Below are positions 1 through 64,000 of a stretch of 64,000 nt of DNA, in pieces. The stretch comes from an uncultured Methanomassiliicoccus sp. (GTDB lineage Archaea; Thermoplasmatota; Thermoplasmata; Methanomassiliicoccales; Methanomassiliicoccaceae), in the NCBI GenBank assembly GCA_944319735.1, contig CALUEU010000002.1, positions 248,001 to 312,000 of the forward strand, read 5' to 3'. Under the pieces are notes generated by a model that worked only from the letters and a program-made list of their open reading frames with translations, made no database searches and had not been told where the DNA came from. The translations under genes and the position numbers were made by a program. Position 1 is the first letter of the stretch, and each line of letters begins with the position of its first letter.

Positions 1-1262
1 CGCTGGGTGAGTTCAGATTTGCTGATTTTAACTCTTGCAATTCCAGTCTCAATTGCTTTCATACCAACAGCAACTGCTTCTCTGGGGAATACTTCCCAAT
101 CATCCATTGACGGAACAATGTAGGATTCGCTGAGGCCTTTGTCTTCAGCTGTCTTAGCGATCTCAAGAGCAGCAGCAATGCACATCTCGTCTGTGATTGT
201 CTTAGCCCTGACATCAAGAGCTCCTCTGAAGATACCAGGGAATCCAAGAGAGTTGTTAACTTGGTTAGGGAAGTCAGAACGTCCAGTTGCAATTACCCTT
301 GCTCCTCCTTCTTCAGCTTCCCAAGGCCATATTTCTGGAATTGGATTTGCTGTAGCAAATACAATTGCATCGTCTGCCATTCCTTGAACCCATTCTTTCT
401 TGATAACACCTGGTCCAGGTCTAGAAGCAGCTACTACAATATCTGCTCCCTTCATTGCAGCCTCAATATCTCCGACTACATTTTCAGCATTGGAGTTCTC
501 ACACATGAACCATTTCTCAGCATGAGAGTTCTTGATATCTTCTCTGCCCTTGTGAAGAGTTCCTTTGCTGTCTACCATGACTATGTTTTTGATGTTGAAA
601 CCAGCTTCAACCATAATACGGGCAATTGCAATATTGGCAGCTCCAGCACCTATCATGGCAACTTTTGATTCAGAGATCTTCTTTCCAACTACTTTATGAG
701 CGTTAATTGCACCTGCTGTAACTATAGTAGCAGTTCCCTGCTGATCATCATGCCATACAGGAATATCCATTTCATTTCTTAGTCTGTCAAGGATCTCAAA
801 GCACTTGGGGTTCTCAATATCCTCCAAGTTAATTCCACCGAACGAAGGTCCCAGGGCTTTTACGATGCTGATTATTTCTTCAGTATCTGTTGTATCCAAA
901 CAGATAGGAACTGCATCTACTCCTCCTAGATATTTGAATAATAATGCCTTACCTTCCATAACTGGAAGAGCTGCTTTAGGTCCGATGTTTCCTAATCCTA
1001 AAACCCTTGTACCATCAGACACTACGGCAATCATATTGCCTTTAGAAGTATGCTCATACACTTTATCTGGATTTGCATGGATGTCTTTACAAGGTTCTGC
1101 AACACCAGGTGTGTACCAAACTGCAAAGTCGTTAAAACTGTGAACAGGGCACTTTGCAGTTACCTCGATCTTACCTTCATAATACGGATGATATTTCATG
1201 GCAAGTTTTGCCGGTTCATATGCTTTCTTCAGCATTTCTTCTTGATCCTTTTTATCGACCAT
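1..1262 (-). CDS. maeB: NAD(P)-dependent malic enzyme (3' end cut by window edge)
   Basis: Oxidative decarboxylation of malate to pyruvate with reduction of NAD(P); cytosolic, anaplerotic. About 420 residues are visible from the ATG at 1262, and the C-terminus runs off the left edge. Family motifs seen: YTPGVAEPC near residue 50, the VSDGTRVLGLGNIGP block, the metal-binding segment VPVWHDDQQGT-like (here IPVWHDDQQGTAT), a Rossmann GAGAANIA motif, and ATANPIPEIWP. The length fits the short bacterial/archaeal malic enzyme. It is divergent from the radical SAM gene and has its own TATA-like element. The whole visible frame is open. NAD versus NADP preference cannot be read from sequence. Confidence 0.93.
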   Translation of the reverse strand, partial: MVDKKDQEEMLKKAYEPAKLAMKYHPYYEGKIEVTAKCPVHSFNDFAVWYTPGVAEPCKDIHANPDKVYEHTSKGNMIAVVSDGTRVLGLGNIGPKAALPVMEGKALLFKYLGGVDAVPICLDTTDTEEIISIVKALGPSFGGINLEDIENPKCFEILDRLRNEMDIPVWHDDQQGTATIVTAGAINAHKVVGKKISESKVAMIGAGAANIAIARIMVEAGFNIKNIVMVDSKGTLHKGREDIKNSHAEKWFMCENSNAENVVGDIEAAMKGADIVVAASRPGPGVIKKEWVQGMADDAIVFATANPIPEIWPWEAEEGGARVIATGRSDFPNQVNNSLGFPGIFRGALDVRAKTITDEMCIAAALEIAKTAEDKGLSESYIVPSMDDWEVFPREAVAVGMKAIETGIARVKISKSELTQ

Positions 1263-1298
1263 AACAACAGTCTCCCAAAATGTTAATTTAGTTGAGGC

Positions 1299-1317
1299 AA
1301 ACCCTGTCACCGGGTTT
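1299..1317. promoter_or_regulatory. inverted repeat in the malic enzyme/radical SAM intergenic region
   Basis: AAACCC and GGGTTT arms (1299-1304, 1312-1317) around a 7-nt spacer. They lie between the minus-strand TATA-like AAATTTAAAC (about 1315-1325) and the malic enzyme start. It could be an operator or leader hairpin; no regulator is identified. Confidence 0.3.
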
Positions 1318-1338
1318 AAATTTAGGCCTAAGACCACA

Positions 1339-1352
1339 AAACATTATATAAG
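1339..1352 (+). promoter_or_regulatory. TATA-box promoter for the radical SAM gene
   Basis: ACATTATATAAG lies about 60 nt upstream of the ATG at 1405, giving a short 5' leader in which GTGAGG (1393-1398) can act as a Shine-Dalgarno. Confidence 0.5.
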
Positions 1353-1404
1353 AGCTTCGTAGCTGACATTACGAATCTCGTAGATAATAAGAGTGAGGAC
1401 CTTC

Positions 1405-3006
1405 ATGAAAGTAACCATATTAGACGGATACATCGATGAACCTGCATGTCTCGGAGTTCCACCATTTATTTCTCCACAGGTTAGAGCAGCTGCAGGTGCT
1501 GCAATATCTGCCGGTGCTGATGTTGAATACATTACAATAGATAAAATCAGAAAAAATGAAGTTGAATTAAATTCAGATGTAACATTATTTATGTCTGGAA
1601 ATGCTGTTCCAGGAAAGTATCTGAGGGCTATGCCTGCTTCAAAAAAAGAAGTATTAGAGATAAGCCTCAGTATCCCTGGCATATCAATACTCGGAGGTCC
1701 TGCAACCCTAGATGCAGAAATGTGTTCCTCTTTTGATTACTCATCAAAGAATGACCCAGCTGTTTCATTGAATGAAATTTTAAAAAGAGAAGAAGTTTCT
1801 CAAAGATGGAGAACATTAGAAGAATGGAATGAATGGCAAATTAAGGGAGCGTATATTGTAAAAGACCATCCTGATTTTCCTGATCCTTTAATAGCTGAAG
1901 TAGAATCTTACAGAGGATGTGTCAGATACAAGTCTGGTGGCTGTTCATTTTGCATCGAACCATTAAAAGGAAAACCTTTGTTTAGACAGCCATCTGACAT
2001 AATAAAAGAATGCGCTAAACTAACAGAATATGGTGTTCATAATTTTCGAATAGGTGGCCAAAGCTGTATAATTTCATATATGGCAGATCTAAATAGTGGT
2101 GATCCTCCTAGGCCTAACCCAGATGCAGTAAAAGAATTGTTTTCTGGACTTAGTAAATTAAATCCAAAAGTACTACACGTCGACAATGCTAATCCAGCAG
2201 TTATATCAACATATCCAGAAGAATCAAGAAAGATTATCAAAACTCTGGTAACTTACTGTACTTCTGGAAACGTTTTAGCATTAGGTTTAGAAAGTTCAGA
2301 TCCACAAGTAATAAGCGCTAACAATCTCAATTCATCAGCAGAACAGACATTAGAAGCTATAAAAATTATAAATGAAGAAGGTTCAGACATAGGAAATAAT
2401 GGTGTTTCAAAATTACTCCCTGGACTTAATTTTATAAGTGGTCTAGATGGTGAAAATAAAAATACTAATGAATTAAATATAAATTTATTAAATGACATAC
2501 TAAATAATAATTTATTATTAAGAAGAATTAATCTTCGACAAGTTATACCATTACGAAAAGAATATAAAAAATCAGATAAGCATTCCTTTATTAAATTCAA
2601 GGAAAGAGTAAGAGAAGATATAGATCAACCTATGCTGAAGAAGATGTTTCCCGAAGGACGCATTTTAAAAGATGTTTATGTAGAATTACATGATGGAAAT
2701 CTCACATTCGGTAGACAAATAGGATCTTATCCCATTCTAATTTGTATACCTTATAAAACAGAACTCAATAGATTTACAGATGTAGCAGTTGTAGATTGGG
2801 GATATAGAAGTATAACTGCAGTAGAGTTTCCTTTGAGAATTAACGAATGTTCTATAAAAGCATTAGAATCACTTCCGGGATGCGGACGTAAAAGAGCTGC
2901 AAAAATTTTCATATCTAGACCTTTGTCGAATCTCGAAGCTTTATCAAAAATAATTGATGATGTAAATGTCGTTGAACGAATAAAGGATATTATTGTTTTT
3001 GAATAA
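1405..3006 (+). CDS. archaeal radical SAM protein with C-terminal helix-hairpin-helix
   Basis: The 533-residue product has a radical SAM [4Fe-4S] motif with cysteines at about 172, 180 and 183 ([13 protein letters not shown]), a spaced variant of CX3CX2C typical of a conserved archaeal radical SAM family. The N-terminal [13 protein letters not shown] block is a hallmark of that family. The last 60 residues carry an HhH-like [15 protein letters not shown], suggesting nucleic-acid contact. The ATG at 1405 is preferred over the in-frame GTG at 1393 because GTGAGG then serves as ribosome-binding site and MKVTILDG is the usual start. Substrate unknown. Confidence 0.85.
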
Positions 3007-3014
3007 AGAGGGAG

Positions 3015-3034
3015 ACCCCTTCATTTCCACTGCA
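3015..3034 (-). promoter_or_regulatory. origin recognition box, left copy
   Basis: On the minus strand this reads TGCAGTGGAAATGAAGGGGT. It matches the archaeal ORB pattern: a CAGTGGAAA core followed by a G-string. It differs from the right copy at one base, and the similarity extends upstream (GAAAATT before both). Confidence 0.88.
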
Positions 3035-3288
3035 GAATTTTCATTATTTTTGTGCGTTCGTCTTAAGTTTTCTAATTTTATAAAAAATATTTTCTTCTAT
3101 TTTTTCTCTTCTCTTCTTTACATTATAATATAATATATTAGTAGATTCTTTTTCTATATTTATTATAACATTCTAAATTTTTTTCTACTAGAAATTCTTA
3201 ACGGCGTTTAACATCTTTTATTAACTGCTATAGTGGTTTGTTTACCTAATCTTATAAGAATTAAAGTAAGCATATAATGGAGAAAATT

Positions 3289-3308
3289 TGCAGTGGAAAT
3301 AAAGGGGT
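3289..3308 (+). promoter_or_regulatory. origin recognition box, right copy
   Basis: TGCAGTGGAAATAAAGGGGT, followed by a further G run to 3313. It is inverted relative to the left copy, with 254 bp between them. The G-string is the element contacted by the Orc1/Cdc6 winged helix in characterised archaeal ORBs. Confidence 0.88.
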
Positions 3309-3575
3309 GGGGGTATTACAAGATATTAACTGTTAATTTTTAGTGTTATTTTATAGGGCTCTACTATCAGCGCATAAATCAAATACCAAAAGCACTCTCC
3401 CTTTCCATATAAGACACCTTTATTTCTTATGCAGAAACAAGTCAGCAGAACAACATTATAGGGACTTATTCTGTTGGATAGTAAAGTGTAGTCTTTTCAA
3501 TAAGGTGGGCTTCTTTATCAGCTGATACAAAGGTGTAACGGCTGCAGAATGTTGGCCCTCTAAAGGGGTATTGAG

Positions 3576-4817
3576 ATGGATAACAGCAGCGGCAACATCT
3601 TTGATAAATACATGAATTCAAAACAGATATTCAAAAGAGATCGCGAAATATTAAGACCATCTTATATTCCTGATGAACTTCCTCATCGTAAGGATCAGAT
3701 AAATCAGTTGGCTTCTATTTTAGTTACTGCTTTAAGAGGAGATAGACCTTCTAACGTTCTTATTTTTGGCAAAACAGGTACTGGTAAAACAGCTTCTGTG
3801 AAATACCTTGGAAAAGAAATACTGAAAGCTGATGAGTTCAACCGTGTCAATTATCTTTACATGAATTGCGAAGTGGTTGATACTCAATATGGTGTTCTCC
3901 AGAATATAGGAAATATGGTTATTGACAAGTTTGAAGAACGTATTCCATTTACTGGCTGGAGTACAGAACGTGTATACAATATTCTTAGAGAGAAAATAGA
4001 TGAGCTCAATCGTGTTGTCATTATAGTTTTAGATGAAATAGATAAATTGGTTTACAAATCAAGTGACGATGTTCTTTATAATCTTTCTAGAATAAACGAT
4101 GACCTTGAAAGGTCAAAAGTTTCCTTAATAGGAATTTCTAATGATCTTAAATTTACTGAGTTTCTTGATCCTAGAGTTCGTAGCAGATTAGGTGAAGAAA
4201 AAATGGTTTTTTCACCATATAACGCAGAACAGCTTCGTGATATTCTTGATCAGCGTTCTAAACTTGCATTCTATCCTGATGTTATAGATCCTGGTGTACC
4301 TCCTTTGTGTTCAGCCTTAGCTGCTCAAGAACATGGTGATGCTCGTAGAGCATTAGATCTGTTAAGGGTAGCTGCAGAAATAGCTGAACGTAACGGCGAT
4401 GATAAAGTCACCGAAGCCCATGTCTATAAAGCTAAAAACAAGATTGAATTAGATTGTGTTACTGAAGCTATCAAAACTCTTCCTACTCAGTCTAAGTTAG
4501 TTCTAATGAGTATCATAATAAATGAAGAAAGAGGAAACGGTAAACTTACTACAGGAGAATTATACGAAACTTACCGCGACATCTCTCAATTTATAGATAT
4601 GCAGATTCTCACTCAGCGTAGAGTCACAGATTTAGTTTCAGAGCTAGATATGATGGGAATTGTACATGCAAGAGTAAAATCATTCGGACGCGGCGGTCGC
4701 ACTAAAGAGATAGATCTATCTGTTCCCATAAACGAAACTAAAAAGATACTCGAAGAAGATGAGTTGTTACATTCACTTAAAAATTATCGCCCGAAGAATC
4801 AAACAACTCTTATCTAA
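3576..4817 (+). CDS. cdc6: Orc1/Cdc6 replication initiator
   Basis: AAA+ origin-binding protein that recognises ORB elements and recruits the MCM helicase. The 413-residue length is normal. Walker A is GKTGTGKT (65-72) and Walker B is VIIVLDEID (about 148-156). Sensor 1 (GISNDLKF) and sensor 2 (GDARRALDLLR) are followed by a C-terminal winged-helix region (about 300-400). The ATG has an upstream AGGGGT. It is convergent with the signal peptidase gene, with 1 bp between stops. Its position next to an ORB pair supports an Orc1-type initiator acting at this origin. Confidence 0.97.
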   Translation: MDNSSGNIFDKYMNSKQIFKRDREILRPSYIPDELPHRKDQINQLASILVTALRGDRPSNVLIFGKTGTGKTASVKYLGKEILKADEFNRVNYLYMNCEVVDTQYGVLQNIGNMVIDKFEERIPFTGWSTERVYNILREKIDELNRVVIIVLDEIDKLVYKSSDDVLYNLSRINDDLERSKVSLIGISNDLKFTEFLDPRVRSRLGEEKMVFSPYNAEQLRDILDQRSKLAFYPDVIDPGVPPLCSALAAQEHGDARRALDLLRVAAEIAERNGDDKVTEAHVYKAKNKIELDCVTEAIKTLPTQSKLVLMSIIINEERGNGKLTTGELYETYRDISQFIDMQILTQRRVTDLVSELDMMGIVHARVKSFGRGGRTKEIDLSVPINETKKILEEDELLHSLKNYRPKNQTTLI

Positions 4818-4818
4818 T

Positions 4819-5613
4819 CTATTTCTTCTTCTTGTAATTGATAATTTCATTCAGCCCTACTGGTACTCCTATGATTAATATCAAGGCAATAATAAAATCA
4901 ATCTTACTGTTCTGAGGTATATCACTGAGACTATGGCCATTTGCTATAAGATTCACAATCCCAAACCATGGTAATTCCCCTCTTGCTTTTCCAGTTATAT
5001 CTTTTTCTTCTACAAGGTCTGATATTCCTGAGTTTTGATCTACTCTAGAATTTCCATCACCCATTGTAATTATTCCACCATGTGGATTAGAACCCATATC
5101 AAATAAAATATTTTTCAAATTTATTATTATTTCTCCGCTATTTGTGTAAGGGACATTTTTTATCTTAATCTCATTTTTAATGTTTGAATAAGAATGGCCG
5201 CCATCAGCTTCCCATAAGTTTTCATCTATATCTTTTAATGAAGGGGCACTAAAAGTATTTGTCAATTCATCATACTCTAATTTTATTATAGCTCTATGTA
5301 TTATTGATTTATTTAAATATTCTGAATTATAGATAATTACATCGCCATAACCGCTGTATGTCTTATGTCCTGTAGATAGTCCTTCAACATATGTTGTAAT
5401 ATCTTCAAATGAATTTGTTTTTTTGATAATTACAATGTCTCCAGTGTCGATAGTGCCTATGGAGCTTTCTTCTCCATGCTGCATACTTTCAGAATCTACA
5501 ACTACTAAAGGCGGCCAAATTCCACTGTATGCAAACAAAGCTACGAATACAATTGCAATTGCAACTGGAATGGCTATTATTGCCTTTAGGGTAGACTTGT
5601 ACTCTTTATCCAC
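4819..5613 (-). CDS. sec11: signal peptidase I, archaeal/ER (Sec11) type
   Basis: Membrane serine protease that removes signal peptides. An N-terminal transmembrane segment (about 10-30) precedes the catalytic SESM motif (Ser43). His106 in SIIHRAI replaces the bacterial lysine, as in the archaeal/eukaryotic Ser-His type. The GDGNSRVD segment supplies the conserved Asp region. A second hydrophobic helix lies near the C-terminus, before a Lys-rich tail. At 264 residues it is longer than minimal archaeal enzymes because of an insert between the Ser and His boxes. The stop is TAG, followed two codons later by in-frame TAA. Confidence 0.9.
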   Translation of the reverse strand: MDKEYKSTLKAIIAIPVAIAIVFVALFAYSGIWPPLVVVDSESMQHGEESSIGTIDTGDIVIIKKTNSFEDITTYVEGLSTGHKTYSGYGDVIIYNSEYLNKSIIHRAIIKLEYDELTNTFSAPSLKDIDENLWEADGGHSYSNIKNEIKIKNVPYTNSGEIIINLKNILFDMGSNPHGGIITMGDGNSRVDQNSGISDLVEEKDITGKARGELPWFGIVNLIANGHSLSDIPQNSKIDFIIALILIIGVPVGLNEIINYKKKK

Positions 5614-5712
5614 TTTAACTTTATCATATATTCATTAGAAAAAACTATGTTGATCTTTTGAGTAGAATGCTCTAGTAATAAGGTAGATAAGTTATGATTT
5701 CAATAACTGTTT

Positions 5713-6168
5713 ATGACGTCTCGTCCTGACAATGATACTTATTTCATGAATATGGCAAAATTGTCTGCCACAAGATCCACATGTCTCCGGCGCAGTGTGG
5801 GAGCAGTTATTGTAAAAGAAAAAAGAATCCTTACTACTGGCTATAATGGGGCTCCAAGAGGACTTAAACATTGTGAGGAAACTGGATGTGTCAGGCTAGA
5901 AAAACATATAGAGTCAGGTACGCGTCATGAGTTATGCAGGGGAGTACATGCTGAACAAAATGCTGTAATTCAAGCAGCTTATTTTGGAGTCAGTGTTAAG
6001 GATGCTTCAATTTACATTACGAATTTTCCATGTGTGCTCTGTGCCAAAATTCTCATAAATGCGGGAATAAAAGAAGTTGTTTATCTCGATGATTATGTTG
6101 ATGTATTATCTAGGGAAATTCTTGAAGAGAGCAATGTAATCGTAAGGAGATATGTTGAGAACAAATGA
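5713..6168 (+). CDS. deoxycytidylate (dCMP) deaminase family protein
   Basis: Zinc-dependent deaminase converting dCMP to dUMP for thymidylate synthesis. The 151-residue product shows the catalytic zinc motif HAE (His79, Glu81) and PCVLC (Cys107, Cys110). It also has the GYNGAPRG and CEETGC segments typical of dCMP deaminases (ComEB-like) rather than cytidine deaminases. It is divergent from the signal peptidase. Allosteric dCTP control is known in the family but not demonstrable here. Confidence 0.92.
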
Positions 6169-6261
6169 TTAAAGTGTCATTTACTGCATTTCACACAAAA
6201 CCACTTTCTATTTTTAGAGATTAGTCATAATATTCATATGACATAAAGTCATCAACGTAGT

Positions 6262-7641
6262 ATGTTATGTACAGAATGCGTGATGGATATATACGACAAC
6301 TCAAATTTCTGTTCTTATTGTGGACATCGCATCAACGGTGTTAATTCTTTATCTAAGCTCATCATTGTGAAAAACAGATACTAAAGTAATCAATATTTTA
6401 ATAAATCAGTAAATATCTGGATTGCAACAGCATTCTTTGTTTCTGTTTGTTTTCTTCTGATTTTTTCCAGTTATAATGAATCATCATTTAATCATAACAC
6501 AAATGAATATGAATTAAGTCCTAATGATTACGATGCAGATCCGATTGTATATCTACCTACAGCTAGCTATGTTTTTGTAGACAATCCTCCAAGTAAAACG
6601 GCTACAGTATCAGCCTCAGGTGATTTTGTTACTGGTGATCTTTCTGTAAGTTTTGATGATAAAGATAAGATGGTTGTAACACTATATGATTCGGTAGCTT
6701 CTGAATATCAATACTTTTACTGGACATTTACAGATCTTCATCACACATTTCAAACAACTTCTTATTTTTCTTTTAATATCTATGAAGGCAAAACACTGTT
6801 AAAGACAGAACCTGTCCTAATCTGGAATTCACCAACGGCTGGAGAATATGAAATAAAAGTTAGCTGCTACAATGATATAAACGGCAGTCATTCATACTAT
6901 TCTGGAAATGTCTTGTATGATGATTATATCACAGAATACTATGTTTGGTCGTACCATAATCAAAATTATTTTATGGACATTGAATATATGTTCTCTGAAT
7001 ACTTGCAATATACTCCATTATTCAGATCACCAAATGAACTGAGAGCAGGTAGCGATCATTATAGAATGGCAGATTTTTGTATCATCAATGATACAATAAA
7101 TGATATTGCGGATAATTTAAAAGCACTCTATTGCAAAAGTTATGGAACTGAAGTATCATTATCTGATCAGAAATTTGCAGATTTTATCTTAGCGTTTGTA
7201 AACATCTGCTATACATATCCGCCTAATTCAAACATGCCAGATTATTATGAATATGGTCAGATTGAATATTGGGCCTACCCAATGGAAACAATCTATCATA
7301 CTATGGGTGACTGTGAAGACACCGCTATTCTATGTTCAAATTTGTTTAAAGCCTGTGGTTTTGATTCTGCAATTATAGTCCTTCCTGGGCATGCTATATC
7401 CGCTGTTTCACTTGATAATTTTACAGAATCATATGTGAATCCTTCCTGTAGAGTATCTCCATTTTACCAGATAGTAAATGATAAAACATATTATGGATGT
7501 GAAACAACTCTTGTGGATAGTTCATATGGAGTTGGATACATATCTTCTTCATATGTAATTGATGAATATGAAATTCTTCAGAGTGAAGAGCTTCTTAAGG
7601 GAAATTATAGATTTTATCCTTTAAGCTTTCTTAATGAGTAA
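6262..7641 (+). pseudogene. zinc-ribbon / membrane / transglutaminase-like protein interrupted by one in-frame TAA
   Basis: From ATG 6262 the frame encodes a 40-residue zinc ribbon (CTEC...CSYC) and stops at TAA 6382-6384. The same frame then continues without interruption to 7641. It encodes a transmembrane segment (6409-6470, WIATAFFVSVCFLLIF), a secreted beta-type region and a transglutaminase-like catalytic domain with GDCED (Cys codon 7312-7314) and PGHAIS. No ATG, GTG or TTG occurs in frame between the TAA and 6670, so a separate start would lose the membrane anchor. One nonsense codon in an otherwise intact gene fits a recent pseudogene, a readthrough case or a sequencing error. Confidence 0.75.
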
Positions 7642-7685
7642 AATCACATTTGTTTAAAATTCAGATCATATTTTTGGCGTTGAGA

Positions 7686-7710
7686 ATCATATCTAATCTA
7701 TTGATATGAT
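7686..7710. promoter_or_regulatory. inverted repeat upstream of the ATP synthase promoter
   Basis: ATCATATC and GATATGAT arms of 8 bp around a 9-nt spacer, about 50 bp upstream of the ATP synthase TATA box and just after the preceding gene. Terminator or operator; undecided. Confidence 0.35.
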
Positions 7711-7757
7711 CCCATAAACCATATTTTTCGTTAAATAATGAATACAGTATCAGGAAG

Positions 7758-7769
7758 TTTTTATATACG
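7758..7769 (+). promoter_or_regulatory. TATA-box promoter of the ATP synthase operon
   Basis: TTTTTATATACG lies about 40 nt upstream of the GTG start at 7809. The expected transcription start is near 7790, followed by a GGAG ribosome-binding site at about 7797. Confidence 0.6.
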
Positions 7770-7808
7770 TTAATCCGATTCCCAAAGAAAATCACCGGAG
7801 AGAGACCC

Positions 7809-8153
7809 GTGGGTAAATCTGAAACACTTCTCCAGGTTAAAGATGCCGAGTCTAAGGCTAAGCAGACAATTGAGCAGGCTAGAACTAAAGAGAAAGAGAT
7901 TCTTTCCTCTGCACGTAAAGAAGCTGTAGAAAAGATACAGCAGGCAGAGAAAGACCTTAGATCTAAGTCCGCTTCAGAGTTAGCAAGCCAGAAGGCTTCG
8001 TTGGCATCTCAAAAAGAAGGGCTTTTGCAGAAAGGGAATGACGATGCAGCAGCATTAGAATCAGCGGCTGTAAAGAAAATCCCTCAAGCAAAAATGATGA
8101 TCAAGCAACAATTCGAGAGGACATTCGATGCTGCTACCGGAATCAATGAGTAA
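7809..8153 (+). CDS. ahaH: A-type ATP synthase subunit H (peripheral stalk)
   Basis: A 114-residue, almost entirely helical, Lys/Glu/Ala-rich protein with a right-handed coiled-coil pattern (about 10-100), typical of the stalk subunit that pairs with E to link the A1 head to subunit I. GTG start with an upstream GGAG. First gene of the operon, overlapping the next gene by 8 nt. Assigned by position and composition more than by motifs. Confidence 0.85.
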   Translation: MGKSETLLQVKDAESKAKQTIEQARTKEKEILSSARKEAVEKIQQAEKDLRSKSASELASQKASLASQKEGLLQKGNDDAAALESAAVKKIPQAKMMIKQQFERTFDAATGINE

Positions 8154-10158
8154 GATATTGGTCGTTGGGACCAAGGATCAATTACCGGCAACTATCGATC
8201 TTCTTTATAGTCTCGAAAATGTTCATGTTATCGATTTTCCGTCAGATGGAGAGGAAGGATTTACTTTAGGATCCCCACTCTCTGCAGCTTCTGATGCTTC
8301 TTTGAAGCTTTTGAAGCTAAGATCTATGGAAAAAGATCTAGAAATTGATGGGAGTGCTTACAAGGAAAAAATTTCTGTAAAGCAGATAGAAGACACCCTT
8401 CAATCAACAATGGACGAGATTGAAAAGCAGATATCTGGTATTGTCGAATCTAAAAATTCGATGCAGACCAGATTGTCCGAATTGAATGGCCGCATAACTT
8501 TATTGGATCCATTTAAAAAAGTGGACCTAGATTTGGGGTTATATCGTGGTTATTCATCATTGGGCGTAATTGCTGGATATTCTCAAATTGATCCTGAAAC
8601 TGCGTTGAAAGACGCATTACAGAATGAATACGAATTGTTCAAGGGAAGCGACTCTTTTATTGTTTTATTTGTTCCTCTGTCTAAATTAGAAGAGGCTCAG
8701 CGCACACTTTCTCAGCAGGGCTTCAGTGAAGTCCCCATACCTGAAGGAAAAGGTATGCCGTCCCAGATGGTTGCTGAATTGGAAAGTGAAATAGCTGATG
8801 TGAATAAACAATTAGAAGACATCGAGGCTAAGCTCGCTGAAATCAGAGGCAATTATGCATCATTTATTGCCGCAGCTGATGAACAGCTTAGCATCATCGT
8901 CGAAAAGGCTGAACTTCCTTTGAGAATGGGCGCCACCGAACACTCCTTTGTGCTCGAAGCATGGGTGCCTGAGAAAGAATTTAGCTCGATTTCCGATGCC
9001 TTCAGCAAGAAAGTTGGTGACAATGTATATCTTGAAGTATTGTGCACCAAAGATCGTAAAGAAGAGCATGCGGAACCTAGTGGATATAATGAAGAGGAGC
9101 CGGTAGAAGTAGAGGAAGAAGTTCCTGTTGAACTCAAGCACGGTAAGACCGTTGGAAGGTTCACATTCTTCACTAAACTTTTGTCAACTCCTCGTTATAA
9201 TGAAATTGACCCTACAATTACCATCGCTATATTTTTCCCAATATTCTTTGGTTTAATGGTTGGTGATGTAGGTTACGGTATTCCTTTTACAATTCTTGGT
9301 CTTATTGGTCTGAAAAGATGTAAGAGCGATGAATGGCGCGGAATTGCCACTATGCTGTTCTATGGAGGTATTGCCTCAATATTCTTCGGACTATTCTTGT
9401 ACGGAGATATGTTTGGTATTGAATTCCATTCAGCTGAAGTTGGAGCAATTAGCTGGGAAACTCTCTTGGGAGTATCTCTGCCTCATGTTCTGTTCAACAT
9501 TGGTGACTTCGCTGTACAACTGGGATACGTTACAAAGCTTGGCAGTGTAAAATTACTGTTATACGCTTGCATATGGGTAGGAATTGCCCATCTCATACTG
9601 GGACTGATAATCGGTTTCTACAACACAACTATCAGACATGGATTAAAAGCAGCTGTGTTCGAGAAACTCTCTTGGCTCCTGGTAATGATTGGATTTGCAT
9701 TTGGAGTTCTTTGGGCTATAGAGAACTTAATCACATCTCAAGCCATGGCTTTGGATTCAAATCTGATTATCGCATTGGTACTCGCCATAGTAGGTTTGTT
9801 AATGGCAGTAAAGGCTGAAGGAGGAACCGCTATCATCGAGGCTCCTGAAGTCTTAAGCAACGTGCTTTCCTATACAAGGATAGCAGCCATCGGTATGTCT
9901 AAAGCAGGCATGGCGCTGGCATTCAACATGATCGCCCTTGAAATGATAGCACCAGGTGGCGGCATAATGCTAGTATTGGGACTTTTAGTCTTCATTATTG
10001 GTCATTTAATGATCTTTATACTAGCTATAATTTCAGCAGGTCTCCACAGTGTAAGGTTGGAGTATGTTGAACTCTTTAACAAATTCTTTGAGGGCGGTGG
10101 AGTAGACTTCAACCCCCTAAAAATAGTTAGAAAACACACAATAGCAACGGAGGAATAA
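8146..10158 (+). CDS. atpI: A-type ATP synthase subunit I (a-subunit equivalent)
   Basis: The membrane stator subunit forming the ion half-channels. The 670-residue product has a long soluble, partly coiled-coil N-terminal half (to about 360) and then about eight transmembrane helices. Family motifs include PRYNEIDPT, FGLMVGDVGYG and the SYTRIAAIGMSKAGMA helix carrying the essential Arg. The ATG at 8146 overlaps the ahaH stop; the earlier ATG at 8128 is in frame but less likely because MSKILVVG matches usual starts. Confidence 0.95.
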   Translation: MSKILVVGTKDQLPATIDLLYSLENVHVIDFPSDGEEGFTLGSPLSAASDASLKLLKLRSMEKDLEIDGSAYKEKISVKQIEDTLQSTMDEIEKQISGIVESKNSMQTRLSELNGRITLLDPFKKVDLDLGLYRGYSSLGVIAGYSQIDPETALKDALQNEYELFKGSDSFIVLFVPLSKLEEAQRTLSQQGFSEVPIPEGKGMPSQMVAELESEIADVNKQLEDIEAKLAEIRGNYASFIAAADEQLSIIVEKAELPLRMGATEHSFVLEAWVPEKEFSSISDAFSKKVGDNVYLEVLCTKDRKEEHAEPSGYNEEEPVEVEEEVPVELKHGKTVGRFTFFTKLLSTPRYNEIDPTITIAIFFPIFFGLMVGDVGYGIPFTILGLIGLKRCKSDEWRGIATMLFYGGIASIFFGLFLYGDMFGIEFHSAEVGAISWETLLGVSLPHVLFNIGDFAVQLGYVTKLGSVKLLLYACIWVGIAHLILGLIIGFYNTTIRHGLKAAVFEKLSWLLVMIGFAFGVLWAIENLITSQAMALDSNLIIALVLAIVGLLMAVKAEGGTAIIEAPEVLSNVLSYTRIAAIGMSKAGMALAFNMIALEMIAPGGGIMLVLGLLVFIIGHLMIFILAIISAGLHSVRLEYVELFNKFFEGGGVDFNPLKIVRKHTIATEE

Positions 10159-10160
10159 AA

Positions 10161-10382
10161 ATGGTAGATGCAGAAGGACTTATAGCAGTTGGAGCTGGAC
10201 TCGCAGTAGGATTGGCCGGTATCGGATCCGGTATTGCAGAAGCTAACATCGGTGCAGCTGCAGTTGGTGCAATGGCTGAGAACGAGAAACTCTTCGGTAA
10301 GGGACTTATTCTCACTGTTATCCCTGAGACCATCGTTATCTTCGGTCTGGTTATCTCTATCCTACTCTGGATTAACATGTAA
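10161..10382 (+). CDS. atpK: A-type ATP synthase proteolipid subunit K (rotor c-subunit)
   Basis: A 73-residue two-helix hairpin forming the membrane rotor ring. Helix 1 is Gly/Ala-rich (GAGLAVGLAGIGSGIAEA). Helix 2 (LTVIPETIVIFGLVISILL) has the ion-binding carboxylate Glu in PET. A single hairpin, not the duplicated or triplicated forms of some methanogens. Proton or sodium specificity cannot be decided from this alone. It starts two bases after the atpI stop. Confidence 0.95.
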   Translation: MVDAEGLIAVGAGLAVGLAGIGSGIAEANIGAAAVGAMAENEKLFGKGLILTVIPETIVIFGLVISILLWINM

Positions 10383-10396
10383 GAGAGGCTAACTCC

Positions 10397-10954
10397 ATGT
10401 CATTGGACAAGATAGCCGACGAAATCCTTGGCAATGCCAGCAAAGAAGCTGATAAAATTGTCAAGGACGCGGAGAATGAAAGATCCAGGATACTCTTGGA
10501 AGCCGACCAGAAAATTGAGAACATGCGTAAGGCTGAAGAGAAAGAGCTGCAGGAATCAATTGAGCGCATGAAGCGCCAGGAGATTTCCAGCGCTGAATTA
10601 GATGCCAAAAAGATAGTTCTCAACAAGAGGAAAGACATTCTCAACCGCACCTTCGAGGAAATGCTAGCCGAGCTTTCAGAAATGGATGCTAATGAGAAAA
10701 GCAGCATTTACAAGAAGATCGTCGACCAAGGCTCAAAAGTCATCCCATCTCCAAAGGTTCTTTGCCCTATAGGAGAGAAGAATCTTTTGGCTGACGTCGA
10801 CGGAATGGGAAAACTGACAGAAACTGACATGGAATCGGGCCTGATTTTGGAAAGTACAGACGGCACAGTCCGTCTCGACTTCCGCTTCAGGACGATCTTA
10901 GAAGGTATCTGGGATCAGGATCTGAAAGAAATATCGAACATCCTGTTCGAATAA
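10397..10954 (+). CDS. atpE: A-type ATP synthase subunit E (peripheral stalk)
   Basis: The 185-residue peripheral-stalk partner of subunit H: a long charged N-terminal helix (about 1-100) and a compact C-terminal domain that binds the A3B3 head. The LDFRFRTILEGIWDQ-like C-terminal segment matches the V/A-ATPase E family. It lies between atpK and atpC in the usual archaeal order. Confidence 0.93.
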   Translation: MSLDKIADEILGNASKEADKIVKDAENERSRILLEADQKIENMRKAEEKELQESIERMKRQEISSAELDAKKIVLNKRKDILNRTFEEMLAELSEMDANEKSSIYKKIVDQGSKVIPSPKVLCPIGEKNLLADVDGMGKLTETDMESGLILESTDGTVRLDFRFRTILEGIWDQDLKEISNILFE

Positions 10955-10972
10955 AGGGAAACTGGTGAACAA

Positions 10973-12040
10973 ATGATTGTACGAGGGCGTCGGGGGAAAG
11001 GCAATTACGCTTACGCAACAGCAAGGATCAAATCGAAAAAAAGCCTCCTGCTGACCAATGACAACTACCCCAAGTTGCTAATGATGGATCTCAATGAGAT
11101 CGGTAGATTCATGGGTGAAACGCAGTACAAAACTGAGATGGCTGAACTAGCCTCAAAGTATTCCGGAGTTGATCTCATAGAATTGGGAACCTCCAGAAAC
11201 CTCGCTCACACCTACAGATCTATCATTGGATTCTGCTCTGGTGATTTGAAAGAAATCGTGGCAGGATATCTTCGCAGATGGGATATGTGGAATATCAAAA
11301 CCATTCTGAGAGGAAAGTACTCTAATGCCACCGTAGAAGAAATCCAGGAAGACCTTGTACCTGCAGGAACTCTTAGTGAAGAAGACCTAAACGCTTTGCT
11401 TGCCATCGACAGCATGTCTGAGATTATTGAGACATCTGCCCGCAAGCTGAGCATTCAGGTTCCTGCGGACATAACCCTATCACTTGAACGGGATGGCAAT
11501 TTAGCTGCGGTAGAAGATTATCTTGATTTCGTATATTACCAAAGATTATTGGCATCTATTGATCCCAATAAGAAATCAGATAGTCAATTTCTTTCATTCG
11601 TAAAGCGTGAAATTGATATTGTGAATTTAAGAACGTTGTTAAAACTGAAGATGGACAACATGCCTGGTGATAAAATAAAGGTATACTTCATTGAAGGTGG
11701 CAGCAACGAACTCTCTATTACTGAATTAAACAGGCTTGCGGCCATAGAGACATTTGACAATCTAGTTGATGAACTGTCAAAATACTCATTCTATGATGAA
11801 ATCAAAAATTCATTAGAGAAGGCCAAGACTACAAGATCTTTAAATCCAGTAATGGTGAAATTAGACAAATACTTGGCCAAGGAGGCAGAAAGATTTTCCC
11901 ATCTTTATCCGTTATCGGTATTGCCTATCTTGGATTATATCATTAGAAAGAAGATTGAAGTTGATAACATCCGCATTATCGCCAGGGGAAAGGCTAGCGG
12001 AATGGACAACGAAATTATCAAAAAACTGCTGGTGATCTAA
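10973..12040 (+). CDS. atpC: A-type ATP synthase subunit C
   Basis: The 355-residue V/A-type subunit C (d-subunit homologue), which couples the central shaft to the proteolipid ring. Helical throughout, with the family pattern YAYATARIKSKKSLLL at the N-terminus and repeated LRxxLKLKMDN-type segments. ATG follows AGGGAAACTGG. The final base of its stop is the first base of the atpF ATG, indicating translational coupling. Confidence 0.94.
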   Translation: MIVRGRRGKGNYAYATARIKSKKSLLLTNDNYPKLLMMDLNEIGRFMGETQYKTEMAELASKYSGVDLIELGTSRNLAHTYRSIIGFCSGDLKEIVAGYLRRWDMWNIKTILRGKYSNATVEEIQEDLVPAGTLSEEDLNALLAIDSMSEIIETSARKLSIQVPADITLSLERDGNLAAVEDYLDFVYYQRLLASIDPNKKSDSQFLSFVKREIDIVNLRTLLKLKMDNMPGDKIKVYFIEGGSNELSITELNRLAAIETFDNLVDELSKYSFYDEIKNSLEKAKTTRSLNPVMVKLDKYLAKEAERFSHLYPLSVLPILDYIIRKKIEVDNIRIIARGKASGMDNEIIKKLLVI

Positions 12041-12345
12041 TGGACTTTGCAGTTATTGGAAGTGAAGAGTTTGTGATGGGATTCCGTCTTGCTGGTGTGA
12101 AATATGTATACGCCGTTGGACCGGAAGAGTACGAATCCAAACTTTTAGAACTCATTACAAACCGTTCCATTGGAATTCTAGCAGTGGATTCGGAAGACAT
12201 CTCGCACGTATCCTCTAGTGCCCGTAAAAAGGCGCTTGACAGCATTTCTCCGGTCGTAGTGCAAGTTGGCGGAGAAGAGGGCGATTTGAGAGAGAAAGTC
12301 AAGAGTGCAATTGGCGTTGATTTGTATAAGACTGAGAGGGATTAA
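12040..12345 (+). CDS. atpF: A-type ATP synthase subunit F
   Basis: A 101-residue regulatory central-shaft subunit with the characteristic N-terminus ([17 protein letters not shown]) and a Rossmann-like alternation of strands and helices. Normal length. Coupled to atpC by one base and followed by atpA after one base. Confidence 0.94.
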
Positions 12346-12346
12346 T

Positions 12347-14086
12347 ATGGCTAAGGCTAAGCAAGGAGAGATTTACAGGGTCGCTGGACCAGTCGTAACC
12401 GCGACTGGCATCTCCCCGAAAATGTATGATGTTATGCAGGTCGGGGAAGAGGGCCTTATGGGTGAGGTTATCAAAATCTCCGGCGACAAGACTATCATTC
12501 AGGTTTACGAGGAGACTTCCGGGTTGAAACCTGGTGAGAAAGTTATCGATACTGCACAGCCCCTAGTTGCTGAATTGGGACCGGGATTGTTGAGCAGTGT
12601 GTATGATGGTATTCAGAGACCCCTTCCAGTCTTGATGGACAGGATGGGAGACTTCATTAACAGGGGAGTTTCAGCTCCAGGTCTGGACCATTCTAAGAAA
12701 TGGACCTTTACACCTGTCGCCAAAGTCGGCGATGTCGTCAAAGGCGGAGACGTACTCGGTACTGTACAGGAATTTTACCTGACTCACAAGATCATGGTGC
12801 CTCATGGTGTAAGCGGAAAAGTCGAAGAAGTTAAAAGCGGAGACTTTACCATCGATGAGGTTGTAGCTGTCGTTGACGGAAAAGATATCACAATGTTACA
12901 GAAATGGCCGGTCCGTATCGGAAGGCCGATCGTCAAGAAACTCTTACCAGATATTCCATTAATCACTGGACAGAGAGTTCTTGACACAATGTTCCCTCTT
13001 CCAAAGGGAGGAGCAGGTGCTATTCCTGGTGCATTCGGTACTGGAAAGACAGTTACACAGCAGCAGTTAGCCAAATGGTCTGACGCTGAAATCGTGGTAT
13101 ATATCGGATGCGGAGAAAGAGGAAATGAAATGACTGAAGTTCTGTCTGAATTCCCTAAGTTAGAGGATCCAAAGACAGGAGAGCCGCTCATGCAGAGGAC
13201 AGTTCTTATTGCTAACACCTCCAACATGCCTGTGGCAGCTCGTGAAGCTTCAGTTTACACCGGAATGACAATTGCAGAATACTTCCGTGATATGGGTTAC
13301 AACGTATCTTTGATGGCAGACTCTACATCAAGATGGGCAGAAGCCATGAGAGAAATTTCCTCTCGTTTAGAGGAAATGCCTGGTGAAGAAGGTTATCCAG
13401 CTTACTTATCTGCAAGACTCTCTGAATTCTATGAGAGAGCCGGTCGTGCAGAGAACCTCAACGGAACAATAGGATCCGTATCTGTAGTGGGTGCAGTTTC
13501 ACCAGCAGGCGGAGACTTATCAGAACCAGTTACACAGAACACACTGCGTATCGTAAGAGTATTCTGGGCTCTTGACTCTAAATTAAGAGAAAGGAGACAC
13601 TTCCCGACAATCAACTGGCTTACTTCATACTCTTTATACACTGGTAACTTAGACAAGTGGTACAGAGACAATGTGGCTCCAGACTTCCCAGATCTCAGAC
13701 AATGGGCAATGGAAATTCTGCAGCGTGAGTCTGAACTTCAGGAAGTTGTGCAGTTAGTCGGTTCAGATGCTCTTCCAGAAGAGCAGAAGATGACTCTTGA
13801 AATTGCCAGGATGATTCGTGAAATTTTCCTGCAGCAGAACGCTTACCACCCGGTCGATACATACTGTCCTATGCCACGCCAGTACAAGATGATGAAACTC
13901 ATCAAACAATTTGCTGATTTATCCAACAAAGCGGTAAGCAGCAATGTAAGCGTGGACTCAATCGTTGCTTTACCTATCAGGGACAGGTTTGCCAAGTCAA
14001 AGTATGAAGAAACAATAGATCAGGAACTTGATGAGATTGCCAAAGAACTTCCTGATGTATTTGCAGCACTGGAGGCAAAGGCATGA
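12347..14086 (+). CDS. atpA: A-type ATP synthase catalytic subunit A
   Basis: The 579-residue catalytic ATPase/synthase subunit. P-loop GAFGTGKT at about 228-235, followed by the family segment [11 protein letters not shown] and the Walker B region [14 protein letters not shown]. The inserted non-homologous region (about 110-190) typical of A/V catalytic subunits is present. No intein interrupts the P-loop, unlike in some archaea. The ATG at 12347 is chosen; a longer in-frame start at 12305 would lie inside atpF. Confidence 0.98.
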
Positions 14087-15474
14087 GCATAGTTTCCAAA
14101 GAATATCATACAATTTCTCAGATTGCAGGTCCTCTCGTTTTCGTCGAGAAAACAGAGCCTGTAGGTTACCAAGAACTGGCCACTGTTACTCTGCCAGACG
14201 GCAGCCAGAAGAGAGGCCAGGTTCTTGATACATCAGAAACTACCGTAGTTCTTCAGATTTTTGAAGGTACTTCCGGTATTGAACGCGCTGCAGGAGTCAA
14301 GTTCCTTGGAGAGACCATGAAAATGCCAGTGTCTCACGACATGCTTGGCAGAATCCTGAATGGTGCTGGAGATCCAATTGATGGAGGCCCAGCAATCACT
14401 CCTGAAAAGCGTCTGGACATCACAGGTGCTGCTATTAACCCATGGGCCAGGGCAGAACCTAAGGAATTCATTCAGACTGGTATTTCAAGCATTGACGGTA
14501 TGAACACCCTCGTTAGAGGACAGAAACTGCCAATCTTCTCAGCATCTGGTCTTCCTCACAACGATGTCGCTCTCCAGATTGCCCGTCAGGCAAAGGTGCG
14601 CGGTACCGATGAGGAATTCGCCGTGGTCTTCGCTGCTATGGGTATTACCGCTGAAGAAGCACAGGCTTTCATGGCTGACTTCGAGAGAACCGGTGCCCTC
14701 AAGCGTGCTGTAGTGTTCATGAACTTAGCAGATGACCCAGCTATTGAGCGTATGATTACACCTAAACTCGCTCTTACAACAGCTGAATATCTCGCTTTTG
14801 AACTCGACATGCATGTGCTGGTTATCCTGACTGATATCACAAACTACTGCGAAGCTCTAAGACAGATCGGAGCAGCTCGTGAAGAAGTGCCAGGAAGAAG
14901 AGGTTACCCAGGTTACATGTATACCGACCTTGCAACCATGTATGAGAGAGCAGGCCGTATCAAGGGAAAGAAAGGATCAATCACACAGATTCCTATCCTT
15001 ACCATGCCTGGTGATGATATTACTCATCCTATCCCAGACCTTACCGGTTACATCACCGAGGGTCAGATTGTGGCTTCCAGAGACTTATACCGTGCCGGTA
15101 TCTACCCACCGATCAACGTAGGAGCTTCCCTATCTAGATTAATGAATGCAGGTATCGGAGAGGGTCTGACTCGTGAAGATCACAAAGCTATCTCAGATCA
15201 GTGCTATGCTGCATATGCAGAAGGCCGTGATCTCAGAGGTCTCGTGGCTATCGTCGGTAAAGAAGCATTATCTGAGAGAGACAAGAAGTTCCTTGACTTC
15301 GCTGACGCCTTTGAAGACAAATTTGTCAGGCAGGGCGCCGATGAAGACAGAGACATCGAGACAACTCTCGAGATTGCTTGGCAGTTAGTAGCTCTCTTAC
15401 CTGAGAACCAACTGTCCAGAATTGACAGGAAATACATTGAGAAGTATCACCCTGCACACAGAAAGAGTGAGTGA
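14083..15474 (+). CDS. atpB: A-type ATP synthase non-catalytic subunit B
   Basis: The 463-residue partner of subunit A in the A3B3 head. It has the beta-barrel, nucleotide-binding-like and helical domains of the family ([40 protein letters not shown]), and the canonical P-loop is degenerate (SASGLPHN), as in all B subunits. The ATG overlaps the atpA stop by 4 bp. Confidence 0.97.
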
Positions 15475-15476
15475 AC

Positions 15477-16112
15477 ATGGCAACTACAGAGGTCAAGCCA
15501 ACCCGGTCCGAACTGCTCGAAGTTAAGCGTAAAATCAAGCTTACGCAGTCAGGTTATAAAATCCTCAAGATGAAGAGGGACGGCCTGATTCTCGAATTCT
15601 TCAAAATCCTAGAAGAAGCTAAGCAGGCTCGTGAGGAAGCTAGCAAGCAGCATGAAGTCGCCATGAGGAAAATCAATGTTGCAATGGCTGTTGACGGAGT
15701 AATCTCTGTCAAATCTGCGGCCTACGCCCACAAAACCCATCCCGAAATCTCTGTGCGTTCTAAGAACGTCATGGGATTGGTAGTGCCTGAGATTGAGGCA
15801 AACTCAGTCAAAAGCACAATCGAAGAGCGCGGATACGGTATTGTGGGTACTTCCACATACATCAACGAAGCTACTGAAGCATTCGAAGAATTGGTTGAAA
15901 CACTCACCAAAGCAGCTGAGATCGAGACAACTCTGAAAAAGCTTCTCAATGAAATTGAGGGTACAAAGCGCAGAGTCAATGCTCTTGAATTTAAGGTAAT
16001 TCCTGAACTGCAGGAAGCGGAAGCGTTCATCGAACTCCGTCTTGAAGAGATGGAAAGAGACAACCTGTTCTCTTTGAAACATCTCAAAGGTAAAGCCGAG
16101 GCACAAGAGTGA
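15477..16112 (+). CDS. atpD: A-type ATP synthase subunit D (central shaft)
   Basis: A 211-residue central rotor shaft: two long helices (N-terminal about 10-70 and C-terminal about 130-200) around a small middle domain. The conserved PTRSELLEVKRKIKLTQSGYKILKMKRD opening is present. The ATG at 15477 is annotated; the in-frame GTG at 15471 would give a 4-bp overlap with atpB and two extra residues. Its TGA overlaps the GTG of a microprotein gene. Confidence 0.95.
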   Translation: MATTEVKPTRSELLEVKRKIKLTQSGYKILKMKRDGLILEFFKILEEAKQAREEASKQHEVAMRKINVAMAVDGVISVKSAAYAHKTHPEISVRSKNVMGLVVPEIEANSVKSTIEERGYGIVGTSTYINEATEAFEELVETLTKAAEIETTLKKLLNEIEGTKRRVNALEFKVIPELQEAEAFIELRLEEMERDNLFSLKHLKGKAEAQE

Positions 16113-16249
16113 AACTCTTTTCCAAACTTTTTGATTGGGAAGATCCAGAGGTACGAGGCAAGTACCTCAAATCCTTCTGGATTATCTCGCTTTTTATGTT
16201 AATATTAGGGTATATTTTGATTGTTTACTTCCTCTTCATGGGAGAATAA
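16109..16249 (+). CDS. 46-residue single-helix membrane microprotein at the end of the ATP synthase operon
   Basis: A GTG start overlaps the atpD stop (GTGA), a classic translational-coupling arrangement. The product has a basic/aromatic N-terminus (KLFSKLFDWEDPEVRGKY), one long hydrophobic helix (about 22-44, WIISLFMLILGYILIVYFLF) and almost no tail. It was too short for routine ORF calling. I do not recognise it. Position suggests a role in assembly or stabilisation of the A0 sector, or a lipid-proximal accessory subunit; this is inference. Confidence 0.7.
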   Translation: MKLFSKLFDWEDPEVRGKYLKSFWIISLFMLILGYILIVYFLFMGE

Positions 16250-16288
16250 TTATCCTACTGTAATTTTACTGATTTCTATATCTCCATA

Positions 16289-16301
16289 ATGTATATATTA
16301 G
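16289..16301 (+). promoter_or_regulatory. TATA-box promoter for the Mrr-like gene
   Basis: ATGTATATATTAG lies about 40 nt upstream of the ATG at 16339, giving a leader of roughly 15 nt with no clear Shine-Dalgarno. Confidence 0.5.
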
Positions 16302-16338
16302 ATGAGTATTGCTTGTCGTATCTGGAGTACGGACATAA

Positions 16339-17589
16339 ATGAAAACTGTCTATCTGAATACTTTGACTGGCAGTAATTTTGAAGTGCTGTGTCAAGAGAT
16401 CTTTTCACAATATTATAAATCACCCGTGGAAAACATGCCGCTTGTTAATGATAAGGGCAGAGATCTGATAATCCACGCTCCTGATGGAGATATTTTTGTT
16501 GAATGTAAACATCATCCACGTAGCTCAATAGGACGTCCAGTCGTACAGAAATTACATTCTGCAATGGTGACAGAAAACATTTCAAGAGGTATGATTGTCA
16601 CCACTGGTCATTTTTCAAAAGAAGCTGTAAATCACATAAGCGTAAACAAGCTTCCCATTGATCTAATCGATCAGGACAGACTAAAAGAGATCGCTTATGG
16701 TGTGGGATACATGCTTCTTTTGTCTGAACTAGATGATAAAAGTGGAGCTATGCAGTATATTCCTCCTGAAAACGAAGAGATCTTCAAAGATCATTTATCA
16801 TCCTTCATCGGGAGCAGAATTCTGTCCTATCCAAACAGCATATCATCTGAGCTGGTAATAGAACAAAAAAAGTCAATTTTGGTCCCTTTTTACAAAGTTG
16901 AATATGATGTAAATGCAACATTTTCCACATCCGTGGGGCTTATACATACAGAAAACCGCAGTGACACAATATATCTGAATCAACAAGATCTGGCGTTATG
17001 TAGTAACTCGTTCTCTAAACATTTTCCAGCATCTTCATTCAAACATTATGATCCTGCAGCAGATATGACTTGTATTGATAAATCCAGTTCAGAACCTACA
17101 ATGAATGAACTGACGAAGAATGCTTATGAATACATAATCCAGAAACATACCAAAAATGTCAGCTATGTTGGAAGAAACAATCAAAGTTACACCAAAACTT
17201 GTACGCCTTCTAAAAAAGACATACTAATCAAAGACATAGCTCATGTATATATACCACATTCAGACGTTGAATTTTTACTGCACAATCGTAAGAAAAACAT
17301 CTCTTTGGCAGAAAATAATACAAGTTCCTTTTTTGTCGCAAATGAAAATTTTCTGAATTGTGAAATATGTCATTCTAAAGTGTCTCCTGGATTATTATGC
17401 AATGATTGTGGCGCAATTGTGCATGTTAGTAAAAAGAAGTCTCATGGCTTAAAGTGCAGTTTTTGTGAAAAAACAATATGCATATCTTGTGCAGGATATT
17501 TTAGAAAATATCTGTTCTTCAAAAAACCAGTCTGCTCTTCATGTGCCATTGAAAGAAAACTCAAGACTAAAAAGTATAAAATATTATGA
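16339..17589 (+). CDS. Mrr-type restriction endonuclease-like protein with C-terminal zinc ribbons
   Basis: The 416-residue protein begins with a PD-(D/E)XK nuclease fold of the Mrr/restriction type-IV family: KGRD (Asp42), then VECK (Glu55, Lys57), then a GRPVVQKLHSAM...GMIVTTGHFSKEA segment. The C-terminal 80 residues carry paired zinc-binding motifs (CEICHSK, CNDCG, CSFCEK, CSSCA). No methyltransferase or specificity subunit is nearby, which fits a stand-alone modified-DNA nuclease or a DNA repair nuclease. Target unknown. Confidence 0.8.
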   Translation: MKTVYLNTLTGSNFEVLCQEIFSQYYKSPVENMPLVNDKGRDLIIHAPDGDIFVECKHHPRSSIGRPVVQKLHSAMVTENISRGMIVTTGHFSKEAVNHISVNKLPIDLIDQDRLKEIAYGVGYMLLLSELDDKSGAMQYIPPENEEIFKDHLSSFIGSRILSYPNSISSELVIEQKKSILVPFYKVEYDVNATFSTSVGLIHTENRSDTIYLNQQDLALCSNSFSKHFPASSFKHYDPAADMTCIDKSSSEPTMNELTKNAYEYIIQKHTKNVSYVGRNNQSYTKTCTPSKKDILIKDIAHVYIPHSDVEFLLHNRKKNISLAENNTSSFFVANENFLNCEICHSKVSPGLLCNDCGAIVHVSKKKSHGLKCSFCEKTICISCAGYFRKYLFFKKPVCSSCAIERKLKTKKYKIL

Positions 17590-17699
17590 TTGAAGACTAG
17601 ACGCGACTTTGGTGTATACTTGATATTGCATAATTTGCCTGGTTTTAGCATTATCTGACCGTAAACTTTAAGAATAGTACCTTGTTAGAGTCACTCACT

Positions 17700-17736
17700 C
17701 TGTAGGAGAGCGTTAGCTCACTTGCACTACAGGAGG
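17700..17736 (+). promoter_or_regulatory. leader hairpin and ribosome-binding site of the L1 operon
   Basis: CTGTAG (17700-17705) pairs with CTACAG (17727-17732) and GAGC (17708-17711) pairs with GCTC (17716-17719). The result is two stacked helices separated by an asymmetric internal loop (GA opposite ACTTGCA). The 3' arm runs into the AGGAGG (17731-17736) that serves the TTG start at 17744. Two helices around an asymmetric loop is the general shape of L1-binding RNA, so this may be the autoregulatory site; unproven. Confidence 0.4.
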
Positions 17737-17743
17737 AATATAC

Positions 17744-18382
17744 TTGGTTGAAAAAACGACCCTAGAGGCCGTCAAAAAGGCTCTTGAGAGTTCCCCGAAA
17801 AGGAATTTCAGAGAGTCTGTTGATTTGGCCATTAACCTCAAGGATGTGGATCTCTCCAATCCTAAGAATAGGATACAGGAGGATATTATTCTGCCACATG
17901 GAAGAGGTAGGGAAATTAAGGTCTGTGTTATCGGTGGTGCTGAACTGGCTGCCAAAGCTAGAGACATAGCCGATATGGTAATCACACCTGATGAATTGGG
18001 TAAGATTGCCGACGATAGAAAACAGGCCAAAAAGGTTGCTTCAGAATGTGATTATTTCATAGCTGAAGCTCCACTGATGCCCCAGATTGGTAAGAGGCTC
18101 GGTATAGTACTCGCTCCACGCGGTAAAATGCCAAAGCCAATTGCACCTGGTGCGGACCCTGCTCCAATAATTGAAAATTTGCGTAAGAGCGTGTCCGTCC
18201 GTACAAAGGACCGTAAAACGTTCCAGACTCCTGTCGGCACAGCCGATATGGATCCTGAGCAAATTGCAGAAAATATCGAAGCTATATTCAAGAGGGTTAC
18301 CGGCAAGCTTGAGAAAGGAAGAATGAACATCGACTCGGCCTATGTCAAGACGACAATGGGTCCGTCTGAAAAGGTTCTGTAG
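17744..18382 (+). CDS. rpl1: ribosomal protein L1 (uL1)
   Basis: The 212-residue L1-stalk protein of the large subunit, which also represses its own operon in archaea and bacteria. Archaeal hallmarks: FRESVDLAINLKDVD, LPHGRGREIKV and LGIVLAPRGKMPKP. The TTG at 17744 is the start, seven bases after a perfect AGGAGG. Stop TAG is followed by an in-frame TGA three codons later. First gene of the L1-L10-L12 operon. Confidence 0.97.
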   Translation: MVEKTTLEAVKKALESSPKRNFRESVDLAINLKDVDLSNPKNRIQEDIILPHGRGREIKVCVIGGAELAAKARDIADMVITPDELGKIADDRKQAKKVASECDYFIAEAPLMPQIGKRLGIVLAPRGKMPKPIAPGADPAPIIENLRKSVSVRTKDRKTFQTPVGTADMDPEQIAENIEAIFKRVTGKLEKGRMNIDSAYVKTTMGPSEKVL

Positions 18383-18392
18383 GTGAGCTGAG

Positions 18393-19391
18393 ATGGCACA
18401 TGTAGCATCTTGGAAAAAAGAGAAGGTCAAAGAACTGGCTGATCTAATGGTTAACGGACAAGTCGTAGCCATCGTCGATCTCCATGGGATTCCTTCTCCT
18501 CAAATGCAGGCCATAAGAAGCAATATGAGAGAAACAAGCTCCATGGTTATGACCAGGAACAACCTCATGCTTCTTGCTTTGGACGAGGCCGCAAAGCAGA
18601 AACCGGGATTGGAAAAGCTGAAAGAACACGTCCATGGTCAGTGTGCAGTTGTTGCCACACCAATGAACCCCTTCAAGCTGTTCCGTTCAATGGAGAAGAC
18701 TAAAACACCTGCTCCTGCGAAACCTGGCGACATAGCTCCTGAAGATATCGAGATCAAAGCTGGAGACACACCTTTCAAACCCGGCCCAATTGTGGGTGAC
18801 TTACAGAAAGTGGGAATTCCAGCAGCTATTGAAGGCGGAAAAATCGTTATCCGTAAGGATAAACTTTTAGTCAAACAGGGAGAAGCAGTCCCAGAGGACT
18901 TAGCCAAACTCTTGCCTAAATTAGAAATTCTGCCTATGATCGTAGGTCTCGATCTCAGAGCTGCGTATGAAGAAGGCGTCATCTATGACAAAACCGTTCT
19001 CGACGTGCCCCCTGATCATTACATTAATTTGTTGGCAACTGGAGCGCATAACGCTTTAGCACTCGGTATGAGCATAGTCTACCCAACAGAGGAGACAATT
19101 ACACCGTTGCTTGCGAAGGCTTACCGCGAAGCTTTATCACTCAGTGTTGAAGCTGCAATACCTACAAAAGAAAATGTAAAGATTCTCCTGGCAAAAGCAA
19201 ACGTAGGAATGCTTGCTATTGCATCACGTGTCCCGGAACTTGGAGACGAGCGTTTGACACAGCAGCTTACAGCCACCGCTGCACCTGCTGCTGTTGAGGA
19301 GACACAGGCCGAAGAGAAGAAAGACGATGAAGAAAAATCCAATTCCGAAGAAGGAGGTTCCTTTGCTGGATTTGGAGGATTATTTGATTAA
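18393..19391 (+). CDS. rpl10: ribosomal protein L10 (P0, uL10)
   Basis: The 332-residue stalk-base protein that anchors L12 dimers. The N-terminal rRNA-binding domain (1-100) is followed by the archaeal/eukaryotic P0 insertion. L12-binding helices run to about 290, and an acidic tail ends in GSFAGFGGLFD, shared with archaeal P-proteins for elongation-factor contact. ATG is 10 bases after the L1 stop with GGTGAG upstream. Confidence 0.97.
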   Translation: MAHVASWKKEKVKELADLMVNGQVVAIVDLHGIPSPQMQAIRSNMRETSSMVMTRNNLMLLALDEAAKQKPGLEKLKEHVHGQCAVVATPMNPFKLFRSMEKTKTPAPAKPGDIAPEDIEIKAGDTPFKPGPIVGDLQKVGIPAAIEGGKIVIRKDKLLVKQGEAVPEDLAKLLPKLEILPMIVGLDLRAAYEEGVIYDKTVLDVPPDHYINLLATGAHNALALGMSIVYPTEETITPLLAKAYREALSLSVEAAIPTKENVKILLAKANVGMLAIASRVPELGDERLTQQLTATAAPAAVEETQAEEKKDDEEKSNSEEGGSFAGFGGLFD

Positions 19392-19411
19392 GTAAATTTG
19401 GAGGAATATAA

Positions 19412-19720
19412 ATGGAGTATATCTACAGTGCGTTGGTCCTTCACGCTGCCGGAAAGGCCGTTGATGAGGATGCTATCGCAAACGTTCTTAAGAGCGCAGG
19501 CGTCGAACCCGACGCTGCCAAGATTAAATCTTTGACCGCTTCCCTTGAGGGTGTAAACATCGATGAAGCTATTGCTTCCGCTGCTATCGCCCCTGTAGCT
19601 GCCGCTGCACCCGCTGCTGGCGCTGCTCCTGCTGAAGTTCCAAAATCAGCAGAAGAAGATAAGAAAGAAGAAGTCAGCGAAGACGATGCTGCTGCAGGTC
19701 TCGCTGCCTTATTCGGTTAA
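19412..19720 (+). CDS. rpl12: ribosomal protein L12 (P1)
   Basis: A 102-residue acidic stalk protein with the archaeal N-terminal dimerisation domain ([19 protein letters not shown]), an Ala/Pro-rich hinge (about 65-80) and a charged C-terminus. Its end, [10 protein letters not shown], differs slightly from the GLGALFG of many archaea. Good ribosome-binding site (GGAGG). Confidence 0.97.
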
Positions 19721-19746
19721 ACAAGCTGAGAACGTTTCTTATTAAC

Positions 19747-19775
19747 GGGCGCAAGCCCACTTTCCTTTCTTTTTA
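19747..19775 (+). terminator. terminator of the L1-L10-L12 operon
   Basis: GGGC-GCAA-GCCC hairpin followed by a pyrimidine/T-rich stretch (CTTTCCTTTCTTTTT). It lies 26 nt after the L12 stop. Confidence 0.6.
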
Positions 19776-19888
19776 TAATTCTGATTGTTTTTTTGTTGAT
19801 TTTGTTGTTTTACTGTAAAATTGTGTTATGATACACGTAAAATCATTCATTTTCATTTGTGAACTGCCTATTTAGTTTTATGTTATAC

Positions 19889-20008
19889 TATGCCACTTTT
19901 AGAAAATACAGCAATATTTTCATTTATACTATGCCACTTTTAGAAGATATAGTGATTCAGTATCATACAGTATGCCATAAATAAAATACATAGAGTCAAA
20001 AAAATAAA
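19889..20008. repeat. three-unit tandem repeat with 41-bp period
   Basis: TATGCCA occurs at 19889, 19930 and 19971, exactly 41 bp apart. Units 1 and 2 share TATGCCACTTTTAGAA exactly and are similar afterwards (AATACAGCAAT versus GATATAGTGAT); unit 3 is decayed beyond TATGCCA. The array fills the space between the ribosomal operon terminator and the convergent feo terminator (gene-free 19721-20033). No coding potential; role unknown. Confidence 0.6.
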
Positions 20009-20030
20009 GAGTGAGGTCTGAACCTCACTC
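20002..20030 (-). terminator. terminator of the feo operon
   Basis: Perfect 9-bp stem (GAGTGAGGT and ACCTCACTC, 20009-20017 and 20022-20030) with loop CTGA. On the minus strand it is followed by TCTTTATTTTTTT. It lies just downstream of the Cys-rich gene. Confidence 0.8.
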
Positions 20031-20033
20031 AAA

Positions 20034-20195
20034 TTAGTTTTTCTTGTTTTCTTCTTCAATCTTGCAGACTCTGCATCCCGAACAGGACGGACAGCTTCCA
20101 CAGCCGCCGTTTTTTCTTGTCTTCATGATGTTGTATACTGCGTATGCAAGACAAAACACCACGATCAAAGCGATTACTGCAGTGGCGGCGTTCAT
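20034..20195 (-). CDS. FeoB-associated Cys-rich membrane protein
   Basis: A 53-residue protein with one N-terminal transmembrane helix (about 4-24) and a short cytosolic tail with a Cys-Gly cluster ([14 protein letters not shown]). This matches the small FeoB-associated Cys-rich membrane protein family. Its ATG overlaps the feoB stop (ATGA), so translation is coupled. Likely an iron-handling accessory that passes or senses Fe2+ at the FeoB channel; the exact role is not established. Confidence 0.85.
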
Positions 20196-22324
20196 GTTGC
20201 TGAAACCTCCACTTTCTTTCTCTTAAGCATCTTATCTGGTCTCACCAGGAAGAAGATAATTCCTGCCAGAGCAATCACAGCCAACAATGTGTAAGCAGTG
20301 AATCCGCCGCCCATGAATAGCATACCGAATTGATATACACAGAGAGCCACTGCGTAAGCAAAGACCATCTGATATGCTACAGCAAACAGGCATCCTTTGT
20401 TTCCCAGCTCGCGACGCATGGCTCCAATTGCTGCGAAGCATGGGGCACATAACAGGTTAAAGACCAGGAATGAATACGCAGACAGCTGTGTGAATGATGC
20501 TGCAACAAAGCTCCAGATCTCTTCTCCGCCGTCTGATACCTCAGACAAGCCAAACAAGGTGCCGAATGTTCCCAGCACGTTTTCTTTTGCGATGAATCCC
20601 GTGATGGTAGCTACAGTAGCCTGCCAGTCCCCCCATCCAAGAGGTGCAAATATGCCGCAGATCGCAGATCCTATTGATTCCAGAATTGAATCTTCAATTC
20701 CTACAGGCTGAAGCGCCCAGTTATACGATGACAGAAACCAGATCAAGGCACATGCTACGAAGATGACCGTGCCGGCTTTCTTGACGAATGCCCACGCCCT
20801 TCCTCCTGTGCTGAACGCCACTGTCTTTAGTCCCGGGAGGTGGTAAGGCGGCAGTTCAACCACAAAAGGAGCAGGAGTTCCTGAGAATCTGTTCATTTTT
20901 TTGAGGATGATTCCAGACATGATTATTGCGATTACACCGAGGAAGTATGCAGACACAGCAATCCAGACCGAACCGCCGAACAACGCTCCGGCAATTAAGG
21001 CAATGATCGGTATCTTTGCAGAACAGGGAATGAAAGTTGTGGTCATGGCAGTAATCTTTCTGTCACATTCCTGTTCAATTGTACAGGATGCCATGATTCC
21101 CGGCACGCCGCACCCCGTTCCGATCATAATGGGAATAAAGGATTTTCCCGACAACCCGAATTTTCTGAAGATCCTGTCCATGATGAATGCGATACGTGCC
21201 ATATATCCGCAGTCTTCCAATATGGCCAAAAGAATGAACAACACGATCATCTGAGGCAGGAAACCCAATACTGCTCCGACTCCGTTTATGACACCGTTAA
21301 CAATGAATGAATTGAGCCAGTCTGCAGCACCTACAGATTGCAGCCATGATTCAGCGCCGGGGATGAGGGTCTCAGCAAATAACGTATCGTTGACCCAGTC
21401 TGTCATCCATCCCCCTACAGTAGAGATGGAAATGTAGTATACTGCAATCATTACACAGGCAAAAATCGGAAGGGCAAGGATTCTGTTTGTTACAATCCTG
21501 TCAATCTTGTCTGAAGTGTTCAGTTTTTCCTTTTTTGCCTTTTTAGAAGTTTCTTTTACAACCGATGCAATGTGATTATATCGTTCATTGGTGACTATGC
21601 TTTCACCGTCATCGTCAAACTCACTTTCAAATCTCTGTACAGTTTCAGAGATTATGCTTTTTTCCTGAGAATTCAGTCTCAATTCTTCAGCTGCCTTTTC
21701 ATCATTTTCCAGAAGTTTAATTGAATACCATCTGAGGAGACAATCTTCAACTTTTCCTTTCAAAACCGATGAGATCTCTAAAATGAATTTTTCAGTTTTA
21801 TTTGAGAATATTTCTTTAATAACAGGCGCCTGCTTGATTTTTGCAGTGTTTATGGCTGTAGATATAAGCTCATCCATGCCCTTCTTTTTCAGGGCAGAGA
21901 TTTCTACAACACCGCATCCTAAAATTTCTGATAGTTTCTTAGAATCAATTTTATCTCCATTTTTCTCAACCACATCAATCATGTTGAGTGCTACTACCAC
22001 TGGAATGCCTGTTTCCAAAAGCTGGGTGGTAAGATACAAATTCCTGTCCAGATTTGTAGAGTCTACAACATTTACAATTATTTCCGGTCTGTCTTTTATT
22101 AAATAATCCCTTGCGACAACTTCCTCAGGGCTGTATGGAGACAATGAATATATCCCAGGCAGATCTGTAATGATGACGTCTTTGTTGCCCCTCAACTTTC
22201 CTTCTTTCTTTTCAACAGTCACTCCAGGCCAGTTTCCTGTGTGCTGTGAAGCGCCGGTCAAGTTGTTGAACAATGTCGTCTTGCCGCAGTTTGGATTGCC
22301 AGCTAACGCTAGTCTGATTACCAT
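20192..22324 (-). CDS. feoB: ferrous iron transporter FeoB
   Basis: The 710-residue Fe2+ transporter. The N-terminal G-protein domain has G1 GNPNCGKT (9-16), G3 DLPG and G4 NMID, followed by the helical GDI domain (about 170-270). The membrane domain carries two Gate regions, around [10 protein letters not shown] and [15 protein letters not shown]. Ribosome-binding GGAGG lies upstream of the ATG. A perfect 15-bp palindrome separates it from feoA. Confidence 0.97.
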
Positions 22325-22341
22325 TTATCGAACCTCCATGC

Positions 22342-22356
22342 ACCGGTTGAACCGGT
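22342..22356. promoter_or_regulatory. palindrome between feoA and feoB
   Basis: ACCGGTTGAACCGGT is a perfect inverted repeat with one central base. In RNA it forms a CCGG-rich hairpin just before the feoB ribosome-binding site. It could tune feoB translation or mRNA processing. Confidence 0.4.
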
Positions 22357-22374
22357 AAAATTTTACGTGGCTAG

Positions 22375-22596
22375 TTACTGAATCTCTATTGACTCTGCAT
22401 CAGCCTTTCTCAAGCTCAGTTCATACCCTCTTACTGTGATTTCTATGGGATCTCCCAAGGGGGCAAGTTTTCTTACAAAAATGCTGCACCCTTTGGTGAT
22501 TCCCATATCCATAAACCGTCTCTTAAGCTGTCCTTCGCCCTTCACTCTGATAACAGTAACAGTATCGCCGCATTTTGCATCTTTAAGAGTCTTCAT
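22375..22596 (-). CDS. feoA: FeoA-domain protein (second copy in operon)
   Basis: A 73-residue SH3-like protein that assists FeoB. Characteristic FeoA features: GDTVTVIRVKGEG, LKRRFMDMGI and a C-terminal VRGYELSLRKADAESI. Its ATG overlaps the stop of the preceding feoA-like gene by 4 bp. Separate from, not fused to, feoB. Confidence 0.9.
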   Translation of the reverse strand: MKTLKDAKCGDTVTVIRVKGEGQLKRRFMDMGITKGCSIFVRKLAPLGDPIEITVRGYELSLRKADAESIEIQ

Positions 22597-22814
22597 GCAA
22601 CTCCCTCACATACGATTCTGTTGGCCATGCCGCGGTCGATGGCTATGCGTGTACCTTTGATATCGAGAATGAGGCCTCCTGCCATTTTTGAAACGACAGT
22701 AATTTTTTCTCCTTCTATGAAGCCCATGGATGCTAAGTGTCCCCTGGTTTCGTCTTTACCTGAAATCTTCTTGATCTCCACACTTTTTCCAGATCCAGCC
22801 ATTGATAGCAGCAT
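22593..22814 (-). CDS. feoA: FeoA-domain protein (first copy in operon)
   Basis: A 73-residue SH3-like FeoA paralogue: VEIKKISGKDETRGHLASMGFIEGEKITVVSK, then GTRIAIDRGMANRI. It diverges strongly from the second copy, so the pair is not a recent duplication. ATG at 22814 has GGTGA upstream. First gene of the feo operon, downstream of two DtxR-like boxes. Confidence 0.88.
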   Translation of the reverse strand: MLLSMAGSGKSVEIKKISGKDETRGHLASMGFIEGEKITVVSKMAGGLILDIKGTRIAIDRGMANRIVCEGVA

Positions 22815-22852
22815 ACTTTCACCATCCGGCCGATTATCCTTAGATCATAAGG

Positions 22853-22871
22853 ATTATTTCGGCTAACCTAA
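22853..22871 (-). promoter_or_regulatory. DtxR/IdeR-like iron box, proximal
   Basis: On the minus strand this reads TTAGGTTAGCCGAAATAAT, matching 14 of 19 positions of the actinobacterial DtxR/IdeR box TTAGGTTAGGCTAACCTAA. One half-site is perfect. It lies 39-57 nt upstream of the first feoA start, where binding would block transcription initiation. Confidence 0.6.
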
Positions 22872-22895
22872 ATCTGTATTTTAGTCATGCCTAAT

Positions 22896-22914
22896 AAATG
22901 TTTGGTAAACCTAA
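22896..22914 (-). promoter_or_regulatory. DtxR/IdeR-like iron box, distal
   Basis: Plus strand AAATGTTTGGTAAACCTAA, 13 of 19 matches to the DtxR/IdeR box, with the same perfect AACCTAA half-site and orientation as the proximal box. It starts 43 bp from the proximal box start, roughly four helical turns. Confidence 0.5.
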
Positions 22915-23035
22915 ACTTTTCAATGAACATTGATTTCTTTATGTTGATTGCACAGTTATCATTCCATCCTTTTTGATGGCCAGTATCCTTTTCAGAAAAC
23001 CAAAGGTTTAAAGCAGTGCCATAGATTGCATTGTA

Positions 23036-23668
23036 ATGAGCGACAGGTGGCTCGCTGAAAGAAAGCGAGAACATTACTACCGTTTGGCCAAGAAGCTGAA
23101 TTATCGTTCCCGGGCTTCATTTAAACTAGCTCAGATAGACGAGAAATTCCATATTTTTAGACAAGGAGACGCCGTCACCGATCTGGGAGCAGCTCCCGGA
23201 GGATGGCTGCAGATCGCCAAAGAGAGAGTAGGCGAAACGGGCAAGGTTGTAGGTGTTGATTTACAGAAAATTGAACCTCTGGAAGGCATTCAGACCATCA
23301 GGGGAGATATGCTGAAGCCTGAGACCGCTGAAAAACTTAAAGAGCTTCTCGGGGGCAAGGCCGATGTAGTCATCTCCGACATGTCTCCAAACATCAGCGG
23401 AAGTTACTGTATGGATCATGCCAGGTCTGTAGAGCTCTGCACTTATGCTTTGAACTTTGCAAGGCAGGTTTTGAAGCCTAAAGGAAATCTAGTCATGAAA
23501 ATTTTTGAAGGCGACATGATGAAAGGCTTCCTCAACGATGTGCGCTCAAGCTTTCAGGTTGTCAAACTGCATTCTCCAAAGGCTTCAAGGGACAGTAGCT
23601 CTGAAATTTACATAATCGCCAAAGGATTTATTCCGCCTAAAGAACCAACGCCGGAGGCAGAAGAATGA
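23036..23668 (+). CDS. rlmE: 23S rRNA 2'-O-ribose methyltransferase RlmE (FtsJ)
   Basis: SAM-dependent 2'-O-methyltransferase of 23S rRNA. The 210-residue product has the K-D-K-E catalytic tetrad (Lys30, Asp115, Lys155, Glu190) and a SAM-binding DLGAAPGGW loop (49-57). A TATA-like GGTTTAAAG about 30 nt upstream suggests a nearly leaderless transcript. It overlaps the next gene by 4 bp. Confidence 0.95.
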   Translation: MSDRWLAERKREHYYRLAKKLNYRSRASFKLAQIDEKFHIFRQGDAVTDLGAAPGGWLQIAKERVGETGKVVGVDLQKIEPLEGIQTIRGDMLKPETAEKLKELLGGKADVVISDMSPNISGSYCMDHARSVELCTYALNFARQVLKPKGNLVMKIFEGDMMKGFLNDVRSSFQVVKLHSPKASRDSSSEIYIIAKGFIPPKEPTPEAEE

Positions 23669-24282
23669 AGATAGTCTGCATCGGGCAGAATTACAAAGCT
23701 CACGCTGATGAAATGGATCTTAAAGTAAGAACGGAGCCGGTAATCTTCCTCAAAGCTCAAAGTTCTCTTACCGCCAACGGCTCTGTAATCTCTTTTCCAG
23801 GCGAAGGAAGAGTAGACTATGAAGGAGAATTGGCTGTAATCATCGGCAGAAAGGCTAAGAATGTGAAAGCCGCCGATGCTCTGGAATATGTAGAATCCTT
23901 AGCTGCATTCAACGATGTCACTGCAAGAGATATGCAGGATGAGGCCCGCGCAGCAGGTCTTCCCTGGGCCCTGAGCAAAAGTGTGGATACTTTCGCTCCA
24001 ATGTCTGATCCTGTTCCGATAGCCTATGTTCCAGATCTTTCTGAATTAAAAATTGAAACAAGGGTAAACGGCGTGCTGAAACAGAAAGGCAGCGTTTCCG
24101 ACATGATTTTCTCCGTTCCAGAACTCATTGAGTATATTACAAAATATATCACGCTGGAAGCAGGAGACATCATCGCTACGGGAACTCCTGTAGGTGTGGG
24201 ATCTTTAGAAGACGGCGATGAAGTGGAAGTGAAGATAGAAAACGTGGGAACTCTGAAAAATAAATTTCACAGGATTCTATGA
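23665..24282 (+). CDS. fumarylacetoacetate hydrolase (FAH) family protein
   Basis: A 205-residue single FAH domain. Acidic metal ligands are expected in DYEGELAVIIG and FNDVTARDMQ, followed by GLPWALSKSVDTFAPM and the GDIIATGTPVGVG loop. Families of this length include acylpyruvate and oxaloacetate hydrolases or decarboxylases and 2-hydroxyhepta-2,4-diene-1,7-dioate isomerases; the substrate cannot be named. Coupled to rlmE by 4 bp. Confidence 0.9.
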   Translation: MKIVCIGQNYKAHADEMDLKVRTEPVIFLKAQSSLTANGSVISFPGEGRVDYEGELAVIIGRKAKNVKAADALEYVESLAAFNDVTARDMQDEARAAGLPWALSKSVDTFAPMSDPVPIAYVPDLSELKIETRVNGVLKQKGSVSDMIFSVPELIEYITKYITLEAGDIIATGTPVGVGSLEDGDEVEVKIENVGTLKNKFHRIL

Positions 24283-24804
24283 ATTGTCTTTTTCATCATA
24301 TTTATTGTTTTTATTAACAAACCCTGCCTTACTGAGCATTTTAATAGCATCAATTATCTGAATATTATCATATTTTGATCCTTTTATCTTTTTTACTCCT
24401 TCTATAATATCAGAATTGTTTGTCGAATCAATTCTATCTTGAACATATCTTGTAGTGGTAATTAACTCAAGATCTGATGGATCTTTTTGGCCAAAAGCAT
24501 CTACTATTCTATTTACTAGATCGCTTAGTTCAATTGTTGACTTTGAATCATCCACTGAAATATAATGTCCATATTGAGTAATGTTTATGTTGAGTTCTTC
24601 ATGATTGTATAAATTTTGTATGGCATAGTCAAGATCAGAACTATATGGGCCATAGAAATGAATGCTATATTCATACCCAAGGTCCTCTCCTGCTTCTTCA
24701 ATCAAGTATATTATTTTCTGCACTTTCTTTTTGCAAGGTGCTCCACCTGTAGATTGAATTTTTTTAATTATGCTCACTAATTTTTCATCCATTGCCATCC
24801 TCAT
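24277..24804 (-). CDS. YwgA/Panacea-like protein paired with the HD phosphohydrolase
   Basis: A 175-residue protein. Its N-terminal half (VQKIIYLIEEAGEDLGYEYSIHFYGPYSSDLDYAIQNLY) resembles the YwgA and SocA/Panacea-type proteins, in which a KLxKliY...F..Y.yGPyS motif is typical. The C-terminus is Lys/Asn-rich. It overlaps the HD gene by 4 bp, so the two are co-translated; a similar ywfO-ywgA neighbourhood is known in Bacillus. Stop TAG. Assignment by motif only. Confidence 0.6.
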   Translation of the reverse strand: MRMAMDEKLVSIIKKIQSTGGAPCKKKVQKIIYLIEEAGEDLGYEYSIHFYGPYSSDLDYAIQNLYNHEELNINITQYGHYISVDDSKSTIELSDLVNRIVDAFGQKDPSDLELITTTRYVQDRIDSTNNSDIIEGVKKIKGSKYDNIQIIDAIKMLSKAGFVNKNNKYDEKDNS

Positions 24805-26147
24805 CCATCAATTTCAGACTCTAGTAATCTAGCAATCTTTTCTTTATTGCATTCTTTAGCATACACTCTGCAGATACTTATTTTGGGCACTATGCCTTGC
24901 AATATCCTTGAGTCTCCCATGATACTTCTAACTTCACCTGTATATCTATCGAGTACGTTAACTTCAATTTCACTTTTATATTCTTGTGTAAACGGAATTA
25001 GTCTATGTGCTTTTTTATCGATTTCATCAAACATAGCAACTTCCGCTCCTTCATCTTTGTTTATTCTTTTACAGGAGTTTCGCCATAACTTAATTTTATC
25101 CTCATCTGCATGAGCTCCACTTTCTCTTATGCATCTCATCGCTTCTCTTTTCAAATATTGTTGAGAGTAAACCCCATTAGACATTTTCATTTCATACATT
25201 ACTCTCACATCATCCCATTTAAGATATTCTGATAATTCTTGTGGATATTCCTCGTCTGGTAAAATTTCTTTGAGGGCGTTTATTAAAACTTTGTCAAAAT
25301 ATCTGCGAGTCTTATGGAAGTACACTTGAATAAACATGAAATACCTAGCAAGAACAAATGCTTCAAATGCCTGAACTCCGCCACTTTGTATTGACAATTG
25401 TAGTATCTTAGCGTTTTTATCTTTATAGGCAGTAAGAGAAGATATGAGCCGATCTAAATCATATCTTCCATAGGATACACCACAATAGTACGAATCCCTG
25501 AGCAAATAATCCATTTTATCACAATCAAGTTCTCCATCCATAAATCCTTTTAAGAAAAAAAAGTCTGGCCATATATAACCTCTCTCTCCCATTGGATCAG
25601 GCTTTTCACCATAGATTGTCCATAAGAGCTGTGGTGTAATCGATCTGATGTTGTATTTTTCTTCAAGATCTTTTAATGGCACTCCTAACTTTTTTGCAAG
25701 GTTTTCATGAAGGTTTACTCCAATTTCGTTTATGTATGAGGAAATTTCAGTATTTTCAATAATATTTCTAGTATAATCTTCGTGACTTAGATTGTCTGGG
25801 AAGAGTTCTTCTGATGTATGAGAAAATGGTGCATGTCCAACATCATGTAACAGTGCAATAAGTCGTAGTATTTGTCTGTACCATATAACCACAGCCTCAT
25901 TTTCTTTTTCATCATCTCTAAACAAATGATCATCTTTAGAAACTACGGAATCAAACGCACGAGTTACTAAATGCATAACTCCTAACGAGTGGCCAAATCT
26001 AGTATGCTCTGCTCCATGATATACAAGATATGTTGTTGCCAATTGGTGTATATTTCTCAATCTTTGAAAAGGAGGAGAATCTATAATCTTTTTCTCTAAC
26101 TCGCTAACTTCTATGTATCCATGGATTGGATCACGAAAATGTGGCAT
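24801..26147 (-). CDS. HD-domain (SAMHD1/dGTPase-like) phosphohydrolase
   Basis: The 448-residue metal-dependent phosphohydrolase has the H...HD...D signature: His53 in RFGHSLG, His101-Asp102 in LLHDVGHAPFSH, and the later Asp in DCDKMDYLLRDSYYCG. That places it in the YwfO/SAMHD1-like dNTP triphosphohydrolase group. The opening FRDPIHGYIEV is typical. Likely role: hydrolysis of dNTPs or related nucleotides, for pool control or phage restriction. Overlaps the YwgA-like gene. Confidence 0.88.
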   Translation of the reverse strand: MPHFRDPIHGYIEVSELEKKIIDSPPFQRLRNIHQLATTYLVYHGAEHTRFGHSLGVMHLVTRAFDSVVSKDDHLFRDDEKENEAVVIWYRQILRLIALLHDVGHAPFSHTSEELFPDNLSHEDYTRNIIENTEISSYINEIGVNLHENLAKKLGVPLKDLEEKYNIRSITPQLLWTIYGEKPDPMGERGYIWPDFFFLKGFMDGELDCDKMDYLLRDSYYCGVSYGRYDLDRLISSLTAYKDKNAKILQLSIQSGGVQAFEAFVLARYFMFIQVYFHKTRRYFDKVLINALKEILPDEEYPQELSEYLKWDDVRVMYEMKMSNGVYSQQYLKREAMRCIRESGAHADEDKIKLWRNSCKRINKDEGAEVAMFDEIDKKAHRLIPFTQEYKSEIEVNVLDRYTGEVRSIMGDSRILQGIVPKISICRVYAKECNKEKIARLLESEIDG

Positions 26148-26322
26148 TTATTCTCACTTCTACTTAATGGGTATTTTATTATGAGTACATAATACTTATG
26201 TTTTTATCTATCTTTTATTAACGTCTACTCACTTACATATAAGCAGTTTATATGTTATAATCTAACAAATGAATGAATGATTAATTTTATGAGATTTACT
26301 ACATGCTTGAAACTGTAAACAT

Positions 26323-29055
26323 TCAGCCCCAGAATCTCTTTGTTCTTGCATAAGTGAGTTCTGCGCTGAGAATATCCCGCAGAAACTCATCTTCATTTTC
26401 ATAGAATCCTGAAAGTATTCTTGATGCTGAGTCAGGCCCGACTCCTCTTCCTGCAAGAGCCACCACTGCTTTAGGTCCGTAGTCTTTTACCAGCGAGGCA
26501 TTTTTGTATATTCTTTTAATCTCTTTCTTTTCCTCTGCTGTAGGTTTATCTTTTTTTAGTAATGAAATATTGTCCCTGTTATACGGCAGAAGGGCAGCAA
26601 CCATCATGCCGCCGCATTTGGGACAGAGTATTCTTGAGGGGGCATCCTTTGCTTTCATTCTCCACTGGTTCTGGCAGCTTACACATGACATACTCATCGT
26701 TTCATCTTCTAATCTTTTCTTTAGTGCCATAAGAATGCTGTGATCTGCCCTCTGAGGCATTATAAGCTCTTTAGACTGTCTGAGGCCTGCCAACCCGACC
26801 GGAGTGTTTCCTGTAACCTTAAAAACAATCTCATTGCGTTCTATGCGGCCTATGACTTCTTTTGTACCAGCTACATCAAAATCATTCCAGAGAACATGCA
26901 TGACTGCCTCTTCAAACAACGGAGTGCCCTCAAATGCCTCAGCCAGCCTGGTGAAGTTGACGCTGCGGTAATCTGCATTTTTTTCAATGACACCAAATTT
27001 CTTTGCTACGTAGACAAATCTGTATCTAAGGAACGAAGATGATTTCAGAAACATCCTCATCAATGCTTCGATTCCTGCTGACTTTACTGACATCAGAGTG
27101 TCTTCAATTACCTTCGGTCCGATTTCTTTCGGCAGTTCGAGGATTATACGGTAAGGGTCGGTAGTTACACCCACAGATTCGCCCATCCTGGCAGTCAGAA
27201 GCATCGAGAGGATTCTGGCAATTGTGCCGTTCACCTTTGTTCCGAAACACATATTGATAATTGCTGTTCTTTTGCTTAATTCAAGAGTGATGAGTTTGTC
27301 TGACGGAACATTTTCTCCATTTTCTTCTAAATATTTATTAACTGTTTCTATTGCCAGCTTGTCTCCGTTGTAATCCTTGAAGTTTTTCAGCCTTCTCAGC
27401 TTTCCTACTTCCTCTGCTACTTCCAGAGGCACAGGGATATCTTCTCCGGTCCATGAAGGAATAGAACCAAGATCATTGATCTGCTCTACCAGAACTTCAT
27501 CTTCTCTTAGTTCTACGATTCTCCAGGACCTTCCCTGTGTGATGAAGACTGCATAAGGCTCTGCAAATGACGCTACAAATGACTCATCCAGGGTACCGAC
27601 GATTCTCCTTGAGCTTATCTCTCTAATCAGAAAAGTCCTCTCATCCCTGATCATTGACAGATTGTCATAGAAGTATGTCATTCCCCTCTTTGAGCGCTTA
27701 TAGTCTGTGCCGTTGTCGAAGATCAGACCAATTGAGACCAGCTGAGCTATGACTTCGTTGAAAGTGTCTCGTGATAAATTCCTGAAAGGATATGATCTCT
27801 TGATGATGTTGTAAGTGGCTTCCTTCTCCACCTTGCCGGCCATCGACGCTGCCACAAGCTGATTTGCCAAAACCGTCAGGGGTTTTTCTCTTATTTTCAG
27901 CTGTTCAAGTTCTCCTGCCACAGCCTTTCTGGTGATTACCATCGCTTCTGCCAGTTCGTCAGGTTCAGTTGCTATGATTGATCCTTCTGTTTTTTCTCCC
28001 ACTGCATGTCCTGCCCGACCCATACGCTGGATCAGCCTCGATACCTGCCTGGGGGAGTTATACTGCAGAGCATAGTCAACAGAACCTATGTCGATTCCCA
28101 GTTCAAGAGATGACGTGCAGATGAGACCGTTCAGCTCTTCATGCTTGAATCTGTCTTCTGTATCAATCCTGATGTCTTTAGACAGCGATCCGTGATGCAC
28201 TCCGATCTTTGTATTCTCATCCCAGACTGCATATCTTGCCGCCAAAGCTTCTGCTGTATCTCTTGTATTTACGAAAAGAAGAGTTGACCTATGTGCGTCA
28301 ATGATCTCCTTTGAAAGCACCATCGCTGCTGCCAGCTCCGGATCGCACTGCAGTCTTCCCGCCAAGTCTTTAACATGATCATCAACCGCCGGGCATTTCA
28401 CAGAGATGTCCAGTTCCTTTGATGACTTCACCTGCAGAATCTCTACTTCCCTGTCTCCGCCCAGATAGCCGGCTACTTCCTCCATCGTTCCTACTGTAGC
28501 GGATAAACCGACTCTCTGAAATTCTCCTGAGACTGCCGCCAGTCTTTCCAACCCGACTGCCAGCTGCGCGCCTCTTTCATTCGAGGCCAGTTCATGCACT
28601 TCATCCACCACAACCCATCTCACATTTTTGAGGTGCTCTCTCAGCCTCTTGCCGGTGAAAAGCACCTGCAGAGTTTCAGGAGTGGTGATCAAAACATCAG
28701 GAGGATTCTGAGACTGCTTCTGTCTCTCTGCTTGAGCCGTATCTCCATGTCTTACAGCTACCTGGATATCCAGAGCAGATCCTAATTCAGTCAGTCTTCC
28801 CAGCATATCTCTGTTTAAAGCTCTCAGGGGAGTGATGTAAAGGCATCTTATTCCTTTTCCCGGCGTCTGGAGAATATTGTGAAAAATGGGGAGCATTGCC
28901 GACTCAGTCTTACCTATGCCGGTGTGAGCCACCAGGAGTATATTTTTACCTTCCAGTATGCATGGAATTGCCTTCTCCTGAGCCTTTGTAGCTTCTACAA
29001 TGCCCTTTTCTTTGAGAACCGCACGGATGCGGTCATCCAAGAGCTCGAATGCCAT
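26323..29055 (-). CDS. Lhr-like superfamily 2 DEAD/DEAH helicase
   Basis: The 910-residue ATP-dependent helicase has Q-motif-like AQEKAIP, motif I AHTGIGKTES, motif II DEVHE, motif III SAT and motifs V-VI (SSLELGIDIG, QRMGRAGH). A long C-terminal region follows. Near the C-terminus is a zinc ribbon (CVSCQNQW...CPKCGG), then an HhH-like ALAGRGVGPDSASRIL. This matches archaeal Lhr-family helicases, implicated in DNA repair. The ATG at 29055 is chosen over an upstream in-frame start at 29145 that would run into the MBL gene. Confidence 0.9.
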   Translation of the reverse strand: MAFELLDDRIRAVLKEKGIVEATKAQEKAIPCILEGKNILLVAHTGIGKTESAMLPIFHNILQTPGKGIRCLYITPLRALNRDMLGRLTELGSALDIQVAVRHGDTAQAERQKQSQNPPDVLITTPETLQVLFTGKRLREHLKNVRWVVVDEVHELASNERGAQLAVGLERLAAVSGEFQRVGLSATVGTMEEVAGYLGGDREVEILQVKSSKELDISVKCPAVDDHVKDLAGRLQCDPELAAAMVLSKEIIDAHRSTLLFVNTRDTAEALAARYAVWDENTKIGVHHGSLSKDIRIDTEDRFKHEELNGLICTSSLELGIDIGSVDYALQYNSPRQVSRLIQRMGRAGHAVGEKTEGSIIATEPDELAEAMVITRKAVAGELEQLKIREKPLTVLANQLVAASMAGKVEKEATYNIIKRSYPFRNLSRDTFNEVIAQLVSIGLIFDNGTDYKRSKRGMTYFYDNLSMIRDERTFLIREISSRRIVGTLDESFVASFAEPYAVFITQGRSWRIVELREDEVLVEQINDLGSIPSWTGEDIPVPLEVAEEVGKLRRLKNFKDYNGDKLAIETVNKYLEENGENVPSDKLITLELSKRTAIINMCFGTKVNGTIARILSMLLTARMGESVGVTTDPYRIILELPKEIGPKVIEDTLMSVKSAGIEALMRMFLKSSSFLRYRFVYVAKKFGVIEKNADYRSVNFTRLAEAFEGTPLFEEAVMHVLWNDFDVAGTKEVIGRIERNEIVFKVTGNTPVGLAGLRQSKELIMPQRADHSILMALKKRLEDETMSMSCVSCQNQWRMKAKDAPSRILCPKCGGMMVAALLPYNRDNISLLKKDKPTAEEKKEIKRIYKNASLVKDYGPKAVVALAGRGVGPDSASRILSGFYENEDEFLRDILSAELTYARTKRFWG

Positions 29056-29111
29056 CTTGCATCTTTCGAGGGCATGAGTGTATTTTAACGTTTCTAGAGG
29101 AAAAATTAAGA

Positions 29112-30923
29112 TCAAATACTGTAACTTTCTAAAAGAATGCAGCATCCCTGAGTGCAGTGAAGTAATTCTACATCATTTATCAATTCTTGAGGTCCCGCTT
29201 CAGATATTTTGTTTTTACATATCAAATACAAATCCTCGCGTTCCGGCAGAAAACGTTTCTTAGCACGGTCCTCGTCAATCTTGCCTTTTTGAATCACTGG
29301 ACATATATGAACTCCAAATAATTGACAAGGTATTGCATTGGGATGTCCAAATCTGTAGTCTATTCCAAAACTAACTATCCAGGTTTTAGCAGATGTACTG
29401 GACTCCATGATCTCCCATGTTTGTGCATCAATATTATGCTCTGAACCATGATGGGGAAGTAAGATTGCCCCTGGAAATACATTTTTACTTTTCATCTCTT
29501 TTATGATCGTCTCAGCATGAAGATTTGATTCTGTTGATTCATCATTTCTGCCGTAGAATAAACAGGCATCTCCAGTCAACAGCAGTCCACTGCTGTTCAG
29601 ATCTTTTCGTATTTCTCTAATCATTTTACTATTCACTGAAATAGAATTTAACTCATAATCTTTGTTTAATGATTTATTTGATTTACTTGGGCCATAGAAA
29701 TAACAGATGGATGAGTTATTTGTTCCAGTACCCTCTCCCTGATAGATTCCATTGAATGCTTCACGAAGGTTGTCGAAATTAATATATGATGTAAGATATA
29801 GTTGCAAAAGATACGAACGTTTTCTTTCCCAATCCCATTTTTCCCAATCTGGAATATTTTTTTTAAAAGTTTCATTGACTTTATTCATAATTTCTTCATA
29901 CGTCTTTTTTGATGGCACGCAGAATATTATCTGCTGGGCCCAAACACCATCATCAAAATACGTACTAACATTCTTTCCTTCTGCATCTGTTCCATCTGAT
30001 AAGTATGCGATATATGATTTTGATGCACCACTATCATTCATATAATCAGCCGGGTCATATGTCAGAGTGCCAGCAATACCTTGGATTCCCGCACCATCCT
30101 TTAAAAAATATTTAATTCCAGCATCCACATTATTTCCAGTACGAACCTCAATCATATTCTCAGCTTGAAACTTTAAACTTAGATATTCTGGAAGTTCAAA
30201 AAATTCTTTACCTTCCATCTCTGGCTGCGGATCTAAAAAAAGCATGTAAAGTCTATCCAGATCCGTGCAAAAAGGATAGATTAGATTTTTAACATTGCAA
30301 CATTTTAGTATCTCAGGAATTCCATTTATGTGATCATTGTCGAAATGAGATATGATTAACTGATCTACGAGATATTTATCTTTTGAATATTTGATTACTT
30401 TAAACTGCTTACAGTCCTCATTGAACAGGGAGAACACTGTCTCTTTTTCTTTGAATACATTGCTTGTTGTACTTCCACAGTCGTATATTGTCAAATGACT
30501 AATGGCAGCCCTGTAGGATACTTCGATTATTCTTTCAAAAACACTCATTGTTTCTCCGTGATCAATAGTCCTTTCATGATCAAATCTACATGCGAATATG
30601 CCGCACATCAACCCTTGTCCCACTGGGTAAAATCGATAGAAACATTTATTCACATGAAGTTTAGTTTTTTTTGCTATATGTTTAACAATCATGCCAATAA
30701 TTAGTTCTTTTACCTCACCTTCTTTGACGCCCATGATCGTCATATTTTTATCTATGTATTCCTGCATGTGAATGTCTATAAGAGAGTTTACGATATGTCC
30801 CACATTGTATCTGTAAACTAATTTATCATATCTGTCTGAATGTACCTTTTCAGGACGTATATTTTCAATTTCTGGAATCAGTTTTTTCCATACATATTCT
30901 ATCATTTTATTCAGATTGAACAT
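29112..30923 (-). CDS. ComEC/Rec2-type metallo-beta-lactamase-fold hydrolase
   Basis: The 603-residue soluble protein has all the hallmarks of ComEC-type MBL domains: VGQG (101-104), DCGS (148-151), the HFDNDH metal motif (193-198), LLLTGD and LPHHGSEHN. No transmembrane channel is visible, so it is not a DNA uptake protein. About 90 N-terminal residues and a long insert between the metal motifs are unassigned. Probably a nuclease or phosphodiesterase. Third gene of a same-strand set with the 180- and 1119-residue proteins (12- and 17-bp gaps). Confidence 0.82.
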   Translation of the reverse strand: MFNLNKMIEYVWKKLIPEIENIRPEKVHSDRYDKLVYRYNVGHIVNSLIDIHMQEYIDKNMTIMGVKEGEVKELIIGMIVKHIAKKTKLHVNKCFYRFYPVGQGLMCGIFACRFDHERTIDHGETMSVFERIIEVSYRAAISHLTIYDCGSTTSNVFKEKETVFSLFNEDCKQFKVIKYSKDKYLVDQLIISHFDNDHINGIPEILKCCNVKNLIYPFCTDLDRLYMLFLDPQPEMEGKEFFELPEYLSLKFQAENMIEVRTGNNVDAGIKYFLKDGAGIQGIAGTLTYDPADYMNDSGASKSYIAYLSDGTDAEGKNVSTYFDDGVWAQQIIFCVPSKKTYEEIMNKVNETFKKNIPDWEKWDWERKRSYLLQLYLTSYINFDNLREAFNGIYQGEGTGTNNSSICYFYGPSKSNKSLNKDYELNSISVNSKMIREIRKDLNSSGLLLTGDACLFYGRNDESTESNLHAETIIKEMKSKNVFPGAILLPHHGSEHNIDAQTWEIMESSTSAKTWIVSFGIDYRFGHPNAIPCQLFGVHICPVIQKGKIDEDRAKKRFLPEREDLYLICKNKISEAGPQELINDVELLHCTQGCCILLESYSI

Positions 30924-30935
30924 TTATTCATCACA

Positions 30936-31478
30936 TCATTTTAATTGCTGTGCAATGGATTGCAACCCCATACGGGATAGAACATACTCATTGTCAGTAT
31001 TCCAAATTCCAAAGGCCAAGCTCTCTATGGATGCAAATGTAAAATCCTTTGGAGTTGCATTTGAATCCTTTGATATCTTAAGACTGAATGCATATTCTGT
31101 TGTAGACTCACCGCTTTTTGGCTTTTTAACATGTAAAAAAACCTGCTGAATTGAAATCTTAAGTGTATTTAAATTTGTTTCATTTAAGAATTTTTTTAAA
31201 TTATTAATTATATCATCTGCCGTGAACCAGTTTTCTGTACCGGTTATGCCTTTCAGGAATGAGTTGAATCCGTCTACCAGTTCTGCTAATGTAAACGGCT
31301 CGGCATTATAATTCATGGATGGCATAATCAGCAGTTCTTTACTTTCGTCTGCATGAGATTCCAGAGTTCCACATAGGGAAACATTCAATAGTTTGAATCC
31401 TACAGCTATGCTCATCTGTGTTGTTGCAGCACTATCTGCAAGATATTCATATTGCTGACTGATTAATTCATCTGCCAT
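30936..31478 (-). CDS. uncharacterised 180-residue protein in the MBL operon
   Basis: I do not recognise this protein. It has no signal peptide or membrane helix. It alternates short amphipathic strands (MSIAVGFKLLNVSLCGTL, KISIQQVFLHVKK, TEYAFSLKIS) with helices (LAELVDGFNSFLKGI, ADDIINNLKKFLN). The layout recalls repeated strand-helix units in the 1119-residue neighbour, which may make it a detached module or partner of that protein. Good ribosome-binding site AGGTGA upstream of the ATG. Confidence 0.75.
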   Translation of the reverse strand: MADELISQQYEYLADSAATTQMSIAVGFKLLNVSLCGTLESHADESKELLIMPSMNYNAEPFTLAELVDGFNSFLKGITGTENWFTADDIINNLKKFLNETNLNTLKISIQQVFLHVKKPKSGESTTEYAFSLKISKDSNATPKDFTFASIESLAFGIWNTDNEYVLSRMGLQSIAQQLK

Positions 31479-31495
31479 TTTTTCACCTTTTTACT

Positions 31496-34400
31496 TCATT
31501 CATCCACTATCGGAATTCTTACTCTGTAATTCTTCAGTTTTTGTTTGCTTTCAAGATTCTCCTGAACCCTTGATTTCATGTTCTGCAGGCGCTGAGATTC
31601 TGAATTCTCACAGACCTTGAGGAACATGACATTGACAATTGGCTCATTTGCCGGGTTTATGAAATATGTCTCTTTATCTTCCAACTCAAATCTATCCAAG
31701 GAGTTGTCTGGTGCATTTTCATCATTTAATGAAAAATCAGAACAAATATTGAAAACGCTTTCGTAGTACAGTTCTCCCAAGTCTTCTGAATCGTTGCTGC
31801 GGTCTTGTTCTGGAAGAGAAATGAAAATGCTATCCTGAACAGATCTGGTCGCTTCTTGGAAATTTTCATCCATTTTAGAAATAATTTCTCTCTGTTCAAA
31901 TAGGTATTCTTGAAAATTCCTGAACTTTTTTCCTTTTTCTTCTAAAGATTTAAGGACGTTTTCAGAGCAGTCGTTCTGAGTATCGTTTGCCTGCGTTTCT
32001 CTCTTTACCTGCTGAATCAGAGATTCACAGTCTACATCGAGAAGCATCTCGAAGTTTCCCATCCACTGGGAACGGGCATTGCTCAGCCTGTTGACAATCT
32101 GCCCGGTTCTACTTTCCATTAGATCATCATCATACCCATAGATATGTTTGTAAAATGCTCCCAGAGCTCCATAGGTACTAGCTGACTTAGATACAAATTC
32201 AAGGCCATCTGAAATGCATTGGCGGTACTCATCACAGTCTGTGTATGGAAAGTCGCTTTGTTCAATATAGTCTTTCAAGGCAGAATCTATGCATGACGCA
32301 GCATCTAATTGATTCATGTTGTTCAACTCAGACCGTGTTCTGCTGGTGACATTGTTGGATACACTGTTGTGTATGCCACCGCTGACATCGCCTGAGAGAG
32401 ATGCTGAAGTGTTTACAGTATAATCTTTCCCAAAGAGTGTGAAACAGGCGCTCAGGGCAGCACTCATGCTTTGGCTTGCTTTAGCATCAAGAGTTATTGA
32501 GACTTCTTTAAGATAAAATATTGACGATACGGCTTCCACCAATTTCTGTATGAGCCAGCCTACTGCTTCAGTGACCTGTTTTACTGCTTCTAATGCTAAT
32601 TTGGCGATCTCCAAAGCAGCATAGGCAACACCCATGGCAACATATATGCCCGCTTTTTCAATTTCCAACACTCCTAGTACACATAAGTAATATGGTTCTT
32701 TCCAGAATAAATACCATTCAAGATGTGCTAATTCATAGGAATAAGAATCAATTTTTCTGTTAACCTCATCAATCTGATATTGTAAACTCAGCACCTGCTG
32801 CTGAGCATATGCAAGTTTGTTTTGAACATCAGTGATTCTGGCTTGAGTCTTGGCAACAAAATCTCTTACGATGTTTATTACTGTTTGAGCAATATCCTGA
32901 AAGAATGAGAAATCAAGTATTATCTTGAAGAAGAATGAGGAATTATTGAAGTCGCTGTATGATGCCGAGAGCATCAAACGCGCCTCTATCAGGAAAAATT
33001 CTATTTGCGCATATAAGTAAAACGATCCAGATTCGAATGACAGGTATGCAGCAGCCTTCAATGGAGGAAATGCAATCTCCAGAGAGGCATCAAGATACAT
33101 TCTGTAATTATTTTTCTTCAAACAAATATAAAATACCGGGCCGTCTCCGTCATGGAGATATTGCTCCACAATGCTGTTGGATCCAGTTTCCATCAATACG
33201 CAGTTTTTACTTGATTTTGTAAGTTTGATCCATGAGTTTTGGATCGGAGCAACCATTACCAAAACTTCGAAGCCGTTCTTATCGTCAACTTCTCCGTAAA
33301 TATTGATTCTCTGTTTTAGAATCTCGATTGATGCACATACAAACATCCCTTTGTACAGATTATAGCTGCCTGCTGACAGATTCGCTTCTGTACAGTAATA
33401 AAATTGAGGAGACAGGGAGATTTTTCCGCTTTTGGTTATAGAATAATGTCTGACGTTTATTTCATCAGTCAGAATCCAGCCGTCGCTGCCGTCTGTCCTT
33501 ACAATTATGGAGTCGCCTTTGGCCGGGCTGCACGGCCTCCCTCCCAGCCTGCCGCTGCACGCTGCATTGAATTCTTCAGCTATTTTCTTCAGGCCTTCTC
33601 TGGAGAGGTCAGAAAATACAGCAGTTTCCATCGTCGTGGATTCAAGAGGAAAAGGTTCCAGTTTGATAAGATCAAAGTAATCTGCTCCTGGCAGAGTCAC
33701 ATGCATCAGGGACTGTATCAGCGAGGATATACTGAGCCTGTTCAACGCAAGACCCATTGCCAGGATTCTTATCGCTTTGCCTTCTACTTGAGCGAAGAAA
33801 AGAGCAAACAGATCTATATTCTGAAGCTGCACAATTCCCCAGATTCCAAAAGTCAGCAGACCCTTTGATTCTCCTATCGAAAGGCCGATCTGATGTAATG
33901 AAAACAAGTCTCCGAATGATATCGGAGCCCCTCTATATTCAGCAGATATTCCAAAGCTTGATGCAGATGCTTTGCAATCTACAATGAATGTTGACGCCTG
34001 TCCGTTAATCTCAAAATCCAGCATTCCTTTGACATCTATGACTATTTGGGATCCAAGCTGCAGGGAGCAGTCTAGATATCTGAGGCTTAGGATGTCATCC
34101 ATTAGTTCAAGTGTCTCAGAGTCTTTTGTTATCCTTATGAGAATAAATGACGGGGATCCGTAGCCGGCGGTTAGAGAAACCGTAGACCCGCTGGGTATGA
34201 TTCTTCCCAGACTGCGCAGAAATTCAAGAGAGCTTGATTCAAGAACTGCTTTTCCTGAAACTATTATACTCAGATTATCCAGTTCCCTTCGATCCAGAAG
34301 AACTATCTTTTCAAACACGCTTTTATCAAAGACTGCCTTCTCTATTTTTGAAAGTCTGCGGCCTGCATCTAAAAATGATGTTACTGCTCCTTTCTTGAAG

Positions 34401-34855
34401 CCGATGCAGAGATTCATGGCTCCGGCAACTTCAATAAGATTGGTTAGAAAATCTGTGAACTGGTCATTAGCGCCCAGCTTATCATTCAGACTTTGATCTG
34501 TAAATGACAGCAGCAGTAAGAGACTGCCTCCGTTTTTCAGGATTCCTAGGGCAGCTGACTCTTTGCTTGATAAAACATGACCAACAGTTGCAAGATTTCC
34601 CTGGCTGTCATATATCAGTGCTGTTTCAAGTTTCAAGTCTTTAACTAGTGGATATAACGGAGATTCTCGAAATTCTCTCTCCCAATCTGGTGATAGATTT
34701 GAGAGAAGCTTGAGAAGGTCATTCTCAGTCAGACTGCAGGCGCCAGACAATGTTATGATGTCTGATCTTCTTTCAATCTGGGCCGTCATATGAATTCCCA
34801 GAATCGTACCGGAGACCTGTAATGCGACAGAAGGACCATCAAGGCCGTTTGTCAC
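31496..34855 (-). CDS. uncharacterised 1119-residue protein with beta-rich N-terminal half and helical core
   Basis: Not recognised. GTG start at 34855; the frame is fully open. Residues 1-620 are beta-rich with repeated hydrophobic strands (GLLTFGIWGIVQLQNIDLFALFFAQV). At about 650-720 is a coiled coil (LAYAQQQVLSLQYQIDEVNR), followed by long Ala-rich amphipathic helices (GIYVAMGVAYAALEIAKLAL) that could insert in or lie on membranes. A Ser/Asn/Thr-rich stretch and an acidic helical tail follow. No signal peptide. A structural, pore-forming or toxin-like role is possible but unproven. Confidence 0.8.
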   Translation of the reverse strand: MTNGLDGPSVALQVSGTILGIHMTAQIERRSDIITLSGACSLTENDLLKLLSNLSPDWEREFRESPLYPLVKDLKLETALIYDSQGNLATVGHVLSSKESAALGILKNGGSLLLLLSFTDQSLNDKLGANDQFTDFLTNLIEVAGAMNLCIGFKKGAVTSFLDAGRRLSKIEKAVFDKSVFEKIVLLDRRELDNLSIIVSGKAVLESSSLEFLRSLGRIIPSGSTVSLTAGYGSPSFILIRITKDSETLELMDDILSLRYLDCSLQLGSQIVIDVKGMLDFEINGQASTFIVDCKASASSFGISAEYRGAPISFGDLFSLHQIGLSIGESKGLLTFGIWGIVQLQNIDLFALFFAQVEGKAIRILAMGLALNRLSISSLIQSLMHVTLPGADYFDLIKLEPFPLESTTMETAVFSDLSREGLKKIAEEFNAACSGRLGGRPCSPAKGDSIIVRTDGSDGWILTDEINVRHYSITKSGKISLSPQFYYCTEANLSAGSYNLYKGMFVCASIEILKQRINIYGEVDDKNGFEVLVMVAPIQNSWIKLTKSSKNCVLMETGSNSIVEQYLHDGDGPVFYICLKKNNYRMYLDASLEIAFPPLKAAAYLSFESGSFYLYAQIEFFLIEARLMLSASYSDFNNSSFFFKIILDFSFFQDIAQTVINIVRDFVAKTQARITDVQNKLAYAQQQVLSLQYQIDEVNRKIDSYSYELAHLEWYLFWKEPYYLCVLGVLEIEKAGIYVAMGVAYAALEIAKLALEAVKQVTEAVGWLIQKLVEAVSSIFYLKEVSITLDAKASQSMSAALSACFTLFGKDYTVNTSASLSGDVSGGIHNSVSNNVTSRTRSELNNMNQLDAASCIDSALKDYIEQSDFPYTDCDEYRQCISDGLEFVSKSASTYGALGAFYKHIYGYDDDLMESRTGQIVNRLSNARSQWMGNFEMLLDVDCESLIQQVKRETQANDTQNDCSENVLKSLEEKGKKFRNFQEYLFEQREIISKMDENFQEATRSVQDSIFISLPEQDRSNDSEDLGELYYESVFNICSDFSLNDENAPDNSLDRFELEDKETYFINPANEPIVNVMFLKVCENSESQRLQNMKSRVQENLESKQKLKNYRVRIPIVDE

Positions 34856-35000
34856 AAAGGCATATGATATTATTTGATATTAATACTTTTATTTTTTTAT
34901 GACATTCTATACTCAAATTCTCTGAGTCTGTAATTTCTTAGAATGATGGATTATTCTGACGGCTTGCCATTGAGTATTGCAAGACTGCCAATATCAAAAA

Positions 35001-35261
35001 TTATTCACTTCTTAGACTGTTGTCCGCCTTTACAGACTGCATGCGCTCTTTGCAGCCGCACTTCGGACATTTGACCACTTTACTTTCTGAATTATCATTT
35101 GACAGAAGCATTCTGCCGGCATTCGGCTTGAACTCGCAGCCGCATTTCGGGCATACAAAACTCTCTAGTTTGTAAAATTTAAAATACCAGTATGCAGCCG
35201 CAGCGATGACGATAACTGCCATGCAGGTTGCAACAGCGAAAATAATCTGTGATCCGCTCAT
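35001..35261 (-). CDS. small membrane-anchored zinc-ribbon protein
   Basis: An 86-residue protein with an N-terminal transmembrane helix (about 6-28, IIFAVATCMAVIVIAAAAYWY) and two CPKCGC knuckles (about 37 and 64), forming one four-Cys zinc site. Function unknown; common archaeal architecture. It is upstream of the 1119-residue gene on the same strand, with 145 bp between, so not obviously in that operon. Confidence 0.75.
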   Translation of the reverse strand: MSGSQIIFAVATCMAVIVIAAAAYWYFKFYKLESFVCPKCGCEFKPNAGRMLLSNDNSESKVVKCPKCGCKERMQSVKADNSLRSE

Positions 35262-35359
35262 TCAATTCCTCAACACTTCATGCAGATGCGTGATATCAAC
35301 TTTGGCACTCTATTTACTGTGAATATAAATCAATCTTAATGTATACCTTAAGCGGATAG

Positions 35360-35596
35360 ATGATGATTCACGAACTGAAGATCCTGCCAGAATATTTTGA
35401 AGCCGTTACAGACGGTACTAAACGTTTTGAACTTAGAAAAGATGACAGAGGATTTGCAGTTGGAGATGAAATTGTACTCAAAGAATGGAATGGTGCAGAG
35501 TACACAGGCCGTTCTGTGAAAAAGCAGATATCTTACATCTTGAAAAATTACACGGGGCTTGCAGAAGGATATGCAGTTCTGAGTCTGAAAGACTGA
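35360..35596 (+). CDS. DUF3850/ASCH-like small RNA-binding-fold protein
   Basis: A 78-residue protein whose IHELKILPEYFEAVTDGTKRFELRKDDRGFAVGD opening matches DUF3850, a compact PUA/ASCH-superfamily domain thought to bind RNA or modified nucleotides. Two adjacent ATGs (35360, 35363); either may be used. TATAAATC about 35 nt upstream indicates its own promoter with a very short leader. Confidence 0.85.
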   Translation: MMIHELKILPEYFEAVTDGTKRFELRKDDRGFAVGDEIVLKEWNGAEYTGRSVKKQISYILKNYTGLAEGYAVLSLKD

Positions 35597-35688
35597 TCGT
35601 TTCGAGTTAAATATGATTTTTCAAATTACGACTGTTAATAAGTCTCTAATAATGCATAATCTATCACCAGCACATACAGTGATTCTTC

Positions 35689-37338
35689 ATGAAGACTGAT
35701 GTTGAAATTGCAAGCGAAGCACGCATGGAACCGATACAGTCTGCGGCTTCTAAACTTGGTTTTACACCTGACGATCTGCATCTTTACGGCAAATATGCTG
35801 CCAAAATTCCTCTGGACATTCTCAAGCGTTTCGACAGTAAGCCAGACGGTAAACTAGTTCTTGTTACTGCCATCACCGCCACTAAGGCCGGGGAAGGCAA
35901 AACAGTCACATCAATCGGTCTGATTGAAGCACTGGGCCGTTTGGGCGTGAAGGTGGCTGGAGGCCTCAGAGAACCCTCCATGGGACCGGTGTTTGGCATC
36001 AAGGGAGGAGCTACCGGAGGCGGCTATGCACAAGTCTACCCGATGTGGGATATCAACCTGCACTTCACAGGCGACATTCATGCAGCCTCAGCAGCCCATA
36101 ATCTTCTCTCGGCAATGGTGGAGAATCATCTTGCAAAGGGCAACGAGCTGCAGATTGATCCTACCAGAGTGACATGGAAGAAAACAATGGATACAAACTG
36201 CAGGGAACTCAGAAATGTTGTTGTCGGTCTGGGAGGAAAAAGCACCGGTGGAATCCCGAGAGAAAGCGGGTTCATCATCACATCAGCATCTGAAATCAGC
36301 GCCATCCTTGCTTTGGCAAATTCCGTCTCAGATTTAAGGAAAAGACTGGGAGAGATAGTCGTAGCCTACAACATTCACGGCAAGCCGGTAACCGCAGAAC
36401 AGATCGGCTGCGTGGGTGCAATGATGTTAATCCTCAAGGATGCCATCAATCCCAACTTAGTTCAGACTTTAGAAGGAGACCCCGTTTACATTCATGGATT
36501 TCCCTTTGCCAACATCGCCCATGGTAACAGCAGCGTCATTTCTACAAAATACGGCTTGAAGACTGCAGACGTTTTAGTGACTGAAGGAGGGTTTGCTGCC
36601 GATCTGGGAGCTGAAAAGTTCTTTGACATAGTGTGCAAGCAGGCTGGCTTCCGTCCGGACTGTGCAGTCGTCGTTGCTTCTATCAGAGCAATCAAACTTC
36701 ATGATGCACTAGGGGAAGAGTCACTGGAGCGTGGCTTTGCCAATCTGGATAAGCATGTTGAGAATATCAAGAAGTTCGGCGTGCCTCCTGTAGTTGCCAT
36801 TAACCGCTTTTCTATTGATACCGATGAAGAAATCGAGGCGGTAAGAAAGCACTGCGGAAAGCTGGGAGTGCCCTGTGCAATTTCAGAAGTCTTTGCTAAA
36901 GGCGGTGAAGGGGGAAAAGAGCTGGCACAGGCAGTTATGAAGGTTCTTGAAGAAGGCAAGGCTGATTTTCACACCCTCTATGAGGATTCATTGACAATTA
37001 AAGAAAAAATCCACAGGATTGCTACAGAAATTTACGGAGCTTCCGGAGTCAGATATGTGGGAACTGCTGAAAGAGATATAAAATCAATAGAGCAGTCAGG
37101 CAAAGGAAGCCTGCCAATCTGTGTCGCCAAGACTCAACTGTCAATTTCAGACAACCCGGCGCTCAAGGGAGCCCCGACAGGCTGGGAGCTGGAAGTCAGA
37201 GAAGTCACTCTGTCTGCTGGAGCAGGCTTCATCGTTCCTATATGCGGAACGATCATGCTGATTCCTGGTCTGCCTACCGATCCGGCCGCCAAGCATATTG
37301 ATTACACAGACGACGGAAAAATCATCGGTCTGAGCTGA
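35689..37338 (+). CDS. fhs: formate-tetrahydrofolate ligase
   Basis: ATP-dependent formation of 10-formyl-THF from formate and THF. The 549-residue length is typical. P-loop-like TATKAGEGKT appears here as ITATKAGEGKTVTSIGL (about 60-75), followed by LREPSMGPVFGIKGGATGGGYAQV and NLHFTGDIHA. It feeds the reductive THF branch (FolD step not in window), then MetF/MetV encoded about 3 kb downstream, and supplies PurH. Rare in archaea outside certain lineages, so likely of bacterial ancestry. Confidence 0.97.
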   Translation: MKTDVEIASEARMEPIQSAASKLGFTPDDLHLYGKYAAKIPLDILKRFDSKPDGKLVLVTAITATKAGEGKTVTSIGLIEALGRLGVKVAGGLREPSMGPVFGIKGGATGGGYAQVYPMWDINLHFTGDIHAASAAHNLLSAMVENHLAKGNELQIDPTRVTWKKTMDTNCRELRNVVVGLGGKSTGGIPRESGFIITSASEISAILALANSVSDLRKRLGEIVVAYNIHGKPVTAEQIGCVGAMMLILKDAINPNLVQTLEGDPVYIHGFPFANIAHGNSSVISTKYGLKTADVLVTEGGFAADLGAEKFFDIVCKQAGFRPDCAVVVASIRAIKLHDALGEESLERGFANLDKHVENIKKFGVPPVVAINRFSIDTDEEIEAVRKHCGKLGVPCAISEVFAKGGEGGKELAQAVMKVLEEGKADFHTLYEDSLTIKEKIHRIATEIYGASGVRYVGTAERDIKSIEQSGKGSLPICVAKTQLSISDNPALKGAPTGWELEVREVTLSAGAGFIVPICGTIMLIPGLPTDPAAKHIDYTDDGKIIGLS

Positions 37339-38128
37339 ACTCTTCAGCGTACTCTTCCAGCGTTACAAACTCAAAATCTTTATCAAGAGCGTAGGACAGA
37401 ATGTCTCTCAGCTCTTCCTTATTTTGTTTTACTTTCTCTTTTGAAAACATTCCTGAGTAATTTTCTACCACATGCCATGAGTGATCTCCAAACACCAGCA
37501 GCGGCACATCTTTTGACATGAGATATTTGTAATCGGCAGGAGAACGTTTTCCTTCATGTAGGGGCCATAAATAAGACTGCATCCACCTACCACCTGAGTC
37601 TCTTGTTTTCAAGATCGGTATTTCTAGAATTTTGTCTTTGACGCAGATGCATTCATCATCTGCCTTTACGGTCGACGAGCTGTATTTAAATCCTAAATTT
37701 GAAATTATCGAGCGTATGCGGTCATCATAGTGAAGGTAAGGTGCTCTGAATCCTCGAGGATCTTTTTTGAAGACTTCTCTTACTGCTCTGATCCCTTTTT
37801 CTACAGCTTCTTTTATTTCTTCATTGGTAAGAATTACTCCGCTGTCTTTTCCTGTCAGATCCTCATGGTTGTAACCATGGCATGCGATCTCGTGATTCCT
37901 CATTAAGTCTCTTAAATCACAGTCTGCACTGATGACTTCAGCAGTTCTGCCTTCCATGAAAAACGTGCCTTTAATTCCCAGCTCATTCAAAACATCAATG
38001 AATATCTTCAAACCTTCAGAAGATGAACTGAAACGGGTGCAGCCGTCAGGACAGACAGCATCAGGGCTGCCCTGTGCTGCTTGATTAACATCTCTGTCGA
38101 CATCTACCGTAAATGATATCAGAGCCAC
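37322..38128 (-). CDS. polysaccharide deacetylase family protein
   Basis: The 268-residue NodB-type carbohydrate esterase domain has the catalytic Asp in FTVDVD (about 5-10), the metal-binding H-x3-H in CHGYNHEDL, and the FRAPYLHYDDR motif. No signal peptide, so cytoplasmic; cytoplasmic members often act on sugar precursors or as amidases. The 3' end overlaps the fhs stop by 17 bp (convergent). Confidence 0.88.
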   Translation of the reverse strand: MALISFTVDVDRDVNQAAQGSPDAVCPDGCTRFSSSSEGLKIFIDVLNELGIKGTFFMEGRTAEVISADCDLRDLMRNHEIACHGYNHEDLTGKDSGVILTNEEIKEAVEKGIRAVREVFKKDPRGFRAPYLHYDDRIRSIISNLGFKYSSSTVKADDECICVKDKILEIPILKTRDSGGRWMQSYLWPLHEGKRSPADYKYLMSKDVPLLVFGDHSWHVVENYSGMFSKEKVKQNKEELRDILSYALDKDFEFVTLEEYAEEFSSDR

Positions 38129-38206
38129 AAACCGCTATATTCTTGTCTGTTATTCAAGCTTCCTTCATAAAATGAATAAACTATAGCATCATCTCAGAGG
38201 AACAAT

Positions 38207-39208
38207 ATGTACGAAGTCGGGATCATCGGGGGAGGAGCTGCCGGACTTGCCGCGGCTCTCGAGCTTTCCAGGAGGAGAGTATCTTCTGTAGTGATAGATT
38301 CCGACAAGCACATAGGCGGCTTGTCAAGAGACTTGTGTTGCAAAGCAAACCCGGTCTGTCAGAGATGTGATGCCTGCTCTCCTGTAGATATCAGGAGGGA
38401 GGTAAGGAAGTCTCCATTCGTTACGCTGATATCTAGTTCTGATGTAATCGATGCCTCCGGCGGACCAGGAGCGTACACACTTTCACTTCAGTCATCTTCA
38501 GGCATCTCGGAGATTGAGGTAAAATCTGTAATCGTAGCTATTGGATCGCCGACTTTTGATGCTGCTAGGGATGCAAGGTACCGTTATTCCGACTGTGCTG
38601 ACGTCCTTACCTCTAGAGATTTGGAGACAATGATGATTTCCGGCAACATCAGTGTGCCCTCAACTGGTAAAACTCCTCAGAGTCTGGCAGTTATTCAATG
38701 TGTAGGTTCCAGGGATGCCAAACACGGCGCCCCCTATTGCTCCAAGGTGTGCTGCAAGTACTCCCTTAAGCTTGTGAAACGAGTCAGAAAGGAGCTGCCG
38801 GAGATTGAAGTTACATTTTTCTACAGAGACTGGAGGCCTTCTGACAGGGAATATGACAAACTTGCTGAATATGGTAAGGAAAAGGGTGTGCATGTAGTAA
38901 GAAGCAGGCCGGCAGAAGTCATAATCGGTTCCAGGCCATTAGTCAGATACGCCACGGTTGAAGACGAAGTCCGCGAAGATCCGTTTGACATTGTTGTACT
39001 GGCGGTAGGACTCCAGCCTCCGCAGAACTCACAGAAGCTCGCTTCCTCTTTAGGTATGGAATGCAACCAATACGGCTTCTTTATCAAGAAAGGAGAGGGA
39101 GCTTATGCCGCCGGTTGCTGCACCGGTCCCAAGGATATCAGAGAAAGTGTGGAAGAAGGCATAGCTGCTGCAGGCAAGGCAGCTGCATTTCTGGAGGGCC
39201 TTCAATGA
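38207..39208 (+). CDS. HdrA-like FAD protein, N-terminal half
   Basis: A 333-residue FAD-binding protein: dinucleotide motif GIIGGGAAGLAAALEL (6-21), then a Cys cluster CCKANPVCQRCDAC (about 44-57) where HdrA binds a cluster, then the HdrA signature QCVGSRDAKHGAPYCSKVCC (about 163-182). It lacks the ferredoxin domain of full HdrA, which is encoded by the next gene with a 4-bp overlap. Likely the flavin core of an electron-transferring complex with MvhD, MetV and MetF. Confidence 0.85.
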   Translation: MYEVGIIGGGAAGLAAALELSRRRVSSVVIDSDKHIGGLSRDLCCKANPVCQRCDACSPVDIRREVRKSPFVTLISSSDVIDASGGPGAYTLSLQSSSGISEIEVKSVIVAIGSPTFDAARDARYRYSDCADVLTSRDLETMMISGNISVPSTGKTPQSLAVIQCVGSRDAKHGAPYCSKVCCKYSLKLVKRVRKELPEIEVTFFYRDWRPSDREYDKLAEYGKEKGVHVVRSRPAEVIIGSRPLVRYATVEDEVREDPFDIVVLAVGLQPPQNSQKLASSLGMECNQYGFFIKKGEGAYAAGCCTGPKDIRESVEEGIAAAGKAAAFLEGLQ

Positions 39209-40284
39209 TTCTCATCGTAGGGGGAGGGAAATCTTCAGAGATTGCCGCGGAAGAGGTCATACGTCAAGGCGCTGTTCCGTTGCGCCTGGTGCTTCCTGAA
39301 GAGACTTTTTCATTCTTGCCTGACGTTGAAACGGTCAAAGGCAGGCTTCTTAGTTTTACGGGCGTACAGGGAAATTTCCAGGCAGAGATTGAGATTGACA
39401 GGGAAGTTAAAAAATTCAATGTCGGCGCTGCTGTCATTGCCGTAGACGAAACCCCTAAAGTCTCTGATACAGACTGCATAACATTATCTTCAATTTTAGA
39501 AAATAATTATCTGAAATGCAGCGGCACGATTGTAATTCTGCTTGACGCCAAGAAGCCTTCCCGTGCATCTCACATCGTGGCGGTGGAGAAAGCCATTGAA
39601 ATAAAAGACAACAATCCAGACTGCAGAATTTATATCATTACTCCGGAAGTGAGGACCTTCGGACTTGACGAACTTGAGTACTGCAAGGCTCAGAAGAAAG
39701 GCATTATTTTCATCAGGGCAGAGGATATCAAGCACTCTTCAGGCAAAATGAAAGTAACCGATTCGCCGTCAGGAAAAGTACTGGATATTACACCTGACTT
39801 AGTAATTACGGATGAAGAGCAGGAAGTAAAGAACGCTGCTCTCTGGGCAAAGGCCTTTTCCATCAATCTTTATGAGGATGGTCATTTCCGCCTGGGAAAT
39901 GTGAGCAGAGGTCCTGTGACTTCAATGAGGAACGGAGTCTTTCTCTGCGGTACCGCTTCACGCGCCCTGCTGCCGAGGGAAATGGATACTTCCGCCAGAG
40001 CTGCTGCAACACGAGCTGTGACAGCTTCTCAGACTCCTTTAATGCTTAATTCAGCAGAAGTCGACGAGGAGAAATGTGCTTCCTGTATGACCTGCGTCAG
40101 AGTATGTCTGTTTCATGCTCCTTCCATCAATGAGAAAGGTAAGTCTGAGATCTGCAGAGATCTCTGCCAGTCCTGCGGACTGTGTGTAAATCTCTGTCCT
40201 GCTTCTGCCATTTCTTTCAAAGGAGTTTCAAGGATAGAACTCAGAAATGCCGTTGACGATGTCCTGAGGTGTTTGCATGAATGA
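39205..40284 (+). CDS. HdrA-like C-terminal half with 2x[4Fe-4S] ferredoxin domain
   Basis: A 359-residue protein starting with a Rossmann-like MILIVGGGKSSEIAAE and resembling the second half of HdrA. It ends in two [4Fe-4S] motifs, CASCMTCVRVC and CQSCGLCVNLCP (about 290-340). The ATG at 39205 overlaps the previous stop; the longer in-frame start at 39061 is an artefact of the overlapping gene. Together the pair reconstitutes a split HdrA. Confidence 0.82.
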   Translation: MILIVGGGKSSEIAAEEVIRQGAVPLRLVLPEETFSFLPDVETVKGRLLSFTGVQGNFQAEIEIDREVKKFNVGAAVIAVDETPKVSDTDCITLSSILENNYLKCSGTIVILLDAKKPSRASHIVAVEKAIEIKDNNPDCRIYIITPEVRTFGLDELEYCKAQKKGIIFIRAEDIKHSSGKMKVTDSPSGKVLDITPDLVITDEEQEVKNAALWAKAFSINLYEDGHFRLGNVSRGPVTSMRNGVFLCGTASRALLPREMDTSARAAATRAVTASQTPLMLNSAEVDEEKCASCMTCVRVCLFHAPSINEKGKSEICRDLCQSCGLCVNLCPASAISFKGVSRIELRNAVDDVLRCLHE

Positions 40285-40669
40285 CTGCAGTATTTTGATA
40301 ATTTGTTGTGAAAAAATGAAAGAAACAGTGGAGAGAGCCAGCCTTGAAAACTCTGCAGTCTTAGCACTTCCATGTTTGGGAAGAATTGACGAGGCCGTTA
40401 TTCTGCGTGCTTTCAGGAAAGGAGCAGATGCCGTCATAGTTGCGGGCTGTGTCGAAGGAAACTGCAAATACAACTCTGGAAACTACCAGGCCAGACGCTG
40501 TGTGAATGAAGTCAGAGACATTCTTGAAGAAATAGGCATCAGCGGCGAGAGGCTGGAAATTCTGAACTTATCTCCTAATCAAGCAGTTGATTTAGTTAAT
40601 TTATTTGAAAATATGAAAGAAGTCGTGCTGAGGCTGGGACATCCCGACATCCTGGGGGCCGAAAGATGA
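40277..40669 (+). CDS. mvhD: MvhD-like iron-sulfur electron-transfer subunit
   Basis: A 130-residue protein of the MvhD/HdrA-associated family, which carries a [2Fe-2S] cluster between an electron donor and HdrA. Conserved: LPCLGRIDEAVILRAFRKGADAVIVAGC, GNCKYNSGNYQA. The N-terminal cysteine pair is adjacent (ICCE) rather than the usual CxxC, a possible ligand change. Overlaps both neighbours (8 and 4 bp). No hydrogenase subunits nearby, so the donor may be MetVF. Confidence 0.88.
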   Translation: MNDCSILIICCEKMKETVERASLENSAVLALPCLGRIDEAVILRAFRKGADAVIVAGCVEGNCKYNSGNYQARRCVNEVRDILEEIGISGERLEILNLSPNQAVDLVNLFENMKEVVLRLGHPDILGAER

Positions 40670-41367
40670 TAATTGCTGAAAGAAAACCAATTTCTGAGAT
40701 TATTTCAATTATTGGAAACAATAAGAAAATACTGATTGCCGGCTGCCGTTCCTGTGCGTCTGTATGTATGGCGGGCGGTGACAGGGAAGTTGCCACTTTG
40801 TCTGAAGCTCTCGGTCTGTACTCAGACTTGAATTCCCTGGGATGGGAGATATCTGAAATTTCTAAAGAAAGGCAGTGTGAGAAGGAGTGGGCCAGAGAGA
40901 TTGCCGAAGAGGCTTCTTCAGCAGATGTCATTTTGTCTCTGGGATGCGGGGTTGGAGTGCAGTTTATTCAGGAAGTAAGCGGCATTCCCGTTTTTCCTGG
41001 ACTTAACACCTCAAACATGGGAGGACCGGAAGAACAGGGAATATACCTGGAGAAATGCGGTGGCTGCGGAGACTGTACTCTCCATCTCACCGGCGGGATC
41101 TGTCCTATTGCAAGATGTTCAAAATCTATGCTCAACGGCCCCTGCGGCGGCTCTCAGAACGGGAAATGCGAAATTAATCCTGATACTCAATGCGCCTGGG
41201 ATGCAATTTACCAGAACCTCAAGAGGCTGAACTGCCTGGAGATGCTTTCAGAAATAATTCCGCCTAAAAACTGGATCCCTTCTAGGTCTGGCGGTCCCAG
41301 AAAGATCATCCGTAAAGAGATGGTTTTAAGCGAAGACGAGAAAAAAATCAAGGAGGGTCTAGAATGA
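40666..41367 (+). CDS. metV: MetV-like zinc/iron-sulfur subunit of methylene-THF reductase
   Basis: A 233-residue protein of the MTHFR C-terminal (MetV) family: ILIAGCRSCASVCMAGG near the N-terminus, a LGCGVGVQ segment, and CGGCGDC...GGICPIARCSKSMLNGPCGG, which in bacterial MetV binds clusters. It partners with MetF in acetogen-type methylene-THF reductases that lack NAD(P)H chemistry on MetF alone. Coupled to mvhD and metF by 4-bp overlaps. Confidence 0.9.
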   Translation: MIIAERKPISEIISIIGNNKKILIAGCRSCASVCMAGGDREVATLSEALGLYSDLNSLGWEISEISKERQCEKEWAREIAEEASSADVILSLGCGVGVQFIQEVSGIPVFPGLNTSNMGGPEEQGIYLEKCGGCGDCTLHLTGGICPIARCSKSMLNGPCGGSQNGKCEINPDTQCAWDAIYQNLKRLNCLEMLSEIIPPKNWIPSRSGGPRKIIRKEMVLSEDEKKIKEGLE

Positions 41368-42260
41368 GTCATTTGAAAGACGTCCTAGAATCAGGAAAGT
41401 TCGCCGTGACTGCTGAGATAAGCCCGCCTAAGTCTGCTTCGTGTGAAACAATCAGAAAAAAAGCCGCCATGCTCAAAGACTGCGTCGACGCCGTCAACCT
41501 TACCGACAATCAGACCGCTATCGTAAGAATCTCCAGTTTCGCTTCTTCTCTGGCCTGCCTGCAGGAGGGAGTCGAGCCGATACTGCAGATGACCTGCCGC
41601 GACAGAAACAGAATCGCCATGCAGTCCGACGTTCTCGGCGCCTCTGCTTTCGGCATTCACAATGTAATGTGTTTATCTGGAGACCACCAGAGCTTCGGCA
41701 ATCAGAAGGAGGCTAAGAACGTCTATGACGTCGACTCGATCCAGCAGCTGATGATTTTCAATAAGATGCGTCTTGAAGGTCAGGTCTGGGGAGGAGACGA
41801 GCTTAAAGAGAAGCCGGAATTGTTTCTCGGAGCTGCTGCCAATCCCTTTGCCGATCCTTTTGAATTCAGAGTTCAGAGGTTAGCTAAGAAAATTGCCGCC
41901 GGTGCTGATTTCATTCAGACTCAGGCTGTGTTTGATATTGAAAGATTCAGAGAGTTCATGTCTTCCGTTTGTGACAGAGGCCTCGATAAAAAAGTGCATA
42001 TTCTGGCCGGTGTCATGCCTCTAAAATCTTACAATATGGCCGAACACATGAAAAACAATGTCTCAGGCATCACTCTGCCGGATGGAATGATCTCCAGGAT
42101 GAAATCTGCCGCTGATCCTAAGGAAGAAGGTCTGGCAATCTGCAATGAGACCATTGAAGAAATAAAGAAGATAAAGGGAGTGCACGGCGTGCACATAATG
42201 GCTATTTCCTGGGAATCAGTTGTTCCCAGAATTATTGAAGATGCTGATCTGAGAGATTAA
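41364..42260 (+). CDS. metF: 5,10-methylenetetrahydrofolate reductase
   Basis: Flavin-dependent reduction of methylene-THF to methyl-THF. The 298-residue TIM barrel begins EISPPKSASCETI and contains VNLTDNQTA, LQMTCRDRNR, CLSGDH and FIQTQAVFD, all MetF landmarks. Last gene of the coupled hdrA-hdrA-mvhD-metV-metF run. Its stop overlaps by 4 bp the stop of the convergent methyltransferase gene, whose likely substrate is its product. Confidence 0.96.
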   Translation: MSHLKDVLESGKFAVTAEISPPKSASCETIRKKAAMLKDCVDAVNLTDNQTAIVRISSFASSLACLQEGVEPILQMTCRDRNRIAMQSDVLGASAFGIHNVMCLSGDHQSFGNQKEAKNVYDVDSIQQLMIFNKMRLEGQVWGGDELKEKPELFLGAAANPFADPFEFRVQRLAKKIAAGADFIQTQAVFDIERFREFMSSVCDRGLDKKVHILAGVMPLKSYNMAEHMKNNVSGITLPDGMISRMKSAADPKEEGLAICNETIEEIKKIKGVHGVHIMAISWESVVPRIIEDADLRD

Positions 42261-43033
42261 GCTCTCAGAAAATCATCACAGTAGAGCGACCTGTTCAGCA
42301 AGATCTCTCCGGCCTTGAGGGATTCCATCAGTTCTTTGTCTTCAGGATCCATGATTGCTGAAGACAGTCCGGCGCCCATGAGCATTGCCAGATATGTTGT
42401 GTTGATGAGACTGCGGTTCTTTGCTCCGTTAGAAACATTGCTCAGACCGACTACAGTCCTCGGCGCCGGCTCATTGAGCGACTGAAACATGTTTACTGCT
42501 TGAATGACCTTTGCACATTGATCCTGAGCTGCACAGACTGGCATAACAAGAGGATCTAGAAACAGACGGTCAGGCATAATCTCATATTCCATTGCAGTAG
42601 CCATCATCAGCATGGCCATTTCAGCTCTGGCGTCAGCGGAGTTCGGTATTCCTTTTTCATCCATGCAGAGGCAGATGATTTCTGCGTTGTATTCCCTGCA
42701 GATGGGGAAATATTTCTCCATGCGCGCCGGGTCTGCATTGGTTGAATTCATGATAATCGGATTGTTGCACGCTTTGACTCCAGCTTCCATGGTTTTAGGT
42801 CCGAAGGCATCGATGCACAGAGGGACATCAGTCACTTCCTGGACAGTTGAGACAAGCCAGGTCATGTCTTCCGGGCCGTTGTCTCTTCCCGGTCCTACGT
42901 TGATATCCAAAGCATGGGCGCCGCTGTCTACCTGTTTCAAAGCGAGTTCCTGAATGAATTTTGAATCTCTGTTATCTATCGCCTTTCCTACTGAAATGAA
43001 CTGCCCGTTGATCCTTTCGCTGATTATGAACAC
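42257..43033 (-). CDS. AcsE/MtrH-like methyl-THF corrinoid methyltransferase
   Basis: A 258-residue pterin-binding TIM barrel (DHPS-like) that transfers methyl between methyl-THF and a corrinoid protein. Conserved: SERINGQF, ALDINVGPGRD, NSTNAD, FLDPLVMP and VGLSNVSNG. GTG start at 43033 with GGTGTGATG upstream. Convergent with metF, suggesting a methyl branch Fhs-(FolD)-MetVF-AcsE, though no acs/cdh corrinoid partner is in this window. Confidence 0.88.
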   Translation of the reverse strand: MFIISERINGQFISVGKAIDNRDSKFIQELALKQVDSGAHALDINVGPGRDNGPEDMTWLVSTVQEVTDVPLCIDAFGPKTMEAGVKACNNPIIMNSTNADPARMEKYFPICREYNAEIICLCMDEKGIPNSADARAEMAMLMMATAMEYEIMPDRLFLDPLVMPVCAAQDQCAKVIQAVNMFQSLNEPAPRTVVGLSNVSNGAKNRSLINTTYLAMLMGAGLSSAIMDPEDKELMESLKAGEILLNRSLYCDDFLRA

Positions 43034-43144
43034 GCATCACACCTTTCCAACTGTATTTAGAATGGTGATATTATCATTTCTGCTTCATTGATGGAAATCA
43101 GCTAGGCAGCGATAGAATACAATTCTAATAGTAATTAAAAAAAT

Positions 43145-43708
43145 TTAGAGAGGTAAGACCTCTCTTTGATACTGTTCGTTGATGACTTCTCCGAATGCCC
43201 TGTACATTGCAGAGCCTCCGCAGATAACTCCCAGAGCACCGGATATTATCGGAATTATCTCACTGCCTGTGAAGTCACCTGCAGCGATGATAAAGAACAA
43301 TAACGCCAGTGTTCCAAAAATTACTTTCAGTGAAGTGTCGGAGCGCAGCGTTCCTATGAAAAGGAAAAGCGTCAGAATTCCCCACAGCAGGAAGAACATT
43401 CCTCCAGCCGTTGCAGTATTTGCTTCACCGAATGGATTCAGGACTATGAGGACGAAAGCCATCCAGAAAAATCCGTATGATGTGAAGGCAGTAGCTCCAA
43501 AAGTGTTCCCATTCTTATACTCCATAATTCCTGCGATCAGCTGTGCCAGTCCGCCGTAGAAAATTCCCAGCGCCAGGATTGTAATATCCATGGGGAACAG
43601 CCCTAAATTATGAAATGACAGCAGTACCGTTGTCATCCCGAAACCAAGAAGCCCTAAGGGCGCAGGGTTTGCAAGAACTTTGGTCGGCATATTGTTTTTG
43701 TCGGCCAT
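43145..43708 (-). CDS. satP: acetate/succinate transporter (SatP/GPR1-FUN34-YaaH family)
   Basis: A 187-residue membrane protein with six transmembrane helices and the family signature NPAPLGLLGFG (about 14-24). FYGGLAQLIAGIMEYKNGNTFGATAFTSYG forms the pore constriction region. Moves acetate or succinate with protons, or acts as an anion channel. No N-terminal extension, normal length. Confidence 0.93.
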   Translation of the reverse strand: MADKNNMPTKVLANPAPLGLLGFGMTTVLLSFHNLGLFPMDITILALGIFYGGLAQLIAGIMEYKNGNTFGATAFTSYGFFWMAFVLIVLNPFGEANTATAGGMFFLLWGILTLFLFIGTLRSDTSLKVIFGTLALLFFIIAAGDFTGSEIIPIISGALGVICGGSAMYRAFGEVINEQYQREVLPL

Positions 43709-44031
43709 GAAATGTTGATTAAATTCTGCTATATATTAGTTTTAGTATTTGTTGAATATATCATTCGTTAATCGACGATGTAATATTATTATTGGATCTC
43801 GATTAGACTGTAATTCGTCATCTCTCAGCGATATCCGCAGTATATTGCAGGATATTCTATGCTACGAAAATACATCTAAAAATCATCAAAATCGAAAGAT
43901 ATGCCTCTCAAAATTCAAGATTACACTTGTCTTACCGATTGATTCAGACGTTTTTGATAATAAGCTTCATATGGGAAGGTAAGATATATAGCTGGTAAAC
44001 CTCACGGTTTGCTTTTCGTGGAGGCCTGATT
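43709..44031. other. intergenic region between satP and purH
   Basis: A 323-bp AT-rich stretch without a credible gene. It holds a near-perfect palindrome (43831-43855: ATATCCGCA, GTATAT, TGC-A-GGATAT, one bulged A), a TATA box AGATATATAG (43982-43991) and GGAGG (44020-44024) for purH. A 77-codon open frame here has no ribosome-binding site and no recognisable features. Confidence 0.5.
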
Positions 44032-45588
44032 TTGGTCAAGATAGAACGCGCACTTGTAAGTGTCTCGGATAAGAATGGTATAGTAGACTTCGCAGATGCA
44101 TTGCGCTCACGCGGAGTAGAGTTAATCTCAACCGGCGGAACTGCAACTCTGCTCAATGACAGGGGCATCCCCACCGTGAACGTTTCAGACATCACCGGAT
44201 TCCCGGAGATGCTTGATGGACGCGTTAAGACATTGCATCCCAACGTCCATGCAGGCATACTGGCCCGCAGAGACGTTCCTGAGCACATGGAACAGCTCAA
44301 TAAGATGAACATCAAGAAGATCGATATGGTTGTTGTAAACCTCTATCCCTTCAAACAGACAGTTCTCAAACCAAATTCCACTCTGGAAGACATCATTGAA
44401 AACATTGACATCGGCGGTCCTTCTATGATCCGTGCTGCCGCTAAGAACTATAATTCCGTGGCAGTTGTGACAGATCCTTCTTACTACGGTCCGATCATTG
44501 AAGAGATGGACAGCAACAACGGAGAAATCGGTGAAGAGACGCTCAAACGTCTGATGCTTGAAGCTTACCGTTCTACAGCTGCATATGACTGCATGATTTC
44601 AGAATATCTTGGCGGAGTGTTCCCTACAGAGCAGTTCCCGAAATATCTCACCATCGGCATGGAGAAGGTTCAGGACCTCCGTTACGGCGAGAATCCTTCC
44701 CAGGCTGCAGCCTTCTATGCTGATCCGTTTGCTAAAGGGGTAGCGGCATCAAGACTTGAGAAACTGCATGGAAAAGAGATTTCATTCAACAATATTCTCG
44801 ATATTGAGTCTGCTCTCTCGCTGCTGCGTGAATTTGAAGACCGCGCCTGTGCCGTTGTGATAAAGCACACAAATCCCTGTGGAATTGCCTGCGACGACAA
44901 CATCTATGATGCTTTCGTCACAGCTTACAACGTCGACTCTCTGGCAGCATTCGGCTGCGTGATCGGCCTGAACAGGGAATGCGATGCAGCCACAGCTGAT
45001 GAGATAAGCAAGCATTTTGTCGAGATTGTCATGGCTCCTTCCTTCTCTGATGAAGCATTAGAGATTCTGACCCGCAAGAAGAATGTCAGGATCATGAGGA
45101 CCAATGAGGCTGTGACACTTGCTGACGCACCTACTTTAAAAATGAAATATGTCAAAGGCGGAATGCTAGTGCAGACAGCTGACAACTCTCAAGTTACCCG
45201 TGATAATCTCAGAGTTGTAACAAACCGTGCCCCTACAGAGGAAGAACTCAAGACTCTGCTGTTTGCCAACCGTGTGGTCAAACATATCTGGTCAAACACA
45301 GTCATTCTCGCTAAAGGAGAAAGAGTTGTAGGAATCGGAGCAGGCCAGATGTCCCGTGTCGATTCTTCATTCATTGCCGGGCACAAGGCAGGCGAGGATG
45401 CAAAAGGCTCAGTCATGGCTTCTGATGCCTTCTTCCCCTTCAGGGACGGAGTCGACGAGGCTGCTAAGGTCGGAGCTACTGCCATCATTCAGCCTGGTGG
45501 ATCCATTCGTGACGAAGAAGTGATTCAGGCCGCCAACGAACACAACATGGCAATGGTGTTTACCGGCAGCCGTGTGTTCAGGCACTAA
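44032..45588 (+). CDS. purH: bifunctional AICAR transformylase/IMP cyclohydrolase
   Basis: Last two steps of IMP synthesis using 10-formyl-THF. The 518-residue product has an N-terminal MGS-like cyclohydrolase domain (LVSVSDKNGIVDFA, STGGTATLL, GFPEMLDGRVKTLHP) and a C-terminal transformylase domain (KHTNPCG, AAFGCVIGLNRECD). The TTG start at 44032 is backed by GGAGG eight bases upstream. Most archaea use PurP and PurO instead, so this bacterial-type gene fits the THF-based metabolism next to it. Confidence 0.97.
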   Translation: MVKIERALVSVSDKNGIVDFADALRSRGVELISTGGTATLLNDRGIPTVNVSDITGFPEMLDGRVKTLHPNVHAGILARRDVPEHMEQLNKMNIKKIDMVVVNLYPFKQTVLKPNSTLEDIIENIDIGGPSMIRAAAKNYNSVAVVTDPSYYGPIIEEMDSNNGEIGEETLKRLMLEAYRSTAAYDCMISEYLGGVFPTEQFPKYLTIGMEKVQDLRYGENPSQAAAFYADPFAKGVAASRLEKLHGKEISFNNILDIESALSLLREFEDRACAVVIKHTNPCGIACDDNIYDAFVTAYNVDSLAAFGCVIGLNRECDAATADEISKHFVEIVMAPSFSDEALEILTRKKNVRIMRTNEAVTLADAPTLKMKYVKGGMLVQTADNSQVTRDNLRVVTNRAPTEEELKTLLFANRVVKHIWSNTVILAKGERVVGIGAGQMSRVDSSFIAGHKAGEDAKGSVMASDAFFPFRDGVDEAAKVGATAIIQPGGSIRDEEVIQAANEHNMAMVFTGSRVFRH

Positions 45589-45596
45589 AACATCTC

Positions 45597-45627
45597 GGCG
45601 CTTCCATTTGGAGCGCCTTCTTTTTTA
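45597..45627 (+). terminator. terminator of purH
   Basis: GGCGCT (45597-45602) pairs with AGCGCC (45612-45617), with an inner CC/GG pair, followed by TTCTTTTTT. Nine bases after the purH stop. Confidence 0.75.
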
Positions 45628-45635
45628 AAATTTCA

Positions 45636-46208
45636 TCATTTCAATGCAGACAGATCAGACATTTCATATGAATGGCTGCCAGGCATTGATTTTTTGTAGT
45701 TCCAGCATTTGATTGCCTGCTGCAAAGACTTTCCTGGATTGTCTTTAAAAAATGCGCTGATGTAAGCGTTGTATTCAAACTGAGCATCTATCTCAGCAGG
45801 TCTGTTCTTCTTTTCTGCAAGGATTTTGTGATATGCCTCTACTGCCTCCGCATATGTCTTTCCTGCATTTGCCTTTAGCCATTTTTGAAACTGAACGTTA
45901 AAAGAAAAACTGTTTCCAATCCTTTCTTTGAAAAATGCCCTGTGTTTTTCAGAACATACAAAATCAGGCTCAATGAGTGATTCTTCTGAAATCTGCGTAA
46001 TCTCTTTCTTTACCTTCTTTACTGTTTTTGCCGCTTTGATTTCACCAGTTGATAGATATTCTGCAATGCGCTCTGTAAGTTCCATCTTATTGCCTGAGGC
46101 AGGAAGTCTGTTTGCTCTGCAGAACGCAGCCAATTCTTCTTTTAAATAATAGTAGCTTCGAAAAGTCTTTTCATCAAGAGTCTTGTCAAGTTCAGGTCTT
46201 TTATTCAT
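45636..46208 (-). CDS. SAP-like and DUF6434-domain protein
   Basis: A 190-residue cytosolic protein. Residues about 20-60 form a SAP-like helix-loop-helix (LKEELAAFCRANRLP, NKMELTERIAEYL), a nucleic-acid-binding fold. A Lys-rich linker follows. The C-terminal part (about 90-180) matches DUF6434, with FNVQFQKWLKANAGKTYAEAVEAY and FFKDNPGKSLQQAIKCW. Function unknown; architecture suggests DNA binding. Convergent with purH across its terminator. Confidence 0.75.
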   Translation of the reverse strand: MNKRPELDKTLDEKTFRSYYYLKEELAAFCRANRLPASGNKMELTERIAEYLSTGEIKAAKTVKKVKKEITQISEESLIEPDFVCSEKHRAFFKERIGNSFSFNVQFQKWLKANAGKTYAEAVEAYHKILAEKKNRPAEIDAQFEYNAYISAFFKDNPGKSLQQAIKCWNYKKSMPGSHSYEMSDLSALK

Positions 46209-46289
46209 ACACTCACTTTATCTTTTTTCTGCCAACCGCTGCACATTATCCTCTGCTTATTTTATTATGCGCCAATATGGAATCTGTAA

Positions 46290-46353
46290 AATTGCTCAAC
46301 GAACTGAGCAAAACTGCCAAAAAATGAAGAATTGCTCAGTCAACTGAGCAAAA
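46290..46353 (+). promoter_or_regulatory. two direct copies of a palindromic operator before the AAA_14 ATPase
   Basis: TTGCTCA-N6-TGAGCAA occurs at about 46292-46311 and 46332-46351, starts exactly 40 bp apart, with flanks also conserved (AA before, AA after). Copy 2 is extended (TTGCTCAGT..ACTGAGCAA) and abuts the TATA-like AAATTTAAT at 46351. Two dimeric sites about four turns apart over the promoter suggest cooperative repression. Regulator not identified; the gene product itself is a candidate. Confidence 0.7.
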
Positions 46354-46386
46354 TTTAATCTACTATCCCACTTATTTACGAGCACA

Positions 46387-47589
46387 ATGATTGCCAGAGA
46401 CGAGTATCTGCAGAAGCTCATAGATCTTCGTGATACTGATTTGATCAAAGTCGTAACGGGAATCCGCCGATGTGGAAAATCCACACTGTTTAAATTGTAT
46501 CAGGACTACCTGAGATCGAATGGAGTTTCAGATGAACAGATAATCTCTATCAACTTTGAAGATCTGGCATATGAAGATCTGCTGAGTTATCGTAGCCTCT
46601 ACGACCATGTCAAAAGCCGTCTGGTTCCTGAAAAAATGAATTATGTTTTCTTAGATGAAATCCAAGCAGTGGATAAATTTCAGAGAGCCGCTGACAGTTT
46701 GTATATTCAGGAAAATGTCGATCTATACATCACTGGTTCCAATGCATCTCTTCTTTCAGGGGATTTAGCAACTCTACTTTCTGGAAGATATGTAGAAATT
46801 GCAATGATGCCTCTGTCATTCAAAGAATATGTTTCTGCACAGACAGATAAATCAAGCATTTCAGAATTGTATTCAAAATATCGTAAGAATAGCTCTTTTC
46901 CAGGTGCAATAGAAATATCCAACCGCGGCAAACTGCGGGAGTATCTGTCAGGAATTTACAATACAATAGTATTGAAAGATATCGTGGCTAGGTACAACAT
47001 TCAAGATGTAGCTGTGCTGGACAGCATAATCCGTTTCATGTTTGACAATATAGGAAATATCTGCTCTTCCCGAAAAATTGCAGGGGCTCTCGCTTCTAGT
47101 GGAAGAAAGATTTCAGCCAATACGGTGGAGCGTTATCTTTCCGCTGCGACAAACAGTTATATTCTCTATCAAGCAAGGCGCTATGATCTTAAAGGAAAGC
47201 AGTATCTGGCATCAGGCGAGAAATATTACATTGCAGATATCGGCCTGCGAAATTATCTTCTTGGCGACAAGGCAGCAGATTTAGGGCACATTCTTGAAAA
47301 TATTGTTTTTCTTGAGCTTCTACGCCGCGGCAATGAAGTGTATATAGGAAAAGTCGGTAATTCAGAAGTGGACTTCATTGCAGTTGGTGAAGAAGGTACG
47401 GCATATTATCAAGTGGCATCAACCGTCAGAGAAGAATCAACTTTGAAAAGAGAGTTAGCACCCTTGGACATGATTCCAGATCACAACCCTAAATATCTGC
47501 TCACGCTGGATGATGATCCACCCATGTTTCACAACGGCATCAGACAGCTAAATGCTCTGGAATGGCTGCTGTCTCGTACACAGGATTGA
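46387..47589 (+). CDS. AAA_14 / DUF4143 ATPase
   Basis: A 400-residue protein of a family widespread and multi-copy in archaea. Walker A GIRRCGKSTLF (about 25-35), Walker B YVFLDEIQ (about 88-95), and sensor region TGSNASLLSGDLATLLSGRYVEIAMMPLSFKEY. A C-terminal DUF4143 part contains EVDFIAVGEEGTAYYQVA, resembling a PD-(D/E)XK nuclease core. Role unproven. Its promoter carries the duplicated palindrome; a TATA-like AAATTTAAT lies about 30 nt upstream, so the message is nearly leaderless. Confidence 0.88.
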   Translation: MIARDEYLQKLIDLRDTDLIKVVTGIRRCGKSTLFKLYQDYLRSNGVSDEQIISINFEDLAYEDLLSYRSLYDHVKSRLVPEKMNYVFLDEIQAVDKFQRAADSLYIQENVDLYITGSNASLLSGDLATLLSGRYVEIAMMPLSFKEYVSAQTDKSSISELYSKYRKNSSFPGAIEISNRGKLREYLSGIYNTIVLKDIVARYNIQDVAVLDSIIRFMFDNIGNICSSRKIAGALASSGRKISANTVERYLSAATNSYILYQARRYDLKGKQYLASGEKYYIADIGLRNYLLGDKAADLGHILENIVFLELLRRGNEVYIGKVGNSEVDFIAVGEEGTAYYQVASTVREESTLKRELAPLDMIPDHNPKYLLTLDDDPPMFHNGIRQLNALEWLLSRTQD

Positions 47590-47617
47590 GCAGCACAGTG
47601 GATTCAGATGCACATCA

Positions 47618-47914
47618 TTAATTCATTTTGCTTTTTAGAAATTCTATGACCTGTTCTCTCTTGTAGATGACAAATTTATGCTCAAAATTGTCGTTTGTAT
47701 AGATTGAGATCCCGTTTGGCACAATTCCCAGCGTCCTTCTTTTCTTTATCTCACGAATATCAGCATATTCAATGCGTGTTTCTCCAGTTTGTATGTTAAT
47801 GGGATGAGACCTGAATGTAAGACCCTTCTCGTCAAAATTAATCCATCCGCCTACAGCCTCTATTCCACGCATATAATTAGCACCAATCCTCCCGTTAACA
47901 TAATCTTCTGCCAT
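47618..47914 (-). CDS. small GRAM/PH-like domain protein
   Basis: A 98-residue cytosolic protein. The strand pattern GGWINFDEKGLTFRSHPINIQTGETRIEYADIREIKK then GISIYTNDNFEHKFVIYKREQVIEFL resembles bacterial GRAM/PH-like domains that begin with a LT..rL.F..H pattern. No membrane segment. Convergent with the AAA_14 gene. Function unknown. Confidence 0.65.
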   Translation of the reverse strand: MAEDYVNGRIGANYMRGIEAVGGWINFDEKGLTFRSHPINIQTGETRIEYADIREIKKRRTLGIVPNGISIYTNDNFEHKFVIYKREQVIEFLKSKMN

Positions 47915-48215
47915 GCTTCCAACTCCCTCTTACAACAAAATATGTAGTAGTAATAGCAATGTTAATATTAATATTGTATTATTCATTTGTCTTCTGTTGC
48001 ATTAACCGTTGAAATTAAACTGTGTAAATACTTTACTTTTCTAAAAAATGGGACAATGAGTGTTATTTCTTTGTACGTTTTTCGTTAAATTCACATCGAT
48101 TTTCTATTATAATTTTCATAATTTATACGTATATCAAGTCATAATTACTCTTGTCGAATCAATCATAGTTATAAAGCAATTATCTTTAAATAGTTAGGTA
48201 AAAGTCCACTTGATA
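47915..48215. other. gene-free AT-rich region with the PEP carboxylase promoter
   Basis: I see no gene or RNA here. TTTAAATAG at 48184-48192 is a strong archaeal TATA box placed so that transcription begins at or a few bases before the ATG at 48216, giving a leaderless message. Confidence 0.55.
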
Positions 48216-49673
48216 ATGACTTCCTTCAAAATACCACGGTGTATGAGTACACAGCACCCCGACAATGTAAATGCTCCCTTCTTTGCCGAGTCGCCTGAAA
48301 TGGGTGGAGAGGACGAGATTCAGGAAGCATACTACGTATTCTCTCATCTTTCATGCGATGAGCAGATGTGGGATTGTGAAGGCAAAGAAGTCGATAATTT
48401 CGTGGTAAAGAAGCTTCTTTCAAAATATGAGGGATTCTTTAGAGAGCGCCAGCTGGGAAAAGACATCTTCCTCACACTCCGTGTACCTAACCCGACAGTT
48501 GAAAAAGACGAGGCCAAAATCCTTCTTGAGACATTGGAATCAATCCCTAGATCGTTCGACACTGCTCAGCTGTTCTACCAGAACGACATTCCTCCGATCT
48601 TCGAGGTCATTCTGCCGATGACCGCTTCAGCGCTATCTTTAGACCGTGTTTACAGCTATTATAGAGATTTTGTAGTCGGAAAGCAGCACATGCTGTTTGA
48701 TGACAAATCCCCCATTTCTGACTGGATTGGAACATTCGAGCCAGAAAAAATCAATGTCATTCCTTTGTTTGAAGATTTAGACCACATGCTTGATGCCAGA
48801 AAGATTACTGAAGAATACATAACGGGCAAAGATCTCGATTATCAGAGAGTGTTCCTTGCCAGGTCAGACCCAGCTATGAACTATGGGGATCTCAGCGCCA
48901 TCCTGATGAACAAAATTGCGCTCATGAATCTTCAGATGCTTGAAGAGGACAGCGGTGTAGACATCTACCCGATCATCGGTGTCGGCTCTGCGCCTTTCAG
49001 AGGCAATCTGAAGCCCGACAATGTAGAGTCAATCATGAAAGAGTATCCTTCTGTTCATACATTTACAGTGCAATCAGCATTCAAGTATGACTATTCTCAC
49101 GACATGGTAAGAGACGGAATTCAGAAGATCAATGAATCATGCAAGAAAAAAGCGCACTTCATAGATGAGGAGAGGGCGCAGGACATTATTGCCCGTTGTT
49201 CAACTGAATACAGAAAACAGCTGATCAAGCTAGCACCGGTCATCTGGGACGTTTCCAACTTCGTTCCCAGGCGGAGAAAGAGAAAACTGCACATTGGTCT
49301 GTTTGGTTATTCAAGAAGCATGGAGGGTGTAAAGCTCCCGCGTGCAATCGGCTATTGCTGCGCTTTATACTCTATCGGTCTTCCTCCAGAACTGCTGGGT
49401 CTCAATGCCCTTACTGAAAAAGATCTGGATTACGTGCGTGACATCTCTCCCTATTTCGACCACAGCATGAAGGATGCATTAAAATTCATGAATCCTGCTG
49501 TACTCGACTCTGTACCTGAGTTAAAACGTGCCGTAAAACTCTTAGATCTTGATTATGAGACCGATGAGGAGCACAGAAAAATAGCCAACTATATCTCAGA
49601 AAACCTCCACGGTTCCAAAGATATTCAGGAATCTATCCTCAGAGCCGCCAATCAGCGCGGATTCTTAGGATGA
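48216..49673 (+). CDS. ppcA: archaeal-type phosphoenolpyruvate carboxylase
   Basis: Anaplerotic carboxylation of PEP to oxaloacetate. About 485 residues, the compact archaeal form, half the bacterial size. Hallmarks: RCMSTQHPDNVNAPF at the N-terminus, GGEDEIQEAYYVF and PIIGVGSAPFRGNL. The ATG at 48216 is preferred over the TTG at 48210. It complements the malic enzyme at the left edge in C3/C4 interconversion. Its 3' end overlaps the convergent cytidylyltransferase gene by 9 bp. Confidence 0.96.
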   Translation: MTSFKIPRCMSTQHPDNVNAPFFAESPEMGGEDEIQEAYYVFSHLSCDEQMWDCEGKEVDNFVVKKLLSKYEGFFRERQLGKDIFLTLRVPNPTVEKDEAKILLETLESIPRSFDTAQLFYQNDIPPIFEVILPMTASALSLDRVYSYYRDFVVGKQHMLFDDKSPISDWIGTFEPEKINVIPLFEDLDHMLDARKITEEYITGKDLDYQRVFLARSDPAMNYGDLSAILMNKIALMNLQMLEEDSGVDIYPIIGVGSAPFRGNLKPDNVESIMKEYPSVHTFTVQSAFKYDYSHDMVRDGIQKINESCKKKAHFIDEERAQDIIARCSTEYRKQLIKLAPVIWDVSNFVPRRRKRKLHIGLFGYSRSMEGVKLPRAIGYCCALYSIGLPPELLGLNALTEKDLDYVRDISPYFDHSMKDALKFMNPAVLDSVPELKRAVKLLDLDYETDEEHRKIANYISENLHGSKDIQESILRAANQRGFLG

Positions 49674-50354
49674 AGACTCTATTGCCAGCAGTGCCTTGAA
49701 GATATCGACATCGTCACTGATGGTAATTTTTATATTTTTTTCAGAGCCCTTTGAAAATGCCACATTTCTTCCCAGTTCAATCATCAGTGTGCATGAATCC
49801 ACAGAACCGGTGATTCCTCTCTGCAGAGCTTCCTCATGAGCTGAAGCCAGTTCTGAAAGCGGGAAAGCCTGCGGGGCCTGAGTTCTTATCAGCCTTTCTC
49901 TGGGTATCACATGCATGGGCTGATCATACACCATGGCATCTATGCAGGGGATTGCAGTAATCGCAGAACCGAACTTTTTGCAGGTGGATATGCAGTCTGA
50001 AATGATTTCAGCTGTAACCATCGGGCGGTTTGCAGAGTGCACTAGCACCATGTCATCAGGTGAATACCTTTCCATCAGACTTATGACACCGTTTCTTGTC
50101 GACGCCTGCCCCGTATCTCCGCCTTTGCAGATTCCGCAGAGTTTTGTTATGCCGCCTTCTTCTGCATGCTTTTTGACCCAGTCCTGCCAACCATCTAAGC
50201 AGACAACTTCAATTTTGTCTATTTCTGGATGGTCTTGAAAAGTCCTCAATGTGTACATGATTATAGGGATGCCGTTTACTTCCATGAACTGTTTTGGAAT
50301 GGGCTGGCACATTCTCATGCCAACTCCCCCTGCTATAATCAGTGCGATATTCAT
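49665..50354 (-). CDS. IspD/TarI-like cytidylyltransferase
   Basis: A 229-residue CTP-dependent nucleotidyltransferase of the IspD/TarI/ISPD group: IALIIAGGVGMRM...PKQF (about 3-20) and VLVHSANRPM where IspD has the HDAARP-type motif. Archaea make isoprenoids by mevalonate, so a ribitol-5-phosphate or similar cytidylyltransferase is more plausible than true IspD. ATG 50354 is chosen; longer in-frame starts enter the divergent LicD gene. Back-to-back with licD. Confidence 0.85.
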   Translation of the reverse strand: MNIALIIAGGVGMRMCQPIPKQFMEVNGIPIIMYTLRTFQDHPEIDKIEVVCLDGWQDWVKKHAEEGGITKLCGICKGGDTGQASTRNGVISLMERYSPDDMVLVHSANRPMVTAEIISDCISTCKKFGSAITAIPCIDAMVYDQPMHVIPRERLIRTQAPQAFPLSELASAHEEALQRGITGSVDSCTLMIELGRNVAFSKGSEKNIKITISDDVDIFKALLAIESSS

Positions 50355-50436
50355 AAGAAACGGTGAAGGGAAGCTCAATTCATAATTAAATCTGTAGGGA
50401 GTTAAATCTATATTTTCATAATACGTTGCCGGTTGC

Positions 50437-51303
50437 ATGGATGACACTCTGAGGAAACTTCAATTGTTGGAGTTGCAAATCCTGAAAGATATTGCGACTG
50501 TGTGTGAGAAGCATCACATACGTTACTATCTGGCATATGGAACCCTTCTTGGAGCTGTGCGTCACAAAGGATTCATTCCTTGGGATGATGACATTGATCT
50601 GCTCATGCCTAGAGAAGATTACATAAAATTTCATGAAGTCATCCAAAAAGAAATGGGCGATAAGTACACAATTGAAAGTGATATAACTAAAAAAGATTAC
50701 TACTCATTTAGCGGGAGATTGAGGCTGAATGGTACAACCTATCCAGAAGAACCTTTGGAAGACGTTCAAACCCATACAGGAATTTTTGTTGATTTGATGC
50801 CACTGGACGATCTTAAAACAAACAAAGGCCTCTTGCTTAATTTGAGAGGATATGCAGCTTTCTGGATGTCTGCCCTCAGAGCCATCGCCCATGGCACAAA
50901 ATTCTCTCAGGAAAAATTCCGCACCATGGGAAAAATGCTCTATCCTTTTGCTCTTCCTTTCCGTGGCGAGCTCAGTAGGAAAATTTTTGAAACTTTATCA
51001 ATGTCTAAATCACAGAAAGATGGTGATTATTTTGCAAATTTAACCTCTTTTGGAAACTGGAAAAAATCATTGGTTCCTAAGGATGTATATGGAGAGGGAG
51101 TAAAACTACAGTTTGAAGACGCTGAATTCTGGGCCCCTAAAGACTATGATACTGTTTTAAAGCAGTGCTATGGAGATTATATGTGCCCTCCTCCAGTTGA
51201 ACAGCAGGTAGCAGCTCATCACACCGCAGATGTAAATTTTGGTAAATATGCCACATTTGTAGAAGATTGCTTAAAAAAAGATAATAAAAAACTAGTTGCA
51301 TGA
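50437..51303 (+). CDS. LicD-family phosphotransferase
   Basis: The 288-residue LicD/fukutin-like transferase moves a phospho-alcohol (phosphocholine or ribitol-phosphate in known members) from a CDP-activated donor onto glycans. Signature AYGTLLGAVRHKGFIPWDDDIDLLMPREDY (about 34-63) supplies the DDDID metal site. A helical middle region and CPPPVEQQ near the end follow. The divergent IspD/TarI-like enzyme is the natural source of its CDP donor. Confidence 0.9.
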   Translation: MDDTLRKLQLLELQILKDIATVCEKHHIRYYLAYGTLLGAVRHKGFIPWDDDIDLLMPREDYIKFHEVIQKEMGDKYTIESDITKKDYYSFSGRLRLNGTTYPEEPLEDVQTHTGIFVDLMPLDDLKTNKGLLLNLRGYAAFWMSALRAIAHGTKFSQEKFRTMGKMLYPFALPFRGELSRKIFETLSMSKSQKDGDYFANLTSFGNWKKSLVPKDVYGEGVKLQFEDAEFWAPKDYDTVLKQCYGDYMCPPPVEQQVAAHHTADVNFGKYATFVEDCLKKDNKKLVA

Positions 51304-51372
51304 TTATTTTTGAGTGATACCCACTCATTCATGACAAATGTAAATAGTAAGGTAGTAACATATCTGATTAAG

Positions 51373-52410
51373 ATGTCAGAATCAACGCATACTGTTATTT
51401 TAGCTGGTGGAGAAGGGACTAGGCTGAGACCATTGACAAATTCTCTGCCTAAACCGATGTTGCCTATCATAGGCATCCCATGCATTCAGTATTCGATAGA
51501 AGCTCTTAAAAATGCTAACATTAAGAATGTTCATTTAGCATGTGGTTACAGATCCGATGATTTAATCCCAAGACTTCAAGGATTAGATTTAGGAATCAAT
51601 CTGGATTTTACAATTGAACAAGAGCCTGCTGGAACTGCCGGGGCCGTTAAACTTCTGGAAGATAGGATCAGTAGCACTTTCATCGTTACAAGTGGAGATG
51701 TGCTGGCAGATGTGGACATGAAGGCGCTATTAGATGAACACAAGAAAAGTCATGCTATTGCCACCATTGCTTTGACAGAGGTTGAAAATCCTTCAGAATT
51801 TGGCATAGTAGGACTTGATTCAGAAGGCCGCATCAACCGTTTCAAAGAGAAACCAAAAGGTGAAGAGATATTTTCTAAATTAATTAATGCTGGAATCTAT
51901 GTTTTGGAAAAAGACGTTTTAAATTATATTCCAGGCAATACAAAATACGATTTCTCGAAAAATCTTTTTCCTCTTCTGCTAGAGAAAGGTGAACTGTTAC
52001 ATGGAGCCAGACTTCAAGGAATATGGAAAGATATAGGCAGACCTTCTGATCTATTGGACGCTAACATTGCAATGGCTGAAAGAAAAGGTACTGCAGGAGA
52101 TAGATGTAATGCCAGATGTGTCGGCAGGATAGTTTCATCAGATTTTCAGGGAAACGGTTGCAGCATAGTGGGTCCCTCTTATATTGGAAAAAATGTTGTT
52201 ATCGGAAAACAATCACATCTTGAGTCCTGTGCCATAGGGGACAACAGCTCTGTAGGTGCTGATACTTATCTTAAACACGTGATGCTTAGAGAAAACTGCA
52301 CTCTAGGTGAAGGATGCGTCCTTGAAAACGTAGTTCTAGGTAGGAACTGCACAGTTGCGCCTGACAAAGTCATTAAAAATTCAGTGATCGGCGACTTCAG
52401 CAAAATTTAA
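51373..52410 (+). CDS. sugar-1-phosphate nucleotidyltransferase with left-handed beta-helix tail
   Basis: A 345-residue enzyme making NDP-sugars. NTP-binding AGGEGTRLRPLTNSLPKPM (about 10-28), then GDVLADVDM, then a hexapeptide-repeat domain (about 250-345, NVVIGKQSHLESCAIGDNSSVGAD). GDP-mannose or UDP-GlcNAc type; base and sugar unresolved. The ATG at 51373 is used because the glycine-rich loop normally sits near the N-terminus; in-frame TTG 51310 and ATG 51331 are alternatives. Confidence 0.9.
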   Translation: MSESTHTVILAGGEGTRLRPLTNSLPKPMLPIIGIPCIQYSIEALKNANIKNVHLACGYRSDDLIPRLQGLDLGINLDFTIEQEPAGTAGAVKLLEDRISSTFIVTSGDVLADVDMKALLDEHKKSHAIATIALTEVENPSEFGIVGLDSEGRINRFKEKPKGEEIFSKLINAGIYVLEKDVLNYIPGNTKYDFSKNLFPLLLEKGELLHGARLQGIWKDIGRPSDLLDANIAMAERKGTAGDRCNARCVGRIVSSDFQGNGCSIVGPSYIGKNVVIGKQSHLESCAIGDNSSVGADTYLKHVMLRENCTLGEGCVLENVVLGRNCTVAPDKVIKNSVIGDFSKI

Positions 52411-52452
52411 ACAGTGATATGCAAAATTCGCCTATAATTAGGCGATGGCATT

Positions 52453-53205
52453 TCACTTTTTAGAGAAGATAACGGCAGCCACCTTCGCAAACTTTCCGCC
52501 AGTTTTACCACACTGCCTTAGGACAGAAACGATAATTGAACCGTTTAATTTTGATTCTCCGCCTGCTCTGTTACCGAACATATATTCTACTTCAGATACT
52601 GTAGCATTTGCATTGATAAACTTCAGAAGATCAAATAATACTTTAAATCCAGGCCTCTCAAAATTTCCGCCATTTTTTTCTACAATTTCCTGACACATTT
52701 CTGTTCTACTTCCGAACAAACCGCTCATAATGTCTTGGGATAATGGTTGGCCATTGAATTTGAGATAAAATGCTGCCAGTCCCTGCGCCGCATCAGAATA
52801 TACACGTCTTGCAGTGCTGAGAGCATTTTTTTCTGTTCTTTTTCCTATTACCAGATCTGAACCGTTCAAAAGTTTTCCCATGATGCTTTCAAGAATCTCT
52901 GGAGGATGCTGGAAGTCTGCATCCATGACTATGAAATACGGGGTCTCTGTGCGCATAATGCCTTCTGCAACACTTGCTGTCAAACCTCTATCCTCTGGAG
53001 CTCTGACAAATATCTTCACTTTTTCGTTTCTGGATTCAATATCCCTGCAGATATTAATCGTATCATCTTTAGAGTTGTCATCCATAACCAGGATTCGAAT
53101 TCCTGGATACAGCCCATCCAGTGTAGAGATCATTTTCTCTATGTTTTCAGCCTCATTGTAGACTGGAAGTATTACAGAAAACTGTCCAAATTCAGAGTCA
53201 TTCAT
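52453..53205 (-). CDS. family 2 glycosyltransferase (dolichol-phosphate mannosyltransferase-like)
   Basis: The 250-residue GT-A enzyme charges a polyprenyl phosphate with mannose or glucose. VILPVYNEAENIEKM, VMDDNSKDDT, GLTASVAEG and VMDADFQHPPE (DXD metal site) are all DPM1 features; the NRAGGESKL tail also fits. No transmembrane helices, as in DPM1. ATG 53205 has a G-rich ribosome-binding site. Supplies lipid-linked sugar to GT-C enzymes such as those encoded nearby. Confidence 0.92.
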   Translation of the reverse strand: MNDSEFGQFSVILPVYNEAENIEKMISTLDGLYPGIRILVMDDNSKDDTINICRDIESRNEKVKIFVRAPEDRGLTASVAEGIMRTETPYFIVMDADFQHPPEILESIMGKLLNGSDLVIGKRTEKNALSTARRVYSDAAQGLAAFYLKFNGQPLSQDIMSGLFGSRTEMCQEIVEKNGGNFERPGFKVLFDLLKFINANATVSEVEYMFGNRAGGESKLNGSIIVSVLRQCGKTGGKFAKVAAVIFSKK

Positions 53206-53370
53206 CAGATGGCCCCCGTAAAGAGATGAGAACACATCTCCCTAAAGCCTACCATACAGTTGATTTCAGTAATTTTAATCCTTCTATTGGGAGATATATA
53301 CAATATATTCTAGAATTAGGTAACTATTTTATACAGCGCATATCTCTCCCAGTTAGCTTGGTCCAATTTC

Positions 53371-53380
53371 TTTAAATAGG
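53371..53380 (+). promoter_or_regulatory. TATA-box promoter for the 1126-residue membrane protein
   Basis: TTTAAATAGG, with a predicted transcription start near 53403. The short leader carries GGGGAG (53404-53409). A GTG at 53409 opens an 11-codon frame that overlaps the TTG start at 53426. Confidence 0.5.
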
Positions 53381-53425
53381 ATTGGTTGCAAGCTGGCAGA
53401 CTAGGGGAGTGCTTAGATCAACGCT

Positions 53426-56400
53426 TTGCAAAACCGCACTGTAAGGAATATCTTGGTACCAGCGCTATTCTTTGCTGTAATTACTTTGATAGTTTTCAGA
53501 AACTATCTCTCAGGCGGTTACTTTGTAGGCACTGATGGAATGGGCCCGCCTACGGATCTGAGTGTAATCTTTCAGGAAAATTCTTATTTCTCTGCTTGGA
53601 GAGATATGCCATCACTTGGTCACATCGACTTCCCTTCTGTTACTCTTAGTTCGTGTTACTATATCCTTCAAAATGTCCTGGGAATGTCCTCGGCAGACGT
53701 ATTTAGAATGTTCATCATCGGCTTCTTCTGGCTGGCGGGATTTGCCATGTATGGCTGTGCCTACGGCATCACCAAGAATCGCCTGGCCGCTGTCACCGCC
53801 GGTATTGTATACTTATTCTCTCAAGTTTATTTGTCACAGGTAACAGAAAATCATCATCTATTCATTTCAGGTTATGCAATATTCCCCATACTCTTCTTCG
53901 TTCTTTATAAATCCCTGAAAGACAAAAAAATGATCTATGCTGCATTGGTTCCGATTGTGGCATTTATTCTGGGAACGGTCGGAGCCCCACATACGATTTT
54001 AATTTCTGCAATATTCCTGATTCTATTCATCCTTGTTTATGCTCTTCTGCCTTTGATTAAAAGCCGCAAAGAGCTTATGAATTCTCTGATAACTGTATTT
54101 ATTGGAATAATTACTGTAGCGATTCTAGTCTTGCCGATGGCCTTCTCCAAATTTGCTGACGGAGGCATGTATACTCTAGGTACTGCATATGCAATTCAAG
54201 ACGCTCAGATCTTTAGCAGTTATTCCTTGCTACATTCATTTATTCTGTTCTCCAGTGAAAACACATTCATTGACACAACACTGGGACTTGGTTCCTGGTC
54301 GCTCATTAACAGTATCTGGCCGCTGATATACCTCACAGCAATCGTAACGCCAATCTTAGCATTTTATTCATTGAAAGTAAAGAAAGAGAGACATCTCCTG
54401 CTTTCATTGGCAATTCCTGCAATCCTTTTCATATGTCTAGCTTGCGGCCCCAATCCGCCTTTTGGAAATATCTTTACATTCCTCTTTGAAAACGTGCCTC
54501 TGATGGATTCAATACGTGTGTACTCAAGATTCCATCTTTTGACTGCATTTGCATATGCATTGATGATTGCGATTTTGATTTCTCATGCTAAAGAAATCAG
54601 GGCCATGCCCACTATGCTAAAAGGAAGCTGGAAAAAGATCAGAAAAGAAGTTTTAAATCCAAAAGCACTCGCGGTCATCATCTCATTCTGTATGATTTTT
54701 TCCTCTTCGGCAATACTCTCTGGAGAAGTAAGATCTTTTGACTTACCGTCGGTCTACTCTGAGCCGTATGAAGATCTACACGGTGTAGACGGCAATTTCA
54801 GAATTCTGAATCTGCCGTATGCACAGGTATACTACGACCCAAATGCTCCAAGATTTGACGGTTATCCATCTTCACAGACACCAGAAGTCGGCATGTACAG
54901 CCCATATATTTCCGGTAAGATGTATGCCTTTGGTCTTGAAACAGAAGATTACTGGTCGTTTGTAGGCTCAGCGCTCTTTGGAGAAAAATTTGGCTATAAA
55001 AATCTCTCCGAACTGCTGGGCGGAACAGCTGACGTACGATTCATCGTTTCTCAGGTCCAGACATCAGATAGTGAAGAAAATCTCTTTGCATCTTTAGTGG
55101 GAATGATCGTCTGGAAAGAATATGGAAGTGGAGCAATAATCTTTGAAAATGAAAACTGGCAGCCGAGGATTCATGAGGCAGATTCATCCATGTATGTCAT
55201 TGGCAGCAGGCAGTATCTTGTTGGCTTAGCAGGCATGGGCATTGCAGATTTGGATGGAGTAAATGTTCTTCCAGAATACTCTGGAGAAAACCTTGAGGAT
55301 ATCATTGATATCTTAGGCGGAATAGCCATATCTTCCATAACAGACTACGCTATCGAAGCGTCTAATCTTAAAGATGCAGTGATTATGTTGTCTCCTCTAG
55401 GAAACAACCATACAAACGATGACTCTTCTGAATGGATATACAATGATTACTATTATGGTCAGGGATATACTCCTCACCCTGGAGTCTCTACTTCTGGTAA
55501 AGGTGATCTTTCATTCAGTGTTGATGTGTCTGAAGACGGTGATCAGACTCTCTGGTTGAATATGATTTACTCCTCTGATTTCGGGATCGTCAATATCTTA
55601 GTAGATGGACAGCAGGTTGCAACCATTGATTGCAGGAGTACATTCACGCATGCAGCATGGACTGAGATATCCAATGTGTACCTTTCAGAGGGAAAACATA
55701 CTGTGACATTGTCTCCCCAGGGTCCGGGAAAAATATGTGTCAATAGCGCTTTAATCGCACCTGTTGACGAGTTTAACAATGCTGTCAGTAGTAGCTCTGA
55801 TGTTCTAGCTGGATTGAGCACAACCATCATGGTGCCAACAGCATTCTCATCTCTGTGGGAAGGAACATATCTGCCATGGCTTGGAGATCAGGGATATGGA
55901 TTTGGAAACTCTGCATTCTTCAATGCAGTCTCTTCAGACGGAAAACAGGTAATACTCAAACCTGGAGAAGCATTTACATTAGGCACAATTCCAGAATCTA
56001 CGGCCGGAACAGAGTATTACATATCTCTTGATCTGGCTGGGGCAGACAATACTGCAGCTGTGCTTGTGGAGATTTGGACAGATGGATATAAAGAGCCGCA
56101 TAAAGTGGTAGCATTTGCAGGAAATGACCTTAAAAATGTTTCATTATCTTATATCTCTACAGGAGATCCATTTTCTGTAGTTGTAAGATCTGTGGGACAT
56201 GAATCTGTGTTTGTGCATTCCATGACTGTATCCCTTGACAGCACTTCTGCTTCCACTGTTATCGATATGCCCTCCAGTGGAGATTACATCCTTAGAATAG
56301 CTGGTGAAGGCGGAACAGCTTACATTGACGGCAATGAGGTAACTCTGAGCGAAAACAACGGCTATCTTGAGGCCAGAGTGCATCTGGAAAAAGGAAAGCA

Positions 56401-56806
56401 CACGATCACTCTGGAAAATATGAATGTATATGGCGTGGCAGTACTGCCTTTAGAACATCCCGATGAAGAAACAAATCCTGAGATAAGCTATACTCATGAG
56501 AATAACACCTCATACACTATTCACACATCATCAGACAAGCCGTTCTGGCTGATGGTATGCGACAGCTTCTCGACAAAGTGGGTGGCAACCATTGACGGAG
56601 TCCCTCTTACACATGTGTCTGCTAACTCCATGGTCAATGCGTACTATGTTCCAGCTGGAGATTATACAATAAACCTGGAATATACTGGGCAGGAAACTTA
56701 TGATAACATGCTGATAGTCTATGCCAGTGCAGTGACAGCCGCCGTCTTCCTGCTGGTTGCTTCAGTCTGGTATATGAAGAGAAGAGATTCACGCAAGAAA
56801 CTTTAG
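53426..56806 (+). CDS. large GT-C-like multispanning membrane protein with beta-sandwich ectodomain
   Basis: The 1126-residue protein has about 12 transmembrane helices in residues 1-430. A large extracellular region (about 430-1085) contains several carbohydrate-binding-like beta domains, and a final membrane helix (about 1095-1117) ends in a basic tail. The conserved acidic site YFVGTDGMGPPTDL in the first loop is typical of lipid-linked-sugar GT-C enzymes (YfhO-like). Probably a surface glycosyltransferase. TTG start; stop TAG with a TGA ten codons later. Confidence 0.8.
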   Translation: MQNRTVRNILVPALFFAVITLIVFRNYLSGGYFVGTDGMGPPTDLSVIFQENSYFSAWRDMPSLGHIDFPSVTLSSCYYILQNVLGMSSADVFRMFIIGFFWLAGFAMYGCAYGITKNRLAAVTAGIVYLFSQVYLSQVTENHHLFISGYAIFPILFFVLYKSLKDKKMIYAALVPIVAFILGTVGAPHTILISAIFLILFILVYALLPLIKSRKELMNSLITVFIGIITVAILVLPMAFSKFADGGMYTLGTAYAIQDAQIFSSYSLLHSFILFSSENTFIDTTLGLGSWSLINSIWPLIYLTAIVTPILAFYSLKVKKERHLLLSLAIPAILFICLACGPNPPFGNIFTFLFENVPLMDSIRVYSRFHLLTAFAYALMIAILISHAKEIRAMPTMLKGSWKKIRKEVLNPKALAVIISFCMIFSSSAILSGEVRSFDLPSVYSEPYEDLHGVDGNFRILNLPYAQVYYDPNAPRFDGYPSSQTPEVGMYSPYISGKMYAFGLETEDYWSFVGSALFGEKFGYKNLSELLGGTADVRFIVSQVQTSDSEENLFASLVGMIVWKEYGSGAIIFENENWQPRIHEADSSMYVIGSRQYLVGLAGMGIADLDGVNVLPEYSGENLEDIIDILGGIAISSITDYAIEASNLKDAVIMLSPLGNNHTNDDSSEWIYNDYYYGQGYTPHPGVSTSGKGDLSFSVDVSEDGDQTLWLNMIYSSDFGIVNILVDGQQVATIDCRSTFTHAAWTEISNVYLSEGKHTVTLSPQGPGKICVNSALIAPVDEFNNAVSSSSDVLAGLSTTIMVPTAFSSLWEGTYLPWLGDQGYGFGNSAFFNAVSSDGKQVILKPGEAFTLGTIPESTAGTEYYISLDLAGADNTAAVLVEIWTDGYKEPHKVVAFAGNDLKNVSLSYISTGDPFSVVVRSVGHESVFVHSMTVSLDSTSASTVIDMPSSGDYILRIAGEGGTAYIDGNEVTLSENNGYLEARVHLEKGKHTITLENMNVYGVAVLPLEHPDEETNPEISYTHENNTSYTIHTSSDKPFWLMVCDSFSTKWVATIDGVPLTHVSANSMVNAYYVPAGDYTINLEYTGQETYDNMLIVYASAVTAAVFLLVASVWYMKRRDSRKKL

Positions 56807-56863
56807 TCAGGGAATGTCTGCATCAAATCTCAAAAATGACACATCTTTATGCACACACTCAGA

Positions 56864-57934
56864 TCAATGCGTCTGAGTCTCTAAGACTTTTTTATAAATT
56901 TTCTCAGTCTCTTCTGTCATTTTTTCTACAGTATATATTGAAGCATGCTGGATTCCTTTTTTCATGGCAGCATCATACATGTCATGGTCCGTAATGAGTT
57001 GGTGAATCTTTTCCGCCATGTCTTTTTCGTCAGTGCATTCTATAGCTGCAGTGATTACTTCCTGAGGCATCATCGCTCCTTTTAAAGTCAGTACTGGCAC
57101 TCCACAGCTTTCTGCTTCAATAATCGGAAATCCGAAACCTTCCTGAAATGAAGGAAGGCAGAACAGTGTAAATGAGTTGTATGTTTTTACGATATCCTCA
57201 TCAGCCACCCTGCCTTTGAATTCTACAACATTATTCATTCCAAGACTGTCTCTTAAATCCATTAATCTCTGTCTTTCAGGTCCTTCTCCGCAGATTGAGA
57301 ATTTAAGAGATTCTTCAGGATACATGTTTGTATACTCTGCGGCAGTTCTGATGAAAAATTCAAGATTTTTTCTGTTTTTGAGGGCTCCGACATAACCCAC
57401 TACCGGCTCTTTAGGAACTTCAGGCATTATGCAGAAGTTATGACCAACGGCATGAGGTATTACCACCAGGCGGTCATCCTCGACTCCATATGCTTCTTTA
57501 ACTTCCTCTTTTGTCTGTTCAGATATGCAGATGATAACATCAGCATATTTCACGCTCATCTTTGTTCCAAAAGCGTAAAATGAACGGAAAATTTTCTCTT
57601 TTATGCCGATAGGAGGAGTCTTATCTACATGATGCATGGTTACAATTTTCTTCCCTTTCACTATGGGAAAAATTGCTGCCTGTGAATCCGTAAGTGCATG
57701 ATATACATCCCCCTTTGCCTTTCCCCTCATTAATGACCAGATTGGTAATATAATATCATAATACGGGGGACTAAAAAGCGACCCTGAAGGTTTCACATCA
57801 ATGAATGGATGCTGGTTTGGAAGTGTAATCTCTGTCTTGTTTTTATCTAGACCTTCCACTAGGTTGTGGGCATACCTTTCAAATCCGGTGAGAGGTTTTC
57901 CATCTAGTTTCCGGCAGAGAACTACTACATTCAT
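56864..57934 (-). CDS. family 4 glycosyltransferase
   Basis: The 356-residue cytosolic GT-B enzyme. N-terminal acceptor domain with GFERYAHNLVEGL; C-terminal nucleotide-sugar domain with VGYVGALKNRKNLEF, EFKGRVADEDI and the EX7E-type segment PSFQEGFGFPIIEAESCGVPVL. Mannosyl- or glucosyltransferase type. Divergent from the next GT4 gene, with separate TATA-like elements around 57985 and 58025. Confidence 0.92.
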   Translation of the reverse strand: MNVVVLCRKLDGKPLTGFERYAHNLVEGLDKNKTEITLPNQHPFIDVKPSGSLFSPPYYDIILPIWSLMRGKAKGDVYHALTDSQAAIFPIVKGKKIVTMHHVDKTPPIGIKEKIFRSFYAFGTKMSVKYADVIICISEQTKEEVKEAYGVEDDRLVVIPHAVGHNFCIMPEVPKEPVVGYVGALKNRKNLEFFIRTAAEYTNMYPEESLKFSICGEGPERQRLMDLRDSLGMNNVVEFKGRVADEDIVKTYNSFTLFCLPSFQEGFGFPIIEAESCGVPVLTLKGAMMPQEVITAAIECTDEKDMAEKIHQLITDHDMYDAAMKKGIQHASIYTVEKMTEETEKIYKKVLETQTH

Positions 57935-58080
57935 ATTGACCTTTTACCTGGTACAGTTCATCTAGTAGCACATGAATCTTTCTATGCTATATTATATATA
58001 CAGATAATCCTCACTTTAGAATTATTATATAATATCATTAAAGGTATAGTGTTCTCTTATATGGTGTCAGCAGGGATGCT

Positions 58081-59187
58081 ATGAAAATTTTGATACTAAA
58101 TTGGAGGGACATTACACATCCTCAGAGCGGGGGTGCAGAGTGTTTTATCCATGAACTCGGAAAACGATTGGCTAAAACTAATGAAGTTACTTTGTTCTGT
58201 GGCAAATATCCAGGTTGTACTTTAGAAGACGAGATCGACGGCATGAAAGTAAAAAGAATGGGAAATCAGTTCTCTCTTTACTTGCGTGCAGCCACCGCAT
58301 ATAAGAAACATTATTTTGATCTTGTAATTGACGACATCAATGGAGTGCCGTTTTTTTCTCCGATATATTCTGATGCCAGAGTAGTTCCTGTAATTCATCA
58401 TGTCATGGGCTGGGAAATTTTCAAGAAAGAGCTGCCGATGCCCCTGTCATATGTAGGATACTTTGCTGAAAAAAGCATCCCTAAAATTTACAAAAACCAG
58501 CATTTTATAGTTGTTTCTGAAAGCACTAAGAAAGATGTATCAGAAATGCTGGGTGTTCCTAAAGACAATATCTCCATTGTGTATTCAGGTCTGAACATTG
58601 ATACTTCCGCTTCAGTTCCTAAAAGCGATGTGCCTACACTGTGCTACGTGGGCAGAGTAAAATCTTACAAGCGCGTTGATGATATAATCAGAGCCTTTGC
58701 TAAGATACTAGAAAAAATTCCTGATGCCCGTTTGATAATTGCGGGAAGAGGTGAATATGACGACCTCAGGACCGTGGCCAACGAGCTTAATATTTCATCC
58801 AATATTGATTTCAGAGGAGAAGTCGAAGAAGATGAAAAAGTCCGCATTCTTTCCAGTTCCTGGGTATGCATGATGGCTTCAATGAAGGAAGGCTGGGGCC
58901 TGGGACCGATGGAAGCCAATATCTGTAGCACGCCGGTGGTGGCTTACAATGTACCAGGAATAAGAGACTCTATGAAGGATGGAGAAACCGCATATCTGGT
59001 AAAGGATGGCAACATCGATATGCTGGCAGAAAAGGCTCTTAAACTTCTGACAGATAAGGAGGACAGGGAAAGAATGAGCAAAGCTTCTTATGACTGGGCT
59101 TCAACATTCACCTGGGATCGTACGCTGCAACAACTTTTGGAAGCTGTTGATCTGGTTGAAGAATCGGGATACAAATACTCTGAGTAG
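58081..59187 (+). CDS. family 4 glycosyltransferase
   Basis: The 368-residue GT-B enzyme. It opens with NWRDITHPQSGGAECFIHELGKRLA, a pattern seen in many archaeal and bacterial surface-glycan GT4 enzymes. The C-terminal half has LCYVGRVKSYKRVDDIIRAF, GRGEYDDL and the EX7E segment SMKEGWGLGPMEANICSTPVV. Substrate unknown. Stop TAG with in-frame TGA three codons later. Confidence 0.92.
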   Translation: MKILILNWRDITHPQSGGAECFIHELGKRLAKTNEVTLFCGKYPGCTLEDEIDGMKVKRMGNQFSLYLRAATAYKKHYFDLVIDDINGVPFFSPIYSDARVVPVIHHVMGWEIFKKELPMPLSYVGYFAEKSIPKIYKNQHFIVVSESTKKDVSEMLGVPKDNISIVYSGLNIDTSASVPKSDVPTLCYVGRVKSYKRVDDIIRAFAKILEKIPDARLIIAGRGEYDDLRTVANELNISSNIDFRGEVEEDEKVRILSSSWVCMMASMKEGWGLGPMEANICSTPVVAYNVPGIRDSMKDGETAYLVKDGNIDMLAEKALKLLTDKEDRERMSKASYDWASTFTWDRTLQQLLEAVDLVEESGYKYSE

Positions 59188-59194
59188 CCAATTT

Positions 59195-59203
59195 GATATA
59201 TAC
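59195..59203 (+). promoter_or_regulatory. TATA-box promoter for the aminotransferase
   Basis: GATATATAC about 30 nt upstream of the TTG start at 59231, so transcription probably starts almost at the start codon. CCCTGC (59208-59213) can pair with GCGGGG (59223-59228), but with a leaderless message this may be irrelevant. Confidence 0.5.
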
Positions 59204-59230
59204 TAGTCCCTGCAAAAAAGTAGCGGGGAT

Positions 59231-60169
59231 TTGTTGAATAATGAAAAAGTGTGGTATGACGGGAATATTGTAAATGCTGAAGATGCGACAGTACCTGTGC
59301 TTTCATTCGGTCTGCAGTACGGCTGGGGGGTTTTCGAAGGAATACGGGCTTATCCGTCAGGTAGCGAGTATCTGATTTTTCGGTTAAGGGACCATGTATC
59401 CAGACTGTTTCGTTCTGCTAAGCTGCTCGGGTTGGAAATTCCTTATTCTCAGGAAGAAGTCTATTCAGGAGTATGCAGGACCGTATTGGAAAACAAAGGA
59501 TCTGATTATATCAGACCCATTGCCTTCGGCGGCCAGGGAAGCTCCGTCGCTTTAGGAACCTCAGATATGATGACGCACGTTGCAGTCGCTGCCGTGAAGA
59601 TGGGTGAATATGTTCCAGGTGCTTCTGATAAAGGAATAGATGTGGTAACCTCAGCATGGGAAAAACCGCGCTGGAGGGCTATGCCGGTAACAGCCAAGAT
59701 CTGTGGCGGTTACATCGGTTCAATCATGGCCAAGAGGGATGCCGGCCGCCGCGGTGCCGATGAAGCATTAATGCTTAATTTCGATGGTACGGTTGCTGAA
59801 GGCTCTGCTGAAAATATTTTCATCATTGAAGATGACGTCATTTCTACTCCGCCGCTTTCAGCAGGCATTCTGGAAGGAATTACCCGGGATACGGTGATGC
59901 AGCTGTCTCTGGACATGGGCTACAAGGTCTGCGAAAGAAACCTTGCCTGGGATGAGGTCGCTTCTGCTGATGAAGTATTCATGTGCGGTACTGCTCTGGA
60001 AATACAGGGGGTCCGTTCCCTTGATGGAAGAATCATCGGGGACGGCGGAGTCGGTTCGGTTACGCGGCAGATTATGACTACCTATCATGATTTAGTGAGA
60101 GGAAGAATCCCGAAATATCTGGCATGGTGTGATCGTGCAGAATCAGTATTAAATTCAGTCCTTATTTAG
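59231..60169 (+). CDS. ilvE: branched-chain amino acid aminotransferase
   Basis: PLP-dependent transamination of Leu, Ile and Val. The 312-residue fold-type IV enzyme has SFGLQYGWGVFEGIRAY (about 26-42), the PLP lysine in AKICGGYIGS (about 156) and EGSAENIF...GILEGITRDT, as in IlvE. TTG start (59231 or the adjacent TTG at 59234). The TAG stop at 60167 is in frame with the rubrerythrin ATG at 60209, with no other stop between. Confidence 0.95.
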   Translation: MLNNEKVWYDGNIVNAEDATVPVLSFGLQYGWGVFEGIRAYPSGSEYLIFRLRDHVSRLFRSAKLLGLEIPYSQEEVYSGVCRTVLENKGSDYIRPIAFGGQGSSVALGTSDMMTHVAVAAVKMGEYVPGASDKGIDVVTSAWEKPRWRAMPVTAKICGGYIGSIMAKRDAGRRGADEALMLNFDGTVAEGSAENIFIIEDDVISTPPLSAGILEGITRDTVMQLSLDMGYKVCERNLAWDEVASADEVFMCGTALEIQGVRSLDGRIIGDGGVGSVTRQIMTTYHDLVRGRIPKYLAWCDRAESVLNSVLI

Positions 60170-60208
60170 AAATACTACAAAATACTTCAGAAAAAACAGG
60201 TATCATCT

Positions 60209-60709
60209 ATGACCACTCTTGATAATTTGATGAGCGCCTTTGCAGGCGAATCCCAAGCAAACAGAAAATATCTCGCATTTGCCGCCCAGGCTGAAAAAGA
60301 CGGATTTCCGGAAATCGCAAAACTCTTCAGAGCCGCAGCAGACGCTGAGACCATTCATGCACACTCACACCTCAAAGTTGCAGGCGGAATAAAATCAACA
60401 AAAGAGAATGTACAGGCTGCCATCGCCGGTGAAAACTACGAGCATTCTTCAATGTATCCGGAATTCATCGCTGAAGCTGAATCTGAGGGAAATGCCGCTG
60501 CAGTGCGCACTTTTGCTTTGGCCAACGAGGTTGAGAAGGTTCATGAGGCATTGTACAAGCTAGCCGCTAACGCTCTCGAATCCGGAAAGGACCTAGAACC
60601 AAAGAAGCTCTACATCTGCCCGGTCTGCGGAGACTTAGAGTACGGAGAAGTTCCGGAAAAATGTCCCGTCTGCGGTGCAAAAGGATCTGTTTTCAAAGAA
60701 GTACTTTAA
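60209..60709 (+). CDS. rbr: rubrerythrin
   Basis: NADH-linked hydrogen peroxide reductase of anaerobes. The 166-residue product has a ferritin-like diiron domain (1-130) with two ExxH-type sites (FAGESQANRKY, AAADAETIHAHSH, ANEVEKVHEALY) and a C-terminal rubredoxin domain (CPVCGDLEYG...CPVCGAKG). Followed by a strong terminator. Oxidative-stress defence in a strict anaerobe. Confidence 0.97.
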   Translation: MTTLDNLMSAFAGESQANRKYLAFAAQAEKDGFPEIAKLFRAAADAETIHAHSHLKVAGGIKSTKENVQAAIAGENYEHSSMYPEFIAEAESEGNAAAVRTFALANEVEKVHEALYKLAANALESGKDLEPKKLYICPVCGDLEYGEVPEKCPVCGAKGSVFKEVL

Positions 60710-60711
60710 AT

Positions 60712-60737
60712 AATGTGCACTTTGCACATTTTTTTAT
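60712..60737 (+). terminator. terminator of rubrerythrin
   Basis: AATGTGCA-CTT-TGCACATT hairpin (8-bp perfect stem) followed directly by a T run. It starts within three bases of the rbr stop. Confidence 0.85.
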
Positions 60738-60880
60738 TTATTCATTTTTTCTGATAACTGAATATATTATATACCAGTAATCTTAATGTAGTTTAAATAA
60801 TCAGTGTTAAATTTGCTAAAACACTTGGTTCTTTATGATCCGTGGATCAACAATAACAATACAGTTATGGGATTGGACTC

Positions 60881-62104
60881 ATGAATCAGTCATTTGGAGA
60901 ATTAATATCTAACAAAGTTACTTCTTTAAATGAAACAATTAAACGTTGGAGCTTTAACCAGAAGATATTAGCTTTGCTCCTGTTATCATTGATTATTTAT
61001 GGTTCATTTATCTCATTAGATGTTTTTTTACTCAGAGGGTGGATAGATACAACGTTCGGTCCCACTCCTGATTTAGGTTACTATCAAGAAAGGGCTCAAG
61101 CCATCTTGGACGGGCTGATTTTATACAAAGACATTGACGTAGAGTCACCTCCGTTAATCAACTATCTTTTTGTTCCGCCTCAGTTCTTTGGCGGCGAATC
61201 ATGGATGTTTGAGATCTGGTTCTCATTATTCCCGTTATTTACTGGATTGCTGATGTACCTGATCTTGCGCAGATGGAATGAGCATGAAGCATTTTTAGCA
61301 TCATGTTTGGCAATAATCTGCCCATATGCCGTGGTAGATGCTACCTGGGGAATCCAAGACGAACCGATCGTGGCTTTCTTTTACATTCTTCCAGTGCTAA
61401 TCTTTTTGGCAGGCAGAATCAGGACTTCAGCTTTGGCAGGGACTATTGCAACTTGGGTAAAAATGCTCCAGGGTCTGATATTCCCTAATTTATTAATCTC
61501 AATGAAAAGCAACAAAGAGAGAATTATTGCAGTTTTAATCGGGATAGTATTCTCTTTGTGTATCATAGGACCTTTTGTGATAGCCTCTGGAGAAAGCATC
61601 ACAGATCTCTTTAGGTATTATTTCTTAGGCGGCGACGCATCTGGAAATACTAGCGGGGGAATGTCACTTATCAATCTGCTTGTAAAAGGTGGATTTAATA
61701 TTCCTGGTTCGGTGGGTCTTGCAATCACTGTGATAGCTCTTATCGCTTCATATCATCTGGCATACCGTTGGAAGCTAGATATCTGGAGATCTGCCATGCT
61801 TACCACGGTAATTTTCCTTTCGATTTATCCAATGATTCGTCTTGGGTATTTCATTATACCATTCACATTCTTTGCGCTATGGGCTGTTAAGTACAAAGGA
61901 GTGCTGTTTAGGCTCATCGCCATGTATGGATTTTTGTTCATTGGCCAGGGAATCGAAACTGATGAGGTTGGCGCTCTTACATTTAACAATAGCTGGATTG
62001 TAGCATTCATATTGGTTTTGATAGGTCTGCTCATAATGTTAGATACGGCAAGAATCTGCATCAAAAACAAGTGCCTTTTAGACGAAGAACCAGAAGACAG
62101 CTAG
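60881..62104 (+). CDS. GT-C-like multispanning membrane glycosyltransferase
   Basis: A 407-residue protein with about ten transmembrane helices. Acidic residues in the first outside loop (PTPDLGYYQERAQAILDGLILYKDIDVESPP) and a GIQDEP loop resemble GT87/mannosyltransferase GT-C enzymes that use lipid-linked sugars. Charged tail EEPEDS. Likely surface glycan assembly together with the GT2/GT4 genes upstream. TAG stop with a TAA three codons on. Confidence 0.8.
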   Translation: MNQSFGELISNKVTSLNETIKRWSFNQKILALLLLSLIIYGSFISLDVFLLRGWIDTTFGPTPDLGYYQERAQAILDGLILYKDIDVESPPLINYLFVPPQFFGGESWMFEIWFSLFPLFTGLLMYLILRRWNEHEAFLASCLAIICPYAVVDATWGIQDEPIVAFFYILPVLIFLAGRIRTSALAGTIATWVKMLQGLIFPNLLISMKSNKERIIAVLIGIVFSLCIIGPFVIASGESITDLFRYYFLGGDASGNTSGGMSLINLLVKGGFNIPGSVGLAITVIALIASYHLAYRWKLDIWRSAMLTTVIFLSIYPMIRLGYFIIPFTFFALWAVKYKGVLFRLIAMYGFLFIGQGIETDEVGALTFNNSWIVAFILVLIGLLIMLDTARICIKNKCLLDEEPEDS

Positions 62105-62188
62105 TGTCTTTAAAGTTATATTTTGGAATATAGTTTCATATAGTCCTTTGGTTTTTGATCACTCAGAATACACGATCTGAGGCATCCA

Positions 62189-62800
62189 ATGCGTGCAGTT
62201 TATTATCTTTCAATCTTAGTAACAATCCTTACTCTGATATTATCAGGAATAAGGGGCGATTGGACATGGTTCCTGCTTTCAATAATTGCAATAATTGTAA
62301 TTCTGCTTCCTGCGATTGTTACTAGGAACTTCTATATGACATATCATCAGAAAGTGGCGGTTCTGTTCCCTATTCCGTTCCTTGCATACATCATACTGGT
62401 GCTTGTGAACGCTGCGGTTTCCATAGATAACCTTGAAGTTTACACCTATGCCATTCAGACATTTGCCGCCATGGTTTGTGGAATGTTTCTGATGATCTCC
62501 ATCAGTGCCAGCACGAATGTTCAAATCTCAAAGCGTTGGATTCTGCTGTTTTCAATAGCATTTGCCTGTGCATTCGCTATCATCTGTACCTTTATGATCT
62601 ATTTTGGAATGGTATCCGATGGCTGGCTGGTTTCAAATGATGATTTCAAAGGCGGAGTAGACAACACTGAGTCTAACAGGCATCTGATGCTTCCGTGTTT
62701 TCTCACAACCTTCCTGTCTTTAATCTATGGATATCTCCTCAGATGTCTTTTCAAAAGGATTCCCAAGACAGAAATCTCTCTGTATTATGAGGTGAACTGA
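62189..62800 (+). CDS. integral membrane protein, five to six helices
   Basis: A 203-residue hydrophobic protein. I do not recognise a family. Helices at about 5-20, 30-50, 55-75, 85-105, 117-140 and 170-190. It is followed after one base by the YjdF-like gene, so the two form an operon and may act together. Confidence 0.75.
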   Translation: MRAVYYLSILVTILTLILSGIRGDWTWFLLSIIAIIVILLPAIVTRNFYMTYHQKVAVLFPIPFLAYIILVLVNAAVSIDNLEVYTYAIQTFAAMVCGMFLMISISASTNVQISKRWILLFSIAFACAFAIICTFMIYFGMVSDGWLVSNDDFKGGVDNTESNRHLMLPCFLTTFLSLIYGYLLRCLFKRIPKTEISLYYEVN

Positions 62801-62801
62801 A

Positions 62802-63446
62802 ATGGATAAAGGCAAACTGTCTGATGGAATCTGCATTCTGGCAAGCATAATCCTGATCATAATGTCTATAATCTCAATTACGCGGGCCCAGCGTATGAGT
62901 TATGAAGTCAACACTGGATTTTTCTGTGCCTTTTTCTGCTTAGCACCTCTGATACTCAGAAGGCTGAAGTGGGTCACTCTTCCGCTTCCGTTCGTGCTGC
63001 TGATTGAAGTTTCTATCTTCTTACATGCTTACGGAGTCTTACTGCTGAGATATGACTTCATACCCTACTGGGATACAGTTACTCATACCATCTCTTCCAT
63101 CACCGTTGCACTGTGTGTATTCTACACCCTGATGGTTGTAAATGAGTTTGATCCAGATACCAAGTTCACTTCAAAGAGCATTCCGCTGTTCATCTTCCTG
63201 ATAATGTTTACCTTCAGTGCTTACTGGGAAGTCTTTGAACTTGTTGTCGATGAGATGTTTGGCACCAACATGCAGTACAGCCCATGGGATACAATCCGTG
63301 ATTTAGTATGTGATACTGCAGGTGCACTGATCGCATCCATCTATGCTATCTGGTATATGAAGCGTAACAGTGAGAATAGTTTCATCAACTCTCTGAATCT
63401 TCATCCATACGTTACAAAACTCATTCTTCCTTTTCATAAAGGATGA
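62802..63446 (+). CDS. DUF2238/YjdF-like membrane protein
   Basis: A 214-residue membrane protein with about six helices and the family landmarks YDFIPYWDTVTHTIS and, near the C-terminus, SPWDTIRDLVCDTAGALIAS, which carry conserved Asp and His residues in membrane helices. Matches the DUF2238/YjdF family of unknown function. Ends GGA-TGA-TAG, a double stop. Confidence 0.78.
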   Translation: MDKGKLSDGICILASIILIIMSIISITRAQRMSYEVNTGFFCAFFCLAPLILRRLKWVTLPLPFVLLIEVSIFLHAYGVLLLRYDFIPYWDTVTHTISSITVALCVFYTLMVVNEFDPDTKFTSKSIPLFIFLIMFTFSAYWEVFELVVDEMFGTNMQYSPWDTIRDLVCDTAGALIASIYAIWYMKRNSENSFINSLNLHPYVTKLILPFHKG

Positions 63447-63617
63447 TAGTCGGTACACCGCCTACCATCTTACTTTTTATCTAAACTAGATCATCAATCA
63501 GTATTCAGTAGAAAGAATATTATGCTGAACAGTTACATTTCGCTTATATGCTTTTATAAAACTTAAAAATCTGATGACTTACGAGATATTATCCATCGTA
63601 TTACAAAATATGAATAA

Positions 63618-63697
63618 GTAATATATACACTAAATATTATTACTGTTTGTATAATCATACTACTGTTTTTTCTAAATGTGATTATACAAATAAGGAG
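63618..63697 (+). promoter_or_regulatory. promoter and ribosome-binding site of the secreted protein gene
   Basis: TATA element GTAATATATACAC (63618-63630) and AAGGAG (63692-63697) nine bases before the ATG at 63706. A leader of about 50 nt. Confidence 0.5.
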
Positions 63698-63705
63698 CTG
63701 AGTTT

Positions 63706-64000
63706 ATGAATACAACATCGAGAGTAGGTGCGATCTTGGTATCACTAATGTTCGTATTCATGGTGATACCGGCATGTTCTGCCGCATCGGATACAGAAAT
63801 GCAATCCCTCGAAGCTGATGCTGCAGTGTCGAACAATCCCGTTGTGGTATTTTCCAGTGAATCAAATAATTCTTTGAAGTACGATTCACTTGATACAAAT
63901 GTCATCGAAATGAAGGCTAATAATTCATTGAGTGAGGTGAAAAGCGGTGATATTGTTATCCTCGATGACAGTTGGACTGCAGCAAAAGAAACTTCTTCAC
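63706..64000 (+). CDS. secreted protein (3' end cut by window edge)
   Basis: 98 codons are visible. An N-terminal signal peptide (hydrophobic 7-22, cleavage near SAAS at about 24-27; a Cys at 24 follows MVIPA, so lipoprotein processing is also conceivable) leads into a Ser/Asn-rich mature region. The frame is open to the edge. Family not recognisable from this part; the neighbourhood suggests a surface or cell-envelope protein. Confidence 0.75.
   Translation, partial: MNTTSRVGAILVSLMFVFMVIPACSAASDTEMQSLEADAAVSNNPVVVFSSESNNSLKYDSLDTNVIEMKANNSLSEVKSGDIVILDDSWTAAKETSS

What the first reader, a model, noticed from the sequence alone, without database searches (positions are those of the whole stretch)
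38207..43033. Split-HdrA/MvhD/MetV/MetF unit facing an AcsE-like methyltransferase
Five genes overlapping by 4-8 bp encode the flavin and ferredoxin halves of HdrA, an MvhD-type carrier, MetV and MetF, with Fhs upstream and a corrinoid methyltransferase convergent. It resembles acetogen-type MetVF-HdrABC-MvhD complexes but lacks HdrBC and hydrogenase and has a split HdrA. It may be a reduced, possibly bifurcating, methylene-THF reductase in an archaeon.
Basis: partly seen in the sequence, partly recalled or inferred. Interest (0 to 1): 0.65.

Follow-up and report, generated by a model that had tools for sequence, protein, structure and literature searches.

The report
Stripped-down methyl-making redox enzyme operon
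A methane-making archaeon carries a conserved operon for an enzyme that makes methyl groups on folate, using a bacterial acetogen-style electron module that has lost several of its usual parts, so its relatives show a natural series of simplification of an electron-splitting machine.

Summary
In detail: HdrA1, HdrA2, MvhD, MetV and MetF (38207-42260) overlap by 4-8 bp, with Fhs upstream and an AcsE-type methyltransferase convergent. The host is a Methanomassiliicoccales genome that also encodes FolD, dihydropteroate synthase, AcsBCD, AcsV and MvhAGD, but no detectable CODH.

The two HdrA proteins are not halves of one HdrA. They are two paralogous subunits matching the N- and C-terminal parts of the fused HdrA in Moorella-type (6S) MetVF-HdrABC-MvhD reductases. 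The same split arrangement also occurs in several bacteria.

In the order, the unit is inherited vertically in four families; HdrA1 occurs only with MetV (26 of 26 near-complete genomes). A fifth family has MetVF alone. The window's family has lost both domains that form the ferredoxin branch in methanogenic HdrA; HdrBC and an NADH (GltD) domain are also absent.

Best reading: an HdrBC-free, probably non-bifurcating five-subunit methylene-THF reductase passing electrons from H2 or ferredoxin through MvhD-HdrA2-HdrA1 to MetVF; AcsE then hands the methyl group to the corrinoid protein. Complex formation, donor and direction are inferred. HdrA1 keeps the E/K bifurcation signature, so bifurcation is not excluded. 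This is a new variant of a known kind.

The parts
35689..37338 (+). Fhs, formate--tetrahydrofolate ligase, 549 aa
   Evidence: Pfam FTHFS E 1e-241, NCBIfam PRK13505 above cut-off; upstream of the unit in nearly all relatives whose contig reaches that far
37322..38128 (-). Polysaccharide-deacetylase-like protein, divergent from HdrA1; role in the unit unknown but position conserved
   Evidence: Pfam PF01522; same place in families f1, f2, f3, f5, f6
38207..39208 (+). HdrA1, 333 aa: thioredoxin-reductase-like FAD domain with C(K)-CxxCDxC and CxnCxxxCC cysteine sets; no inserted ferredoxin domain, no N-terminal or C-terminal FeS domain
   Evidence: phmmer and Foldseek to HdrA of 5odc and to 6tjr (TM 0.90); residue table; AlphaFold2 pLDDT 86
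39205..40284 (+). HdrA2, 359 aa: degenerate thioredoxin-reductase-like domain plus C-terminal 2x[4Fe-4S] ferredoxin domain; lacks the HdrA N-terminal FeS domain
   Evidence: start codon from ATGA overlap
40277..40669 (+). MvhD/FlpD-type [2Fe-2S] carrier, 130 aa, four conserved Cys
   Evidence: PF02662 E 5e-29; alignment with the genome's own hydrogenase MvhD
40666..41367 (+). MetV, 233 aa, FeS/Zn partner of MetF with NGPCGG motif and 12 invariant Cys in eight relatives
   Evidence: PF12225 E 9e-36; alignment A1
41364..42260 (+). MetF, methylene-THF reductase catalytic subunit, 298 aa
   Evidence: PF02219 E 5e-39; only MTHFR in the genome
42257..43033 (-). AcsE-type methyl-THF:corrinoid FeS protein methyltransferase, 258 aa, convergent
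   Evidence: PRK07535 294.7 bits over cut-off 259; phmmer to 2yci/1f6y E 1e-71 and 6e-70
43145..43708 (-). SatP/AceTr acetate uptake transporter next to the methyltransferase
   Evidence: NCBIfam AceTr_1 236.6 bits over cut-off 50
44032..45588 (+). PurH-like purine biosynthesis enzyme (10-formyl-THF user), end of the conserved block; identified by inspection
   Evidence: sequence and conserved position after the methyltransferase in many relatives

Best explanation
The five overlapping genes encode one HdrBC-free, Hdr-type methylene-THF reductase. MetF (flavin) and MetV (FeS) form the catalytic core. HdrA1 and HdrA2 form a heterodimer equivalent to the two TrxR units of the fused HdrA of Moorella-type reductases, and MvhD is the electron entry. 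In this family the low-potential (ferredoxin) branch of HdrA has been lost, so electrons most likely run in a single line: H2 via the genome's MvhAG, or reduced ferredoxin, to MvhD and the HdrA2 ferredoxin domain, to the HdrA1 FAD and its FeS clusters, to MetV, to MetF, giving methyl-THF. The C1 unit enters as formate through Fhs and FolD. The convergent AcsE-type enzyme passes the methyl group to the AcsCD corrinoid protein, for methionine (the methionine-synthase-like gene in the acs cluster) and for acetyl-CoA (AcsB). Shown here: gene identity, conservation, co-occurrence, domain losses, and presence of the partner genes. Inferred: complex formation, electron donor, direction, lack of bifurcation.
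For: Operon with 4-8 bp overlaps in the window, and the same gene order in families f1, f2, f3, f6. HdrA1-type protein found in 32 of 147 genomes of the order; all 26 of these that are at least 90% complete also have MetV, and in 27 of 32 both lie on one contig. MetV co-occurs with AcsE (45 of 47, Fisher p 1e-28) and with ACS (42 of 47, p 2e-12); these p-values ignore shared ancestry. MetV+MetF tree follows family boundaries, so inheritance is mainly vertical. HdrA1 groups with the N-terminal TrxR domain of fused Met-type HdrA (SH-aLRT 99), HdrA2 lies outside with the C-terminal halves. Window HdrA1 aligns to 5odc HdrA skipping residues 237-308, the inserted ferredoxin domain. HdrA2 lacks the N-terminal FeS domain that f2, f3 and most f6 relatives keep. 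The genome's own hydrogenase-linked HdrA (1007 aa) keeps all these domains and serves as internal control. FolD, dihydropteroate synthase, MvhDGA, AcsBCD and AcsV are present. In Sporomusa ovata MetV pulled down HdrA and MetF but not HdrB, so direct HdrA-MetV contact is plausible (PMC9430772).
Against: No biochemical data. E356 and K409, the proposed bifurcation signature, are both kept in the window's HdrA1. Sporomusa and Moorella HdrA also lack the inserted ferredoxin domain in their C-terminal half and are still proposed to bifurcate. MvhD divergence from the hydrogenase MvhD leaves docking to MvhAG unproven. HdrBC could be supplied in trans from contig C8.
Confidence: 0.55

Rival explanations
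1. The same complex is electron-bifurcating: HdrA1 flavin splits electrons from H2 (or ferredoxin) between methylene-THF and a second acceptor.
For: E356 and K409 equivalents and the CxnCxxxCC cluster are intact in the window's HdrA1; Moorella and Sporomusa relatives are proposed to bifurcate.
Against: Both domains of the known ferredoxin branch are gone in the window's family; K409 is R, H, Q or G in several relatives; no GltD/NADH domain; no HdrBC.
Confidence: 0.2
2. HdrA1/HdrA2/MvhD assemble with the genome's HdrBC as a second heterodisulfide reductase and are only co-transcribed with MetVF; MetVF works alone like the two-subunit ferredoxin-dependent type.
For: Family f5 has MetVF without the Hdr genes; HdrC-HdrB genes exist on contig C8; MetVF alone uses ferredoxin in C. 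ljungdahlii (PMC8515935).
Against: The HdrA1-type protein never occurs without MetV in genomes at least 90% complete; a separate full-length HdrA-MvhDGA unit already exists; homologous bacterial units also pair split or fused HdrA with MetVF.
Confidence: 0.17
3. The enzyme runs oxidatively, turning methyl-THF (from acetyl-CoA cleavage or corrinoid proteins) into methylene- and formyl-THF for purine and thymidylate synthesis.
For: PurH lies at the end of the block; an oxidative direction was proposed for the pathway in the order by earlier authors (cited in PMC6147122); acetate transporter adjacent.
Against: Fhs can make formyl-THF from formate directly; relatives without MetF keep the rest of the pathway (PMC6147122); electrons from methyl-THF (about -200 mV) would have to go uphill; no CODH in this genome to remove CO from acetyl-CoA cleavage.
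Confidence: 0.15

Closest known systems
Hdr-type (6S) methylene-THF reductase MetVF-HdrABC-MvhD (Moorella thermoacetica, Sporomusa ovata)
   Same: MetV, MetF, MvhD, and two TrxR-type HdrA units; HdrA1 and HdrA2 fall with the N- and C-terminal parts of fused Met-type HdrA
   Different: No HdrB or HdrC genes in the cluster, HdrA unfused, no GltD/NADH domain, HdrA2 without N-terminal FeS domain
2S-type MetVF (Clostridium ljungdahlii)
   Same: MetVF core; this is what family f5 of the same order has
   Different: The window adds HdrA1, HdrA2 and MvhD
HdrABC-MvhAGD of methanogens (5odc)
   Same: HdrA fold, FAD motif, C-terminal ferredoxin domain, MvhD
   Different: Lacks inserted ferredoxin domain, N-terminal FeS domain, HdrBC and MvhAG in the cluster; sits in a MetVF operon
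sHdrA of Hyphomicrobium denitrificans (6tjr)
   Same: Closest full-length structural match of HdrA1, TM 0.90, same minimal domain plan
   Different: Belongs to a sulfur-oxidation (sHdr) system; no MetVF
Paired HdrA paralogues of ANME archaea (Chadwick et al. 2022, PMC9012536)
   Same: Two HdrA paralogues proposed to form a heterodimer; MetFV-HdrA-MvhD cluster noted in Syntrophoarchaeum
   Different: There one partner keeps the N-terminal domain; in the window neither does
AcsE methyl-THF:CoFeSP methyltransferase (Moorella, Carboxydothermus)
   Same: Scores above the family cut-off, full-length match
   Different: Found here in an archaeon; described as bacterium-specific in PMC11338639

Membership tests
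Hdr-type (6S) MTHFR | MetV and MetF, with MetV NGPCGG motif and FeS cysteines | tested here: met
Hdr-type (6S) MTHFR | MvhD in the cluster | tested here: met
Hdr-type (6S) MTHFR | HdrA with two TrxR-type domains | tested here: met
   present as two separate proteins that fall with the two parts of fused Met-type HdrA
Hdr-type (6S) MTHFR | HdrB and HdrC in the cluster | tested here: not met
   no HdrB/C frames at 35000-45000; HdrC-HdrB lie on contig C8
Hdr-type (6S) MTHFR | NADH oxidation through HdrA (GltD domain in Moorella; Sporomusa has none but its HdrA oxidises NADH weakly) | tested here: inconclusive
   no GltD-type insertion in HdrA1 or HdrA2 by length and domain matches; activity not testable
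Hdr-type (6S) MTHFR | E356 and K409 bifurcation signature in a HdrA flavin domain | tested here: met
   both in HdrA1; HdrA2 has E in place of K409; K409 not conserved in all relatives
Hdr-type (6S) MTHFR | Physical complex of MetVF with Hdr subunits | not testable with these tools
   needs purification
2S-type MTHFR | MetVF only, no further electron module | tested here: not met
   HdrA1, HdrA2, MvhD co-encoded; met in family f5
HdrABC-MvhAGD | Inserted ferredoxin domain and N-terminal FeS domain in HdrA | tested here: not met
HdrABC-MvhAGD | C-terminal 2x[4Fe-4S] ferredoxin domain | tested here: met
   two CxxCxxCxxxC motifs in HdrA2
ANME-type complementary HdrA heterodimer | One partner with N-terminal domain, the other with the Cys197 ligand | tested here: not met
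   no N-terminal domain in either partner of the window; relatives f2, f3, most f6 have it in HdrA2
AcsE methyltransferase | Score above curated cut-off of the AcsE-type family and full-length match to solved AcsE | tested here: met
AcsE methyltransferase | CoFeSP acceptor (AcsC, AcsD) encoded | tested here: met
   L078

The most novel reading that the evidence does not exclude
A five-subunit, HdrBC-free, non-bifurcating, H2-linked methylene-THF reductase evolved in Methanomassiliicoccales by stepwise loss of the ferredoxin branch of an electron-bifurcating double HdrA, so that one order holds the bifurcation-capable form (f2, f3, part of f6), the linear form (f1) and the bare MetVF form (f5).
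Probability: 0.4. Interest if true: 0.65.

Novelty: new variant of a known kind. Interest (0 to 1): 0.5.

Why it matters
How Hdr-type methylene-THF reductases take up electrons, and whether they bifurcate, is unsettled because the Moorella and Sporomusa complexes are large, hard to purify and contain two to three predicted HdrA flavins. The window's version is far smaller: one clear FAD domain, one two-cluster ferredoxin domain, one [2Fe-2S] carrier and MetVF. The order offers natural intermediates with and without each domain. That makes the question 'which parts are needed for bifurcation' testable by expression of small soluble proteins. It also documents a largely bacterial-type folate Wood-Ljungdahl set in methyl-reducing methanogens.

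Tried and rejected
Single HdrA cut into flavin and ferredoxin halves: rejected, both proteins match overlapping HdrA profile regions and fall in different paralogue groups. Unique archaeal invention: rejected, the split arrangement also occurs in Aerophobetes, Actinomycetota, Anaerolineae, Atribacteria, Clostridiales, an unclassified bacterium (L110) and another euryarchaeon (L146). Recent lateral gain by this genome: rejected, MetVF follow family boundaries. No Rfam hits in the window. MetV has no solved relative by sequence. The Lang et al. 2015 paper is not in the library. The HdrA2 model fits solved HdrA only in pieces (pTM 0.59, TM about 0.5), so domain packing there is not interpreted.
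Full report
OBSERVATION. The genes are all there, as intact frames, at the stated places. The translational overlaps are 4 bp (HdrA1/HdrA2, ATGA at 39205), 8 bp, 4 bp and 4 bp, and the MetF and methyltransferase stop codons overlap by 4 bp. HMM searches confirm Fhs, HdrA (two proteins), MvhD, MetV, MetF and an AcsE-type methyltransferase. MetF is the only MTHFR in the genome.

HOST. The window lies in a 1.77 Mb, 99.55% complete, 21-contig genome. Contigs of its order-mates from the genome search have the same lengths as named records (for example G127:C34 and PMBU01000099.1, both 23,989 bases, Methanomassiliicoccaceae; G020:C22 and JADFDJ010000002.1, both 227,467 bases, Methanomassiliicoccus; G108:C49 and SKGM01000012.1, both 13,484 bases, Methanomethylophilaceae). 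The order is therefore taken to be Methanomassiliicoccales. The genome has HdrC-HdrB close to methanol-methyltransferase-like genes (MtaB and MtaC by inspection) and a full HdrA(1007 aa)-MvhD-MvhG-MvhA unit.

CONSERVATION. MetV (PF12225) is found in 47 of 147 genomes of the order. In families f1, f2, f3 and f6 the order is Fhs, (a ~200 aa frame, absent in the window), polysaccharide deacetylase on the other strand, HdrA1, HdrA2, MvhD, MetV, MetF, then the convergent methyltransferase, directly or a few genes on, and often PurH. In family f5 the same block lacks HdrA1, HdrA2 and MvhD: Fhs, deacetylase, MetV, MetF, methyltransferase. A profile of HdrA1 finds 32 genomes with strong matches (355 bits or more), clearly set off from the next full-length HdrA matches (282 bits or less). 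All 26 of these that are at least 90% complete have MetV; 27 of 32 carry both on one contig, and the rest are split between contigs or come from genomes under 75% complete. MetV co-occurs with AcsE (45 of 47; Fisher p 1e-28) and ACS (42 of 47; p 2e-12). These p-values ignore shared ancestry.

PHYLOGENY. A tree of concatenated MetF and MetV puts f1, f3, f5 and f6 each on one branch and separates the order from bacterial MetVF (99 SH-aLRT), except for one outlying 'Methanomassiliicoccales' MAG (L140), which joins the bacteria. Inheritance within the order is thus mainly vertical. In a tree of HdrA domains, HdrA1 of the order, HdrA1 of bacteria with the split arrangement, and the N-terminal TrxR domain of fused Met-type HdrA form one group (99), while HdrA2 and the C-terminal halves lie outside it. 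The fused set includes a Thermanaeromonas (Neomoorellaceae) locus. The pair is therefore the unfused form of the double HdrA of Hdr-type methylene-THF reductases, not one HdrA cut in two. The tree is a quick search with some long branches, so only this main split is used.

DOMAINS. Window HdrA1 aligns to the solved HdrA 5odc at 148-236 and 309-563, skipping the inserted ferredoxin domain. Its model (pLDDT 86) matches 6tjr and 5odc with TM 0.90. HdrA2 aligns to 383-650, which includes the C-terminal two-cluster ferredoxin domain. Across the order, the inserted ferredoxin domain is present in HdrA1 of f2, f3 and f6 genera g24, g29, g30, and absent in all f1 and in f6 g25, g27, g28. The HdrA2 N-terminal FeS domain is present in f2, f3 and f6 except g25 (shortened in g30), and absent in all f1. 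The genome's own 1007 aa HdrA keeps both. The four HdrA1 cysteine positions C(K)-CxxCDxC and the C386/C399/C403/C404 set are invariant where covered. E356 is nearly invariant (D in f1 g2). K409 is K in the window but R, H, Q or G in several relatives. HdrA2 lacks the cysteine set and has E in place of K409.

MECHANISM. [quoted passage not shown] The window's family keeps the entry, the FAD and the cluster on the HdrBC side, has lost the ferredoxin side, and offers MetV in the place of HdrBC. In Sporomusa ovata MetV pulled down HdrA but not HdrB. A single-line flow to MetVF is the simplest reading. Thermodynamically, H2 to methylene-THF is strongly downhill (PMC9430772). The E and K residues kept in the window's HdrA1 mean bifurcation cannot be excluded. 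NADH as donor is unlikely because no GltD-type domain is seen. Direction (reductive, from formate) is inferred from Fhs, FolD, AcsE and AcsBCD, and from the reported lack of formate dehydrogenase in the order (cited in PMC6147122).

METHYL FATE. The acs cluster (L078, 184.5-204.4 kb of contig C2) holds AcsC, AcsD, a bacterial-type AcsB (711 aa, above the cut-offs of CODH_ACS_al_bet and PRK09529), AcsV/RACo, a CooC-like ATPase and a distant methionine-synthase-like protein. No Meth_synt_2 protein and no MetH-type pterin domain were found elsewhere, so the last gene is the likely methionine synthase (compare MesC in PMC7857596). No CODH was found, so carbonyl supply for AcsB is unexplained; it may be a gap in the assembly.

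KNOWN AND NEW. The folate branch in this order is reported (PMC6147122; PMC10804542), M. intestinalis was listed as the only archaeal Met complex in 2018 (PMC6085437), a MetFV-HdrA-MvhD cluster was noted in Syntrophoarchaeum (PMC9012536), and MTHFRs are classed as E. coli, 2S, 3S, 6S and X types (PMC8515935). A 2025 survey of 1,152 archaeal HdrA does not mention MetF (PMC12054007). I found no description of the HdrBC-free five-gene form, its order-wide conservation or the reduction series, within the open-licence library only. Verdict: a new variant of the Hdr-type methylene-THF reductase.

Noticed in passing
G000 genome; L078 (contig C2, 184500-204400): Bacterial-type AcsB, AcsC, AcsD and AcsV are present but no CODH/Prismane protein was found in this 99.55% complete genome. 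Eight other genomes of the order also have ACS and no Prismane hit.
   Followed up: partly
L072 and frames of 1362-1379 aa in families f2, f3, f6: CODH and AcsB appear fused into one long open reading frame in several Methanomassiliicoccales. One library search found no report of it.
   Followed up: partly
L078:4454-5470: Distant methionine-synthase-like protein with HCC and TPQCGL motifs inside the acs cluster, the only methionine synthase candidate found in the genome.
   Followed up: partly
window 37322-38128: A polysaccharide-deacetylase-like gene sits between Fhs and the met operon in nearly all relatives, including those without the Hdr genes; reason unknown.
   Followed up: partly
L033:11217-11834 and equivalents: A conserved ~200-220 aa protein of unknown function follows the deacetylase in most relatives but is missing in the window.
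   Followed up: no
window 43145-43708: An acetate uptake transporter lies between the methyltransferase and PurH; not seen at this place in the relatives examined.
   Followed up: partly
window 29112-34855: Low-GC stretch (0.35 at 30-32 kb) with a 603 aa metallo-hydrolase-like protein, a 180 aa protein and a 1119 aa protein, possibly acquired.
   Followed up: no
L181:4019-7042: The hydrogenase-linked HdrA is a 1007 aa double HdrA keeping both E/K pairs, a natural comparison for the reduced pair in the window.
   Followed up: yes
L140: A MAG labelled Methanomassiliicoccales has a fused 1085 aa HdrA and MetVF that group with bacteria; lateral transfer or mislabelled bin.
   Followed up: no
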